This document shows positions 1-64,000 of a stretch of 64,000 nucleotides of DNA, one piece after another. Under the pieces are notes generated by a model. The model made no database searches. It had not been told where the DNA came from and saw only the letters and a program-made list of their open reading frames with translations. Each line of letters opens with the position of its first letter. Within the stretch, counting starts at the first letter, position 1. The stretch covers positions 22,926,822 through 22,990,821 of the forward strand of contig CAIIXF020000008.1 of NCBI GenBank assembly GCA_903813345.2, given 5' to 3'. Both the position numbers and the translations under genes were made by a program. Source of the DNA: Owenia fusiformis (lineage: Eukaryota; Annelida; Polychaeta; Sabellida; Oweniidae).

Positions 1-1000
1 CTAAGAACCGTTTGGGATCTATTTACAAATTCATCGAACGTAATCGAACGGGTAGGTTCTCTAGAACTTAGACAATGCTCAAAATATTCTCGTGGTCGTC
101 ACGTTCTACAATTAGAACGAGTGACAACGTACTAACGACGAGCTGGACGTACTACGAACGGAACCGTCGTACTTCAATCCTACTCGGGACGTTTTAACAA
201 CGAGTTGAACTGTCTAAGGACTTGTTGAGAACGAGGTAGAACTAATTGCAAACGGGTTTAAACTGATTAAGAACGTATTTAACACTGCTTATGAACGAGT
301 TAGCAAAAATATAGCTATCACACCAAACAAGTTGCCACTGCGTTCTTCAAAACTGGTTTGAAACTGTGTGCGAACGGAATGAACGTAGCTGCAACTTTCT
401 AAGGTCTATTTACGAACTTTATGAACGTTCTCAGACGGGAATGTGATTTTAGAATTTTGAATCGATTCAAAATTCGATGGCGACCATACCGTTCTGTAAT
501 AAGGTCATGTTGACCTTCTAGACTAAGGGACGCGTTCTACGACGTTGCACACCGACGTGGTGCGACCTGAACGAACTGCGAACGAGATTGAAGACGAACT
601 GCGAACTGCGGACGTATTGAAGACTGTTTAAGAACGAAGAAGCTAATTATTTCAGACATATTTCCCGACCACAGCCAGATTGAGCCCGTTTTACGACGTT
701 TTCGTAGGACTGGCAAGAACGGGTAAGAACTAGTTTGGTGTGATACGGGGGTAACCAATCTCATACCTGAACATGCAATTCTATATTACATTGTCACGGT
801 CATGTCAGTCGTTGCAATCTTTATGTCAACATTACCACGGTCATGTCATTCCTCATTGCAATACATCATCAAGTTCATTTCATGCCGCATTGCAATGCAT
901 TATCACTGATTGATTAACCCTACTATCACACCAAACTAGTTATCACTACGTTCTCGAAAAAGGGCTTCAACTGTGTATGAGCGGACTGGACGTACTTAAA
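1..1000. repeat. GAACG-rich degenerate repeat region
   Basis: The word GAACG and relatives (CGAACG, GAACGAG, GAACTGCG) recur dozens of times at irregular spacing, mixed with blocks like TTTGAAACTG. A segment beginning ATCACACCAAAC occurs near 315 and again near 924, and its reverse complement occurs near 732, so part of the region is duplicated and inverted. No exon of the vWA family and no convincing gene is visible. It looks like an old satellite-like or foldback repeat. The stretch 780-920 has separate repeats of a CACGGTCATGTCA word. Confidence 0.5.
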
Positions 1001-1254
1001 ACCATAGGATATTCCTATAGTATCCAATTGACAAACAAAAGCTAGTAATACAAACTAATCACTTTTTTATTTATTTTTACACATGCAATTTTGAAGGATT
1101 ACAAGCAACTTTAACATTTAAAATTGCACCTAGCCTAACACAGATCAACGTGCAGGTATACTAAGAGATTTTATTTTCACGAATGAAGGACAGTGTAAAA
1201 AGAAGATTCGCACTAATAGATTATGATAATGGAAGCCTGCACACTGATCTATCA

Positions 1255-2429
1255 TACCCATATCAGATCAACATAATCATTAGAATAGTAATGCCTTTGT
1301 ACCCACAATCGCAACTCCAGATGAACTCATATCAGATCAACATAATCATTAGAATAGTAATGCTTTTGTACACACAATCGCAACTCCAGATGAACTCATA
1401 TCAGATCAACATAATCATTACAATATTAATGCCTTTGTACACACAATCGCAACTCCAGATGAACTCATATCAGATCGACATAATCATTAGAATAGTAATG
1501 CCTTTGTACACACAATCGCAACTCCAGATGAACTCATATCAGATCAACATAATCATTAGAATAGTAATGCCTTTGTACACACAATCGCAACTCCAGATGG
1601 ACTCATATCAGATCAACATAATCATTACAATATTAATGTCTTTGTACACACAATCGCAACTCCACATGAACTCATATCAGATCAACATAATCATTACAAT
1701 ATTAATGTCTTTGTACACACAATCGCAACTCCACATGAACTCATATCAGATCAACATAATCATTACAATATTAATGTCTTTGTACACACAATCGCAACTC
1801 CAGATAAACCCATATCAGATCAACATAATCATTAGAATAGTAATGCCTTTGTACACACAATCGCAACTCCAGATGAACTCATATCAGATCAACATAATCA
1901 TTAGAATAGTAATGCCTTTGTACACACAATCGCAACTCCAGATGAACTCATATCAGATCAACATAATCATAACAATATTAATGTCTTTGTACACACAATC
2001 GCAACTCCAGATGAACTCATATCAGATCAACATAATCATTACAATATAAATGCTTTTGTACACACAATCGCAACTCCAGATAAACTCATATCAGATCAAC
2101 ATAATCATTACAATATTAATGTCTTTATACACACAATCGCAACTCCAGATGAACTCATATCAGATCAACATAATCATTACAATATTAATGTCTTTGTACA
2201 CACAATCGCAACTCCAGATGAACTCATATCAGATCAACATAATCATTACAATATTAATGTCTTTGTACACACAATCGCAACTCCAGATGAACTCATATCA
2301 GATCAACATAATCATTACAATATTAATGTCTTTGTACACACAATCGCAACTCCACATGAACTCATATCAGATCAACATAATCATTACAATATTAATGTCT
2401 TTGTACACACAATCGCAACTCCACATGAA
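1255..2429. repeat. 69-bp minisatellite, about 17 copies
   Basis: The unit (core TCAGATCAACATAATCATTA) repeats head to tail with period 69. Two main variants alternate in blocks, one with AGAATAGTAATGCC and one with ACAATATTAATGTC, plus a CCAGATG/CCACATG variant. Because 69 is a multiple of three, one frame stays open for long stretches (a 23-residue repeat), interrupted once near 2047. That frame differs from the frame of the vWA exon starting at 2489. The array therefore reads as a non-coding minisatellite in the intron just before gene A's penultimate exon. Confidence 0.9.
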
Positions 2430-2488
2430 AAGTGCTTCTCAACTTTTACCTGTTGTTTGTTTTCAAAGAATTCCATGTTTTCTTGAAG

Positions 2489-3016
2489 CTTTTGAATGTA
2501 GTCAAAGATATGAACATGAAGCCAAAGGAGTGTGGTACATCAACATGGTTGGCACTCCAATACGCAAGAGAAGTTTCCTTCAACCCACAGAACGGTGCTC
2601 GTAAGGACAAAAAGGTAAGCTTTTTAATGGCGTAAGTCCAGATGTCACTCCGGGGAATAAAAAATCAATTTTTGTCTGTGGTTTAGAATTGAATATTAAT
2701 TGTTATTTTCAATATTGTATTTTAGAAAGTATTAATTGTCGTTACTGATGGAATGACCTATCCCGTGGAAAAGAAAGGGGAAACATTGGAAATGGCTAAA
2801 GCCAACATAAGAGCTAACATAACATCATATGTAGTTGCATGCCCCAATATGAATGCAGGAGGATTGATTGGACACGACGAATGGAACGCAATCGCAACTG
2901 GCAATATTGATGATGAAGAAGGCGTAATAGATCCCAATGTATATGCACTTGACACTTTTGATCAACTCAGAAGTATCATTAACAAAATCGTCAACAAAGC
3001 ATGTTTAACAATGTAA
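2489..3016 (+). CDS. Gene A: vWA-domain protein, last two exons only
   Basis: Two spliced exons are visible. Exon 2489-2614 (42 codons) follows ...TTGAAG and ends before GTAAGC. Exon 2726-3016 follows TATTTTAG and ends in TAA. The first encodes the central vWA part with the family signature ECGTSTWLAL, where Thr is the expected third MIDAS residue. The second starts KVLIVVTDG, the beta-strand with the last MIDAS Asp, and ends ...IVNKACLTM. Exon sizes and phases match exons 4 and 5 of gene B. The signal peptide, six-Cys and first MIDAS exons are not found between 1 and 2488; they may lie upstream of the window or be lost. By family the product should be secreted and bind a ligand through a metal ion. 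Whether this copy is a gene or a relic cannot be decided here. Confidence 0.8.
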
Positions 3017-3148
3017 AGTCCAAAATGGCACTAATAGTATGATCGAGGATGTAAATATATAAAAGGACTCGTACGGGCGACAAAAACGGATATCTTGGAT
3101 GAAGACGTCTTATGGTTCAACATACCGTATTGGATGTATTGTTTCAAC

Positions 3149-3154
3149 AATAAA
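3149..3154 (+). promoter_or_regulatory. Candidate poly(A) signal of gene A
   Basis: AATAAA lies about 130 bases after the gene A stop codon. Confidence 0.5.
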
Positions 3155-4079
3155 TTTTCCTAATAAGAGTAAAGACTATGTTTCCGTATTATCATTTCTA
3201 CTTTAGCCTATATCAGTAAAAATGCAACAATGGGAAGGTGAGATTGTCAATTTTTAAGAATCAGACTCCGGACGTTTATTTAGTGTACCAAATATGTCAA
3301 AGCAATGATTTCATCACAAGTGGATAATAATGAATTACAGCTTACTTTATATTATTGTTCATTATGTCACCACCAAAAAGTGGTGACACATTGTTATAGT
3401 CTCCGTTTCTTTGTGACGGCGATCGGCGGGTGGCGGTTGGCGTCTGTAACAAATTCTTAAAACTGCCAATAACTTAACAAATACTGTTTAGACTGACAGT
3501 TTTTTTTCAAAATCATCTACAAGTTTTCATAAGTTCAAGTCTGACTTTACATTTCAGATTTGACCTTCAGTTACCTTTTCAAGGTCAAAAAAGGTCAAAA
3601 ATGTATTTTTTCAACTTGCTTTAAATTGACCAGTTTTTCAAAATCATCTACAAGTTATCAGAAGTTCAAATCTGACTTTAGATTTGACCTTCATTGACCT
3701 TCTCAAGGTAAAAATATTCTGACCTTGTATTTAAAATTTCACCTTCAGTAAAAAAGGTCAAAAATGTATTTTTTCAACTTGCTTCAAATTGACCAATTTC
3801 TTTATCAAACCGTCTCATCTAGAAGTTCTCAAAAGTTCAAATCGGACTATATACTGGATGAGCGTGGTGTAAAAGTGGTTTTGAAAAAAAGCAAATTTCT
3901 CTTTACGTAGGTAATTTGTGGTTTATGATTCTACATTGATTCTGAAAATACTGGTGTCTAGCATTCTGATTTATCAGAGTCCCTCTTTACCTAACGCTTT
4001 TGAGAGAACTGAACTATTCCAAAAGGATAGTAAAGGCTGTGGATCCCACAATGGGTGTCTAGTTTTTCAGCGTTTTGGA

Positions 4080-5130
4080 AATATTCAGATTTATACCCCT
4101 CTTGTTTGATTTTGAGGGGGGTACTAGGAAGGCCATGTAAAATTCCTAGAATTTACAACCAATCATTTTGATATTTACAGGTAATCATGTACTTATCATG
4201 TCCTACAAAAGTAATAAGTTTCATCAAATTTAGTCAACTGGTTGCTATGGAAACAGAGATCATATGTCAAAAAGTACACAATTTCGTCAAATTGTAAGAC
4301 ATCCCATGAGACAAACCATATATTATTTTAATGAGATTGGAAAGAAACACCATAAAAAAAACATTTTAGAAAACTTATTCAGAGTATGTTTGATAATATT
4401 AAATCAAGTGCTGTTTTATCTTTTCCACACAGTGAAATCGGTTGCTCATGATTATAATACAATGCAAATTAATTTAGAAATGGGACGTGGCACTTTTCCA
4501 AAGAATTCTTAACTTGTGTCCAAATTTTTGAAGACAATAAGTAACCAATTGTCCTGTTATTTACAGATATTATTCACATCATTATGTTTGACGATCATGG
4601 AAAGTTTCATCAGTGTTGGTTTACTGGTTACTAAAGTATGCAGATTTATACCCCTTGGTATGATTTTTAATGGGGGTACAATGAAAGCCATCTAAAATTC
4701 CTAGAATATACAGCCAATCATCTTGATATTTACAGGTAATCGTCTACATATCATGTCTTACAACCATGACGATTTTCATCAATGTGTATCAATTGGTTGC
4801 TTTGAAAACATAAATCATTTTTTCAAAAGTACACATTAAGGGAGGTACTATGAAAGCCATATATAATTCCCAGAATATCTAACCAATCATTGTTATTGAC
4901 AGGTAGTTATCTACTCACCATGTTCTTCCACTATGACAAAGTTCATAAATGCGGGGCAAATGGTTGCTATGGTAACATAAATCATTTGTTAAAAAGTACA
5001 CATTAGGGCGTACTATGAAAGCCATTTATAATTCCTTAAATATCAAAACAATCATTATGATATTTACAGACAATCTACTACTTATCATGTCTTATCATGA
5101 TGACAATGTGGGTCAAATGTGGGTAGAAAT
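4080..5130. repeat. Left inner foldback arm made of about 180-bp units
   Basis: A unit containing ATTCCTAGAAT, ATCAT.TTGATATTTACAGGTAAT and CTTATCATGTC recurs near 4135, 4685, 4860 and 5020. The arm is inverted relative to 5870-7100. It includes a short open frame at 4264-4512 (82 codons) with an inverted counterpart at 6643-6933. Nothing suggests a conserved known protein. Confidence 0.7.
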
Positions 5131-5870
5131 CTATTTGTTAAAAAGTACACATTTTTAAAATTTTAAGACACACCCTAAGACATTGAAAATCTTCATCAAA
5201 TTGGGAGGAATTAGCATGAAAACATTTAAAAAAACCTATTTTGAGTATGTCTGATAATATTTAATCAATGGAAATTTCATCTGGGCCATTTGATGTATTG
5301 TATTGCTTATGATAATAAAACTATGCAGAATGCGGCCGTCACATTATGCGTAGGGACATAGTGAATTATGAGCTGATCTCACTTAGTCATCTTTTTTATC
5401 ATTTGCATCAAAATCCTCATTCATAGATCTTTCAATGTCTAGTTCTGTCAAAGCATCCGTTGCAATCTTTATGTGACTATATGTCTATGAGATCATAAGG
5501 TGGAATGGGTTGGTCTGGCCAATTTGGCTCTGTTTTGCCATCAACAAGTTACCACGTCACTTGTAATAAACAAACTAAGAGACATATACAACTATTACAC
5601 CCAATTAGAAATACTGGAAATGCTTCTTAATGAATTCTAAAAACAATGAACAGTTGAAAAAACCCAGCAGACATAAAAAAGTTGAGAACAACAGCATGTA
5701 TTACTCTGAGTGTAAAACATGTCCGTTGATTACCAGTGATGGCAATAAAGCGTCCACTGTTGTGATTGATAAGATGTGATAAGTTTTATGAAATGTTTCC
5801 ATGCTTATTTCTCACAAAATGATGAACATATTATGTGCTTAATGTCAAAGGTTGCATGAGTCTTAGATTT
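5130..5870. other. Spacer between foldback arms, no gene seen
   Basis: Unique-looking AT-rich sequence forming the loop of the inner inverted repeat. I see no long open frame or known motif. Confidence 0.5.
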
Positions 5871-7100
5871 TTACGAAAATGTGTACTCTTTTAACAAATG
5901 ATTTCTGTTACCGTAGCAACCAAACTACCAACATTGGAGGCACTTGTTATACTGGTAAGACATGTAAACGGATGATTACCTGTAAATATCAAGATGGTTG
6001 ATTGAATATTCTAGGAATTATACATGGCTTTCATAGTACCCCTTAATGTGCACTTTTAAACAAATTATTTCTGTTACCAGAGCAACCAATTGACCAACAT
6101 TGATGGCACTTGTCATACTGGTAGGACATGATAAGCAGATGATTACCTGTAAATATCAAGATGATTGATTAAATATTCTGGGAATTATACATAGTACCCC
6201 CTTGATGTGCAATTTTTATGAAATGATTTATGTTACCATAGCAACCAATTGACCAACATTGATGGCACTTGTCATACTGGTAAGACATGATAAGCAGATG
6301 ATTACCCATAAATATCAAGATGATTAATTGAATATTCTAGGAATTATACATAGTATCTCCTTAATGTGTATTTTTTAATAAATTATTTCTGTTACCATAG
6401 CTACCAAGTGTTAAACATTAATGAAACTTGTCGTAGCGGTAGTGCATTATAAGTAGATGATTACCTGTAAATATCAAGATGAATGGCTGTATATTCTAGG
6501 AATTATAGATGGCTTTCATTGTACCCCCATTAAAATCATACCTATGGGGTATAAATCTGTTTACCATAGTAACCAGTAATCCAACACTAATGAAATTTTC
6601 CATGATAGTCAAACATAATGATGTGAATAATATCTCTTAATCTCAGGACAAATGGTTACTTATTTTCTTCAAAAAGTTGAACACAAATAAAGAATTCTTT
6701 GGAAAAGTGCCACATCCCTTTTCTAAATTTACTTGCATTGCCGTATAATCATCAGCAATAGATTCCACTGTGTGGATAAGATAAAACAGCAGTTGATTTA
6801 ATATTATCAAATATACTTTGAATAAGTTTTCTAAAATGGTTTCATGGTGATTCCTTCCAATTTCATGAAAATAATATGTGTTTTGTCTAATGGGGTATCT
6901 TACATTTTGACGAAAATGTGTACTTTTTAACAAATGATCTCCATTTCCATAGCAACCAGTTAATCAACTTAAATGAAACTTGTCATAATGGTAGGACATG
7001 ATAAGTACATGATTACCTGGAAAAATCAAGATGATTGGCTCTATATTCTAGGAATGATATATGGCTTTCCAAGTACCCCCCTTAAAATTACACCAGGGGG
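5870..7100. repeat. Right inner foldback arm made of about 180-bp units
   Basis: Repeats of GATTACCTGTAAATATCAAG and AATATTCTAGGAATTATACA recur near 5970, 6150, 6300, 6470 and 7010, in the opposite orientation to the 4080-5130 arm. The minus-strand open frame at 6643-6933 encodes a peptide clearly related to the plus-strand frame at 4264-4512 because it is the same DNA inverted. Confidence 0.7.
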
Positions 7101-7164
7101 GTAAAAATCTGAATATTTCCAAAACGCTGAAAAACTAGACACCAATGATTTCAGAATCAATGTA

Positions 7165-10100
7165 TAACTAGATTTTGGAAATTGAACGAGTTCAATTTCA
7201 GACTCCAGATCTAGACTTTTTTTTAGCCGAGTCATCCAGAATAAGCCGAGTCATCCAGAATAAGCTGAGTCATCCAGAAAAAGATGGATAAATAAAATAG
7301 AAAGGTAGGATAGGATAGAATAGGAAAGAACGATAGGATAGAATAAGAAAGAAGGATAGGATAGAATAGAATAGGAAGAAAGGATAGGATAGGATAGGAA
7401 GGATAGGAAGGAAAAGATACAAAGGAAGGATAGATAGGAAGGATAGGATAGGATGAGATAGGAAGGATGGATGAATTTTTCAATATTTTCTTCTCTACTC
7501 TTGACTTTTTATCAGGATACCATCAGATCGTTTTTTCTCGAAATTTCAAAACGCCATAATTTCCGAACCGGAAGTCGGATCGAAATTTGGTTTGCATATT
7601 CAGATTTCTGACAAAATTCTACCCCTAATTCATAACTCAAACGTTAAATTTGGAGATTTTTTATTTTGACCTACTTTTCGGACACGCCATAACTTCCGAA
7701 CCGGAAGTCGGATCGAAATTTAGTTTGCAGATTCGGATTCCTGACAAAATTCCTTTCTTAATTCATAACTCATATATTAAATTTGGAGAACTTTTTATTT
7801 TGACCTACTTTTCGGACACCATATCTCAAAAGTGGGTCAAAATACTTTCTGACGGCAAAAGGCTAACACTATTAGCATATTCTTGGCTACATATATACAA
7901 AATTTCGAAGAATATAATTAAAGTGTAGTGTCAAAATCGAAAAAATAAGGAAAACCTATGAATTTGACCTAGATTTTGACCTAGGCATTTCGGTGTCCAA
8001 ATTTTGAAGCTAGATGGCTTTTGAGGTCCCCTTCTTTTAAAGGCTTTGATTATATGAAGCTGAACTCAGTCTATATTCCATATTTTTCACTTCAAAAAAA
8101 TATTTTTTCCCATTGACTTAACATGGGCACCAAATTTAGCGATTTTTGAGTTTTCAAAACGCCATAACTTCCGAACCGGTAGTGTGATCGAAATTTAGTT
8201 TGCAGATTCAGAATCCTGAGAAAATTTCCTATAAGACTAATATCCTGGACATTTGATTCGGAGAACTTTTTTTTGGACCTCGCTTTCGGACACTGATATC
8301 TCGAAATCGGTTTGAGATATCAAAAAACTAAATCGACCCTAGGTTTCCTACTTTTTTATAAGGAACACAATGAAAAAAACCCGGATCGAAAATATTGAAG
8401 GACGACCGAGAAAATCGAAAAAAGTGACGAAGTACTTGATTTGACCTAGTTCTTGACCTTTGACCTAGATAAAATTTTGACCCAATTTCCAGAGAACTAG
8501 ATTCTGAACCTAAATTTACCAAATGATTGACTTTACTGAAGACCTTATGGTTATTGAGAAAACTGGGTTAGAATAATAAGAATAATAACTAGATTTTGGA
8601 AATTGAACGAAGTTCAATTTCAGACTCCAGATCTAGACTTTTTTTTAGCCGAGTCATCCAGAATAAGCCGAGTCATCCAGAATAAGCTGAGTCATCTAGA
8701 AAGAGATGAATAAATAAAATAGGAAGGTAGGATAGGATAGAATAGGAAAGAACGATAGGATAGAATAAGAAAGAAGGATAGGATAGAATAGAATAGGAAG
8801 AAAGGATAGGATAGGATAGGATAGGATAGGAAGGAAAAGATATGAAGGAAGGATAGATAGGAAGGATAGGGTAGGATGAGATAGGAAGGATGGATGAATT
8901 TTTCAATATTTTCTTCTCTACTCTTGACTTTCTATCAGGATACCATCAGATCGATTTTTCTCGAAATTTCAAAACGCTTTCACTTCCGAACCGGAGGTCG
9001 GATCAAAATTTGGTTTTCAGATTCGGATTCCTGACAAAATTCTACCCCTAATTCATAACTCATACGTTAAATTTGGAGATTTTTTATTTTGACCTACTTT
9101 TCGGACACGCCATAACTTCCGAACCGGAAGTCGGATTGAAATTTGGTTTGCAGATTCGGATTCCTGACAAAATTCTACCCTTAATTCATAACTCATATAT
9201 TCAATTTGGAGAACTTTTTATTTTGACCTACTTTTCGGACACCATATCTCAAATGTGGGTCAAAATACTTTCTGACGGCAAAAGGCTAACACTATTAGCA
9301 TATTCTTGGCTACATGTATACAGAATTTCGAAGAATATAATTAAAGTGTAGTGTCAGAATCGAAAAAATAAGGAAAACCTATGAATTTGACCTAGATTTT
9401 GACCTAGGCATTTCGGTGTCCAAATTGTGAAGCTAGATGGCTTTTGAGGTCCCCTTCTTTTAAAGGCTTTGATTATATGAAGCTGAACTCAGTCTATATT
9501 CCGTATTTTTCACTTCAAAAAAATATTTTTTCCCATTGACTTAACATGGGCACCAAATTTAGCGATTTTTGAGTTTTCAAAACGCCATAACTTCCGAACT
9601 GGAAGTCAGATCCAAATTTCGTTTTTAGATTCGGAATCCTGAGAAAATTTCCTATAAGACTAATATCCTGAACATTTGATTCGGAGAACTTTGTTTTGGA
9701 CCTCGTTTTCGGACACTGATATCTCGAAATCGGTTTGAGATATCAAAAAACTAAATCGACTCTAGGTTTCCTACTTTTTTATAAGGAACACAATGAAAAA
9801 AATATGGATCGAAAATATTGAAGGACGACCGAGAAAATCGAAAAAAGTGACAAAGTACTGGATTTGACCTAGTTCTTGACCTTTGACCTAGATAAAAATT
9901 TGACCCAATTTCCGAGGAACTAGATTCTGAACCTAAATTGACCAACCGATTGACTTTACTGAAGACCCTATGGTTATTGAGAAAACGTGCCTGGAATAAT
10001 AATAATAATAATAATAATAAGAAAACTGACGAAAACAATAGACTCCAGATTTCATCTGGAGTCTAATAACTAGATTTTGGAAATTGAACGAGTTCAATTT

Positions 10101-12020
10101 CAGACTCCAGATCTAGACTTTTTTTAGCCGAGTCATCCAGAATAAGCCAAGTCATCCAAAATGAACTAAGTCATCAAGAAAAAGAAGGATGGATTGATGG
10201 ATGGATGGATGAAAAAGGAAGGAAGGATAGGATAGAATAGGAAGGAACGATAGGATAGAATAGGAAAGAAGGATAGAATAGAATAGGAAGAAGGGATAGA
10301 ATAGGAAGGAGAGAAAACGAAGCAAGGGTAGATAGGAAGGATAGGATAGGATCAGAAAGGAAGGATGGATGCATTTTTCAATATTTTCTTCTCTACTCTT
10401 GACTTTCTATCAGGATACCATCAGATCGATTTTTCTTGAAATTTCAAAACGCCATAACTTCGGAACCGGAAGTCGGATCGAAATTTGATTTGTAGATTCA
10501 GATTCCTGACAAAAATTTCCCCCTAATTCATAACTCATACGTTAAATTTGGCGAATTTTTATTTTGACCTACTTTTCGGACACGCCATAACTTCGGAACC
10601 GGAAGTCTGATTGAAATTTGGTTTGCAGATTCGGATTTCTGAGAAAATTCTACTCTTAATTCATAACTCAAACGTTAAATTTGGAGAACTTTTTATTTTG
10701 ACCTACTTTTCAGACACCATATCTCAAAAGTGGGTCAAAATACTTTCTGACGGCAAAACGCTAACGCTATTAGCACACTCTTGGCTACATGTATACACAA
10801 TTTCGAGGAATATAATTAAAGTGTAGTGTCAGAATCGCAAAAATAAGGATAAACTATGAATTTGACCTAGATTTTGACCTAGGGATTTTTGTGTCCAAAT
10901 TTTGAAGTAAGGTAGCCTTCGAGGTTCCCTTCTTTCATAGGCTTTCATTATTTTAAGCTGTACTTAGTCTATATCTCGTATTTTACACTTCAAAAATTTT
11001 TTGTTCCCATTGACATAACATGGGGCACTTTTAGCGATTTTTGAGCTTTCAAAATGTAATAACTTCCGAACCGGAAGTCGGATCGAAATTTGGTTTGCAG
11101 ATTCGGATTCCTGAGAAAATTCTATACTTAATTCATAACTCAAATGTTAAATTTGGAGATTTTTATATTTTGACCTACTTTTCCGGCACCATATCTCAAA
11201 AGTGGGGCAAAAAACTTTCTGACGGCAAAAGGCTAACACTATAAGCACACTCTTGGCTACATGCATACAAAATTTCGAGGAATATAATTAAAGTGTAGTG
11301 TCAGAATCGCAAAAATAAGGATAAACTATGAATTTGACCTAGATTTTGACCTAGGGATTTTTGTGTCCAAATTTTGAAGTTAGGTAGCCTTCGAGGTTCC
11401 CTTCTTTCATAGGCTTTCATTATACTTAGCTGAACTCAGTCTATATTTCGTATTTTTCACTTCAAAAAAATCTTTTTCCCCATTGACTTAACATGGGCAC
11501 CAAATTTAGCGATTTTTGAGCTTTCATAACGCCATAACTTCCGAACCGGAAGTCTGATTCGAATTTGGTTTTCAGATTCGGAATCCTGATAAAATTTCCT
11601 ATAAGACCAATATCCTGGACATTTGATTCGAAGAACTTTTTTTTGGACCTCGTTTTCGGACACTGATATCTCGAAATCTGTTTGAGATATCAAAAAACTA
11701 AATCGACCCTAAGTTTTCTACTTTTTTATAAGGAACACAATGAAAAAAACCCGGATCGAAAATATTGAAGGATGACCGAGAAAATCGAAAAAAATGACAA
11801 AGTACTGGATTTGACCTAGTTCTTGACCTTTGACCTAGATAAAAATTTGACCCAATTTCCGAGGAACTAGATTCTGGACCTAAATTGACCAAATGACTGA
11901 CTTTACTGAAAACCTTATGGTTATTGAGAAAACTGGTTTAGAATAAGAATAAGAATAAGAAGAAGAATAAGAAAACTGACGAAAACAATAGACTCCAGAT
12001 TTCATCTGGAGTCTAATAAT
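7165..12020. repeat. Tandem array of 1.4-1.9 kb units (three copies)
   Basis: Units begin with TAACTAGATTTTGGAAATTG near 7165, 8586 and 10067. Each then has AGCCGAGTCATCCAGAATAA repeats, a GGATA/GGAAG microsatellite, several copies of AACTTCCGAACCGGAAGTCG-type blocks and a TTGACCTAG block. The third unit is longer because its middle block is duplicated (about 10440-11260). Short open frames such as 7650-7928, 9073-9351 and 11041-11244 are the same repeat sequence read in one frame and are not considered genes. Confidence 0.85.
7285..7470. repeat. GGATA/GGAAG microsatellite
   Basis: Purine-rich low-complexity tract of AGGATAGGATAGAATAGG type. Equivalent tracts occur at about 8705-8900 and 10185-10375, one per 1.4-kb unit. 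Open frames on the minus strand here are compositional artefacts rich in Ser, Pro, Tyr and Leu. Confidence 0.9.
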
Positions 12021-12072
12021 AAGAAAACTGACGAAAACAATAGACTCCAGATTTTCAATCTGGAGTCTAATA
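11988..12072. repeat. Tandem hairpins GACTCCAGAT...ATCTGGAGTC
   Basis: Two consecutive short inverted repeats, GACTCCAGATTTCATCTGGA and GACTCCAGATTTTCAATCTG, close the array. A copy of the same hairpin appears near 10040-10065 at the second unit border. Confidence 0.75.
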
Positions 12073-12575
12073 ATAAACCACAAATAACCTATATGAAGAG
12101 AAATTTGCTACTTTTCAAAACCACTTTTACACCACGCTCATCCAGTAATAGATTTGACCTTCAATGATATTCTCAAGGTCAAAAAAATATTTGACCTTAA
12201 ATGACCTTATTAAGGTCAAAAAGGTGCTTTTTCAACTTGACCAAAATTGACCAATTTCTTTTCAAAATTAACTTCTCAAAAGTTCAAATCTGACTTTATA
12301 TTTGAGATTTCACCTTCAATAACCTCAGAGTCAATAAGGTCTTTTTTCAACTTGCTTCATATTGATCAATTTTTTTCAAAATCATATACAAGTTCTCAGA
12401 AATTCAAATCTGACTTAGATTGAACTAATAATATTGTTAGCAACTTGGTGGTGACATTTTGACATGTTAATGCCTTGTTTTACATTTTAACCCTGGCGAG
12501 CCCTAAGGTAAAAAAAAGTTACACGAACACCTAAGGGGGGTCAAAAGGGCACCCCCTTGTAAACTTTTTATTAGT

Positions 12576-13170
12576 GGAGCTAGGAAGTTCAAACTTTCCC
12601 AAAATATACTTCATTCAACTACAACTTGGTGTAATAACTTTAACAACTATGATGATGTAAGATTGCGTAATTTCATTCTAAAGACAAGACGTATGATAGA
12701 ATTGGTGCGAGCTTTTTTCCGCTTTTGTCTATTGAAGATGATGATTACAGCATAATGAATTTTTAACAAACTAGTAAAGCTAGGAAGTTCAAACTTTCCC
12801 AAAATATACTTCATTCAACTACAACTTGGTGTAATAACTTTAACAACTATGATGATGTAAGATTGCGTAATTTCATTCTAAAGACAAGACGTATGATAGA
12901 ATTGGTGCGAGCTTTTTTCCGCTTTTGTCTATTGAAGATGATGATTACAGCATAATGAATTTTTAACAAACTAGTAAAGCTAGGATGTACAAACTTTCCC
13001 AAAATATACTTAATTTAATTATCTACAACTTTGTGTAATAACTTCAACAACTTTAATGATGTAAAATTGCATAATTTTACTCTAAAGATAACACGTGTGG
13101 TAGAAATAGAGCTAGCTTTTTCCGATTTTTGATATTGGAGCTGATGATAACATCATAATAAATCAACTAC
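12576..13170. repeat. 200-bp tandem triplication
   Basis: The block starting GCTAGGAAGTTCAAACTTTC occurs at 12579 and 12779 with no difference that I can find over about 200 bases. A diverged third copy starts at 12979 (GCTAGGATGTAC). The exact period of 200 and the identity of copies one and two point to a recent duplication or an assembly duplication. Flanks at 12520-12560 and 13290-13325 contain G/C runs around an AAAAAACTTAACAGGGGG-type segment. Confidence 0.85.
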
Positions 13171-13427
13171 CCTGTGTGTCAATTTTGCTGATGTTTTCAG
13201 AAAACATGTGTTATATCTGTAGCTCCAGCTACTGAAAATCCTACTAGATGCCAATAAAAAGTTATGGGGAAAAAACTTAACAGGGGGGGGTCATATAGAC
13301 CCCTCCCCCCCCTAAGGGCTTCTAGGGTTAAACAGCAATGCTTTCAACTTATGCAGGATGTCCCATAAGTAATAAGATAATTATGCTCGAAAATGTTTAT
13401 TTGATCGATAAGAAAAGATCACGAAAT

Positions 13428-13831
13428 TTACACATAGGCTGATATCGAAAACTTTGTCCGCTGTGACGGAGCGTGCTATTTTGCATAGAAACACTAAGAA
13501 ATCCACAAAAATTTTTTACTCATATGTTTCGCTACACCAAAGAAAATGTCTTACTCCATGCAATGGGTATATCATTTGTGGGTAACTTTAACTTTTGTTC
13601 GAAGTCCAACAATGCTAAAAGTAAAAGCTATTGAAAACGGCGCCGGGGTATCATACTCCAAAATGTACCATTTCTTTTATTTCTTTTAATGGTACAATAT
13701 AGTGACATGATAATATTTACATATGTTTTCAGCATAACTCTGAAGGTATTGATCATATCTTGATGTATTGGATATTTTTAATATTTTTTATAAAAAATAA
13801 TGTTTACATTTTTTGTCAGCTGTGACGGAGC
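13428..13831. mobile_element. Single unit of the GTCCGCTGTGACGGAGC element
   Basis: The stretch 13456-13472 reads GTCCGCTGTGACGGAGC and 13815-13831 reads GTCAGCTGTGACGGAGC. The sequence between them is clearly homologous to each arm of the palindrome at 47019-47791, including the GGCGCCGG, ACTCATATGTTTCG and ACTCCATGCAATGG blocks. It lies in the same direction as the left arm there. No coding potential is seen. Confidence 0.85.
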
Positions 13832-13839
13832 AGTTTTAA

Positions 13840-16290
13840 CTGTGAACTACGTTAAGAATTTAAGATTCGAATTATATCTTCTAAAAGTACCCTTAGAGGA
13901 GAGAACGTCACAAATCACTTTCCCAAATTATGACAAGTAGCCTGTGGGAGATCTGGTGTAATGTAAATTTGAGATATAGAAACGACCACTCTTTTAGCAT
14001 TTTCCTAGGTTTGTAATGATGAATCAACATGGTGTAAACTCAACATAATATTTCTAATACGTTTTCGCCAAGACGCCTTGGAATGTCACGTGTAGTGTAA
14101 ATAGGGCTAATATGAATTTATTCGAAATAGCGCACAGACATCCTGCATTCCGACAGATGTTTTTAATTGTAGAATATATTTTTCATATCAATTACTTGTG
14201 TCTTGATATAACACGGTATGTATCATGTTAGAAGCATTGTTGAAGAGTCTCCTGAAAAACAGATGTACCATTTCTAGCTGGTATTTCTGTAAATGACATG
14301 AGATCGGGACATAGTATGACTATGATTGACTACTTAATTAGTTTGAAAATTAATGATACAGTGAACTATGAACCTGTTCCGCAAAAGACACAAACTATGG
14401 GGACCATAAATAAAGTGTTGTTGTATTAAGTGTATTGTATTGTATGAAGTCTAAATCTTGACTCTTAATTTCATTTTGTGTCATTTTGTACTGTTTCTTT
14501 ACCAAATAAAAATTATATTTACTTTAAAATCATCTTACTTATGGAACACCCTATAAATGTAACTTCTTTTAGAACAAAGGAGCCTATGAATTACAAAAAA
14601 AGTATCAACTATTGTTATAGAAAGAATACAGGGTGGTCCAAAAAAGTGAACCCCTGCAACTGGCCATATTTCCCTTATTACTTGCTGGAATTATTTTTTG
14701 TTTTCACATGTTGTAGAGGAAGGTCTAAAATTTATGTTGGTACCATACATTTTTCTTAGTCTTGAAATTTGCAGGAATGATAAGCCCTAACCAAACATTA
14801 CTGAAAATGGACAAATTGTGATTTTCAATATCCGCGATTCTTCAACCCTTTAACACCTTTCCCCTGAGAATTTTTGAAGCTGCAGTCTTAAAGAACTAAT
14901 GTTTTCTGACTTTGTTCAATTTTAAATCTTGCAAATTATGGCTTAAAACTAGCATCCTACATTTGTTAGTTGCAAAGATATTGTGATCCAAAGAGATGTG
15001 CTAAGCTTCCACAGACGAAAACATTTTCCAGTGAAATCATGAACATACCCCTAAATGATCTTGAAATGTCAATATCTTCATAAATCATGGATCAATTCTA
15101 ATGATATATGGCTCAAAACATTGAATATTGGATTTTCTTTTGATTTTTTAAAGATATTTGATGAAGGGGTTATCAGATTCCTGGTCACAGGGGGCAACTT
15201 CCTTCCATAAGAGGCCCCCCTCTGACTGTTGGTGTAGGTAACATACCCCTGAACTGTTGAACAGTTAAAAATGCTTCAAAATGATCAATGAAAGTGTGAA
15301 ATGTGTTTTCTGCTTATATAGTGTCCCTTCTATCATATGGTAGGGTTTTAAACTTGTATCTCTGGTAATAGTACCAGTTAGGAGATAAGGTGATGTCCGA
15401 TTTAACATTACGATTGCTGGATATGAATTATATTCATGATTTTTGAACAAAAAGTCCTTCTAAAAACACTTTTTGAAATTACATATGGGGCTTTGAGGTT
15501 ATTCTTTCCAAACGACATTTTGAAAAAAATCCTATACATGCACATGTTATTTCCTGGTACAAAATAAAATATGAAGGCATGTGTGTATTTCCTTGCTTTT
15601 TCCAGGACGGTATCCTTGCAACGACTTCGTTTAGCAAACCTGGTGACAGGTCAATGGCAACTCCAGGAAATGCTGATATTTCAAAAAATCATTCAAAATG
15701 CCTGCCTTTTCAATTTTCTCAAATCTCAATAACTTCAATATTTGTGATCCTCTCTAAATTTTCTTTAATTTGAATATAACAACGCTAAATAAAGATCTCA
15801 ATTTAACGAAATTTCCATACCCCAACACGGCCCCTTGGGGAAGGCTGAAAAACACGGAATCTACATGTATGTGAAATAAATATATGTTGTGAATAAACTA
15901 CCAAAATTTCAAACAACAACATTACTCCCCGCCATTTTTATAATGACGGCCACCTTGACTTTTTTTGCGTAAAACCACTAACCAATATAAATATTTCCAC
16001 CACATATGAATAAAATCCGTCGACTAGTATTCAAGTTATCTTCAAAACAGACAGACGAATGGACGGACGGACAGACTGACGGACTGGCACTGAACTTCGT
16101 TCGTTGGGATATTAGTAATAATTTAGTGAATGTTATAAAAGATCCAAAGATAAGATGAGATCCATTCCATTTACATATAAGCTGTCCTAGAACCCTTATT
16201 TTAAAACTACTTGCTAATAGCTACAGCTTATCCTACAACGCCATCTTATTACTATAGCTATAGGGAACTAACATTCTGACCTTTGATTCT
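13840..16290. other. Intergenic stretch, no gene recognised
   Basis: I see no exon of the local family and no long conserved frame. Near 13355 and 14630 there are CAGGATGTCCCATAAGTAAT and ACAGGGTGGTCCAAAAAAGT motifs, which resemble ends of dispersed repeats. Near 16050 there is a CAGACAGACGAATGGACGGA tract of the kind common in invertebrate repeat tails. Confidence 0.4.
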
Positions 16291-16299
16291 CCATTCATT

Positions 16300-16700
16300 C
16301 ACTCTTAAAAATATTACTTGGATTTCCTTATATTGAGAACTTGTACTACTCATTTTAAGTAAAAAATTACTTAAATAATCTTGAACTACTGAATAATTTT
16401 TAAGTAATTCAAAGTTATTACAAGTAATTATAAGTAATTTAAAACAATGATATATATATTAATTAAAAGAATTAAAATGACTTCACAGGCACTCTGAATT
16501 TATGGTGAATTTACTAATGCAAGGAGAGAAATTGAAATACGTACTGTAGTAATTGTAATACTCATTTACATAATTAAGCAATTAAAAAACTCAAAATGAC
16601 AATATAAGTAAAACCCAAGTAAAATGAAGTAAAACTAAGTATTTAAATTTAAGTAATTTTTATACTTGGGAAATACTCAAGTAATTCATTTTTAAGAGTG
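16300..16700. mobile_element. MITE with CACTCTTAAAAAT inverted ends
   Basis: The left end reads CACTCTTAAAAATATTACTT and the right end AAGTAATTCATTTTTAAGAG followed by TG. These are inverted repeats of about 20 bases. The interior is AT-rich with many AAGTAATT/AATTACTT words that could pair. There is no open frame. A clean target duplication was not identified. Confidence 0.7.
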
Positions 16701-17800
16701 TTAATGTTTTGAGAATGCGTGCGTTTCATATTTTTCAATATATTTTTGAGTATATAAGTTATATTAAAAGAAACCCTTAGAGAAAATAATTCACACAAAT
16801 AACGCTGATATATTGTTCAAAAGACACACGAGACAATTATTAATACCATGACTTGCATAAAGATCTAATAAATTGTTGATTCTCTTAATAAAAAGTAAAA
16901 GTTGTAAATATTTTTGCATTCGGGATTTAGAGGTGAGTAACAGGTACAATGGTAGACATTTTCAAATGTCTTCTCTAAATTCAATTCTGACTTACATACT
17001 AGGGCTCGTCATACTGTCATAACAATATGAATGATTCATAAAACAAGAAACTGGGAATTCATCAGCCTAATTAAAGGGACGAGAAGGGATAGAGACAAGT
17101 TTGAAATAGTAAGTTTAAAAAAGTTATAATTTTACAATGTATTTTGCACTCGTCATTCAATAGCATGCCTATTCCAACAGTTCTTTCTTTATTTCAGCAT
17201 AATCCTTTAATTTTGATGTTATCTGGCAAGAATGCTGATGAATTTGGACATTTCTGTATCTTAAATCTTTGATAACTTCCTATTTATCATAAAAAATAGG
17301 AGTATAAGGAAAACATTGGGATTATTTTTGAAAATATTCATTCAATCATTTTAAGCTCTCTGACCCTTTTAATGATGGTGATGATGATGGGAACATAACT
17401 TCCGTTAAACTGCTTTTTCTTTTGTAAAGAGTTCAGGAACAATACCGATGCATTTGGCAATTAGTTAGCAGCCCAGTATCTAGCTAACGCCAAGTAGAAT
17501 GATTATGGCTAATTATTTTGACCCTAGAGCCAGGAGCTCGGGTCTTTTAATCTTATTTTTGAGTTAACATTGCATCTATTTTAGCACAGTTGTAGAAAAT
17601 GATGTATCAAAAAACCAATTTAAGTGAATCTTCGTGAATGATAAATACATGGTTCCAAATAAGTACGTGTTTCCGCATTTATTTAACTTTTGTTAGATCA
17701 TTGTACAATCTTTATTACTCTCTCACCAGAACCGTGAATTTAATAACTTCCCTTCATGTACTAAGTTAAGACTACGGGGTTTATATTTCCAGGTGGCACT
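16700..17800. other. Upstream region of gene B, no feature seen
   Basis: About 1.1 kb of AT-rich sequence before the first coding exon of gene B. I found no convincing TATA box, repeat border or other gene. A 5' untranslated exon may be present: an AG acceptor (TATATTTCCAG) ends at 17792, eight bases before the ATG at 17801. Confidence 0.35.
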
Positions 17801-20792
17801 ATGGGTCATATCATTCTATTGTGGTTTTTAATCTTAGTCGGTAGGGGATATGCAGCAAGTATTCATGATCTAAGCAACCTATTTGATTCACGAGGACGAG
17901 GTCAAGCGGCAGATATAGACAGCAGTAAGTAGTCTAGAAACATTCATCACATGATTGATCAGAGCTATGACAACTATGTTTTGCTTGGTGAAAACCAATT
18001 TAATATCTTATTTTATTTCCGAAGAAATTATGATACACTCAGAATTTGACATCGTTTGATGATCCTACTAAAGCAATTTAATTAAATAATATTAAAATGA
18101 TTAATAAAAAGTTCCATTTGTGTAAACAGAAGCGTTATTAGTAAATTTTGATACCGCCATTTTTGTTTGTCGATTTGGAATAATCAGAGGTGTATGTTAT
18201 CTCAATACATAAGCTTATGTCATCTTTGAACTCTGTGGTTAACCCCCCCCCCTGCTCCAGAGATTGAGACTGATCGATTCATACGGGCGCCCTAATGGCA
18301 CTCGTCGTAGTTGTAATTGTCAGTTGCTTCATGGTCCTGTACTATTGCAATATATCCATGTAATCTTTGGGATCTTTCTCAAGGCATACGGTCTATCATG
18401 CATTAAATAATTGGCATTTTTGTGTTTAGATCAATGTGATCCGTATCGGATGAAGTACATATATGATCATGATCAATCAGACTTTGAACAATCGGACTGT
18501 CATTACTACATGTGCAGCTCGTCCAGGATATACGAACGACAAAAATGCCCAGATGGCAAAGGTGTCAGTGACTTATTTAAGATCAAGTATGAGAACTATT
18601 CTCAGGGGCAAAGTTACGACCCTTGTACTAAGTATACCACAGCCTGTAAGAGAACATTGGCAGAAAAAGGACTGAGTAAGTAGAGGTTCAAGTTTTGTAT
18701 TCGTTGTTCCCTCTTCAAAAGAGGAAACGCGAAAGAGGTCAAAATATTTCCCACGATGCAGTACGCGGAGGAACAAATTCATACTTCCTTGTTTTCTCCC
18801 ATTAGTTTAACCGAGGTTGACGTCCTTGGTTTAACATGGGGATTTTCACACCTAATTTTCAATCGATATATTCGTTCAAATTCAATTTATATTCGAAATC
18901 ATGGTTATGTGCACATGACATATTGTATTACTTGTGAAATTGCAATATAAAAACACATCAATGTCCCTAGCCTGATTTCTGATATTCATAAATGCGATAT
19001 CCTGAAAGTGTTATTATTTAATTTGATGAACTCTTGGGGAATCCATGCGTTTCAACAAATGTAATGACAATCAATCAATCACGAAATCTTCAACAACCCA
19101 TCAAATCATTTATTTTCAGCCGAATTCGAAGTTCCCGTTTGCGGCCAGGACTTCGTGTTCATTGCTGATATTTCGTGCAGCATCTCCCCAACTGACAAAG
19201 AGAAGATTCGACGCTTCCTTATATCAGTTGTGAAAAGAATTCCAGTTAGGCCTCCTTTCTCACAAGTGGCAATATTACTCTACTCTGAAGTCACATACCA
19301 CATTGCATACCTAGACTCATATCGCCGATCAAAGGTAAGATTACACCTTTACGTTCCTGTTTCCCTCATATACACAGGGTACGTACCAACGAAAGCGTGA
19401 CAGTTAAATGTGCGGGGTACGGTACAGTGACAGCGAACTCGAATTTCATAGTTAAAACCTACACAACCTTAACTCCGAATATAGTATACGGTATAACGCG
19501 CGGATAAGATATACGGTATAACGCAAATTCCAATAACTTGTTGTGTTGTAACTTACCGTTACCGTGCGTCATACCGTATACTACATACCACTGGCGGATT
19601 AGGGGGGGGGGGGCCTGGGGGCCAAAAAAGGCCTTCAGACCTCAAAATTTTTGGTCATCACTAGGCCTTTTAAGGCCTTATTTTTTAATTTCAGGACTAA
19701 TTTTGAAGAAAATGGGCCGCCTCAAAATTTCAAAATTTGGGCCCACTTTTGGGTTTTAGGGGCCCAAAAATTTTTTCCACGCAAGCGCGGACGTTTTTTC
19801 TCTCACCTGAAATTTGCCCCCCCCCCACCTTGTTGGTGCCCAGATCCGCCCCTGCATACTACGGAGTTTGTGTAGGTTTTACTGTGAAATTAGCCGTCAA
19901 GTTCACTGTCTAGGATGTTGTTACAGACATTTCAAACTGCACAAACAATGGGATTATATTGTATTTTAATCTACTTAAAACAAGTAAAATCATTTGGGTC
20001 GACTTGACTAAGGGTTGAGTTGACCAAGGGTTGAGATGACTTGGACAATGCTTATAACATCATAAAGTGAATAATATACTAAAAAACTGCTTGTATATTA
20101 TATGGGTTTAGACCCCGGTTAATTATTCACTTAATATATACATTTAACCAGATAGCTCTTTTAATTTCAGCTAGTGAAAGTCTTGGAAAACATGGAATTG
20201 ATTCCAAAGACATGTGGTACAGCAACATTTTCTGCACTGAAAGAAGCCAGGGAGGTGTATTTCCAAGAGAAGAATGGACATCGTCCAAACAAAAAGGTAT
20301 GCTTTGACTTGTCATACGTTGACTTTTTATTATTTTGTATGGTGTTATTCGAGAAACACAAAAACATAGCGGTTTACAGGTGAAACAATAGATCACCGAA
20401 GGGACAGTACATAATAACTCCACTTATCCCTGTAAATTAACACATGTTAGTCAGGAGTGAACAATCAAGAAATTACATTGTAATTTTAGAAAATTGCGAT
20501 TCTAATCACTGATGGGAGGACGTTTCCAGGTAAAAGAAAACAAGAAACGCTTGATGAAGCCAAAAAGAACGACGAAGCCGGTATCATATCATATGTCGTA
20601 GCAGTGCCAAATCAAACGCAACAAGGGAAATTGGTAGGCTTTGATGAATGGGACGCCATCGCCACAGGAAATGCTGTCAAACCAGGTCCGGAAAATAGAA
20701 CCATTGATTCTAACGTATATGCTCTAGAATCCTTTGAAGAACTGCGGGAGACAATTAGTCAGATTGTTTATGATACATGTAAGAATATGTAA
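17801..20792 (+). CDS. Gene B: secreted six-Cys plus vWA protein
   Basis: Five exons: 17801-17924, 18430-18675, 19120-19334, 20171-20296 and 20490-20792, phases 1,1,0,0 after the first (all junctions GT/AG). They give 337 residues. Residues 1-20 form a hydrophobic signal peptide (MGHIILLWFLILV...). Residues about 42-123 are a six-Cys domain with C-x4-C (DCHYYMC) then KCPDG, resembling CBM14/peritrophin-A chitin-binding modules but with one residue fewer between Cys 2 and 3. Residues about 130-330 are a vWA domain. MIDAS residues are D140-x-S142-x-S144 (DISCS), T212 in CGTAT and D245 in LITDG, all present. The protein should be extracellular. No transmembrane segment or GPI-type tail is seen, as it ends ...YDTCKNM. 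Function beyond metal-dependent ligand binding, and possibly chitin binding, is inference. Exons 4-5 lie inside a rearranged repeat. Confidence 0.88.
19374..19942. mobile_element. Left part of a CAGGG...CCCTG foldback element
   Basis: In intron 3 of gene B. It begins ACACAGGGTACGTACCAACG and contains AAGCGTGACAGTTAA, ATACCGTATACTAC and GTCAAGTTCACTGTCTAGGA, all matching the intact copy at 59268-59766. It is interrupted by a MITE (19590-19856) and stops near 19935. The remaining right part appears at 23220-23392. Confidence 0.7.
19590..19856. mobile_element. MITE with GGGGCGGATC-type ends and poly-G/poly-C
   Basis: The left end is CTGGCGGATTAGGGGGGGG and the right end GCCCAGATCCGCCCCTG, which are inverted. 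The interior has GGCCTT/AAGGCC and TCAAAATTT words. CATAC sits at both borders, a possible short target duplication. A related partial copy begins at 60204 (CAGGGGCGGATCTGGGAACC). No coding potential. Confidence 0.7.
19932..20043. repeat. Inverted fragment of the foldback element at 21475
   Basis: This segment is the reverse complement of about 21606-21718 with no difference that I can see, including CAAACAATGGGATTATATTG and the GTCGACTTGACTAAGG units. It sits exactly at the break in the CAGGG foldback (19374-19942), in intron 3 of gene B about 130 bases before exon 4. Confidence 0.8.
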
Positions 20793-20799
20793 ACAACAT

Positions 20800-21466
20800 G
20801 GATACAAGACAAACTGTTTGGATGATTGAAATACTATGACACGTTTTATTATAAACATAATGTACGATATAAATATCAAGAAGTAAAAATTAATTCATCA
20901 GTTCATTTTATTGTAATATTTGTGTGGTTATGACGTTGAACCTTCTACTGACGTTAATCGTAACTCAAAGTGTTAGGGTCAGTTGCATTTCAGTAACAAC
21001 TTATTTGAGGTCAGTGTCAGACATACATTAGCATGACAAAATGTCACAATTTGGTAAGCTATTGCAAATCGGTATAAAAGTGTAACGTATTGTTACAGAT
21101 CCCGAACGAACATAATCACTTTAGCGATTGTGACATAAAAAATATTGCAAGTGTTACAGGATGTCATATTTTGTCATAGTAACTGCTCTAACCAAAAACC
21201 AAATCGATGTTTTGTTACAGACATCGATGCATCGCCAGAACCAGCTTTGGCGATGTATATCGCGATGTATCGATTAATCGCGACAACGCTATAACAAACG
21301 TTTGCATCCTGTGGGGACCAACTTTTTGACATTTTCCAAATTCTGTATCTTCTTATTAATCAAAAGTGTCTCATTTAAAATCAATCGATATCATGAAATG
21401 CAGTTAAGTGATAAAAAGCATATATGGGACAATTTACGATAATTGATATTTTAAAAATATGTTGTT
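20800..21466. other. Downstream of gene B, no gene recognised
   Basis: AT-rich 3' flank of gene B. No canonical AATAAA was found close to the stop. A CGATGTATCG-rich stretch near 21225-21290 is locally palindromic. Confidence 0.4.
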
Positions 21467-22556
21467 GTACTAGAGCTTCCTGGTCAACTCAACCCCAAGT
21501 CGACTCAACCCAAGTCAACTCAACCCTTAGTCAAGTCGACCCAAAGTCAAGTCGACCCTTAGTCAAGTCGACCCCAAGTCATCTCGACCCTTAGTCAACT
21601 CGACCCCAAGTCATCTCAACCCTTGGTCAACTCAACCCTTAGTCAAGTCGACCCAAATGATTTTACTTGTTTTAAGTAGATTAAAATACAATATAATCCC
21701 ATTGTTTGTGCAGTTTGATTTGAAATCAAACTTCAAAGAAAAAAACATTTCTACCACCTATAGATCAAAACGAAGATTTGAAATGGATCATAAAATCCCA
21801 ATCTGATTGTTTATGACACCTGACATGGGTACGATAATGGAAATTGTAAAATCATAAATCCCATTGTTTGTTCAGTCTTGTTTTAAAATCTAGATTAAAA
21901 AAAATAAACATTTCTATCGCCTATAGATCAGAAGGAAGATTTGAACTATATCATATTGTTTATTGTTTATTATTATTATCAAAATATAAAATCATTCAAT
22001 ACAAAGTAATGGATGGATAATGGCACAATGCACATGTTGCATAAGTTACCTGTTGTCAAAAATACTGTTGCAACAATTTCGGTATAACAGAAAAGTGTAT
22101 AGATAATTTTTTTATTTCAGAGAGATAAAACAAGCTCAAATATGAAGGGGTGAAATATATGTATAGCATCGTGAATAGCCCTATTAAGATTAATCAAATA
22201 TTATTTTGGTAAATAAATGTCATATTTATAAAAATTATAAATGCGTTAAGCACAAACTTCAATAGTTGATAATTTTATTTTGGAAAATTAGCATTTTAGT
22301 CCCTCATTCTTTCAAAATTCATCTATATCATACCATGAAAATAGTATATCTATTTGTTTTTTATGGTGGGGTCGAGTTGACTAAGGGTTGAGATGACCAA
22401 GGGTTGAGATGACTTGGGGTCGAGTTGACTAAGGGTCGAGATGACTTGGGGTCGACTTGACTAAGGGTCGACTTGACTTGGGGTCGACTTGACTAAGGGT
22501 TGAGCTGACTTGGGTTGAGTTGACTTGGGGTTGAGTTGACCAGTTACCGTACTAGA
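21467..22556. mobile_element. Foldback element with 16-bp tandem-unit ends, copy 1
   Basis: The element is 21475-22548 (1074 bp). Left end is GCTTCCTGGTCAACTC, right end GAGTTGACCAGTTACC. Each inverted end (about 21481-21660 and 22367-22542) consists of about a dozen 16-bp units such as GGTCGACTTGACTAAG. It is flanked by a perfect 8-bp direct repeat GTACTAGA at 21467-21474 and 22549-22556. The interior (21660-22366) is AT-rich, contains an imperfect internal duplication (ACCTATAGATCA blocks near 21755 and 21920) and has no long open frame. Structurally it resembles Drosophila Foldback elements, whose ends also carry short tandem repeats. The 8-bp duplication is typical of hAT-type transposases. 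It is non-autonomous. Confidence 0.85.
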
Positions 22557-22559
22557 AAC

Positions 22560-23215
22560 TGTGACAAATATGTTGATTTCATGGACATGCAATGTGTTAT
22601 TTTTTGTTGACCAGACTCTCAGCAATCATAACCACATAACCTGTTTGGAATATTGCTTATCTTTTTACAAAATATCACTTTAATGATGGATTTTTAGACA
22701 ATTAAGAAATATTTTATTTTTTTGGCAAATATAAACTCGGATTTCTTAACCTAAAATGTATCGATTGCGTTGATATTTTTGACCATGTCAATAAAATATA
22801 TGTGCTACCAACTCTTGAAAGTGGGATGTTTGATATTTCTTAGTCAGATTTGTAGAAAACTAAGACTTTACTTCATCATCTAGCTTAGACCCTTTTTATT
22901 GTGCTCGTACAGTACTAGGTTTTTATTTTATTAAGCAAAATGTGATGGTTAAAAATAGAAAATGGAATTTCATTGCTTCACAAAAAACGTTGTAGGAACG
23001 AACGTTTTGATAATGCAAATACAACATTTCAGGATGTCAAAATCCACCTCATTCTAAAAAAATGTGTCTAAATTCCATGGTGATCACTTACAGAATAAAA
23101 GAAGTTGTAAACTTCTAAAAAGTTCTCCTTATCAATCCTTCTCTTTTACATTTCTTCGTAAGAGGAGAAGAAATTGAAGTAATATTTGGGAGTTTAAACT
23201 TGCATGTAAAATCGA
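22560..23215. other. AT-rich spacer, nothing recognised
   Basis: No open frame, exon or clear repeat border was seen. The phrase GTCAATAAAATATATGTGCT near 22785 recurs near 23528, indicating an old local duplication. Confidence 0.35.
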
Positions 23216-23219
23216 AACA

Positions 23220-23392
23220 GTCAAGTTCACTGTCTAGGATGTTGTTATAGACATTTACATATGAAATTATCTAGAAACTAGATCAGATCTTTCTGCAACG
23301 ATGAAAACATCAGTTTGCTCAAATGTCATCACCCTCATGTTCTACCTACAGTGCGCGTTCACCCGTCAAGCTTAATTTGGTACACACCCTGT
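23220..23392. mobile_element. Right part of the CAGGG...CCCTG foldback element
   Basis: It starts GTCAAGTTCACTGTCTAGGA, repeating about 35 bases of the broken end at 19907, and ends GGTACACACCCTG. It matches the right arm of the intact copy at 59598-59766. Confidence 0.7.
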
Positions 23393-23399
23393 GATAATA

Positions 23400-24600
23400 T
23401 GACCCGGTCCATTCACTTTCAAAATTAAACTAATTGAAAGACGGATATAAAAGAGTGAAAATGAATAAACATTTTGCTTTTCAACATTACTATGTCACTG
23501 TGTATGTATGATGTTATAAAGTAAGCCATGTCAATAAAATATATGTGCTACCAATTTTACCTTACTGTAAAAGGGGTACTCTTAAAATGATTAATGGAGT
23601 CTAATATAAATATATCCTCCAAAACAGATGTATTAGAGAATTCATGATTATTAGACACCCTTTTCAGGAAAACCATATTAAATGAAGCCACAAACGTTGT
23701 CCTATAGTGAGGGCATCGGAGAAGAACTGTACATGTAAAATTGTATGAAAGTATCTTGCCCATTTCTTAAGTTATCGTTTTTGACATAGGGGTCGTTCAA
23801 AATAATTTGCGGCTAATAATTCCAAACGATAACGTTGACTCTATTTACATTTTAATTTTTGCAATTCATTACTAATATCCAAGGAAATGTGTTTAATGTT
23901 TGTTTGACACACTCAACTGTGATAAATAATAACTTATTTGAAATTAAACCACTTACCACGACAGACTTATTGAACGGTTAACGAAAATGTGTTGATTTTT
24001 TATTCCCTTGAAAATTGCTCAGGTTACGAAATGCCAATATAGTTCCAATGATGCCGCTTACGAATTTATAAAATATAATGTGTTTCCTCTACAATTCAAG
24101 AAAAATCATCGTCATATGAATATTTCAATTTTGTATTTTTTCAAATATCAATTATCGTAAATTGGCCCATATATCAGACGCTGGCACCATTTTGCTGGAA
24201 GGTGGAGATAAATAGCTTTTGACCATATATCATGTTAGCCTAGCCTGGTAGGTGTAAAAAATATAAGGTGTTTGGCTTTAAAGTGGTAAAAACAGTTTTC
24301 ATGGCCGAATTTGACCCAAATGTCTAAAATTTTAGGGGTACTATAATATAATTTCATAACATAAAGAATATATTTGCTATTGTTCTCTCATATATACAGG
24401 TTTTACTGTATATGATATAACTTGATACAAAAAGTTCATTATCTCAGGGTTCAGGTGTCATAAATGGATGTATTATGGCTTATAAGAAAGGTCTCTACGC
24501 AGTTAAACACTAACGGATATACTTCCATTGTTTATGACTGTTGTTATATATTTTATTGATATCATATCAAATAGGACCCAAATATTGTCTATATCTATAC
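23400..24600. other. Intergenic stretch, nothing recognised
   Basis: AT-rich sequence without recognisable exons or repeat borders. The 68-codon minus-strand frame at 23557-23763 has no features that would support a gene. Confidence 0.35.
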
Positions 24601-24602
24601 AT

Positions 24603-25545
24603 AAAAAACGCAACAAGTACTACATCAATTTTATTCAATGTTTCATAAAGCCACGCCCCCCCCCCTCTTTGCAATGATACGTCATTCATTCACATATAGT
24701 CATGGTTGGGTGAGAAATCCTTCCATTTGCACAGTGGGTCAAAATCGGCTCTGTACCAGGTTTCTGATATTGCAAAAATCAGAGCTAAGTGACATTGGAA
24801 GTTCTCTTGACTTGAATTGTTGTGACTTTTTCTTTTGGAGCTATCTCAGGAGCATTTGTGCTCACCATTCCTCCACCAGATATTGCAAAACTTCGAGAAA
24901 GAATTGCCAATAAGGTGCTTTTCTCCACCTTAACCCACAGATGACTCAGGGCATGACATGGAGAGGTGAGCACATCCTTATGTGTAAAGAAAAGGTGGCA
25001 ATTTGGAGGGCTGTGTGATGCATTCTTGCAAGTGTATGGGGTATTCATGAAAACTTGACTCTCTATGTCACACCTGCCACACCTTCTTCCAATAGCCCCT
25101 ATGCCCCATGCACTGACTTTTGCAATGTTTAAAACTTGGGTCTGAGCTGAATTGTGCCCCACTTTGCGAAATTAATGATTATTCGGTCAGTCATGACTCT
25201 CTGTGAATGAATGACATTCCATTGCGAAGAGGAGTAATTTGGCTTTTTGGTACATTGAATGAAAAGGATGCAGTCATCATTGGTTTTATGTTTTCTTCCA
25301 ATATTGCATTGGGCCCCGTACACTGACATTTGCGATGTTTATAAATTGGTCCCAAGCTAATTTTGGCCCACTTTGCAAAAGGAATGATTACTCACCCAAC
25401 CATGACCCAATATCAACGAATGATATACCATTGGAAAGAGGAGACACATGGCTTTATGGTACATAGAATGAAATCAATGCTGTTATCAGTGGTTTTATGC
25501 TTTTCCGAGATAACAATCTGTTGCGTTTTTTTATACGCACTGTAC
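24603..25545. mobile_element. Element with ATAAAAAACGCAAC inverted ends
   Basis: ATAAAAAACGCAACA at 24603 is matched by TGTTGCGTTTTTTTATACGC near 25521. Inside, a block of about 200 bp (CATTCATTCACA..AGTCATG.TTGG, GCAAAGTGGG.CA, GCATTG..CCC.GTACACTGAC) is repeated in direct and inverted order (for example near 25150-25340 and 25345-25530). Open frames here (24785-25162 minus, 25363-25632 plus) are repeats of that block and not judged to be genes. Confidence 0.65.
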
Positions 25546-25701
25546 AGTACATATCCCCTAAAATTTGTTTATTTCACATTTTCTAAACTCTCATCCACTG
25601 ATGTATGGACTCGTGTTAATTCTTATTTTTAACATAGGGAATCCTCACTTCAAACCGTAAAAAAGAATTTGCACGTCAACACTACTAAGTATAGGATAGA
25701 A

Positions 25702-25707
25702 TTTATT
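25702..25707 (-). promoter_or_regulatory. Candidate poly(A) signal of gene C
   Basis: AATAAA on the minus strand, about 90 bases after the gene C stop codon. Confidence 0.5.
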
Positions 25708-25796
25708 ACTAAGATTAGATTCTAATTATCTTTACACATTTCCAATTAATCCTCCAGAGATGTGTCTATTACCATGGCCAATAACTGATATTTGGA

Positions 25797-28700
25797 TTAC
25801 GCCAATCGACATGCACGTTTGATTATGCTGCTTATTTTAGTCTTCAAAATGTCATATGATTTCATAAAAAATATATTCTCGCCATTTTCCCCAGTGGATA
25901 TCTCCATCCATTCCTTCAAACTTGATAGTCCTTGTTGTGAAGTGACGGGAAGAGCGATAACAACTGATTTGATTCCAGCTTCATGGTTACGTCGAGCTTC
26001 TTGTATTGTGTCTTCATGCATTGCTGTTGGATTTGTCTCACCATCCGAGATCACTATCATGACATTCTGTAATGAGTATTTGATTATAATCATACATGTA
26101 TAATGTCTGATGTGATAATAGCTACAATAGTCCATTCGGGAGGAAATGGGATACAGCTGATGTGGTTACTTAAATATGCATTATGCCATAGGTTTCTCCC
26201 CCAGACAATCAATGATGTCCTATTATTATTGCTCATATAGTATCTCACATACCATGGATGTATCTTGAGAATAACTTTTGGGTATATTATTGCCGAAATA
26301 TCGGAAATAATCAAAAGAACAACCAAACTCCAGAATTAAACAATCGATTCATCGGCTATCGAGGGGAATCCCCATTGAGTCACACAAGCGCCCACAAGCG
26401 CCTTAAACCAGGGGGCCAATCAGGTTTATGATAAACAAATTCAACGACCAATCAGATAACAGGAGGACTTTCCCGGAACATTCAAACTTCAGATTGAATT
26501 AATTTCTTCGAAAATAATTAGAGCGGCCAGCACAATCGCAAAATTAACACTGAAAGAGGGGGATTTGGGACTTCTTCTTTGCTAAGTAGATGGGTATATA
26601 TGTGGTGAAACTCAATATGCAAAAAAGTCCAGAGGGGTCTTGATTGTACTATCCTATGGCATAGAGCCTCCTTAACATACCAACATTGGGTCTATAATAT
26701 TTTAAAATACCCAATAGAAAATTCTTTAAAATTAGCTACAGTTCATTCTATTGTGTTGCTAAGTGTGGTTTAATGATGTTTGATCCAGTTTTCATTTTGG
26801 GAAAATATTTCCTGTCATGACAGAAAAAATGAATGACCTCGAAAAATAATTTCTCCAAAATGATAAATATCCATGGTTCAGCTGTTTATGGCAACTGAAC
26901 CCATCCTAATATAAAGCTAAGACTATTTACTTGAAATGTATATCTTGAAATTTCCAATTTCACCCTCTTACTCTGGGAAAGTGACTTTAACTGTGGCAAC
27001 CCATGTCCCCCTCCAGACCAACCAACCAATGACAAGGATTATGTTCCATGATTCGTGATGAATAGGTTATATATTCAGATTATATTGGATAGTTAAACCA
27101 ATAGTATCACCCAAAACATTAAAAGAGTAAAGAGAGTTAAAGTTACATACTTAGATGACTTCACTCCATTTAAAAGAATAAAGAATAGAGTTCAATTTCC
27201 ATTATCTAATGATAATAAAATTTGACTGTATATATTTTATTTTTTCTGATATTGATTGTAAGGTTCTTGGTGATATATTTGATGTGAAATGATTGTGAAT
27301 GTGTATGCTGTGTAAAAATTTCTTAGATAACTTTTGAAAATAATCCAAGCGATTTGCTTTCAAAAACAGAATCAGTAAAGAAACATCAATACTAAAGGTT
27401 CCAAGTAATGAAAATGATGGTTCTTCAACAGGAGATATTTTTGGATATTCTGGCTTTTTATGAGTACTACTATATGATCTTTAGCTACCTTTAAATATAT
27501 GGTTTATGAGAACTAGATCTAGAGCTATTCATAAAATACCTGTTTATCCGGCCGGTCTCCATTTAACTCGGTAAATTGTTTTTCTCTGGCATTTTTAAGC
27601 GCCAACCATGTAGCTGTTCCACATTCACTGTCTTCCACATCAATGTTCATTTGTGACACAGTCCTTAACAACTGGAAAACAACTTAACTTATATATCTTA
27701 AATTCTTGATTATCGGACAAACTCAATATGCAATTCATAAAAGAAACATACCTATACATATACGTGGTGCATATTCCATAGACATGATAGAATAATCAAT
27801 ATATTTCAAAAATTCTAAATGTCTAAACTGTATTATATTTATATTATAAATGGCACGGATTATATGTTTATTTTGATTAAAGCATTTAGCTAACAAACGA
27901 TTAGAATAACTCAAAATTGCAATATTTTCCCTTTAAATTGAGTAAGTCCCTGTTACTGAGGATTTCTCAATATCATAGAACAGAAATGTTGACACAAATA
28001 CAGTAAACGTTGTGTTCACCATTTTAGAATAGTTGTAGTGAAATAATAGTTCTCCGTTGTAGAGGCCTCATTGTCTCTCTATTTACCAGATACGCTCTTC
28101 TGAAGTATTTTGAAAAGCTTCCTAGACTCACACTGGAATAGCCTGACAATGGTAACGTCAGATACCGTTGTCACAAATGGCGGACATAACCATCGCTTCA
28201 ATTAGATTTTCATATATGTTTAATAGAGCACCTAAACTAAATTCCTTTGGAACAACAATCAATCAAAGTGACTTTATACTCATTGTACAGTTAATTATGT
28301 TCTACCATCGAAATAAAGTCTTTAATTCAACCGATCAAAATGAGATATGGGGCAACAGACACTTTATTACCATATGCCGTTGCCTTTGTAAATTATTTCA
28401 AATTCCATTGTAATTGACGGTATCAAAGACGCTATATTGTGGCGATTCACGACCCAATTCGATCGAATTGGGATTTTATTTGTAAGTTTAATTAATTAAA
28501 CTTGATTAAAATTATGCAGCAACAGATCGTCTCAGATAGGGTCAGCCTCTAACATTAAACCTACAAAGCATTTGTCCGGGGGCTGGCCTTATCTGTGACA
28601 GATGTCATTCCCAGACACGTGTTCCGGTCTATGCTCCCTTCAGTTGCTTCTTAGCCTGCTAACTGGCTGTAATGATAAATGTTTGCTCGCTAATTTAAAT

Positions 28701-31700
28701 AGGATTTATTGAAATAGGAATAAAATAACAAAAATAAAAAAACAAATAAGAATAATAAAATAAAAGTGCAGAGTCAAAATGCCTCCTAAATCCAGGAAGA
28801 AAGATTGTGAGATTGGAGAAGACATTCTTGTGCTATTTTGCAATAATATTGGACTATCATCAAATGCAGTTAAAACTCTGAGGAGTGAATGTTTTAACTC
28901 GAAGGGGGCCTTAGACTCAATGGACCTTGACGCTATCATGAGTCTAAACTTGCGTGCTGGGGACATATGTATTTTGAAAAAGCACCTAGCATCAACAAAA
29001 GTCCAACCTTCCGTAAATTAGGATGTATCGCCCATGAATGAAATACCCATTTCAAAACTGTTACAAGGACCACCCGGTACACCTATGCCTCAAATAGGAC
29101 AATCACCAGATAGCAGCGTGACGAGTACCGCCGTACATGGGGCAGCCGCATCAATCTCCCCACTGGTTTAGCTGACGCCTGTTCAGGATAAAGCAGTAGG
29201 TGAGCTAAAAATAATTGATTTTATTGATAAATCAATAGAGATAAATAGCGACCAGGAGCTATCGATTTCAAAAAGAGGAGATCAAAATATTCTCGTGTCA
29301 AAATCCTCGAAGAGAGAAGATAAGATATCACCCTTTGAATGGGCTGTCGCAAATGCAAAGATAATGGCAAAACTGGAGCAGTCTGAAAAGCTTGCTACAC
29401 AGGGTGTCCTGGAATACCAAGCATATACTGTTAAGATATTTCAACATACCATTGCGTATGAATGGCAAGGTGTCCTGGCCCTCGACAGAGAATACCGCAA
29501 AGCACAACATATACATGGCTTCCCATGGGGAGCAGATCTCAGTCACTTGGATATAAAGCACCTTAAAAGGAAGCAAACCATGTATGCAAATAAGCCCCCA
29601 ACACAATCTGTATCTGTGCAAAAATCGCAAGTTTTCCCATACCCCTGCAAGGATTACAATAGCGAGGTAGGGTGCTCACGCACTACATGTAAATTTGCAC
29701 ACATCTGCGCAGATTGTAAAGGTAAACACCCTAAAGTTAAACACCCCTCATCAGTAAAAGCATCCCAGGAAAACTAATAAGCCCCTCTGCATTATCGCCA
29801 TCAGGATATTTAAAGTATGACTTCAGGAATATTGAATTATCATCTGATCATGACAAAGAATTCTTATTAAGAGGAATTAAAAATGAATTTAAAATTATAG
29901 ACTCAAGCAATACAAAACCGACCCCAGCTGCATGGCCCAACCATAAATCTGCCGTTACTGTAATCAATCACTTAAAAGTGGAACAACAAATCAAACATGA
30001 ACTAGCAGAAAATCGATATGTTATAGTTGACAAAAAAACAGTTATTATAAGTCCTTTATGTGCAATTGAAAAACCAAACTCTGATTCTATTCGCTTAATC
30101 CATGACTGTAGCTTACCTCCAGGCCAGGGGATAAATGCTTATGCAACAAAAGACATATGTAATTATGAAAAACTCCAGGATGCAGTAAGTCTTATAACAC
30201 CAGGGTGCTATATGGGAAAATTGATTTGAGTGAAGCATATCGCTCAGTTGGAATTCATCCAATGGATTATCCTTATGCTGGACAAAAATGCAAATTTTCT
30301 GGAAATATGAATGAAACATATATGATTGACACTCGTTTGATGTTTGGTTCAAGGAAAGCCCCCTCTATTTTTAATAGACTCACCAAGACAGTAAAACGAA
30401 TGATGCATCGCAAAGGATACCATAACACTATTGTTTATCTGGATGACTTTCTTGTGGTATATGAAACATTTGAACAAGTTCAAGAAGCAATGACAGTTCT
30501 CATCCAGTTATTGCGTAACTTAGGTTTTGCAATAAGTTGGAAAAAAGTTATTGGACCTGTACAAAAAATCATTTTCCTTGGGGTCCAGCTATCATCATGC
30601 AGTATGTCTATGGAATTGCCTAAGGAAAAACTAGTGGACTTAAAACAAACATTGCTTATGTATCGCACTCGGCGTCGTGCCTCTCTAAAACAATTGCATT
30701 CACTCGCAGGGAAGCTCAATTGGGCGTCCCAGCTTGTAAGAGGAGGTAGAACTTACCTTCGTCGTATCTTACAAACTATGACTACACTTCGCAAAACTTC
30801 GCATAAGGTAAAACTGGACTATCATTTTTACCAGGACTTAGAATGGTGGATATAGTGCCTAGATACTTTTAATGGGAAGGCTCTATCTTGGAGTCACTTC
30901 CCATAACAGATGTGCACATGGATGCCTGTGGAGTAGGAGCAGGAGTTTATCACCAAGATGACTGGTGTTATACAAATTGGTCATCAGACTGGCCTGCAGC
31001 ATCCTCTCTACATATAAACTATCTTGAGGTTATCACGTTTCTGATTGCTGTCAGGAGGTGGGGTCAGTTATGGACTAACAAGATGGTAATTATTCACACA
31101 GACTCTAAAGTAGCCATGTATCTGTTAAACAAGGGAACATCAAAGGACAATTTAGTGATATCTGTGCTGCGTGAACTCTTCTGGTTGTCTGTTATGTACA
31201 ACTTTGATGTGAAAGCTATTCACATTCCAGGACACCTTAATTGCATCCCTGATGCAATATCCAGACTGCACCAGGCTCACCAATTATCACGCTTAGACTG
31301 CCTCTTGTCTGAGGGACTTTATCCATTTTGTGGCTTGACCCCCCATAGTATCGTATATCATATGACTAAAACATCACTGCATTCTATTATTCCGCAGGTG
31401 GTCAAGTGGTGGAAATGGAAAAGCAATTGGATGAAGCTGTCTCTCGGTTCACAGACATGGCCTTTGCATCAAGTACCAAACGTACCTACAGCACCCATCG
31501 TAAATCTTACCTAGATTTTTGCAGAACAATGAGATATACACCTGTACCCGCATCAACGTCTACATTATGTCACTATGCTGCATATTTAGCAGAAACATTA
31601 AAAGCTAATTCTGTGAAACAATACTTGAACATTATCACAATCTTACATAAAGAACATTCTCTGGACAGTCATGTGTGGTCTAATTGGCATTTATACATCA

Positions 31701-34015
31701 TCACAAGAGCTTGATACATGCACAGAATTAGCGACGATAAAATCCCATGAAATGAGGACCAAGTGATTAAAGAGTTGAAGCGATGGTTGTGTCCGCCGTT
31801 TGTAACAAAGGTATTCGACTTGACCTTATTCCATATAAATGAAAAATATATGGCACCATGGGTATTGGTAGGGCTATGGGGCTAGAATACATGTAAATGT
31901 ATTGCCAGAGTCACTCAATTTCTTGATTTAAGTAATTCCATTTAGATAAACTTAAAACACCATTGGAATGTAACTATATGATCTTATTGACATGTGGATT
32001 GTGATTTTACATTTAAATTGTGATTCTTGTAAGAGTAAATGAGCTTTTAAAAGTTTTTCAGCATTATGTCAATGGGGATTTAGCCCGACCTCTTCTAGAC
32101 AACTAGAAAATCATTAGAATTCGAATAAAGGCAAACAACAGTGCAAATCAAATTTGTTTTGATAGAAAATTACACAGGGAGTTCAAATATGCCATCAAAT
32201 GGAAGAAAAGTTTGGTCCTTACTGGTTAAAATGCAGATCTAAAATCTCATTAAAAACGAGACTTTAACAAGATTTCAAAGCTATATGGAAAAGGACCAAT
32301 GGTCAGTAGAGCACCTAGACTGGATTCCTTTGGAACAATCAATCAATCAATCAAAGTTTCTTAATACTCATTGTACAGTTAATAATGTTCTGCCATCGAA
32401 ATAAAGTCTTTAATTTAACCGATCAAAATGAGATACGGGACAACGGACACTGTAATTACCATTTGCTGTTGTCTTTCTAAATTACTGAAATTCAGATTCC
32501 GTTGTCATTGACGATATCGAAGACGCTATATTGTGGCGATTCACGACCCGATTTGATCGAAAATGGGATTTCATATGATACATCTAAATGAGGACCAAGT
32601 GATTAAAGAGTTGAAGCGACGGTTGTGTCCGCCGTTTGTGACAACGGTATCTGACTTTACCGTTGTCAGGCTAGGTGCTCTATTAAACGTACACTTCATG
32701 AAAATCTAATTGAAGCGACGGTACGGTTATGCCCGCCATTTGTGAGAACGGTATCTAACTTCACCGTTGTCATGCTATTCCATGGTGTGCATGGGGGATT
32801 TATTTTGTCAGCATTTAATAAAAATAATTGTGCGAAATTCTTGATATTTCTTTGTAAAATGTCATGCTCCGACACTTTACACCTAGTGATATTCCCACCC
32901 CGTGATTATATCTTCTGTCGACTTCAATGAATGTCCAGAGGAAGGTTGGTCTTACCTTGCCTTTGCTGGTGAAGGACTTGAGATGAAGCACATTGTGGAC
33001 ACGCTTTGTATAGCTTAGGAGTCCAACTTGAGTGAATTTAGGTCCCAATGTCAGCATTGCAATTGCATGTTTAATAAAGAACTTTATCTTTTCTTTGTTT
33101 TCAGCTGCGATACTACATGAAACATGAACTGCAAAGACCAAATCTATTGGGCACATCTTAGCACCGTTATGTCCTGCAATTACAACGAGACCAATATTGG
33201 TTACATACGACATGGGCTTTCAAAAGACAAGTACATGCATACGAGGATTATGGCTACTGTTTGAACATTTGAAAACATTGAAAATCAAAAAGATGACACC
33301 GCAATGAAAACCACACGGGCACCTATAAAATGGGGAAGAGTCGATGCATACATTACATCTGAGATGTGATATAACATGTTTTACCTAATCCCTTTTGAGA
33401 CATGGTTAATGAACACTTATCACCGGGTCTACTAATCACTGTACATGGATAGTTCGTCTGTCCTTCAGACCATTCCCATTTGTCTCTAAAGTGTTGGCTG
33501 GTCCTTCTCCCATTTGGACATTGCTTTCTTACGTATAACTTGTTCACGCATTCATAGAAATGACAGGGATCGATGGGTTCATCGTCTTTACCGTAGATGT
33601 ACCTGTCAAAACGGGTACTACACTCGGCTAGAATAGATGGCGATACATTTATTTTATTTTGCATCTTAATCTAACATTGGTAAGTTACAGGCAGCCTATG
33701 TTATGATTGATACAATAGTTAGCTTTTAATATGATACTTTGGTTAACATATTTAATTAAAATAGTAATCTAAGTAAAAGTTTATTTTCGTGATACTTTAA
33801 GTAATGATAAAATCATTTGACGGAGAATGTTTAAAACGTTGCATACGTTTTATTTTTGTTATATCTCGGCGACCGTAATTTGAAAGTACAGATCGTCTGT
33901 AAAATCTTCCTCCAAACAAACTCGCCAAATATTTTTGAGGGTTGAACGGCCTAGATGATACTTGGAGAAAAGTACAGCATACAGCCACAATAGCACTAAT
34001 CCAAGACAGATGCAT
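25797..34015 (-). CDS. Gene C: secreted six-Cys plus vWA protein, MIDAS altered
   Basis: Five exons on the minus strand: 34015-33847, 33627-33385, 33173-32956, 27671-27540 and 26066-25797, giving 343 residues. Exon 1 encodes a signal peptide (MHLSWISAIVAVCCTFLQVSS). Its donor (GTATGC) is the least certain; an alternative lies upstream. Exon 2 is the six-Cys domain (PCHFYEC, QCPNG) at residues about 57-137. Exons 3-5 form the vWA domain. T229 (CGTATW) and D262 (VISDGE) are present, but the first MIDAS Asp is His154 in VHVSCS, while genes B and D have DISCS there. The open frame is otherwise intact with good splice sites, so the protein may have lost metal-dependent binding or gained another role. 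Alternatively it is an early pseudogene. Intron 3 is about 5.3 kb because it holds a DIRS-like retroelement. Confidence 0.85.
26067..27539. other. Intron 4 of gene C, nothing recognised
   Basis: Donor GT at 27538-27539 (minus) and acceptor ending at 26067. The interior is AT-rich with no element border I can support. Confidence 0.5.
28779..29021 (+). pseudogene. Gag-like 5' fragment of the retroelement
   Basis: An 80-codon frame starting MPPKSRKKDCEIGEDILVLF, lysine-rich at the start. The stop at 29019-29021 separates it from the next gag-like frame, which probably belonged to one protein. I do not recognise a domain. Its assignment rests on position before the zinc-finger frame. Confidence 0.5.
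29295..29777 (+). pseudogene. Gag-like frame with Cys/His zinc motif
   Basis: 160 codons. The C-terminal part has PCKDYNSEVGCSRTTCKFAH, a C-x8-C-x4-C-x3-H finger, followed by ICADCKGKHP..KH. The middle has a FPWGADLSHLD segment. Nucleic-acid-binding gag proteins of tyrosine-recombinase retroelements have similar Cys/His clusters. The frame is intact here, but the upstream part is separated by stops. Confidence 0.6.
29800..30855 (+). pseudogene. Reverse transcriptase of the retroelement, frameshifted
   Basis: The fingers/palm start lies in one frame (29978-30229, ...LCAIEKPNSDSIRLIHDCSL..GQGIN) and continues in the next frame from about 30205 (YGKIDLSEAYRSVGIHP). The break is a one-base shift near 30210-30225. 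The catalytic palm motif reads VYLDDFLV (about 30430-30460), preceded by LMFGSRKAPSIFNRLTK and followed by FLGVQLSS and LAGKLNWASQ. These are standard landmarks of DIRS/gypsy-like reverse transcriptases. A stop at 30853-30855 separates it from RNase H. Confidence 0.85.
30888..31340 (+). pseudogene. RNase H domain of the retroelement
   Basis: The acidic set of an RNase H is visible: DACGVGAG, YLEVITFL, IIHTDSKVAM and PDAISRL, with the HIPGHLNC segment before the last one. It is in a different frame from the reverse transcriptase end (a stop plus one shift around 30853-30905). It is fused downstream by overlap with the recombinase frame. Confidence 0.85.
31406..31714 (+). pseudogene. Tyrosine recombinase, core-binding part only
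   Basis: 102 codons with FTDMAFASSTKRTYSTHRKS and TPVPASTSTLCHYAAYLAET. This is the typical SAM-like N-terminal DNA-binding domain of tyrosine recombinases. The frame ends at a stop near 31714, and repeat B1 begins at about 31746. The catalytic domain with its Arg-His-Arg-Tyr set is therefore absent, probably deleted between 31680 and 31746. Confidence 0.75.
32956..33173 (-). CDS. Gene C exon 3: MIDAS half of vWA with D-to-H change
   Basis: Acceptor ATTGCAG ends at 33174; donor GTAAGAC starts at 32955. It encodes CPIDLVFAVHVSCSI..., where the paralogues have FIADISCS and FAVDISCS. The exon is 218 nt, the same length as gene D's and one codon longer than gene B's, with no frame damage. Confidence 0.85.
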
Positions 34016-34768
34016 CTTTATCTAAAATACGATTATATTTATGTACATACATGTATATCTTGTAAAACTCCGGCATGCGAAACATCCTAAGTAATCATAA
34101 ATATTTGATATAGGTCTACGCGGTATTTTTCTTTTAATACAACGGTTAATTGACACTAATTGTTGTATGATATGATACGTATACTGTATAAGTTTAAATA
34201 ATTGGAATAAACTTAACCTTGAAAAGTTATGCTTGTGGTATATCTTGCATACACGAAGAGCTATTGTGTTGACGTTAAATTGCAAATATGGTAGGAATTG
34301 ACAAAATTTTAATAACTTCCTCCTGTTAAAGCAGCGCTGTTTTAAATAGATTATATTGGTAGATTTAATATCACTGAACATAGTATTGCTTGTTGAGTAT
34401 CACACAACATTACCGTTTATCATTTATTTTGGATTACATAGGGGTCATTTTTAAAATATTTTTTCTTTGTATTTAAAGATTTCTTTTAAATAGATAGTAA
34501 ATGAGTAAAAATATCATCAACTCTTTGACATAGAGAACATTTATGCAATTTCAACTGAAAAATAAGATCAAAATTGACGTCACATTCACAGTGGGTGGTA
34601 TAACTTATTTAACACTGTTTATTTTTTTTTATTTTTTGTTCCAGTCTAACAATTTAAATTAGTCTATATTAGTTATAATTACATCATTGACTATTTCTAA
34701 ATTTGTTGAGAAACATACAGCATAACACATTTTTATTAATTTGAGATTTCAGCAGAGATCTAATTTAC

Positions 34769-35824
34769 GGTAACTGGTCAACTCGTACCCAAGACAACTC
34801 GTACCCAAGTCAAGACGTACCCAAGACAACTCGTACCCAAGACAACTCGTACCCAAGACAACTCGTACCCAAGACAACTTGTACCCAAGTATATGTTTGT
34901 TTTGAATCAAGTGTTGGGCTAAGAATGGGTATAGATATTAAAATGGTTACATACAGTTCAGAATAGTTTGAAGTATGTAGAAGAGTTTTTGGAAGAAATC
35001 GATTGAATATATTGGTCACGGATTCAGATGTTCGAGGGAAGAGATTTATGTTTATTCCACATATTCATAATCATTGTTCACAATATTAGTGGTATTTTTG
35101 TATGTTAATGAGTGTTTGGAACAAGTATCAGATCTAATTCATTTTGAAATATGGTATTATCAAAAATATAAAGATTTTCAAAACTTGCGCCTATTTCTTA
35201 TTAAACAGATAATCTATTTAGGATTTCATATTATCAGATTAAAGAATGATAATTCTAAGAAGTCACCTTCATAAAATTAAGCAATATAAAATATTCTAAA
35301 TAATATTAATATCAAATATTATTTTGATACTTATTCATACATGATATAATACACTTTGCATGCATGTGTTCAAATATAATCCAATTAAGTTCAAAATGGA
35401 AAAGAAATTAACAGATTAAAGTTCCCTTATTAATTTTCTCTGAATGCACTAAGCTAAATTAATTATTTGATTCATTTGTTGAAAAGTTGCTGTTGTAATT
35501 ATATTCATTTGTATATATATATGTATTACAAAAAAAGTTGAGAACAAGCCCTTCAAAGCACTTCAAAGGTAATCCAAGTTAAAACAAAATGCTTTGCTTA
35601 ATCCATTGAGAAAAAATGTCTTCTAAATTCAGAAAAAATATTGAGGCACATTATAACATTAAACATTTTGACACAGACTCAATTTGTTTTCTTATATGCA
35701 CCCATAATACAGAAAATAAACATGGGTACGAGTTGTCTTGGGTACCAGTTGACTTGGGTACGAGTTGTCTTGGGTACAAGTTGTCTTGGGTACGAGTTTT
35801 TTGGGTACGAGTTGACTAGGAAGC
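34769..35824. mobile_element. Foldback element with 16-bp tandem-unit ends, copy 2
   Basis: 1056 bp, in the opposite orientation to the copy at 21475. The left end GGTAACTGGTCAACTC equals the reverse complement of copy 1's right end. The right end GAGTTGACTAGGAAGC matches the reverse complement of copy 1's left end. Inverted ends (34775-34890 and 35723-35820) contain 16-bp units ACCCAAGACAACTCGT. A perfect 8-bp direct repeat TAATTTAC flanks it (34761-34768 and 35825-35832). Short frames inside the arms (34810-35019 minus; 35616-35819 plus) are repeat translations. The interior is AT-rich and non-coding. Confidence 0.88.
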
Positions 35825-35832
35825 TAATTTAC

Positions 35833-38385
35833 AAATCATCAATTATAAAAAAAAATAACAAAATGTGAAAATATGATAAATTATTAAAGAACATCGGGCA
35901 GAAAAACCTTGACCTGGCCTTGGAGAGTAGGTGAAACTTTGCAAAGTTCACATCTTTTATTTTATTTATTCTTCGGCTTCATTGACTTAACAAGGGGATA
36001 CCATCAAGTATCAAGATTTGATGATATCCTTATGTTAAGTCTATGATTTCAAAAATTCGAAATTACTATTATATTGGATTTATATCTAATTTATGATGAA
36101 ACTTGACATATCCTTTTATCAATACTTCAAGTATTCGAGACAATAGAATAAAATTCAGAATTCTTACTTTTCAAATGCTCGGGGAGGGGTACTATTTGAT
36201 GATTTTTGACACTTTTTGTGTTTGAGACAATAAAAAAATAAAAACTGTTTAATCCTACTGTTTTCTAGTGGAAGGGTTCAATGTTATTCAGTGATTTCTA
36301 TGCACTTCCAAAGTGTTTGAGTCAATTAGAAAAAATAATTAAAATTTTCCTTTTCAATTTCAGTGTGGGGGTGCCATAGTGGGTGCAATCGTACCCAATA
36401 CACCCCAGTCCCCCATCCGATGGATCTGTACATTTATGTATGTTCATAGATTCATATTTTATTGCCAATTAGACCATGAATCAAACAATCACAAGATACT
36501 TAATCCCAAATAGGCATGGCAATAAATGCTACGCTGGGGAACACCAATGATAAAGATGATTAAACAAACATGGATTTTACATTAAATAAATACTAGATGT
36601 AGTATTATCTTACTTGTCAAATCCTGAAGAACAACATAGATGTGCAATGAAGGTGAAATAATGTGCTATAATTTTTTTTTTAATTTGAACATAAATACAG
36701 ACGGACAGACGGTATCGTTTTCAATTTAGCAAATACAATAAATATATCATGATAATTACGTTTCAAACAAACAATTTATTAGTAGATCAGTTGTAAACTT
36801 CAAAAATATTAAAAATATTAAGATTTAATCATTTTTAAATTTTTATCGACCCCTGCTAGACCCTTCATTAATAAGTAAACGGTAATGTTGAAAGGTGCTC
36901 AACAGGTGAAAACGTATGTAGGAATATGTGTTTTAACATTTAAAAGTATCAAAATGAGTGCTAAATCAACAGGAGGAAACAACTTAACAAGGGCTCATCT
37001 GAAAATTTCCTTGAGCTCTAATTTTATGATATCAATAAAAACAGTAATTTTGAAGTATGGGGAACTAGTAGCATAAGTAAGGTTAAGTAGTATACATTGT
37101 TAGCACTTTGATTAAAAATGATATAATCGCATACATGCCAATCATTCGCCGATAAAAACAGATTTTGGAAACAAGATGAATGGGGTTTAGAAAAAAACAA
37201 ATCCGTAAATTCTCTTAGAGAGAAAACATGTGGTTTGAAAAAATCAAAAGAAAAGAACATAGGAATCCAAAAAGTTTAAGATCGGACTTTTTTGAAACTG
37301 ATGAAAACCTGACTATTTCTTGAAGAAACAGTTAAGAGGAGAAACAGGAGACTTACAAGTATCATTTTATTGATAATTTTGTTAAAAACAAGGCGTTATA
37401 TGGCAACATGTATGGCACAACTTGGTTGCACACATTATCAGAGAGTGATTTTGAAAAAAACCTTCTCAATAATAAAAGAATCATAACAAACTTTCATTTG
37501 TAGAGTGTGAAATGCTGTACACAGTGGTGTGGTATACTTACGACTTAATTTGGAATTCAAAATAAGAGGGTTGCATTTTTGTGTAGCCCTGTATATAACA
37601 CGCCTATTGGCGATCGCTACATTAATTTTATGCATATAAATTGAGTCCCATAATCTGTTGCCATGGCACAACTAATTTCCATAGCAAATGAAGAGTATAA
37701 CACAATAAATCACCCAGGCATGAATTTGAAAATATTTCAATAATACTTTTGTTAGAACTATAGCTAATGTAAAATAAAAAATTATACTTACATACAAAGA
37801 AGATCTATCTCATGCAATCTCCAGTAATATGTCTTGTGTTATTGAAACAATATCTAGTTACAAAACCAACTTGGTCACGCTTCATTGTTTCATACAAAGA
37901 CTACGTCAACTATTGCTTTCAAAAAATTAATAACATTTGTTTATGTAAAGCGTAATCTTTTTATTCATTTACTGGCCAGAATGGTCAATCAATATCTTAG
38001 ATACGAAGGAGGGATTGCCACAAATCAAGGAGGAATTCGCAGCAAATACAAATATTTTGTTAGCAGTATTATGTCATTTCTCACTCTAATTAAACGCTTC
38101 CTGTCTATATATTTTCTGGAAATGGTAATCGAACTTCTTTATAGCTCTGTGCTACGAATACAAATAGACAATAAAAATGTAAAACTACCATGAGGAAATC
38201 GAGCGTATACATAATGAAATTGCTTATGAATAATGATTAGTGTCTAGCAATTGAGTGATTTCTCTATACAGGATGATTGATTCTAAGCGATTATTCATTG
38301 ATATTGGGAAATGTTTTTTTTTGTAGATGAAGGTTCTGTTCTAACAGACAGCCGAATGAACAATCAGAACGCACGTCACTCTGAG
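35833..38385. other. Intergenic between genes C and D, no gene seen
   Basis: AT-rich sequence without recognisable family exons. Short open frames (36885-37076, 37438-37671, 37885-38193) show no motif. An ACAGACGGACAGACGG tract lies near 36700. Confidence 0.4.
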
Positions 38386-38389
38386 CAAC

Positions 38390-41300
38390 ATTTCAAGTTG
38401 GAACAATATAAAACAGTACCAATGAATCACCATTCAATAGACTAGATGCAAGTAGAAATAACATTTGAAGTTGGAACAAAATAAGACAGTACCAATGAAT
38501 CACCATTCAATAGACTAGATGCAAGTAGAAATAACATTTGAAGTTGGAACAATAGAAGACAATACCAATGAATCACCATTCAATAGACTGATGCAAGTAG
38601 AAATAACATTTGAAGTTAGAACAATATGAGACAGTACCAATGAATCACCATTCAATAGACTAGATGCAAGTAGAAATAACATTTCAAGTTGGAACAATAT
38701 GAGACAGTACCAATGAATCACAATTCAATAGACTAGATGCAAGTAGAAATAACATTTGAAGTTGGAACAATATGAGACAGTATCAATGAATCACCATTCA
38801 ATTGACAAGATGCAAGCAGAAATAACATTTGAAATTGGAACAATATAAGACAGTACCAATCAATCACCATTCAAAGGACTAGATGCAAGTAGAAATAGCA
38901 TTTGAAGTTGGAACAATATGAGACAGTACCAATGAATCACCATTCAATAGACTAGATGCAAGTAGAAATAACATTTGAAGTTGGAACAATATAAGACAGT
39001 ACCAATGAATCACCATTCAATACACTAGATGCAAGTTGAAATAACATTTGAAGTTGGAACAATATGAGACAGTACCAATGAATCACCACTCAACAGACTA
39101 GATGCAAGTTGAAATAACATTTGAAGTTGGAACAATATGAGACAGTACAAATGAATCACCATTCAATTGACTAGATACAAATAAAAATAATATTTGAAAT
39201 TGGAACAATATGAGACAGTACCAAAGAATCACCATTCAATAGACTGATGCAAGTAGAAATAACATTTGAAGTTGGAACAATATGAGACAGTACAAATGAA
39301 TCACCATTCAATTGACTAGATACAAACAGAAATAACATTTGAAATTGGAACAATATGAGACAGTACCAATGAATTATCATTCAATAGACAAGGTGCAAAT
39401 AGAAATAACATTTGAAATTGGAACAATATGAGACAGTTCCATTGAATCACCATTCAATAGACTAGGTGCAAATAGAAATAACATTTGAAATTGGAACAAT
39501 ATGAGACAGTACAAATGAATCACCATTCAATAGACTAGGTGCAAATAGAAATAACATTTGAAATTGGAACAATATGAGACAGTACCAATGAATCACCATT
39601 CAATAGACTAGGTGCAAATAGAAATGACATTTGAAATTGGAACAATATGAGACAGTTCCATTGAATCACCTTTCAATAGACTGATGCAAGTAGAAATAAC
39701 ATTTGAAGTTGGAACAATATGAGACAGTACCAATGAATCACCATTCAATTGACAAGATACAAGTTGAAATAACATTTGAAGTTAGAACAATATGAGACAG
39801 TACCAATGAATCACCATTCAATTGACAAGATACAAGTAGAAATAACATTTGAAGTTGGAATAATATGAGACAGTTCCAATGAATCACCATTCAATAGACT
39901 AGGTGCAAATAGAAATAACATTTGAAGTTAGAACAATATGAGACAGTACCAATGAATCACCATTCAATTGACAAGATACAAGTAGAAATAACATTTGAAG
40001 TTTGAACAATATGAGACAGTACCAATGAATCACCATTCAATAGACTAGGTGCAAATAGAAATAACATTTGAAATTGGAACAATATGAGACAGTACCAAAG
40101 AATCACCATTCAATTGACTAGATACAAGTAGAAATAACATTTGAAGTTGGAACAATATGAGACAGGACCAATAGATCACCATTCAATAGACTGATGCAAG
40201 TAGAAATAACATTTGAAATTGGTATAAGATAGTACCAATAAATCACCATTCAATAGACTGATGAAAGTAGGAATAACATTTGAAATTGGAACAATATAAG
40301 ACAGTACCAATGAATCACCATTCAATAGACTAGATGCAAGTAGAAATAATATTTAAAGTTGGAACAATATGGAACAGTAACAATGAATCACCATTCAATA
40401 GACTGATGCAAGTAGGAATAACATTTGAAATTGGAACAATATAAGACAGTACCAATCAATCACCATTCAAAGGACTAGATACACGTTGAAATAACATTTG
40501 AAGTTGGAACAATATGAGACAGGACCAATGAATCACCATTCAATAGACTGATGCAAGTAGAAATAACATTTGAAGTTGGAACAATATGAGACAGTATCAA
40601 TGAATCACCATTCAATTGACAAGATGCAAGCAGAAATAACATTTGAAATTGGAACAATATAAGACAGTACCAATCAATCACCATTCAAAGGACTAGATGC
40701 AAGTAGAAATAACATTTGAAGTTGGAACAATATGAGACAGTACCAATGAATCACCATTCAATAGACTAGATGCAAGTAGAAATAACATTTGAAGTTGGAA
40801 CAATATACGACAGTACCAATGAATCACCATTCAATAGACTAGATGCAAGTTGAAATAACATTTGAAGTTGGAACAATATGAGACAGTACCAATGAATCAC
40901 CACTCAACAGACTAGATGCAAGTTGAAATAACATTTGAAGTTGGAACAATATGAGACAGTACAAATGAATCACCATTCAATTGACTAGATACAAATAAAA
41001 ATAATATTTGAAATTGGAACAATATGAGACAGTACCAAAGAATCACCATTCAATAGACTGATGCAAGTAGAAATAACATTTGAAGTTGGAACAATATGAG
41101 ACAGTACAAATGAATCACCATTCAATTGACTAGATACAAACAGAAATAACATTTGAAATTGGAACAATATGAGACAGTACCAATGAATCATCATTCAATA
41201 GACAAGGTGCAAATAGAAATAACATTTGAAATTGGAACAATATGAGACAGTTCCATTGAATCACCATTCAATAGACTAGGTGCAAATAGAAACAACATTT

Positions 41301-42250
41301 GAAGTTGGAACAATATGAGACAGTATCACTGAATCACCATTCAATAGACTAGATGCAAGTAGAAAGAACATTTGAAGTTGGAACAATATGAGACAGTACC
41401 AATGAATCACCATTCAATAGACTAGGTGCAAATAGAAATGACATTTGAAATTGGAACAATATGAGACAGTTCCATTGAATCACCTTTAAATAGACTGATG
41501 CAAGTAGAAATAACATTTGAAGTTGGAACAATATGAGACAGTACCAATGAATCACCATTCAATTGACAAGATACAAGTTGAAATAACATTCGAAGTTAGA
41601 ACAATATGAGACAGTACCAATGAATCACCATTCAATTGACAAGATACAAGTAGAAATAACATTTGAAGTTGGAATAATATGAGACAGTTCCAATGAATCA
41701 CCATTCAATAGACTAGGTGCAAATAGAAATAACATTTGAAGTTAGAACAATATGAGACAGTACCAATGAATCACCATTCAATTGACAAGATACAAGTAGA
41801 AATAACATTTGAAGTTTGAACAATATGAGACAGTACCAATGAATCAGCATTCAATAGACTAGGTGCAAATAGAAATAACATTTGAAATTGGAACAATATG
41901 AGACAGGTTCCAATGAATCACCATTCAATAGACTAGGTGCAAGTAGAAATAACATTTGAAGTTGGAACAATATAAGACAGTATCAATGAATAGACTAGAT
42001 GCAAGTAGAAATTAAATAACATTTGAAATTGGAACAATATGAGACAGTTCCAATGAATCACCATTCAATAGACTAGGTGCAAGTAGAAATAACATTTGAA
42101 GTTGGAACAATATAAGACAGTATCAATGAATAGACTAGATGCAAGTAGAAATTAAATAACATTTGAAATTGGAACAATATGAGACAGTACCAATGAATCA
42201 CGTACCATTCAATAGACTAGATGCAAGTAGAAATAACATTTAAAATTGGA
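38390..42250. repeat. 73-bp satellite, about 52 copies
   Basis: The unit contains GATGCAAGTAGAAATAACAT, TTGAAGTTGGAACAATATGA and CAGTACCAATGAATCACCAT. Variants (AAATTGG/AAGTTGG, AGGTGCAAATAG, AGATACAAGTAG) are shuffled along the array. A longer period is superimposed: AATCACCACTCAACAGACTA at 39081 recurs at 40895, and TTGAATCACC at 39661 recurs at 41475, both 1814 bases apart. The minus-strand 69-residue frames in it are repeat translations. Confidence 0.92.
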
Positions 42251-42654
42251 ACAACATTTGGTGAAAGTATTGAGTTCATGCTCAAAATAAATTTTGAAAA
42301 TATGCAATTACTGTATCGATTTACGGTAATCAAGTCGGTATCAGGACTCTGTTGTCTAATAAGGTCTAATACACTCCAAAGAATTTCAATAATATTTCAT
42401 TTAATTTGTATGGTACTCTTGGCAGAAATATCTGCAACCTATTGTAACATTAATATGTGCAATCTTGCTCAATTGTCTTTTTTTCACTTTTAATATTTAT
42501 TGTAATTGTACTGCTTCTCAACCTGAATTAAAAACGTATTTAAAAACTATGGAATTAATGGCATTGCTCTGTTCATTTGGGTAATTTATGTGACACTACC
42601 ATTCACAATGCATTTGCATATTAGGATTAGGGTTCTTGTAGAACTAAACATCAA

Positions 42655-42912
42655 CTAGAGAATTTTACAAGCTCTCTTGATAATCATATTCAGGCTTTCT
42701 TTCAGCTGTTGAAATGAGTTCATGTAGAATATATTCTCATCTCCGTCCCCGCTAGCAATGGCCTGCCACTCGTCTATCCCCGACAATCCGAAGCGTCTAA
42801 TGTTCGGTAAAGCGATTACCATCGATTTGATACCATATTTGGGCATATGATTTATTGCAGCTTCTCGTTTTGTTTCTGAGGTCATGTTGTCAGTTATTAC
42901 AATGAGAACATT
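42655..42912 (-). pseudogene. Extra terminal exon of gene D with 18-bp deletion
   Basis: It has an intact acceptor (TTTTTTCAG) and frame to the stop at 42655. It encodes NVLIVITD then NMTSETKRE..., lacking the six codons GETYPA present in the neighbouring copy at 43684-43959. The MIDAS Asp is kept but the following loop is removed. One further change is Y for N in ENIFYMNSF. It could be an alternative last exon spliced from exon 4 at 46827, or an inactive duplicate. Confidence 0.7.
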
Positions 42913-43524
42913 CTGAAAAAATGAGTGTGTGCAAACAATGTGCATAGAAACGATGAAAGCATTTCAAGACATCCTGAAACAATGCAAACACTGAAATAAT
43001 GAATGAATGAATGAATGAAATAATATTCAAACATGACCGTGCTCTATTCGAATTTCTCAACCAATCAGAATGCAGCATAGCCAATATTGAACGTTCTCTA
43101 ATTCTCCATAGATGCACGACCATGCTCTATTCAATCTGCAATTTGCATTGTTTTGAGTGACGTCACATCTCAGCTGCACATCTGGGGCTCTGTCCGGGGA
43201 TAGCTGTTCTTTTTGTACCAATGAATCACGTACCATTCAATAGACTAGATGCAAGTAGAAATAACATTTAAAATTGGAACAACATTCGGTGAAAGTATTG
43301 AGTTCATGCTCAAAAATAAATTTTGAAAATATGCAATTACTGTATCGATTTACGGTAATCAAGTCGGTATCAGGACTCTGTTGTCTAATAAGGTCTAATA
43401 CACTCCAAAGAATTTCAATAATATTTCATTTAATTTGTATGGTACTCTTGGCAGAAATATCTGCAACCTATTGTAACATTAATATGTACAATCTTGCTCA
43501 ATTGTCTTTTTTTCACTTTTAATA

Positions 43525-43530
43525 TTTATT
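43525..43530 (-). promoter_or_regulatory. Candidate poly(A) signal of gene D
   Basis: AATAAA on the minus strand about 155 bases after the stop at 43684. The duplicate last exon has the same signal at 42496-42501. Confidence 0.45.
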
Positions 43531-43683
43531 GTAATTGTACTGCTTCTCAACCTGAATTAAAAACGTATTTAAAAACTATGGAATTAATGGCATTGCTCTG
43601 TTCATTTGGGTAATTTATGTGACACTACCATTCACAATGCATTTGCATATTAGGATTAGGGTTCTTGTAGAACTAAACATCAA

Positions 43684-46600
43684 CTAGAGAATTTTACAAG
43701 CTCTCTTGATAATCATATTCAGGCTTTCTTTCAGCTGTTGAAATGAGTTCATGTTGAATATATTCTCATCTCCGTCCCCGCTAGCAATGGCCTGCCACTC
43801 GTCTATCCCCGACAATCCGAAGCGTCTAATGTTCGGTAAAGCGATTACCATCGATTTGATACCATATTTGGGCATATGATTTATTGCAGCTTCTCGTTTT
43901 GTTTCTGAGGTCATGTTGGCAGGGTACGTTTCACCATCAGTTATTACAATGAGAACATTCTGAAAAAATGAGTTTGTGCAAACAATGTGCATAGAAGTAC
44001 GATGAAAGCATTTCAAGACATCCTGAAACAATGAAAACACTGAAATAATGAATGAATGAATGAAATAATATTCAAACATGACCGTGCTCTATTCGAATTT
44101 CTCAACCAATCAGAATGCAGCATAGCCAATATAGAACGTTCTCTAATTCTCCATAGATGCACGACCATGCTCTATTCAATCTGCAATTTGCATTGTTTTG
44201 AGTGACGTCACATCTCAGCTGCACATCTGGGGCTCTGTCCGGGGATAGCTGTTCTTTTTTACTCCCTCCGTAACTACTGTAACTATATCAACACCCGATG
44301 TTTGCATACACCGTATAAAATCTAAAACGGGGAGTAAAATAGAACAGCCCAAACAAATTCTAAAATTTTTCCGGCCGACTTCAGAATCTTGACAGCATGC
44401 GTATTCTTCCTTCATGCCCGTTCCACAGACACGGCTTTTACTAATTTTTATGTTTGAATCGGAATAAATAATGATAGGCCATTCAATATGGTGAAATTCA
44501 GCACTCGTTGGACAGAATGTTAGTACAAATGCACTCACCTTCGGTTCGTGCTTTGTACAACATTCTGTCCAACTCGTGCTGAATTTCACCATATTGAATG
44601 GCCTATCATTATTTATTCCTTAATTCAAACATGACCGTGCTCTATTCGAATTTCTCAACCAATCAGAATGCAGCATAGCCAATATAGAACGTTCTCTAAT
44701 TCTCCATAGATGCACGACCATGCTCTATTCAATCTGCAATTTGCATTGTTTTGAGTGACGTCACATCTCAGCTGCACATCTGGGGCTCTGTCCGGGGATA
44801 GCTGTTCTTTTTTACTCCCTCCGTAACTATTTTATTTTATCAAGACCCCATGTTTGCATACACCGTATAAATCTAAAACGGGGAGTAATATAGAACAGCC
44901 CAAACAAATTCTAAAAATTTTCCGGCCGACTTCAGAATCTTGACAGCATGCGTATTCTTCCTTCATCACCCTTGGTATACGCAGCTAACGAAAATTGACC
45001 GGTACGGGTCAAAAGCTGGACCGGTACGGGTTAACGGTTTTATTTGAATTTAAAATAGCCATAACTTGCTCAATATTGACTTCCTCGTGTCTAATTTGAA
45101 ATATATGATGCCTCCCGATGCTTTAAGTACCCCAATTTTTTACAGATTTTTAAACGGACCAAAACTCTCTAAATGCGCATTTATGCTCTTTTCTCTCGAG
45201 AACGACTGTCTCATTTTCACGATAACTTTTATTTAGTACTTCTAACATATAAGATCTATTTTTCCCCATCAAGGTATGATGTAAATAACATGCTATTTAC
45301 GTCTTGTGAGTTTCAATGACACGCGTTTGATTTTCATGGCGTAGAATAATGGAAATAGCGTCATGAATCCCGGGACAATCAAATCTCGAGTCCAAGTACG
45401 TCGTTAATGGTGAAAATCAAAATATTGACAAATTTGTAACCTAAAAGGCCGAAAGATTATGCGGCAAATATTGAAACGGGGGTTGTCAACATATTGTATT
45501 AGCTTTGATCTCTTAGAATCCGTTGAATCCTAAGCGATTGGAGTTGTTTAGATCACTTAACGAATGGTATGAAATGATGCGGATTTGGGTTTTTTCAAAG
45601 TTTATAATGGCGGCCAATAGGGGATTTTAGCAAAATATCCCGAAAATTAAATCATTAAAAGGCCGAAAGATCTGTGGATGGATTTTGCTGTTTTATATAT
45701 CAAAATGAACACTTCGTTGGGTCTAACAAGGATCCGTTGAATCCTAAGAAAATAAATGATTTGCTCAAAAGTTATTAAGATTTTAAATTTTGATGAAGAC
45801 TGCTCTCCATTGAAATCTTTGGACCATGAAATGTCGATTTACGCGCATGCGTTGTGACGTTATTTTCATATTCTACGCCATGATAAAAAATGCCAAACTT
45901 TGTGACAAAGAATTTCATCCTGCTTGCTGCGAGAAGACGGACCGGTTCGGGGCAATCTGCTTGCAGCGAGAAGACGGACCGGTTCGGGACAATAGCTGAT
46001 GAAGTTCTTTGTCACAAAGTTTGGCATTTTTTATAAAATCAAACGCGCGTCATTGAAACTCACAAGATGTAAATAGCATGTCATTTACATCATACCTTGA
46101 TTGGGAAAAATAGATCTTATATGTTAGAAGTACTAAATAAAAGTTATCGTGAAAATGAGACAGTCGTTCTCGAGAGAAAAGAGCATAAATGCGCATTTAG
46201 AGAGTTTTGGTCCGTTTAAAAATCTGTAAAAAATTGGGGTACTTAAAAGCATCGGGAGGCATCATATATTTCAACACGGCTTTTACTAATTTTTATGTTT
46301 GAATCGGAATAAATAATGAATGAAAGAAAATAGGGTCTGTCAAAACATTCTGAAACAATAAAAACATTGACACAATGGATTGATAAAAACAACGAAAGCA
46401 TATTAGTCTAGCTACATGCCCTTGTGTTGGTGAAGTAGATAAGGAGGAGCTCCACATAACAGTCTTGAAGCAAGACTAGAAAAATATCAGAACATTCTGA
46501 AACAATGGCCGGATCGTGCACACAATAGATGAATAAAACAATTAAAGCATATAGAATTAAGTGAAACACGGGACATTGGAAGTCCATGATGGATAACATC

Positions 46601-49600
46601 GGGCGTAATGGAACATACGAGCTTCGTGAAACACATGGGGCTTGGTGAAACACAGGGAGTTGATGGAACAATATGGAGTTCATACAAGAAGTACCTTGAT
46701 TGAATAAGGGGCTTGGTAAAATCATGGGCTTTCTGTTATAAAATCTACGGGCTTGATAAAAGTGCTCGATGGAACAAAGAAGCCTGTACTGTTTGACAGA
46801 ACACATTAGCTTTATGCAAAACTGACCTGATAACCTTCTCTCATCCCATTGTCTTCATGGAAATATTCTTCTCTGGCATTCTTCAGAGCAAGCCAGGTAG
46901 ATGTTCCACAGTCTTCACCCTTGATTTCAAGGTTCATATCTGCTATTGCATTCAGTAGCTGAAATGGACAAAAGATGCCATAGGTTTGCTGGGTTCATTG
47001 GCACAGGCTGAAATATTTGTCCGCTGTGACGGAGCATGCTATTTTTCATATAAACACTAAGAATACATCACGATTTATTTTTTAACTCATATGTTTCGTT
47101 ATACCATACAAAATTACTTACTCCATGCAATGGATATATCATTTGCGGGTAACTTTCACTTCTGTTTGAAGTCCAATTACGCTGGGAAGAAAAACTATTG
47201 AAAATGGCGCCGGAGTATCATACTTCAAAATGTACCATTTCTTGTTTAACTTTCTAGTGGCACGATATAGTGACACGATAATATTTACACATGGTTTCAG
47301 CATAACTATGAAGGTATAAATGAGATGTTGATGTAATTGGTCTTTTTAATAATAATGTTTAATTTTTTTGTCCGCTGTGACGGAGCAGTTGCAAATGTGA
47401 ACTGTGAAAATGCTCCGTCACAGCGGACAAAAAATATTCATATTATTTTTTATAAAAAAATTAAAAAGACCCAATGCATTAATATCTCATTAATTCATTC
47501 AGAGTTATGCTGAAAACATATGTTAATATTATCGTGTCACTATATCATGCCATTACAAAGTTAAAAAAGAAATGGTACATTTTAGAGTTTGATACTCTGA
47601 CGCCGTTTTCAATAGATTTTACTCCTAGCGTTATTGGACTTCAAACAGAAGTGAAGGTTACACGCAAATGATATATCCATTGCATGGAGTAAGTAATTAT
47701 CTTTGATATAACGAAACATATGAGTTAAAAAATAAATCGTGAAGCATTCTTAGTGTTTTTATGAAAAATAGCATGCTCCGTCACAGCGGACAAATCTTTC
47801 GATACTAGCCTGTGATTGGTCAGTACCAGCAGAATGTAACCATTTCAAATGGCGGAGGGTATATATCGAATTCTATTTTTTTAGTTTTCGTCGAATTAAA
47901 CAACATTGTCATACACAGCCGACGTTGATAACCACAAGTGAGTATGCCAATGACCCCTGTTACACAGGCCAGTTGAAATGCTGTGTTTTAGGTACGATAT
48001 TGTTCACGGCTGTGCCTTGTTAAAGTTAGTTTCCATGCGTTTTATATTTTATAATGAAAAATCACTGAAAAAATACAAAGACCCGAAGATAGAAGGGAAT
48101 TGAAAGTGGAATCAAAGTAAATGGTTACATTGCCACAGGAGTCCCAGTTGAAATGCTTCGTTACGAAGTTTTGAAACGTTTATCTGATCAATTAGAGAAT
48201 AATAAATAGTATAAAAACTTCTATCACATCATTTGCAACGTTTTCATTATTCAATAGTTCAACCCTATATGAATTATTGATGATTTTAAAATGCAAGGAA
48301 TCTAAATGAATCAGGGAAGCCAGTGATATGTATTTGCCTTATTAATTGTTGACTTATACAATGAAATAGACTTAGATGCAAGTAGAAATAATCTTGCTTT
48401 ACATCATAAAAAATTCAAAATTCAGTCAAATAAGTGATATCATATTTGAAATCTTCATGAAGAATTACATTTCTTCATGCAATAAGTTAACCTTTTAGTG
48501 AGTAGTTGTGACTAATGTAATCATGCACTTATATAATTTGTCAGTAAAAGTTATTTATCCTATACTTAGTGTTATAGGTAAATAAAATGCATGAATATAA
48601 TTGATACCTTAGGTGAGTGGGGATATACATGTACTGCATATCCCGCTTTATCCCATACTTGGTCGTGTTTCAGGTACATAAAGCAGGTTTGTAAAAACTT
48701 TTATCCCATACTTGGACGTGTTACAGGTACATAAAGCCGGTTTGTAAAAACTTATATTTTCATCAGCGGGCAGATATAGCTTTACGTCCCGCTCTGAGCG
48801 GGCAGATATAGTATATCTGCCCGCTATGTCATAATCGCCGCTCGCACATTTGTTCATAATTTGTAACGTTCGCGTAATGACTGTAAACGACAATGGAGAA
48901 AACACAGACAATCGGGATCTGTTTGATGGTTTAAAAAAGGGAAGGAGCATCCACTTAATCAATCAAAAAATTCGAGAAAATAAATGTGGGAATAGAACAG
49001 GAAAATCCGCCCACGGTCAAGAAAACAAAACTGGACATGAATATTCTAAAATATTTCCACGATTGAACAATGTGAACCAGATGACCAAGATTGGTATGGG
49101 ATAAACATATTATCCTATAGTCGGTTCAGGATATTGGGATTATCCCTTGGCCAATATAATATATTGGCCTCGGGATAATCCCAATATCCTGAACCTCATA
49201 TAGGATAATCTCAATATATTTTCATCAGCGGGCAGATATAGCTTTACGTTCTGTTGCGAGCGGGCAGATATAGTATATCTGCCCACTCCGTCATAATCTC
49301 CCTTTCGGGATAGTTCCAATATCCTGAACCTCATATAGGATAATCTCTATGTATCGCCAGGTTTATCACCCGCTCAGTAATCCCCTGCAGGAATTTCATT
49401 CTGTGCAATTTCTCATATTTTCGTATATTAGTATATGATAAATAATTTTGGGTACAAGATATAACCCTTGGGAAATACAATATTCTACCCTCAACCCCTC
49501 GGGGAGGTATATTGTATTTCCCTCAGATATATTGTATAATCCCTGTATTAAAAACTTCCCATTAATTAAACCTCATATATAATGCACACCATTTTAAATA

Positions 49601-52600
49601 TGAATCAAAACTATGAATTAGTGATATCCATGTTTCTAACGAAAGCATGAATTTGAAAGAAACAAACATTCTACTCATATGGTATAAAGGTATTACTTGT
49701 TGTGTCCATTTTAGATTTGATTGAAGAACTTCATTAGAGGCAATTTTGAAATTACAATATATTAAAAGAGGCTCTGTTGCTTAGATGGGAGAATCAATTA
49801 GCTGCATTGTTCAGTTTATGACAAAATTGATGTTTAGTGTTACTTTCATGAACACCCATCCTGTAAAATAGCATTTGGAATCTACTAGTTTGTATATAGA
49901 TGAATTAGATAAGGCATTGTCGAGGAAAAATATCCAACAAGATTACTAGTTTGCTCATGAAATTAGGCATACTTTAACTTGAAACAATTTGTAACACTCA
50001 ATTTTTGGGGTTTGGAGATCGAAGTCATAATGATGTTTGAAAAACAAGCAATTTTAAAATATTTATGTTTTACCCAAATTTTTAAAGAATGTTAACCTTT
50101 GTTTCTTCTGTTTTATTCTCAAATAAATCATGGTCATCAATTCTATTGTGACATAATCATCATTTACCAATTTTAAAATTAAATATTACTGGTTAGAGAA
50201 TGTGATTTCTTACTTTAGGTTATATTTATATCCCGATTTATATGTATAATAATAATTGATGAAGGCGAATAGAGATTATCCTACATGAGGTTCGGGGTAT
50301 TGGAATTATCCCGAGGCCAATATAATATATCTGGTCGAGGGTCGTAGGTCCCGAGGGAAGATATTTTCTATTGGACAAAGGCCTTAGGTCCTGAGGGAAG
50401 ATATATTATATTTGCCAAGGGATAATCCTAATAACATGAACTGACTATAGGATTATCTGTTTATCCCATATCAATCTTTCTTATCTGGTTCACATTGTTC
50501 AATTGGCCAGAGTTAGAAAGAATACAACCACATGAATGTATTCATGACTAATTTTATTTTCTTGGCCTTAGGAGGATTCTCCTGTTTTTTAAGTATTCAT
50601 CCACATATTCTTGAATCATTGATTATTAACATATGTATTAAGTATGCTACTTCCCTCATTGCTAATCATACACAAATGATGATTATGACTTAGTGGGCAG
50701 GTGTAATATATCTGCCCTCTCAGGCAGGGACATTAGCTATATCTGCCCGCTGATGAAAATATAAGTATTTATAAACCTGCTATATGTATCTGAAACATAT
50801 CCAAGTATGGGACAAATGTATCTACTTTGATTTCATACACTAAACCGATTTGTTTAGGAATTATATGAAGTATTTCAAAAACATATACCGAACCACTATT
50901 GAAGGAATCATTGAAAATACAGCATATCAGAAACATGTGTAAATTGTTTATCTTGCAATTATTTTGCTAAATACTAATAGAAATTATACTGTACCTTCCA
51001 GAGAATAGTTTTTTTGTTAACTATGAGCCAATGAATGAATGAATGAATGCATTTTATTATAACTGCAAAATGCTGCTCTATGCAATTCATACAAAAAATT
51101 AATTTTGCCATATTAGAATCAAGTATAATCTTTAATCCATTAGATAGATCATGCATTGCCTGATGTTGAGGTATTGATAAAAGAATCAGCAAGTGTCTGA
51201 CAAAATGGATTTTAGTGTTATGTATTAGGCAAAATATTAGGAAGGGTATAAACGGTCTCCAATCTTTCTAGTTTTGAGTATTACGTCTTCTTGCTTTGAT
51301 TCAAATTATCCTCGGTCACTATTTGTAACCCCTCAATCCTTCCCCATTTAGGCCATGGATATGAAGATGATTTGGAGGTTATGTGAAGGATACTAGGGAA
51401 TGGTTAATAGCCAGAGTTAAATTAGTTCATTTAAGTTTAATCATAAATGTTATGCAATTCACACTAGCATCAAATATCATACCAAAAGGATTGAACTGTT
51501 CATTACTTTTCAATTGCAGTAAACATGGTAAAATGGTTCTAAATATTGAACATTGTTGAACAAGCATAGATGACTTGAATAGCTCTAGATGACTTGAACT
51601 TATCCATTCATATTCTAGGAACAAGTCAATGAATAAGTAAGACTTGACTCTTGACAGGCTTAAAAGACAGATGACCCTATAAGACTTAAACTAAAAGTTC
51701 ATTTGACCATTGATGACCTATGATAGGGAAGGGTCAGGATAACACTTATATAAAATATTTAAAGTGTCTAATAATGATAATGAACATATTACAATGTTAC
51801 ACAACATTAGTAGATGCTAATTAAATGTCAATTATTGTTAGTGTAATCTGCATTTTTCATTTAATGCTGCAACAAGCGCACAAGTACCAAAAAGTGCCAC
51901 GCCCACTTTTCCCTGAGAGCAGCTATGTGTGACTATATTTGATAAATAATATTGATTTATAGGATCATTATATCAACTTTTAAGTGTTTTAGTGTTAATA
52001 TAGACATAATATTACAAATTTTGACAAAGTAGCAGCCATAAAATCCAAACAGTTTTTGAAATATTTCACTTAGAGAACAAAGGGACACATTTGGGAGGGG
52101 GTCAAATTGAGAATATTTCGAGATATAAATACTGTTTCTATGGTAACCATATAAGTTAGAGATTGGAAATTTCCGGCACTTATTAACCATAACATGCCCT
52201 ACCCAATATAAAACAATGAATATCTGACATGCATTAGTATTCTTTTTATTGGGTGGTATTAAAGTACCCCCATGGTTTTTTGGGGGTAGGGGTATTAATT
52301 GGTCTGAGGGCCGTCTGCCACCCCTATAGAAAGTCCAACTACCCAGAAAGTGTCCAATATAATCATACAGATGGTTTGAAATAGGTTGGAATGTGTAACC
52401 TTTCATGTAAGGAAGGTTGCATTTCTAGAGCACTTCTACAGAGTGGCTTACAGTCTATAAACCTAGAATATTTAAATGTCCCTCTTTAGGAAAACTCCGT
52501 TTCAAGTGTGGAAGGGTAAACTTTTGATATGCTAAACTAAATAGAAAGTTACAATTGCTTCCCGGTGAATCACATCAGGGAATTTAGCCGATTTGATTGA

Positions 52601-55600
52601 TTCGGAAATGTCTCTCTTCAGAAATCGTATTCAACTGGATATCGCGCCATTGCAATACTTGTACTAGTCGTTCCATTATTCTATTCTTCGACGATTTTAA
52701 ATTGTAATTGAATTTAAAATTCATGTTTAAATATATTGAATTAATTACGTTTCAAAACTTCCGTATACAAATACGGTAAAACCTGCGGACAAGGAACGGT
52801 GGCCATTGCCACAGAGAGGCTGCATGTTTTAGGCCAGTCCCAAACACTATTGATGTGTCGTAAGACGATACTTACAACTGATATTCAAGTTTCTTCCTAT
52901 TTGCGCCATTTTCGAATTCAACGGACGGCTGATGGATTAACATACAGATTTATGTCAAACTCACTCAAATATGCATGGAATATTGGCGAGACGGGTAATA
53001 TTCATATTAAAATGAATTGGTCATGAAAAAGTAGTTAAACCACCAGCCGAACACCGAGATATTTTAGTAATGGCTACACTATTTGAAATATAACTGAGAA
53101 GTCCATTTGGAAATTGAACGTTTTTATACGATATTACATACTAGTCCTCTGTATAAACCCCAAATCCAATTCCTCCTAGTAATTAACAAAGGCCTATTTT
53201 TATTCCATATGTTTTCCAAAGGAAATGATAGAAAATGAAAACAATACTTGTAATCGTATTGACAGCTGAAATATATAAAAATCGTAATGATAGGAGAAAT
53301 TATGGACATGTGTACGGAATGATCACATTCATCTGGTTTTATTTTCCCAAGAATTTTGAACTAGTCTTTTTCTGTGCTAAATTGCTAAAATAAAGATTAA
53401 AAATTAGATTTTTGAGTTTGATCAATGGTTTATATCAAAAGAATAAAACTATTAATCATAATAAGTGGGTGTGGCAGATGAGTATGCGCACGCACAACGA
53501 AGCATTTTAAGTGCAGTGTAACACCAAATAATTGCTTCGTTAGGGTTAGATAAATCCAGTGTGGACACAATTTTTTCGCTAACATTCGTTACAAAAATGC
53601 TTCGTTAGACTCAACCCAGCAGTGTAACAGGTACCATTGAAACTAAACATGATAAATCATTCCATATCACGTGTAAAAGTCGCAATCTAATCCAACTATA
53701 TATAGAAGCGATTAAACCATGGTAACATGAATTCTTCGTTCACCATCGTACACGAACAGGTACAACAGTAAATTTTGGATCGCGGTGTGATTTAAAAATC
53801 TAAACTAATTCTAAAATTGTGATTTACCCTCTCCCCTCTGATCATACCCAAAAGAGTTATCTCACAACTCTGGACACCAGGACACAATTCTTACTAGAGT
53901 CCGTGTTTATTGAACCAGCGCCATTTAAAAACTGTCTCTGGTTGAACATCATCCAACAACTGAGCTGTGACTAATTTTTTATAAAGGGCATATCTTTACA
54001 GACATCTATTCGAATTGACTTATTGAAGAACGATTAACGTTCTTAAAACAAACAAGCTCCCTTCCATAAAATACAACTTACTTGTCTTTTTCTTGTATAT
54101 GAATTCATATGTGCAACGGGATAAACAGTTTTGGCAAAGCTTAAGATTCCCATTAGAGTATAAACTGATCTTATCCTCAACAATTTAGCTGCGGAATATA
54201 TAAACTGCTTGACAATTTGTTTGTTTTCCATTGTGATACTGCAGGAAATATCCACGGCAAATACAAGGTCTATCCCACACACTTTAACATCCAGTGGCAC
54301 TGGAATATTGGAGAACATAAAAATTCATGAAGTAAATATTGAAATAACAAAACAATTCATCAGAGAGAACAGTTGGATGCGTTCACATAGTGTAGTTCAC
54401 AATTCATATAGAAATAGATGGCCATTGGCAGACGCAAGGCCACTATGCATGTTGTTTTCAGAATTTAGCAATGTTTCCAGATTAAGGAATACATTCCCTA
54501 AAGCCTGATTTTCTCTCTAGCATAGTATTACATATTTAAATAAATTACATAGTTTCCTGGCATTTTCATACAATTTTGAATGTTACACAGAGGTGCTTTT
54601 TGAAAAGTACTACTACTAAAGGGGTAACAAAGACTATCTCCCAACTTTATGATAATATTTCCTTCCGACATTTTACAATTTCTAGTCATAGCTGCCACTA
54701 AAAATAATTATTACCACCTTGCAGGGCCTGTTCTAGGGGTTTTAGTACTAGTTTAGAAGGCATTTAAATTGCTATATTGACGTGAGCAATATTGTGTCGG
54801 GCGTTAATTACCCTTTGCATTCGTTTGACTTCACTTCTTAAAAGAGAGCTTCGTCTGTAGTTTAACTAGACTCTGCACGCAGGGTAGGCGTTAATGACTT
54901 TAGTCGGGCAATAATGACATTATCCGCCCGGCTATGTTTCCTGGGAAAAGTGATATCGTTCAGTGCGTAAGATTTTCTATTTCAAATTTGCTGTTTCAGC
55001 CCTAGGCATTAACGGTGGTAATAATAGTAATAACATCATTTCTGCGGGCAAAATAGTGAAATATTGGACCTTGGGCCTGCGGCCTTTGGTCCAATATTTC
55101 ACTATATTGCCCTTTGAAATGACGTTATTGTACTATTAATGAAGGATTGAAGCTCTGGATTCAGTGCATTGCGTGCTGAATCAATCCATTTAAGGTGTTG
55201 TTTCCAAATCTTTGCATGGGCGCGCAGCAGGAATGCAAAGTTAAGGAAACAACGCCTGGGTGGAATGAAACAGCCACAATCCATTGAGTCTTGGGCTTAA
55301 ATTCATAGGCTTAAATTCTTTTCACACATTGCAAAATCATTTCTACAAAATCACCTAAAAGATACAAAATCACTAAAAGAACATATTTTCAATAAAACTT
55401 TGCAATGGTCAAGTTGGCAAAGCATCAATTTCAATCTCCTCACCTTGACAACCATACAATTAATGCGTCATTGGTTATATAACGGAATGCAGTTACGTGA
55501 AATAGCTTGTTCTGATTGGATGGAATTGGACATACCTTGCCAAGCTATATGTGAATATCACAAAATGCATGTGTAGTTATAAAACCCAAAGTACGTATAT

Positions 55601-58600
55601 GTTTTTGTTTTTGATCGTGAAATAAGGCGTTTCAACTTTCTTATATACAATATATGCTACAATGTATGTTACTAATACCATCTTTCTATTTTGCATCCAG
55701 ATGAGATCATCCAGATGAACACTAAGAATATAGCATACTAATAGTAATAGTTAAAAAGTTACTTGGCGATAATACATACTTTCCAATACTTTGATATTGC
55801 GTATTCAGTTTCATTGCTTAAAGCTGACATTCGGGGTAACTCTTGGGGTGAATTTCCATGAAAGGGGGGGGGGCAATCAATTTAAACAAACCTCGGAACA
55901 TGGGACAGGGAAGAAACAGCTAACTGCCCCCAAATTTCGGCGATTGTAAAAACTCACCATGTCAGCTAAAACAGGAATGATCGGATCAGAACAGAGAATA
56001 CAAACCTATTCCCTTGTCTGCGAGAGTTCTCTTACACTTGGTATTAGGTTTTGTACATGGGTTAAAGTTTTGGCCTTTCCCTGTATAATTATATTTATAT
56101 TTCATCATATCGCTCACACTTTTCCCGTCTTCACATTGCTTTCTCTCGTAATGTTGCCCTACGCACTCAAAGTAGTGACAATCATCAGGCTCAATATTTA
56201 GGTCAGGAATATGGTACATGAACCTAGCGTTTGGTTCATGTAAATTGCATTGTTCTGAAACGAAAAATACACAATTTATGTATAATTAAACAATTTAAAA
56301 TATATTTCAATTTCATGTTTGGTAGAATTAAAAAGATGTTGGCAATTCATCGAAGTTGTACTTGCTGCAATAGAATTACAGTTTAACCATGCATTAAAAT
56401 ACGTTTTGAAATCAAATTATTAAATATTGGCTCCGTTTACTTATCTATCCCCAGGAAATATTCTTCATAAAACATGTACGTACGCCTGGTCAAGCAAAGT
56501 CATTTTTGAAAAATGTAATTTATTCTTAGAATGGGCAAACTCAAAAGATCGATGATGACCCCTGTTACACAGGCCAGTTGAAATGCTTCGTTACGAAGCA
56601 ATTTGACAAAAAGCTTCGTAACGAAGCAATTTTGGGCCAGTGTAACACCTCTGCCTTCGTTGGAAAAGCTTAGTTGATAACGAAGCAATTGAGTAGAAAA
56701 TTCAACGAAGGTTAGCTCCCAACGAAGCTTTTTTGGCCTGTGTAACAGGTAGCTTCGTTAGAAAATGCTTAGTTGGCGGTTTGCGCATGCGCGTAATAAA
56801 GAGCACATTCATAATTTTGTATTAAATGAGAGGAATCGCGAGGAAAGAACATGTTTTTAAGTACGTATTATTATAATGCTACGTTTTGATTAAAATAATT
56901 ACCTATTTGCGTCACTGATTGACGCTAACTCAAGCCCTAAACGCCACGTATAAATGTGATTTACCGTCTTTCGTAGCATTTCATTCGATTCCCTGCCTTT
57001 CCTCGCATTGATATAACAAAAAGTATTAAATCTAAAAACGCAGGTTTTACCGTATATGTATATGGTAGTTTTGAAATGTTTATCTGATCTAAATATGTTG
57101 AATTAATTACGTTTCAAAACTTCCGTATACAAATACGGTAAAACCTGCGGACAAGGAACGGTGGCAAAAATTGTTTCTTGTCGACAGATATTTGCCACAG
57201 AGAGGCTGCATGTTTTAGGCCAGCCCCAAACACTATTGATGTGTCGTAAGACGATGCTTACAACTGATATTCAAGTTTCTTCCTATTTGCGTCATTTTCG
57301 AATTCAACGGACGGCTGATGGATTAACATACTAATTTATGTCAAACTCACTCAAATATGCATGGAGCATTGGCGAGACGGGTAATATTCATATTAAAATG
57401 AATTGGTCATGAAATAGTAGTTACACGCGGTCCTAACTTCGACCGTTAATTTGAATTTTTGACCTACCGGATGTTTGAAAATCAAGGATTAAGAGTATCA
57501 TACTGCACCGTTTTTCTTCAAACTTGTTCCATTCAAAGCATAACAAAAATCCCTTTCTGATGGTACATTATTCTCTTAAACAGAGTCCCTACTTCCAGCG
57601 GCATTTTGGTCCCCAGCGGTGAGAAGGCCTTCTAACAGCTGGGGACCAAAACGCTGCTAGAACGAGGGACTCTTTACAATAAAGTAATGCACCGACAGAA
57701 AGGCAATTTTGTTTTGCTTTTAATGGTATAGGTTAAAGAAAAACGTTGCAGTATGAGACTCGCAATCCTTGATTTTCAAGCATCTGGTAGGTCGAAAATT
57801 AAAATTAACGGTCGAAGTTAGGACCGCGTGAGTTAAACCACCAGCCGAACACCGAGATATTTTAGTAATGGCTACACTGTTAGAAATATAACTGGAAATT
57901 GAACGTTTTTATACGATATTACATACTAGTCGTCTGTATAAACCCCGAATCCAATTCCTCCTACTAATTAACATAGGCCTATTTTTATTCCATATGTTTT
58001 CCAAAGGAAATGATAGAAAATGAAAACAATACGTGTAATCGTATTGACAGCTGAAATATATAAAAATCGAAATGATCGGAAAAATGTATGGACATGTGTA
58101 CGGAATGATCACATTCATCTTGTTTTATTTTCCCGAGAATTTTGAACTAGTCTTTTTCTGTGCTGATTTGTTAAAATAAAGATTAAAAATTAGATTTTTG
58201 AGTTTGATCAATGGTTTATATCAAAAGAATAAAAATATTAATCATAATAAGTGGGTGGGGCAGATGAGTAATGCGCACGCGCAACGAAGCATTTTAAGTG
58301 CAGTGTAACACCAAATAATTGCTTCGTTAGGGTTGGATAAAGCCAGTGTGGACACAATTTTTTCGCTAACCTTCGTTACAAAAATGCTTCGTTAGACTCA
58401 ACCCAGCAGTGTAACAGGTACCGATGATGATATATTTATCAAGACCCTTGGAGAAGGTTTCCTTGTCGTCATTTGTTACGCGCGACGCCTTGATTTTGAT
58501 GGCTCACCCAGACTCCAATATGCGCCCTATGCAGACAGAGCCTGTGGGAAATATTGGGTGCGGCGCAAATGAGCGGAGGGTACGTTTATGGAGCTGCTCC

Positions 58601-60078
58601 GCATCCAATATTTAGAGGGGCTCATATCTGAAAAACATTTCCGAATTTTTATAAAATCACACAGATACTGCCTGGCTTCCAAGATGCAAAAATAATTTGT
58701 ATAGATAGTGTACCTTGAACACCATTTTTTATGAATGCTGGGGACTCAGTATTAAAAGGATAATTTCAAAAGATATAGGTCTGGGAAAGGTTTAAGGCAC
58801 ACTGCGTCGCTATAGAATGAATTGCGCTACTATTTTCACAATTGTATTGATATTTGGTGTCAAATACACATATCTTGGTATATTTGAAGTCCCAAAACGG
58901 CTTAGTTTCAGAAATATCCCAAATTTAAATTCAAAAATGACCGTTAGCTCCGCACCCTCCGCTCATTTGCTCCGCACCCAATATTTCCCACAGGCTCTGT
59001 CTGCATAGGGTGATATGGCAAAAATCCTTTTATAGCTACGAAAAGACAATTCGAAGACGAACATTTTGATATAATATAATGTATATATTAAGGATAAACA
59101 GAACACGGGAATATCAATGTATGAGATACGCGGAAATCGCGAAATTATCACGTCGTACTCAATATGGTAACTTGTCGACTAACTTGTATTTTACATTTTA
59201 TCACGCTGTACTTGTGTTCTACAACTATGTGTATTTTGATCAGAAGTAAGTTTAGTCTAGTTTTAGAACAGGAGCTGTACCAAATTAAGCGTGACAGTTA
59301 ACGCGCAGGTTAAGGTACAACACAAGGGTGATGATATTGAGCAAACTGATGTTTTCATTGGTTCAGAAAGATCTGGCCGGTCTAGTTTCTAGATATTTTT
59401 CTATGTAAATGTCTGTAACAATATCCTAGACAGTGAACTTTACAGTGAATTTCATAGTTAAACCTACACAAACTGATTTACCTGAGATACAGTATAACGA
59501 AAATTCAAATACCTGTGTTGTACCTTACCGTTACTCCGCGTCAAACCGTATACTACTTTCTGAGTTTTTGTATGTTTAACTATGAAGTTCTCTGTCAAGT
59601 TCACTGTCTGGAATGCTTTTATAGACATTTACATAATAAAATATCTAAAAACCAGACCAGATCTTTCTGAAACAATGAAAACATCAGTTTGCTCATATTC
59701 CATCACCCTCGTGTAGTACCTTTACCCGCGCGTTCAACTGGCACGCTTAATTGGTACACGCCCTGTATTTAGTATTGTAGATTGTAGTGACTGATACGTC
59801 TCTATTACGACATCAGAGAGTCATACAGTATATATAAACTTGTTTATTGCCATTACCAATTAAATAATAAATATTTTACAGAACTGCTGGTTTAGCAATT
59901 TTGAGTCATACAAATGGTAAAAATCCTTACTGTCATATTCTTCACGTTCACCAACTCTGTGGAACTTTTGACTTACGCCACCAGGAACCAAATCAAATAT
60001 GTTATGTACAAATCTATTTCCTAGAACAGTGGGAGGCAGGGCCACACACACTACAGTAATTAAACACCAAATAGACAT
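43684..60078 (-). CDS. Gene D: secreted six-Cys plus vWA protein
   Basis: Five exons on the minus strand: 60078-59931, 56254-56006, 54299-54082, 46958-46827 and 43959-43684, giving 340 residues. Exon 1 encodes a signal peptide (MSIWCLITVVCVALPPTVLG). Exon 2 (residues about 50-132) is the six-Cys domain (DCHYFEC, QCEDG, NPCTK, KCKR), similar to CBM14-like modules. Exons 3-5 are the vWA domain with an intact MIDAS: D149-I-S151-C-S153, T224 in DCGTSTW and D257 in VITDGE. Phases and exon sizes match genes B and C. Introns total about 15 kb and are full of foldback and MITE insertions. A second copy of the last exon lies downstream at 42655-42912. The role as an extracellular matrix or secreted binding protein is by family analogy only. 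Confidence 0.87.
44074..44962. repeat. Direct repeat of about 330 bp in gene D intron 4
   Basis: The segment starting ACCGTGCTCTATTCGAATTT near 44078 recurs near 44634, continuing through TCCGGGGATAGCTGTTC, ACTCCCTCCGTAACTA and CGGCCGACTTCAGAATCTTG. The intervening part is a hairpin (44456-44618). Confidence 0.8.
44456..44618. repeat. Long hairpin with about 60-bp arms
   Basis: The left arm 44460-44521 (GGAATAAATAATGATAGGCC ... GGACAGAATGTT) is inverted almost perfectly at about 44559-44618 (AACATTCTGTCC ... GGCCTATCATTATTTATTCC). The loop is about 38 bases. It lies on the minus-strand transcript of gene D intron 4 and could form a stable stem. A frame at 44215-44592 crossing it is not judged real. 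Confidence 0.85.
45096..46273. mobile_element. Foldback element with about 240-bp arms
   Basis: The arms about 45096-45335 and 46030-46273 are inverted, with few differences (TGAAATATATGATGCCTCCC at the left end, GGGAGGCATCATATATTTCA at the right). A second inner inverted pair, TGCCAAACTTTGTGACAAAG and CTTTGTCACAAAGTTTGGCA, flanks two copies of AGAAGACGGACCGGTTCGGG near 45935-45990. Related ACCGGTACGGGT repeats sit just outside at 45000-45035. No open frame of note. Confidence 0.85.
46998..47815. mobile_element. Near-perfect palindrome with four GTCCGCTGTGACGGAGC motifs
   Basis: The arms 47019-47387 and 47412-47791 are inverted copies with a spacer of about 24 bases. The 17-base motif GTCCGCTGTGACGGAGC stands at 47019 and 47370. 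Its reverse complement stands at 47412 and 47775, so each arm is bounded by the motif at both ends. Outer flanks also match inverted (CACAGGCTGAAATAT and ATACTAGCCTGTG). The single unit at 13428-13831 is the same family. It lies in gene D intron 3 on the exon 4 side. Confidence 0.9.
47956..48190. repeat. Ends of the CCTGTTACAC element family
   Basis: ATGACCCCTGTTACACAGGC at about 47950 followed by AGTTGAAATGCT, and AGTTGAAATGCTTCGTTACG near 48145, match the left end at 56557. A complete element was not delimited here. Confidence 0.55.
48640..50830. mobile_element. 2.2-kb foldback element with about 500-bp ends
   Basis: Left sequence from TCCCATACTTGG (48649, and again at 48706) through TTATATTTTCATCAGCGGGC, the AACAATGTGAACCAGAT segment and TAGTCGGTTCAGGATATT is inverted at 50380-50810, which ends CCAAGTATGGGA. 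The internal part 49180-50380 is mostly unique. Several perfect small palindromes occur within (AGCGGGCAGATATAGTATAT with its mirror at 48797-48826; 49120-49195). The 84-codon frame at 48850-49104 lies in the left end and has no recognised domain. Confidence 0.82.
49118..49210. repeat. Perfect 76-bp-scale palindrome
   Basis: GGTTCAGGATATTGGGATTA is followed by CCAATATAATATATTGG at the centre and the mirror TAATCCCAATATCCTGAACC. Arms pair nearly base for base, so the site can extrude as a cruciform. Confidence 0.85.
50830..52720. other. Part of gene D intron 3, nothing recognised
   Basis: AT-rich, with an ATGAATGAATGAATG microsatellite near 51030. No family exon or element border was seen. 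The 149-codon minus frame at 51957-52406 has no supportable domain. Confidence 0.4.
52730..53634. mobile_element. CCTGTTACAC-family element, 5'-truncated copy
   Basis: It is homologous over about 900 bp to 57090-58420, from GAATTAATTACGTTTCAAAA through ACCTGCGGACAAGGAACGG to the shared right end CAACCCAGCAGTGTAACAGG. It carries the empty target (GTAGTTAAACC at 53031-53041) of the MITE that sits in the other copy. A left end with CCTGTTACAC is not seen. Confidence 0.8.
54985..55142. repeat. Hairpin with about 50-bp arms
   Basis: ATAATAGTAATAACATCATT ... AAATAGTGAAATATTGGACC is inverted as GGTCCAATATTTCACTATAT ... GACGTTATTGTACTATT, with a TTGGGCCTGCGGCCTTT loop near 55070-55085. Confidence 0.8.
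55138..55600. repeat. Dispersed repeat shared with 60534-60890
   Basis: Blocks GAAACAACGCCTG, CATTGAGTCTTGGGCT, AAAATCACTA.AAGAACA and AAGCATCAATTT occur in the same order in both places. In each copy the first 150 bases form an imperfect inverted repeat (GTGTTGTTTCC and GGAAACAACGCC). No coding potential. Confidence 0.7.
56557..58422. mobile_element. CCTGTTACAC-family element, full copy with nested MITE
   Basis: The left end is CCCCTGTTACACAGGCCAGT and the right end AGCAGTGTAACAGGTAC. The word CGATGATGA lies at both outer edges (56550-56558 and 58422-58430), a candidate target duplication of 8-9 bases. The left 200 bases hold repeated CTTCGTTACGAAGC palindromes and further GTGTAACA motifs. 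A 407-bp MITE is inserted at 57424. No transposase is seen, so it is non-autonomous. It lies in gene D intron 1. Confidence 0.78.
57424..57830. mobile_element. 407-bp foldback MITE with 5-bp target duplication
   Basis: The ends are CACGCGGTCCTAACTTCGAC and GTCGAAGTTAGGACCGCGTG, and inverted similarity continues through most of the element, with GCTGGGGACCAAAACGCTG and its mirror around the centre. AGTTA flanks it at 57419-57423 and 57831-57835. The paralogous element at 52730-53634 has a single AGTTA at the equivalent place (53033-53037), giving an empty site. Confidence 0.95.
58525..59010. mobile_element. 486-bp MITE with CCCTATGCAGACAG ends
   Basis: Left CCCTATGCAGACAGAGCCTG ... GCAAATGAGCGGAGGGT is inverted at 58940-59010, ending CTGTCTGCATAGGG. 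The arms are about 65 bases. The centre is AT-rich with no frame. A precise target duplication is unclear (ATATG-like words on both sides). Confidence 0.85.
59268..59766. mobile_element. Intact CAGG...CCTG foldback element
   Basis: It begins ACAGGAGCTGTACCAAATTA and ends TAATTGGTACACGCCCTGT. Inverted similarity extends about 160 bases inward (AGCAAACTGATGTTTTCATT and AATGAAAACATCAGTTTGCT). It is the same family as the broken copy at 19374/23392 and lies in gene D intron 1, about 170 bases from exon 1's donor. Confidence 0.85.
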
Positions 60079-60203
60079 ACTCTACAATAAAAAATTAATA
60101 TCTTTCTGTGGTCACTTATTAGGGGATCAGTTTTTGGAACAATTGCAAATGTAAAATCAGATTTACTCATGTTATTCTATTTCTGATTCGATACTTAATA
60201 ATG

Positions 60204-60345
60204 CAGGGGCGGATCTGGGAACCATCAAGGGGGGGGGGGGGCGCAAATTTCAGGTCAGAGAAATTCAAAATTTGGACTGAAATTAAAAAATAAGGCCTTA
60301 AAGGCCCAGTGATTTTGGAGCCTTAAGACCTTTTAAAAGACGTTT
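60204..60345. mobile_element. Partial MITE with CAGGGGCGGATC end and poly-G
   Basis: CAGGGGCGGATCTGGGAACC followed by a G run, then GGCCTTAAAGGCC, matches the reverse of 19590-19856. The other end is not found. It lies about 125 bp upstream of gene D's start codon. Confidence 0.65.
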
Positions 60346-60533
60346 TAAGTTACTTTTGCATATTCTAAATTTTTAAATTGCGTAAATGATAAAAATGACA
60401 TTAGATGGATGGACTCTGCCAGCTTACGGTTCAGAGGCTTCATCATCAGATCATAGATGGTCGTACGCAAGCGTTTGCGATGTTTTTGCGATTTGAACAT
60501 TTACGCCGGTACAACTCTAGCGTTGTTTCATAT

Positions 60534-60890
60534 CATGGATTGAGGATTTAAGCCCTGGACTCCATGCATTGTGGAATGACCATTCCCTGACGGTGTTGCT
60601 TTCCGAAACCATCGAGTGTTAATTTTAGGAAACAACGCCTGAAAGGAATGGTCATTCCACAATGAATTGAGTCTTGGGCTAAATTATTTTCCCACGTTTT
60701 AAAATAAGCTCTACCATGTCACTTAAAAGAAAGAAAATCACTATAAGAACACGATTTCAATGAAACCTTTTGCAAGGGTCAAGTTGCAAAAGCATCAATT
60801 TTAATCGGTAGAGTCAAGTAGTCACCTTGACAGCCACATAAGGAGTGGCCCTGGATGCTGATTGGTGATATCAATCCAGAAGACTTTATA
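60534..60890. repeat. Second copy of the 55138 dispersed repeat
   Basis: It contains GGAAACAACGCCTG, TGAGTCTTGGGCT, AATCACTATAAGAACACGAT and AAAAGCATCAATTTTAATC in the same order as 55138-55600. Here ATGGTCATTCCACAATG pairs with CATTGTGGAATGACCAT. Confidence 0.7.
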
Positions 60891-61039
60891 TTAAGTTTGC
60901 AATTGCATTCATGAAGACACTTGGCATTAATACGAAATGTCATCAGCTGAAATGGTTAGAAAGTGTAGACTTGCTGTCGACGCTATCCGATACACCGGTC
61001 ACAAATACACCCCATGCAAACAGATCACCAAAAATTACA

Positions 61040-63725
61040 TTCGTATGATGAAAGACTCGACATTCAACAGGAAACTGGAAACAATTTGTCACCAATGGAT
61101 AAATGCAAATGACAGTCACTCACATTTTAAGTTCTACAAGTATGAGAATATCATGACGTTCTAATATACAAGATAACTCGTTTGAAAAGTGATGGTGGCG
61201 ATTGAAATTACGATGTAAATATAAAACCGCAGCGAAATATTTGTAGATTTCTTTGAAAGACTAAGAAATATACATCTCATATCGAATTTTTCAAAACAGA
61301 AAACTATGTATAAATAGGAAGGCCTGCAGCTCGAATTCCCCTGGTAGCATTAACATTGGTCTCGAATATAAAGACAAGTATTATTCGAACCTATGATCGG
61401 ACATAACGGTCAAGCCAAGTAACTTAGTCAACATTCGATATTCGTATGTTCATCAATATTGACTAAGAATGGTGCCACAATTGAAGTAAACCTCTGTTTA
61501 ATTATTTTCAATAAACCTATCAGCAAACGTGTAAATGATAAATTTGATGTTCTGTTACATATTGGTGAAGCAATCTTGGGGATATGGCCTAAATTTCTGA
61601 ATTTCCACTATGTCCCTATACTCCTACTTCAAAAGATGTGTGTTATTGGTCATTTTTCATTATGAATCAACCATTATGTATTTTTTCTTGTTTACATACA
61701 GAATGAACTTTCTGTTTTCAAATATTGAAAGATGGTACTGCATCTATTTTTTTATGATATGGAGCAAACAAATGCGTATCAATTTACACTGTAATATCCC
61801 ACATACTTATATTTTAAGGGTAGTTTTGAAGAATAATCAAGAAAATCCATGTTTTCAAATAAATTCATCCTTGTCAAAGAACGTAAATGAGGATGTGCGG
61901 TTTGAAAAACTAACAACATGTTTTAAGTTCTTACAGCTCTTGGTTTAAACAAATATTTCGAAAGTTGTGATTTCGAATGTAATATCCAACTCAATGAAAT
62001 TTGTTGATATTTGTGAATTTTTTCTTTCGGAATGCACATTGCTGGATCAAAGAACATTGCCTCTTTCGAGATACACGAAAAGTGTATTGCTAATACTTGA
62101 CATCGTTCGGATATTTGGATGTGATTGACGTTTTTGTTAATCTCCATTGAACCACTGTAACTTCCAACTTAATTTTTGAAAGCCAAATATGATAGTCACG
62201 AATTGATATTTAAGTCACATGTTGATGCATACATCATGTATGTACATTAACTGTCAAATGCATGCCGACTTACATTTATATAAATATCCACAGTTAACTC
62301 AAATCATCAATTCTCGAAACGGTTTATCAAATAACCTGGTGAGTTTAATGTTTCATTTTAATTTATAATTATGGTATCGGATTTGAGTATGATATTAGTC
62401 GAGGCTTAAACAAAGCAATAAAATTGCGTGAAACCTTTTGTGAAAATTTGAACAATTTTTCAAGAATTCTCCTTCAAAGTGTTACCACAGTGCTCCCCGG
62501 GAGTAGAAATTTCGTCTTGTGTAATCAAAATAATAGCGGGTGGTTTGAATTTTTGTTTGAGTTTATAGCCCAGCATCTATAAATTTAAAAACGTGTCGCC
62601 TCATTGAGAGGTACATGCAGATTTTGGCGATCTATCATTCTAAAAGGCTAAATTTTGTGCAAAAACAGGAGTTGACACGCTTACATTTGGAATTGAAATT
62701 TCCTACATAATTGTCGACTCATGTTTAAAAGTCATGAAAACAAGGTTGAACACAAAACAATGACCTAATTACTGTCTATTTAGCATGGGATCACTTAGGG
62801 AAATATTATTCATGACTTAAATCGTTAACAGTTAAGTTGTATCCCAAGAAACTTATCAATTTAGAAATGCAAAATGTTCAATTTTGTTTTTCAATTATAA
62901 AAATGGCACCTGTAGAGAACAACGTTTACAAAATCATTTAAAACGGAGATATTTACTTATGTAACATTCGTTGGCATGTGTCAGCGAGTAAACAAGAAGA
63001 ATATCCATATGATTCTATATCTTGTTCCCAAAGGAGTTTGTTAAGGAGCGGTATATCTTAACGTACTTTTATCATCCCGAACTCAAATATTTCGAATACT
63101 TATTTCGAGAACGCTTTGTTGAGAATGGATTCGAGATGTACTCAAAATTAATACGTTAAAATGTGTATTATCGTCTTAATAACCACCTCACAAATTATTT
63201 TGGAAATCAAAGATGTACGATTTTTGAGATTTTTATTTTCGAATGTTGACTTACTTACTTGGCTTGACTGATAAGTATGATGTTACTTTATTGACTTGAA
63301 GTACACATCATACTTATGTCCGATCATAAGTTCGAATAATAGTTTTGTTTCAAATATATGACAATATACGAGACCAATGTTAATCCTACCAGGGGGAATT
63401 GGACCTGTAGGCCTTACTATTATTTATACTCGTACATCTGTACATAATTATTTCTGTTTTGGAAAACTCGATATGAGATGTATATTTCTTAGATTTCCAA
63501 AGAATTCTACAAATATTTGCTTTTTGTTGCTTTTTTATCTTTACATCCTAATTTCAATCACCACCATCATTTTTCAAAGGAGTTACCTTGAAATATCAGA
63601 ACGTCATGCTATTCTCATACTTGTAGAACTTAATGTGACTGACATTCAGCATTCATTAAGTAGTAGAAAAATAATTTGCAACATTGGCGACAAAATGTTT
63701 CTAGTTTCCTGTTGAATGTAGAGTC
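61040..63725. mobile_element. 2.7-kb foldback element with about 400-bp arms
   Basis: The left arm about 61040-61445 is inverted at about 63230-63725. Paired words include ATTCAACAGGAAACT/AGTTTCCTGTTGAAT, TTCTACAAGTATGAGAAT/ATTCTCATACTTGTAGAA, CATCTCATATCGA/TCGATATGAGATG and CATTGGTCTCG/CGAGACCAATG. The loop 61445-63230 is AT-rich without a recognised gene. Frames at 60937-61164 and 63377-63715 lie in the arms and show no known domain. Confidence 0.8.
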
Positions 63726-63729
63726 TGGG

Positions 63730-64000
63730 GGTGGGTGCATGGGGTGAAAAACAGTGGCTAAAACAATAGTATGTCAAATTGTCATAAAATTAATTTAAAC
63801 TCAGATTTTATCCCTTTAGCCAACCACCTTCAAAAATAGATATATTTACCCGATCATTTAATTACATTTGGATTGACACAATTGATTTGAGGCATGTTTT
63901 TGGCCATTGAGTTGCCAATATCCTTCAATATGAATCACCATTGCGTGTCGCTCAGTTAATGATACAATTCTACTGTTATTCAAAATAACCTGTGCTGCGA
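63730..64000. other. Window end, nothing recognised
   Basis: Short AT-rich stretch with no exon or repeat border visible. Confidence 0.4.

What the first reader, a model, noticed from the sequence alone, without database searches (positions are those of the whole stretch)
21467..35832. Foldback family with 16-bp tandem-unit ends and 8-bp target duplications
Two elements of almost equal size (21475-22548, 1074 bp; 34769-35824, 1056 bp) lie in opposite orientation. They share asymmetric termini (GCTTCCTGGTCAACTC at one end, GGTAACTGGTCAACTC at the other). Each has a perfect 8-bp duplication of a different target (GTACTAGA, TAATTTAC). Their inverted ends are arrays of a 16-bp unit, but the unit differs: GGTCGACTTGACTAAG in copy 1, GGTACGAGTTGTCTTG in copy 2. 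The termini stay constant while the tandem unit has been replaced wholesale. Drosophila Foldback elements have tandem-repeat ends, and 8-bp duplications fit hAT-like transposases. I do not know a described family with these termini.
Basis: partly seen in the sequence, partly recalled or inferred. Interest (0 to 1): 0.8.

Follow-up and report, generated by a model that had tools for sequence, protein, structure and literature searches.

The report
Mutator-like foldback transposon family, two copies
Two copies of a small 'jumping gene' that seems to lack its own enzyme sit in this stretch of DNA; their ends are built from repeated 16-base units, a design already described for Mutator-like elements in a mosquito and in nematodes.

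Summary
Two ~1.07-kb elements, 21475-22548 (E1) and 34769-35824 (E2, opposite orientation), each have a perfect 8-bp target duplication (GTACTAGA, TAATTTAC), shared end caps (GCTTCCT at one end, GGTAACT at the other) and inverted arrays of a 16-bp unit. The central claim that the unit was "replaced wholesale" is wrong. Aligned in register from the tips, the units are homologous, with consensus units matching at 13 of 16 positions. The AT-rich middles show no significant similarity. The plan of short cap + tandem 12-16-bp subterminal units + 8-9-bp duplication is described for Mutator-like elements: Muta1 and Muta5 of Aedes aegypti (PMC5225508) and Tm1 of Meloidogyne, which also has asymmetric 7-bp tips (PMC3169594). 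Best reading: a non-autonomous family of Mutator/Foldback type, moved in trans, with the units as transposase-binding sites. Superfamily and binding are inferred: no transposase was found and no genome is held. Mildly interesting: E1's two 11-unit arms match rank by rank (96% against 81% off-rank), yet the end-specific tips stay different. A 113-nt perfect inverted copy of part of E1 lies 1.6 kb away.

The parts
21467..21474 (.). E1 target-site duplication, left copy (GTACTAGA)
21475..22548 (+). Element E1, 1074 bp, oriented GCTTCC end to GGTAAC end
21475..21482 (+). E1 GCTTCCTG cap
21483..21657 (+). E1 left array, 11 units (one of 15 bp, ten of 16 bp)
21658..22365 (+). E1 AT-rich middle (26% GC), with an internal 99-bp direct repeat (83%); the only ORF of 75+ aa overlapping E1 (21531-21803) has no Pfam match
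22366..22540 (-). E1 right array, 11 units, rank-matched to the left array
22541..22548 (-). E1 GGTAACTG cap (reads on - strand)
22549..22556 (.). E1 target-site duplication, right copy (GTACTAGA)
34761..34768 (.). E2 target-site duplication, left copy (TAATTTAC)
34769..35824 (-). Element E2, 1056 bp, inverted relative to E1
34769..34776 (+). E2 GGTAACTG cap
34777..34888 (+). E2 array next to the GGTAAC cap, 7 units
35722..35816 (-). E2 array next to the GCTTCC cap, 6 units (second unit 15 bp)
35817..35824 (-). E2 GCTTCCTA cap (reads on - strand)
35825..35832 (.). E2 target-site duplication, right copy (TAATTTAC)
19932..20044 (-). 113-nt perfect inverted copy of E1 21606-21718 (the three innermost left-array units, five bases of the next, and the start of the middle); no target duplication of 5 bp or more found near its edges

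Best explanation
E1 and E2 are two non-autonomous members of one Mutator/Foldback-type (possibly Phantom-like) DNA transposon family. A transposase made elsewhere binds the repeated 16-bp subterminal units, recognises or cuts at the 7-8-bp caps, and inserts the element at staggered 8-bp cuts, which become the duplications. The two caps are different (GCTTCCT and GGTAACT) and each is conserved at its own end. The unit arrays grow, shrink and diverge, and an arm can be copied onto the opposite arm, while the middle is passenger DNA. Shown: anatomy, duplications, unit homology, rank-matched arms of E1. Inferred: superfamily, trans-mobilisation, binding role of the units, arm copying.
For: Perfect 8-bp duplications at fixed ends. 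Caps agree at the same end in both elements: first 16 bases identical for the GGTAAC ends, 15 of 16 for the GCTTCC ends. Units homologous in register. Published Mutator-like elements have the same plan: Muta1 (10-bp terminal motif, nine 12-bp tandem repeats with 3-4-bp spacers, 8 or 9-bp duplications, over 300 derivatives, most with variable internal sequence and often truncated ends with variable repeat number) and Muta5 (8-bp terminal motif, nine 15-bp repeats) (PMC5225508, passages); Tm1 (asymmetric 7-bp tips outside the inverted repeat, mostly 14-bp tandem unit, 8-10-bp duplications in 45 of 53 elements with both tips) (PMC3169594, passages and part 1 of 2 of the Discussion). [quoted passage not shown] MULEs are reported in all mollusc genomes of one survey (PMC10294476, passages), relevant only if the host is a mollusc, which was not tested.
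Against: No transposase domain of a cut-and-paste element in the 80 of 95 stop-to-stop ORFs of 75+ aa that were scanned (counts checked); 15 were not scanned. Only two full copies are available. Other superfamilies also make 8-bp duplications, while Tm1 mostly makes 9-bp ones. The paper on Galileo says that whether the tandem repeats of Foldback and Phantom elements act as binding sites is untested. The host ranges that PMC6446971 lists for Phantom do not include molluscs; it lists a separate MULE-Mollusca group without TIR or duplication data, which counts against the Phantom label if the host is a mollusc. No sequence homology to Muta or Tm1 was shown.
Confidence: 0.7

Rival explanations
1. 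A non-autonomous foldback element mobilised by a transposase of another superfamily with ~8-bp duplications (hAT, P/Galileo-like, Merlin, KDZ/Zisupton; duplication sizes of the last two recalled).
For: 8-bp duplications. Galileo, a P-superfamily element, has foldback-like ends with tandem repeats and binding sites. hAT is among the richest superfamilies of bivalves, if the host is one.
Against: Tips lack the CAGRG start of hAT and the CA start of P (both recalled). Galileo copies are flanked by 7-bp sequences. The short-cap plus 12-16-bp tandem-unit plan is documented for MULEs.
Confidence: 0.25
2. Two unrelated inverted-repeat elements that share ends by chance or convergence, with unrelated tandem units.
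For: Unit identity between E1 and E2 is only 0.66 on average over 242 pairs, and the middles show no significant similarity (16 of 300 resampled sequences score as high).
Against: First 16 bases identical at one end and 15 of 16 at the other. Units match best in the register set by the tips: 0.67 against at most 0.55 for the other 31 rotation/strand choices.
Confidence: 0.03
3. Local inverted duplication of a minisatellite rather than a transposon.
For: Arrays are tandem repeats and an inverted fragment lies nearby.
Against: Two separate sites 12 kb apart with the same caps, each with its own exact 8-bp duplication.
Confidence: 0.02

Closest known systems
Muta1 / Muta5 (Mutator-like elements, Aedes aegypti; PMC5225508, passages seen)
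   Same: 10-bp or 8-bp terminal motif, nine 12- or 15-bp subterminal tandem repeats (Muta1: 15-16 bp with its spacers), 8 or 9-bp duplications, hundreds of derivatives; Muta1 is called a type 2 Foldback.
Tm1 (Mutator/Foldback, Meloidogyne; PMC3169594, passages and part 1 of 2 of the Discussion seen)
   Same: Asymmetric 7-bp motifs outside the inverted repeat, usually one kind per end; arrays of a short unit; 8-10-bp duplications; MITE-like copies; mean identity between the two inverted repeats of one element 93%.
   Different: Cap and unit sequences differ (CGGTTAA, CCTACCC; mostly 14-bp unit); mostly 9-bp duplications; extra motifs B and D.
Galileo (P superfamily, Drosophila; PMC3688188 and PMC3573991, passages seen)
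   Same: Long ends with internal tandem repeats, some holding transposase-binding sites; changes of repeat number; copying of one TIR from another proposed.
   Different: Repeat units of ~210 bp in D. mojavensis subfamily F, 7-bp duplications, transposase known; its two TIRs can differ in repeat number.
Tetris (foldback, Drosophila virilis; PMC4079207, passages seen)
   Same: Apparently non-autonomous foldback with tandem repeats in its ends, 8-10-bp duplications; its authors suggest Mutator from the duplication size and earlier assignments of foldbacks.
   Different: Repeat named TIR-220, not a 16-bp unit; also forms satellite-like arrays.
Tandem repeat-containing MITEs of the clam Donax trunculus (Satovic and Plohl 2013; only the reference entry seen, paper not held)
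   Same: Title suggests non-autonomous elements with tandem repeats in a bivalve.
   Different: Not compared; whether the repeats lie in the ends is unknown to me.
TU elements (sea urchin; recalled, no text seen; 'TU elements' occurs 0 times in the one paper listed)
   Same: Recalled: foldback with ~15-bp tandem outer repeats and 8-bp duplications.
   Different: Not compared at sequence level.

Membership tests
Mutator/Foldback (MULE, Phantom-like) | MULE transposase encoded by an autonomous member | not testable with these tools
   No genome held for the window; no transposase domain in 80 of 95 ORFs of the window.
Mutator/Foldback (MULE, Phantom-like) | 8-11-bp target duplication | tested here: met
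   8 bp in both elements; range for MULEs from PMC6446971 (passages). Consistent, not diagnostic.
Mutator/Foldback (MULE, Phantom-like) | Long ends made of short subterminal tandem repeats | tested here: met
   Arrays of 175/175 bp (E1) and 95/112 bp (E2), units of 16 bp (three of the 35 units are 15 bp). In Ae. aegypti 10 of 12 long-TIR MULE families have 9-15-bp subterminal repeats. Some MULEs have simple TIRs or none, so this is typical, not required.
Tm1-like architecture | Different 7-bp motif at each end, outside the inverted repeat | tested here: met
   E1 arm mismatches at tip positions 2, 4, 5 and E2 tip mismatches at 2, 4, 5, 8; same-end tips agree between E1 and E2 except position 8 of the GCTTCC cap.
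Tm1 family proper | Tm1 caps and 14-bp unit sequence | tested here: not met
   By eye, caps GCTTCCT/GGTAACT and units differ from the consensus printed in PMC3169594.
hAT | CAGRG-type terminal inverted repeat (recalled) | tested here: not met
   Ends are GCTTCC and GGTAAC.
hAT | 8-bp target duplication | tested here: met
P superfamily / Galileo | 7-bp duplication (Galileo) | tested here: not met
   Duplications are 8 bp; the 7-bp figure is.
P superfamily / Galileo | THAP-domain transposase in an autonomous member | not testable with these tools
   No genome held; no THAP match in 80 of 95 ORFs.

The most novel reading that the evidence does not exclude
The two ends are functionally distinct and not interchangeable: arms are homogenised as whole 11-unit blocks by copying one arm onto the other, but the copying stops short of, or is selected against at, three end-specific bases of the tips (in E1, 3 of 5 tip positions differ against 5 of 175 in the arm body, P about 2e-4 under the body rate; the 5-base tip was chosen after seeing the data). 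That would mean a transpososome that needs one end of each kind while treating the array as exchangeable filler.
Probability: 0.25. Interest if true: 0.4.

Novelty: new member of a known kind. Interest (0 to 1): 0.22.

Why it matters
It adds what looks like another family to the Mutator/Foldback design and gives a small natural test of what is fixed (end-specific tips, unit register and period) and what is free (several unit positions, unit number, middle). It does not open a new class of element.

Tried and rejected
Own-genome search: none held. Related DNA: the 16-mer GGTAACTGGTCAACTC hit 6 stretches of viral contigs. In the DNA held for each of the 6 there is one GTCAACTC and no array unit at one mismatch or fewer, so all 6 are judged chance (L005 is only part of its contig). 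A two-unit pattern covering both unit types gave 0 hits in viral contigs and 0 in genome contigs. Neither collection is eukaryotic, so this says little. Rfam at gathering scores: 0 matches; tRNA: 0. A weak 29-bp similarity between the middles is not significant: 16 of 300 resampled middles score as high. Single-strand folding of two short array pieces: z -1.79 and +1.23, nothing notable. Other inverted-arm pairs: one search found 99 and listed the 25 longest. I checked 7 places for duplications: 1 gave an 8-bp candidate (19 and 26 bp outside the arm ends), 1 a 6-bp one, 5 none; none was shown to belong to this family. Literature: nine searches. No title or abstract opening in those listings describes a foldback family in molluscs. 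The listing was capped at 20 of 56, and most subscription papers are not held. The host was not identified.

Full report
Observation. The window is 34% GC with no N; no whole genome is held for it, and its host was not identified. E1 is 21475-22548 (1074 bp) between copies of GTACTAGA. E2 is 34769-35824 (1056 bp) between copies of TAATTTAC, in the opposite orientation. At fixed boundaries the 8-bp identity is unlikely by chance: identical 8-mers at the same separations occur at 3 of 62909 and 4 of 62927 positions, the true sites included. Sliding the boundaries by up to 15 bases each way finds no other solution for E1, and only a one-base shift for E2.

Anatomy. Read from each tip, every arm is a cap of 8 bases followed at once by the array: E1 GCTTCCTG + 11 units and GGTAACTG + 11 units; E2 GCTTCCTA + 6 units and GGTAACTG + 7 units. 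Same-end tips agree between E1 and E2 over the first 16 bases except position 8 of the GCTTCC cap. The stated terminus TGGTCAACTC is thus the last two cap bases plus the start of unit 1.

The units are one family. E1 consensus GTCAACTCGACCCCAA and E2 consensus GACAACTCGTACCCAA match at 13 of 16 positions in the register set by the tips. Of 20000 shuffles of the E2 unit, 21 reach 13 or more when given the best of all rotations and both strands. Over the 242 unit pairs of equal length the mean identity is 0.66; 300 column shuffles (16-bp units only) have a mean of 0.29 and a maximum of 0.526. Among the 32 rotation/strand choices tested with the seven GGTAAC-arm units of E2, the in-register one scores 0.67 and the next 0.55. 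So the unit has diverged and was not replaced wholesale. The middles (708 and 833 bp, both 26% GC) show no significant similarity: 16 of 300 resampled sequences score as high.

Arm evolution. In E1, units of equal rank in the two arms are 96% identical (11 pairs) but units of different rank only 81% (90 pairs); 0 of 20000 rank permutations reach the observed value. Both arms also share a 15-bp second unit. In E2 equal-rank (5 pairs) and different-rank (30 pairs) identity are both 91%, and 14064 of 20000 permutations reach the observed value. So E1's arms look like copies of one another as whole blocks, while E2 shows no rank signal and more uniform units. Despite this, E1's arms differ at tip positions 2, 4 and 5 and at only 5 of 175 positions in the body (P about 2e-4 under the body rate; the 5-base tip was chosen after seeing the data). 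E2's tips differ at the same three positions and at position 8. This suggests end-specific tips, but from two copies only.

Truncated copy. 19932-20044 is a 100% inverted copy of E1 21606-21718: the three innermost left-array units, five bases of the next, and the first part of the middle. No duplication of 5 bp or more was found within about a dozen bases of its edges. It fits a templated repair insertion, or a remnant of a near-identical copy; the data do not decide.

Coding. Of 95 stop-to-stop ORFs of 75 aa or more in the window, 80 were scanned against Pfam (E up to 0.01, up to 0.1). The 15 left out are four in the 69-bp satellite at 1165-2601, six at 7.2-10.4 kb (largely simple repeats) and five at 61.4-63.7 kb. 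VWA matched seven ORFs, three above the curated cut-off and four below. One ORF matched a reverse transcriptase above the cut-off; RNase H, an integrase-type SAM-like domain, DUF835, DUF6693, DB, PLA2_inh and Ig_TgrO1 matches were all below theirs. No transposase of a cut-and-paste element was found. Three ORFs overlap E1 or E2: two had no match, one a sub-threshold DUF6693 match.

Comparison with known elements. In Aedes aegypti all 14 MULE families have 8-9-bp duplications, and 10 of the 12 with TIRs over 100 bp carry subterminal tandem repeats of 9-15 bp. Muta1 has a 10-bp terminal motif and nine 12-bp repeats with 3-4-bp spacers, moves in yeast, and has over 300 derivatives. Muta5 has an 8-bp terminal motif and nine 15-bp repeats but did not move in yeast (PMC5225508, passages). 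Tm1 has asymmetric 7-bp tips outside the inverted repeat, a mostly 14-bp tandem unit and 8-10-bp duplications, with a Phantom-like MULE transposase in Tm1-A (PMC3169594, passages and part 1 of 2 of the Discussion). Muta elements fall with Phantom in one phylogeny, which lists no molluscan Phantom but a separate MULE-Mollusca group (PMC6446971, passages). In Galileo, tandem repeats in such ends hold sites bound by the transposase's THAP domain, though the same paper calls this untested for Foldback and Phantom; copying of one TIR from another is proposed (PMC3688188 and PMC3573991, passages). The present elements match the MULE/foldback plan in cap, array and duplication; the transposase cannot be tested here.

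Verdict. A real family of a known kind; whether it is already catalogued could not be tested. The hAT assignment is disfavoured, the 'wholesale replacement' comes from comparing unit variants out of register, and the most interesting residue is the contrast between matched arms and fixed, end-specific tips.

Noticed in passing
19932-20044 and 21606-21718: 113-nt perfect inverted copy of part of E1, 1561 nt from its source, without a target duplication of 5 bp or more near its edges; looks like a templated insertion or a remnant.
   Followed up: partly
21467-21474, 34761-34768: Oriented by the element, both target sites read GTA next to the GGTAAC end (GTACTAGA, GTAAATTA); two sites only, may be chance.
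   Followed up: no
29172-31711: Retroelement remnant: reverse transcriptase (RVT_1, E 6e-17), with RNase H and integrase-type SAM-like matches below cut-off; order suggests a DIRS/Ngaro-type tyrosine-recombinase element (type recalled).
   Followed up: partly
18411-20789, 25800-26165, 32818-33670, 42658-44088, 54046-56285: Exons with VWA-domain matches (three above, four below the Pfam cut-off); similar-looking ORFs at 2726-3013, 18411-18680, 33356-33670 and 55989-56285 had no match. Looks like a family of VWA-domain genes on both strands.
   Followed up: partly
45122-46247: Inverted pair, 213-nt arms 98% complementary, and the outer flanks also look complementary by eye, so the arms extend further; no duplication found.
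   Followed up: partly
49062-50503: Inverted pair, 103-nt arms 89% complementary, with a possible 8-bp duplication ACATGAAT 19 and 26 bp outside the arm ends.
   Followed up: partly
38387-42254: Long array of a 73-bp satellite unit, about 53 copies.
   Followed up: no
1259-2429: Array of a 69-bp unit, 17 copies at 96% match; the period is a multiple of three and long ORFs run through it in two frames.
   Followed up: no
7225-7476, 8647-8895, 10126-10370: Three places where a 19-bp tandem unit (AGCCGAGTCATCCAGAATA-like) precedes a TAGGA-type simple array; looks like a repeated composite element.
   Followed up: no
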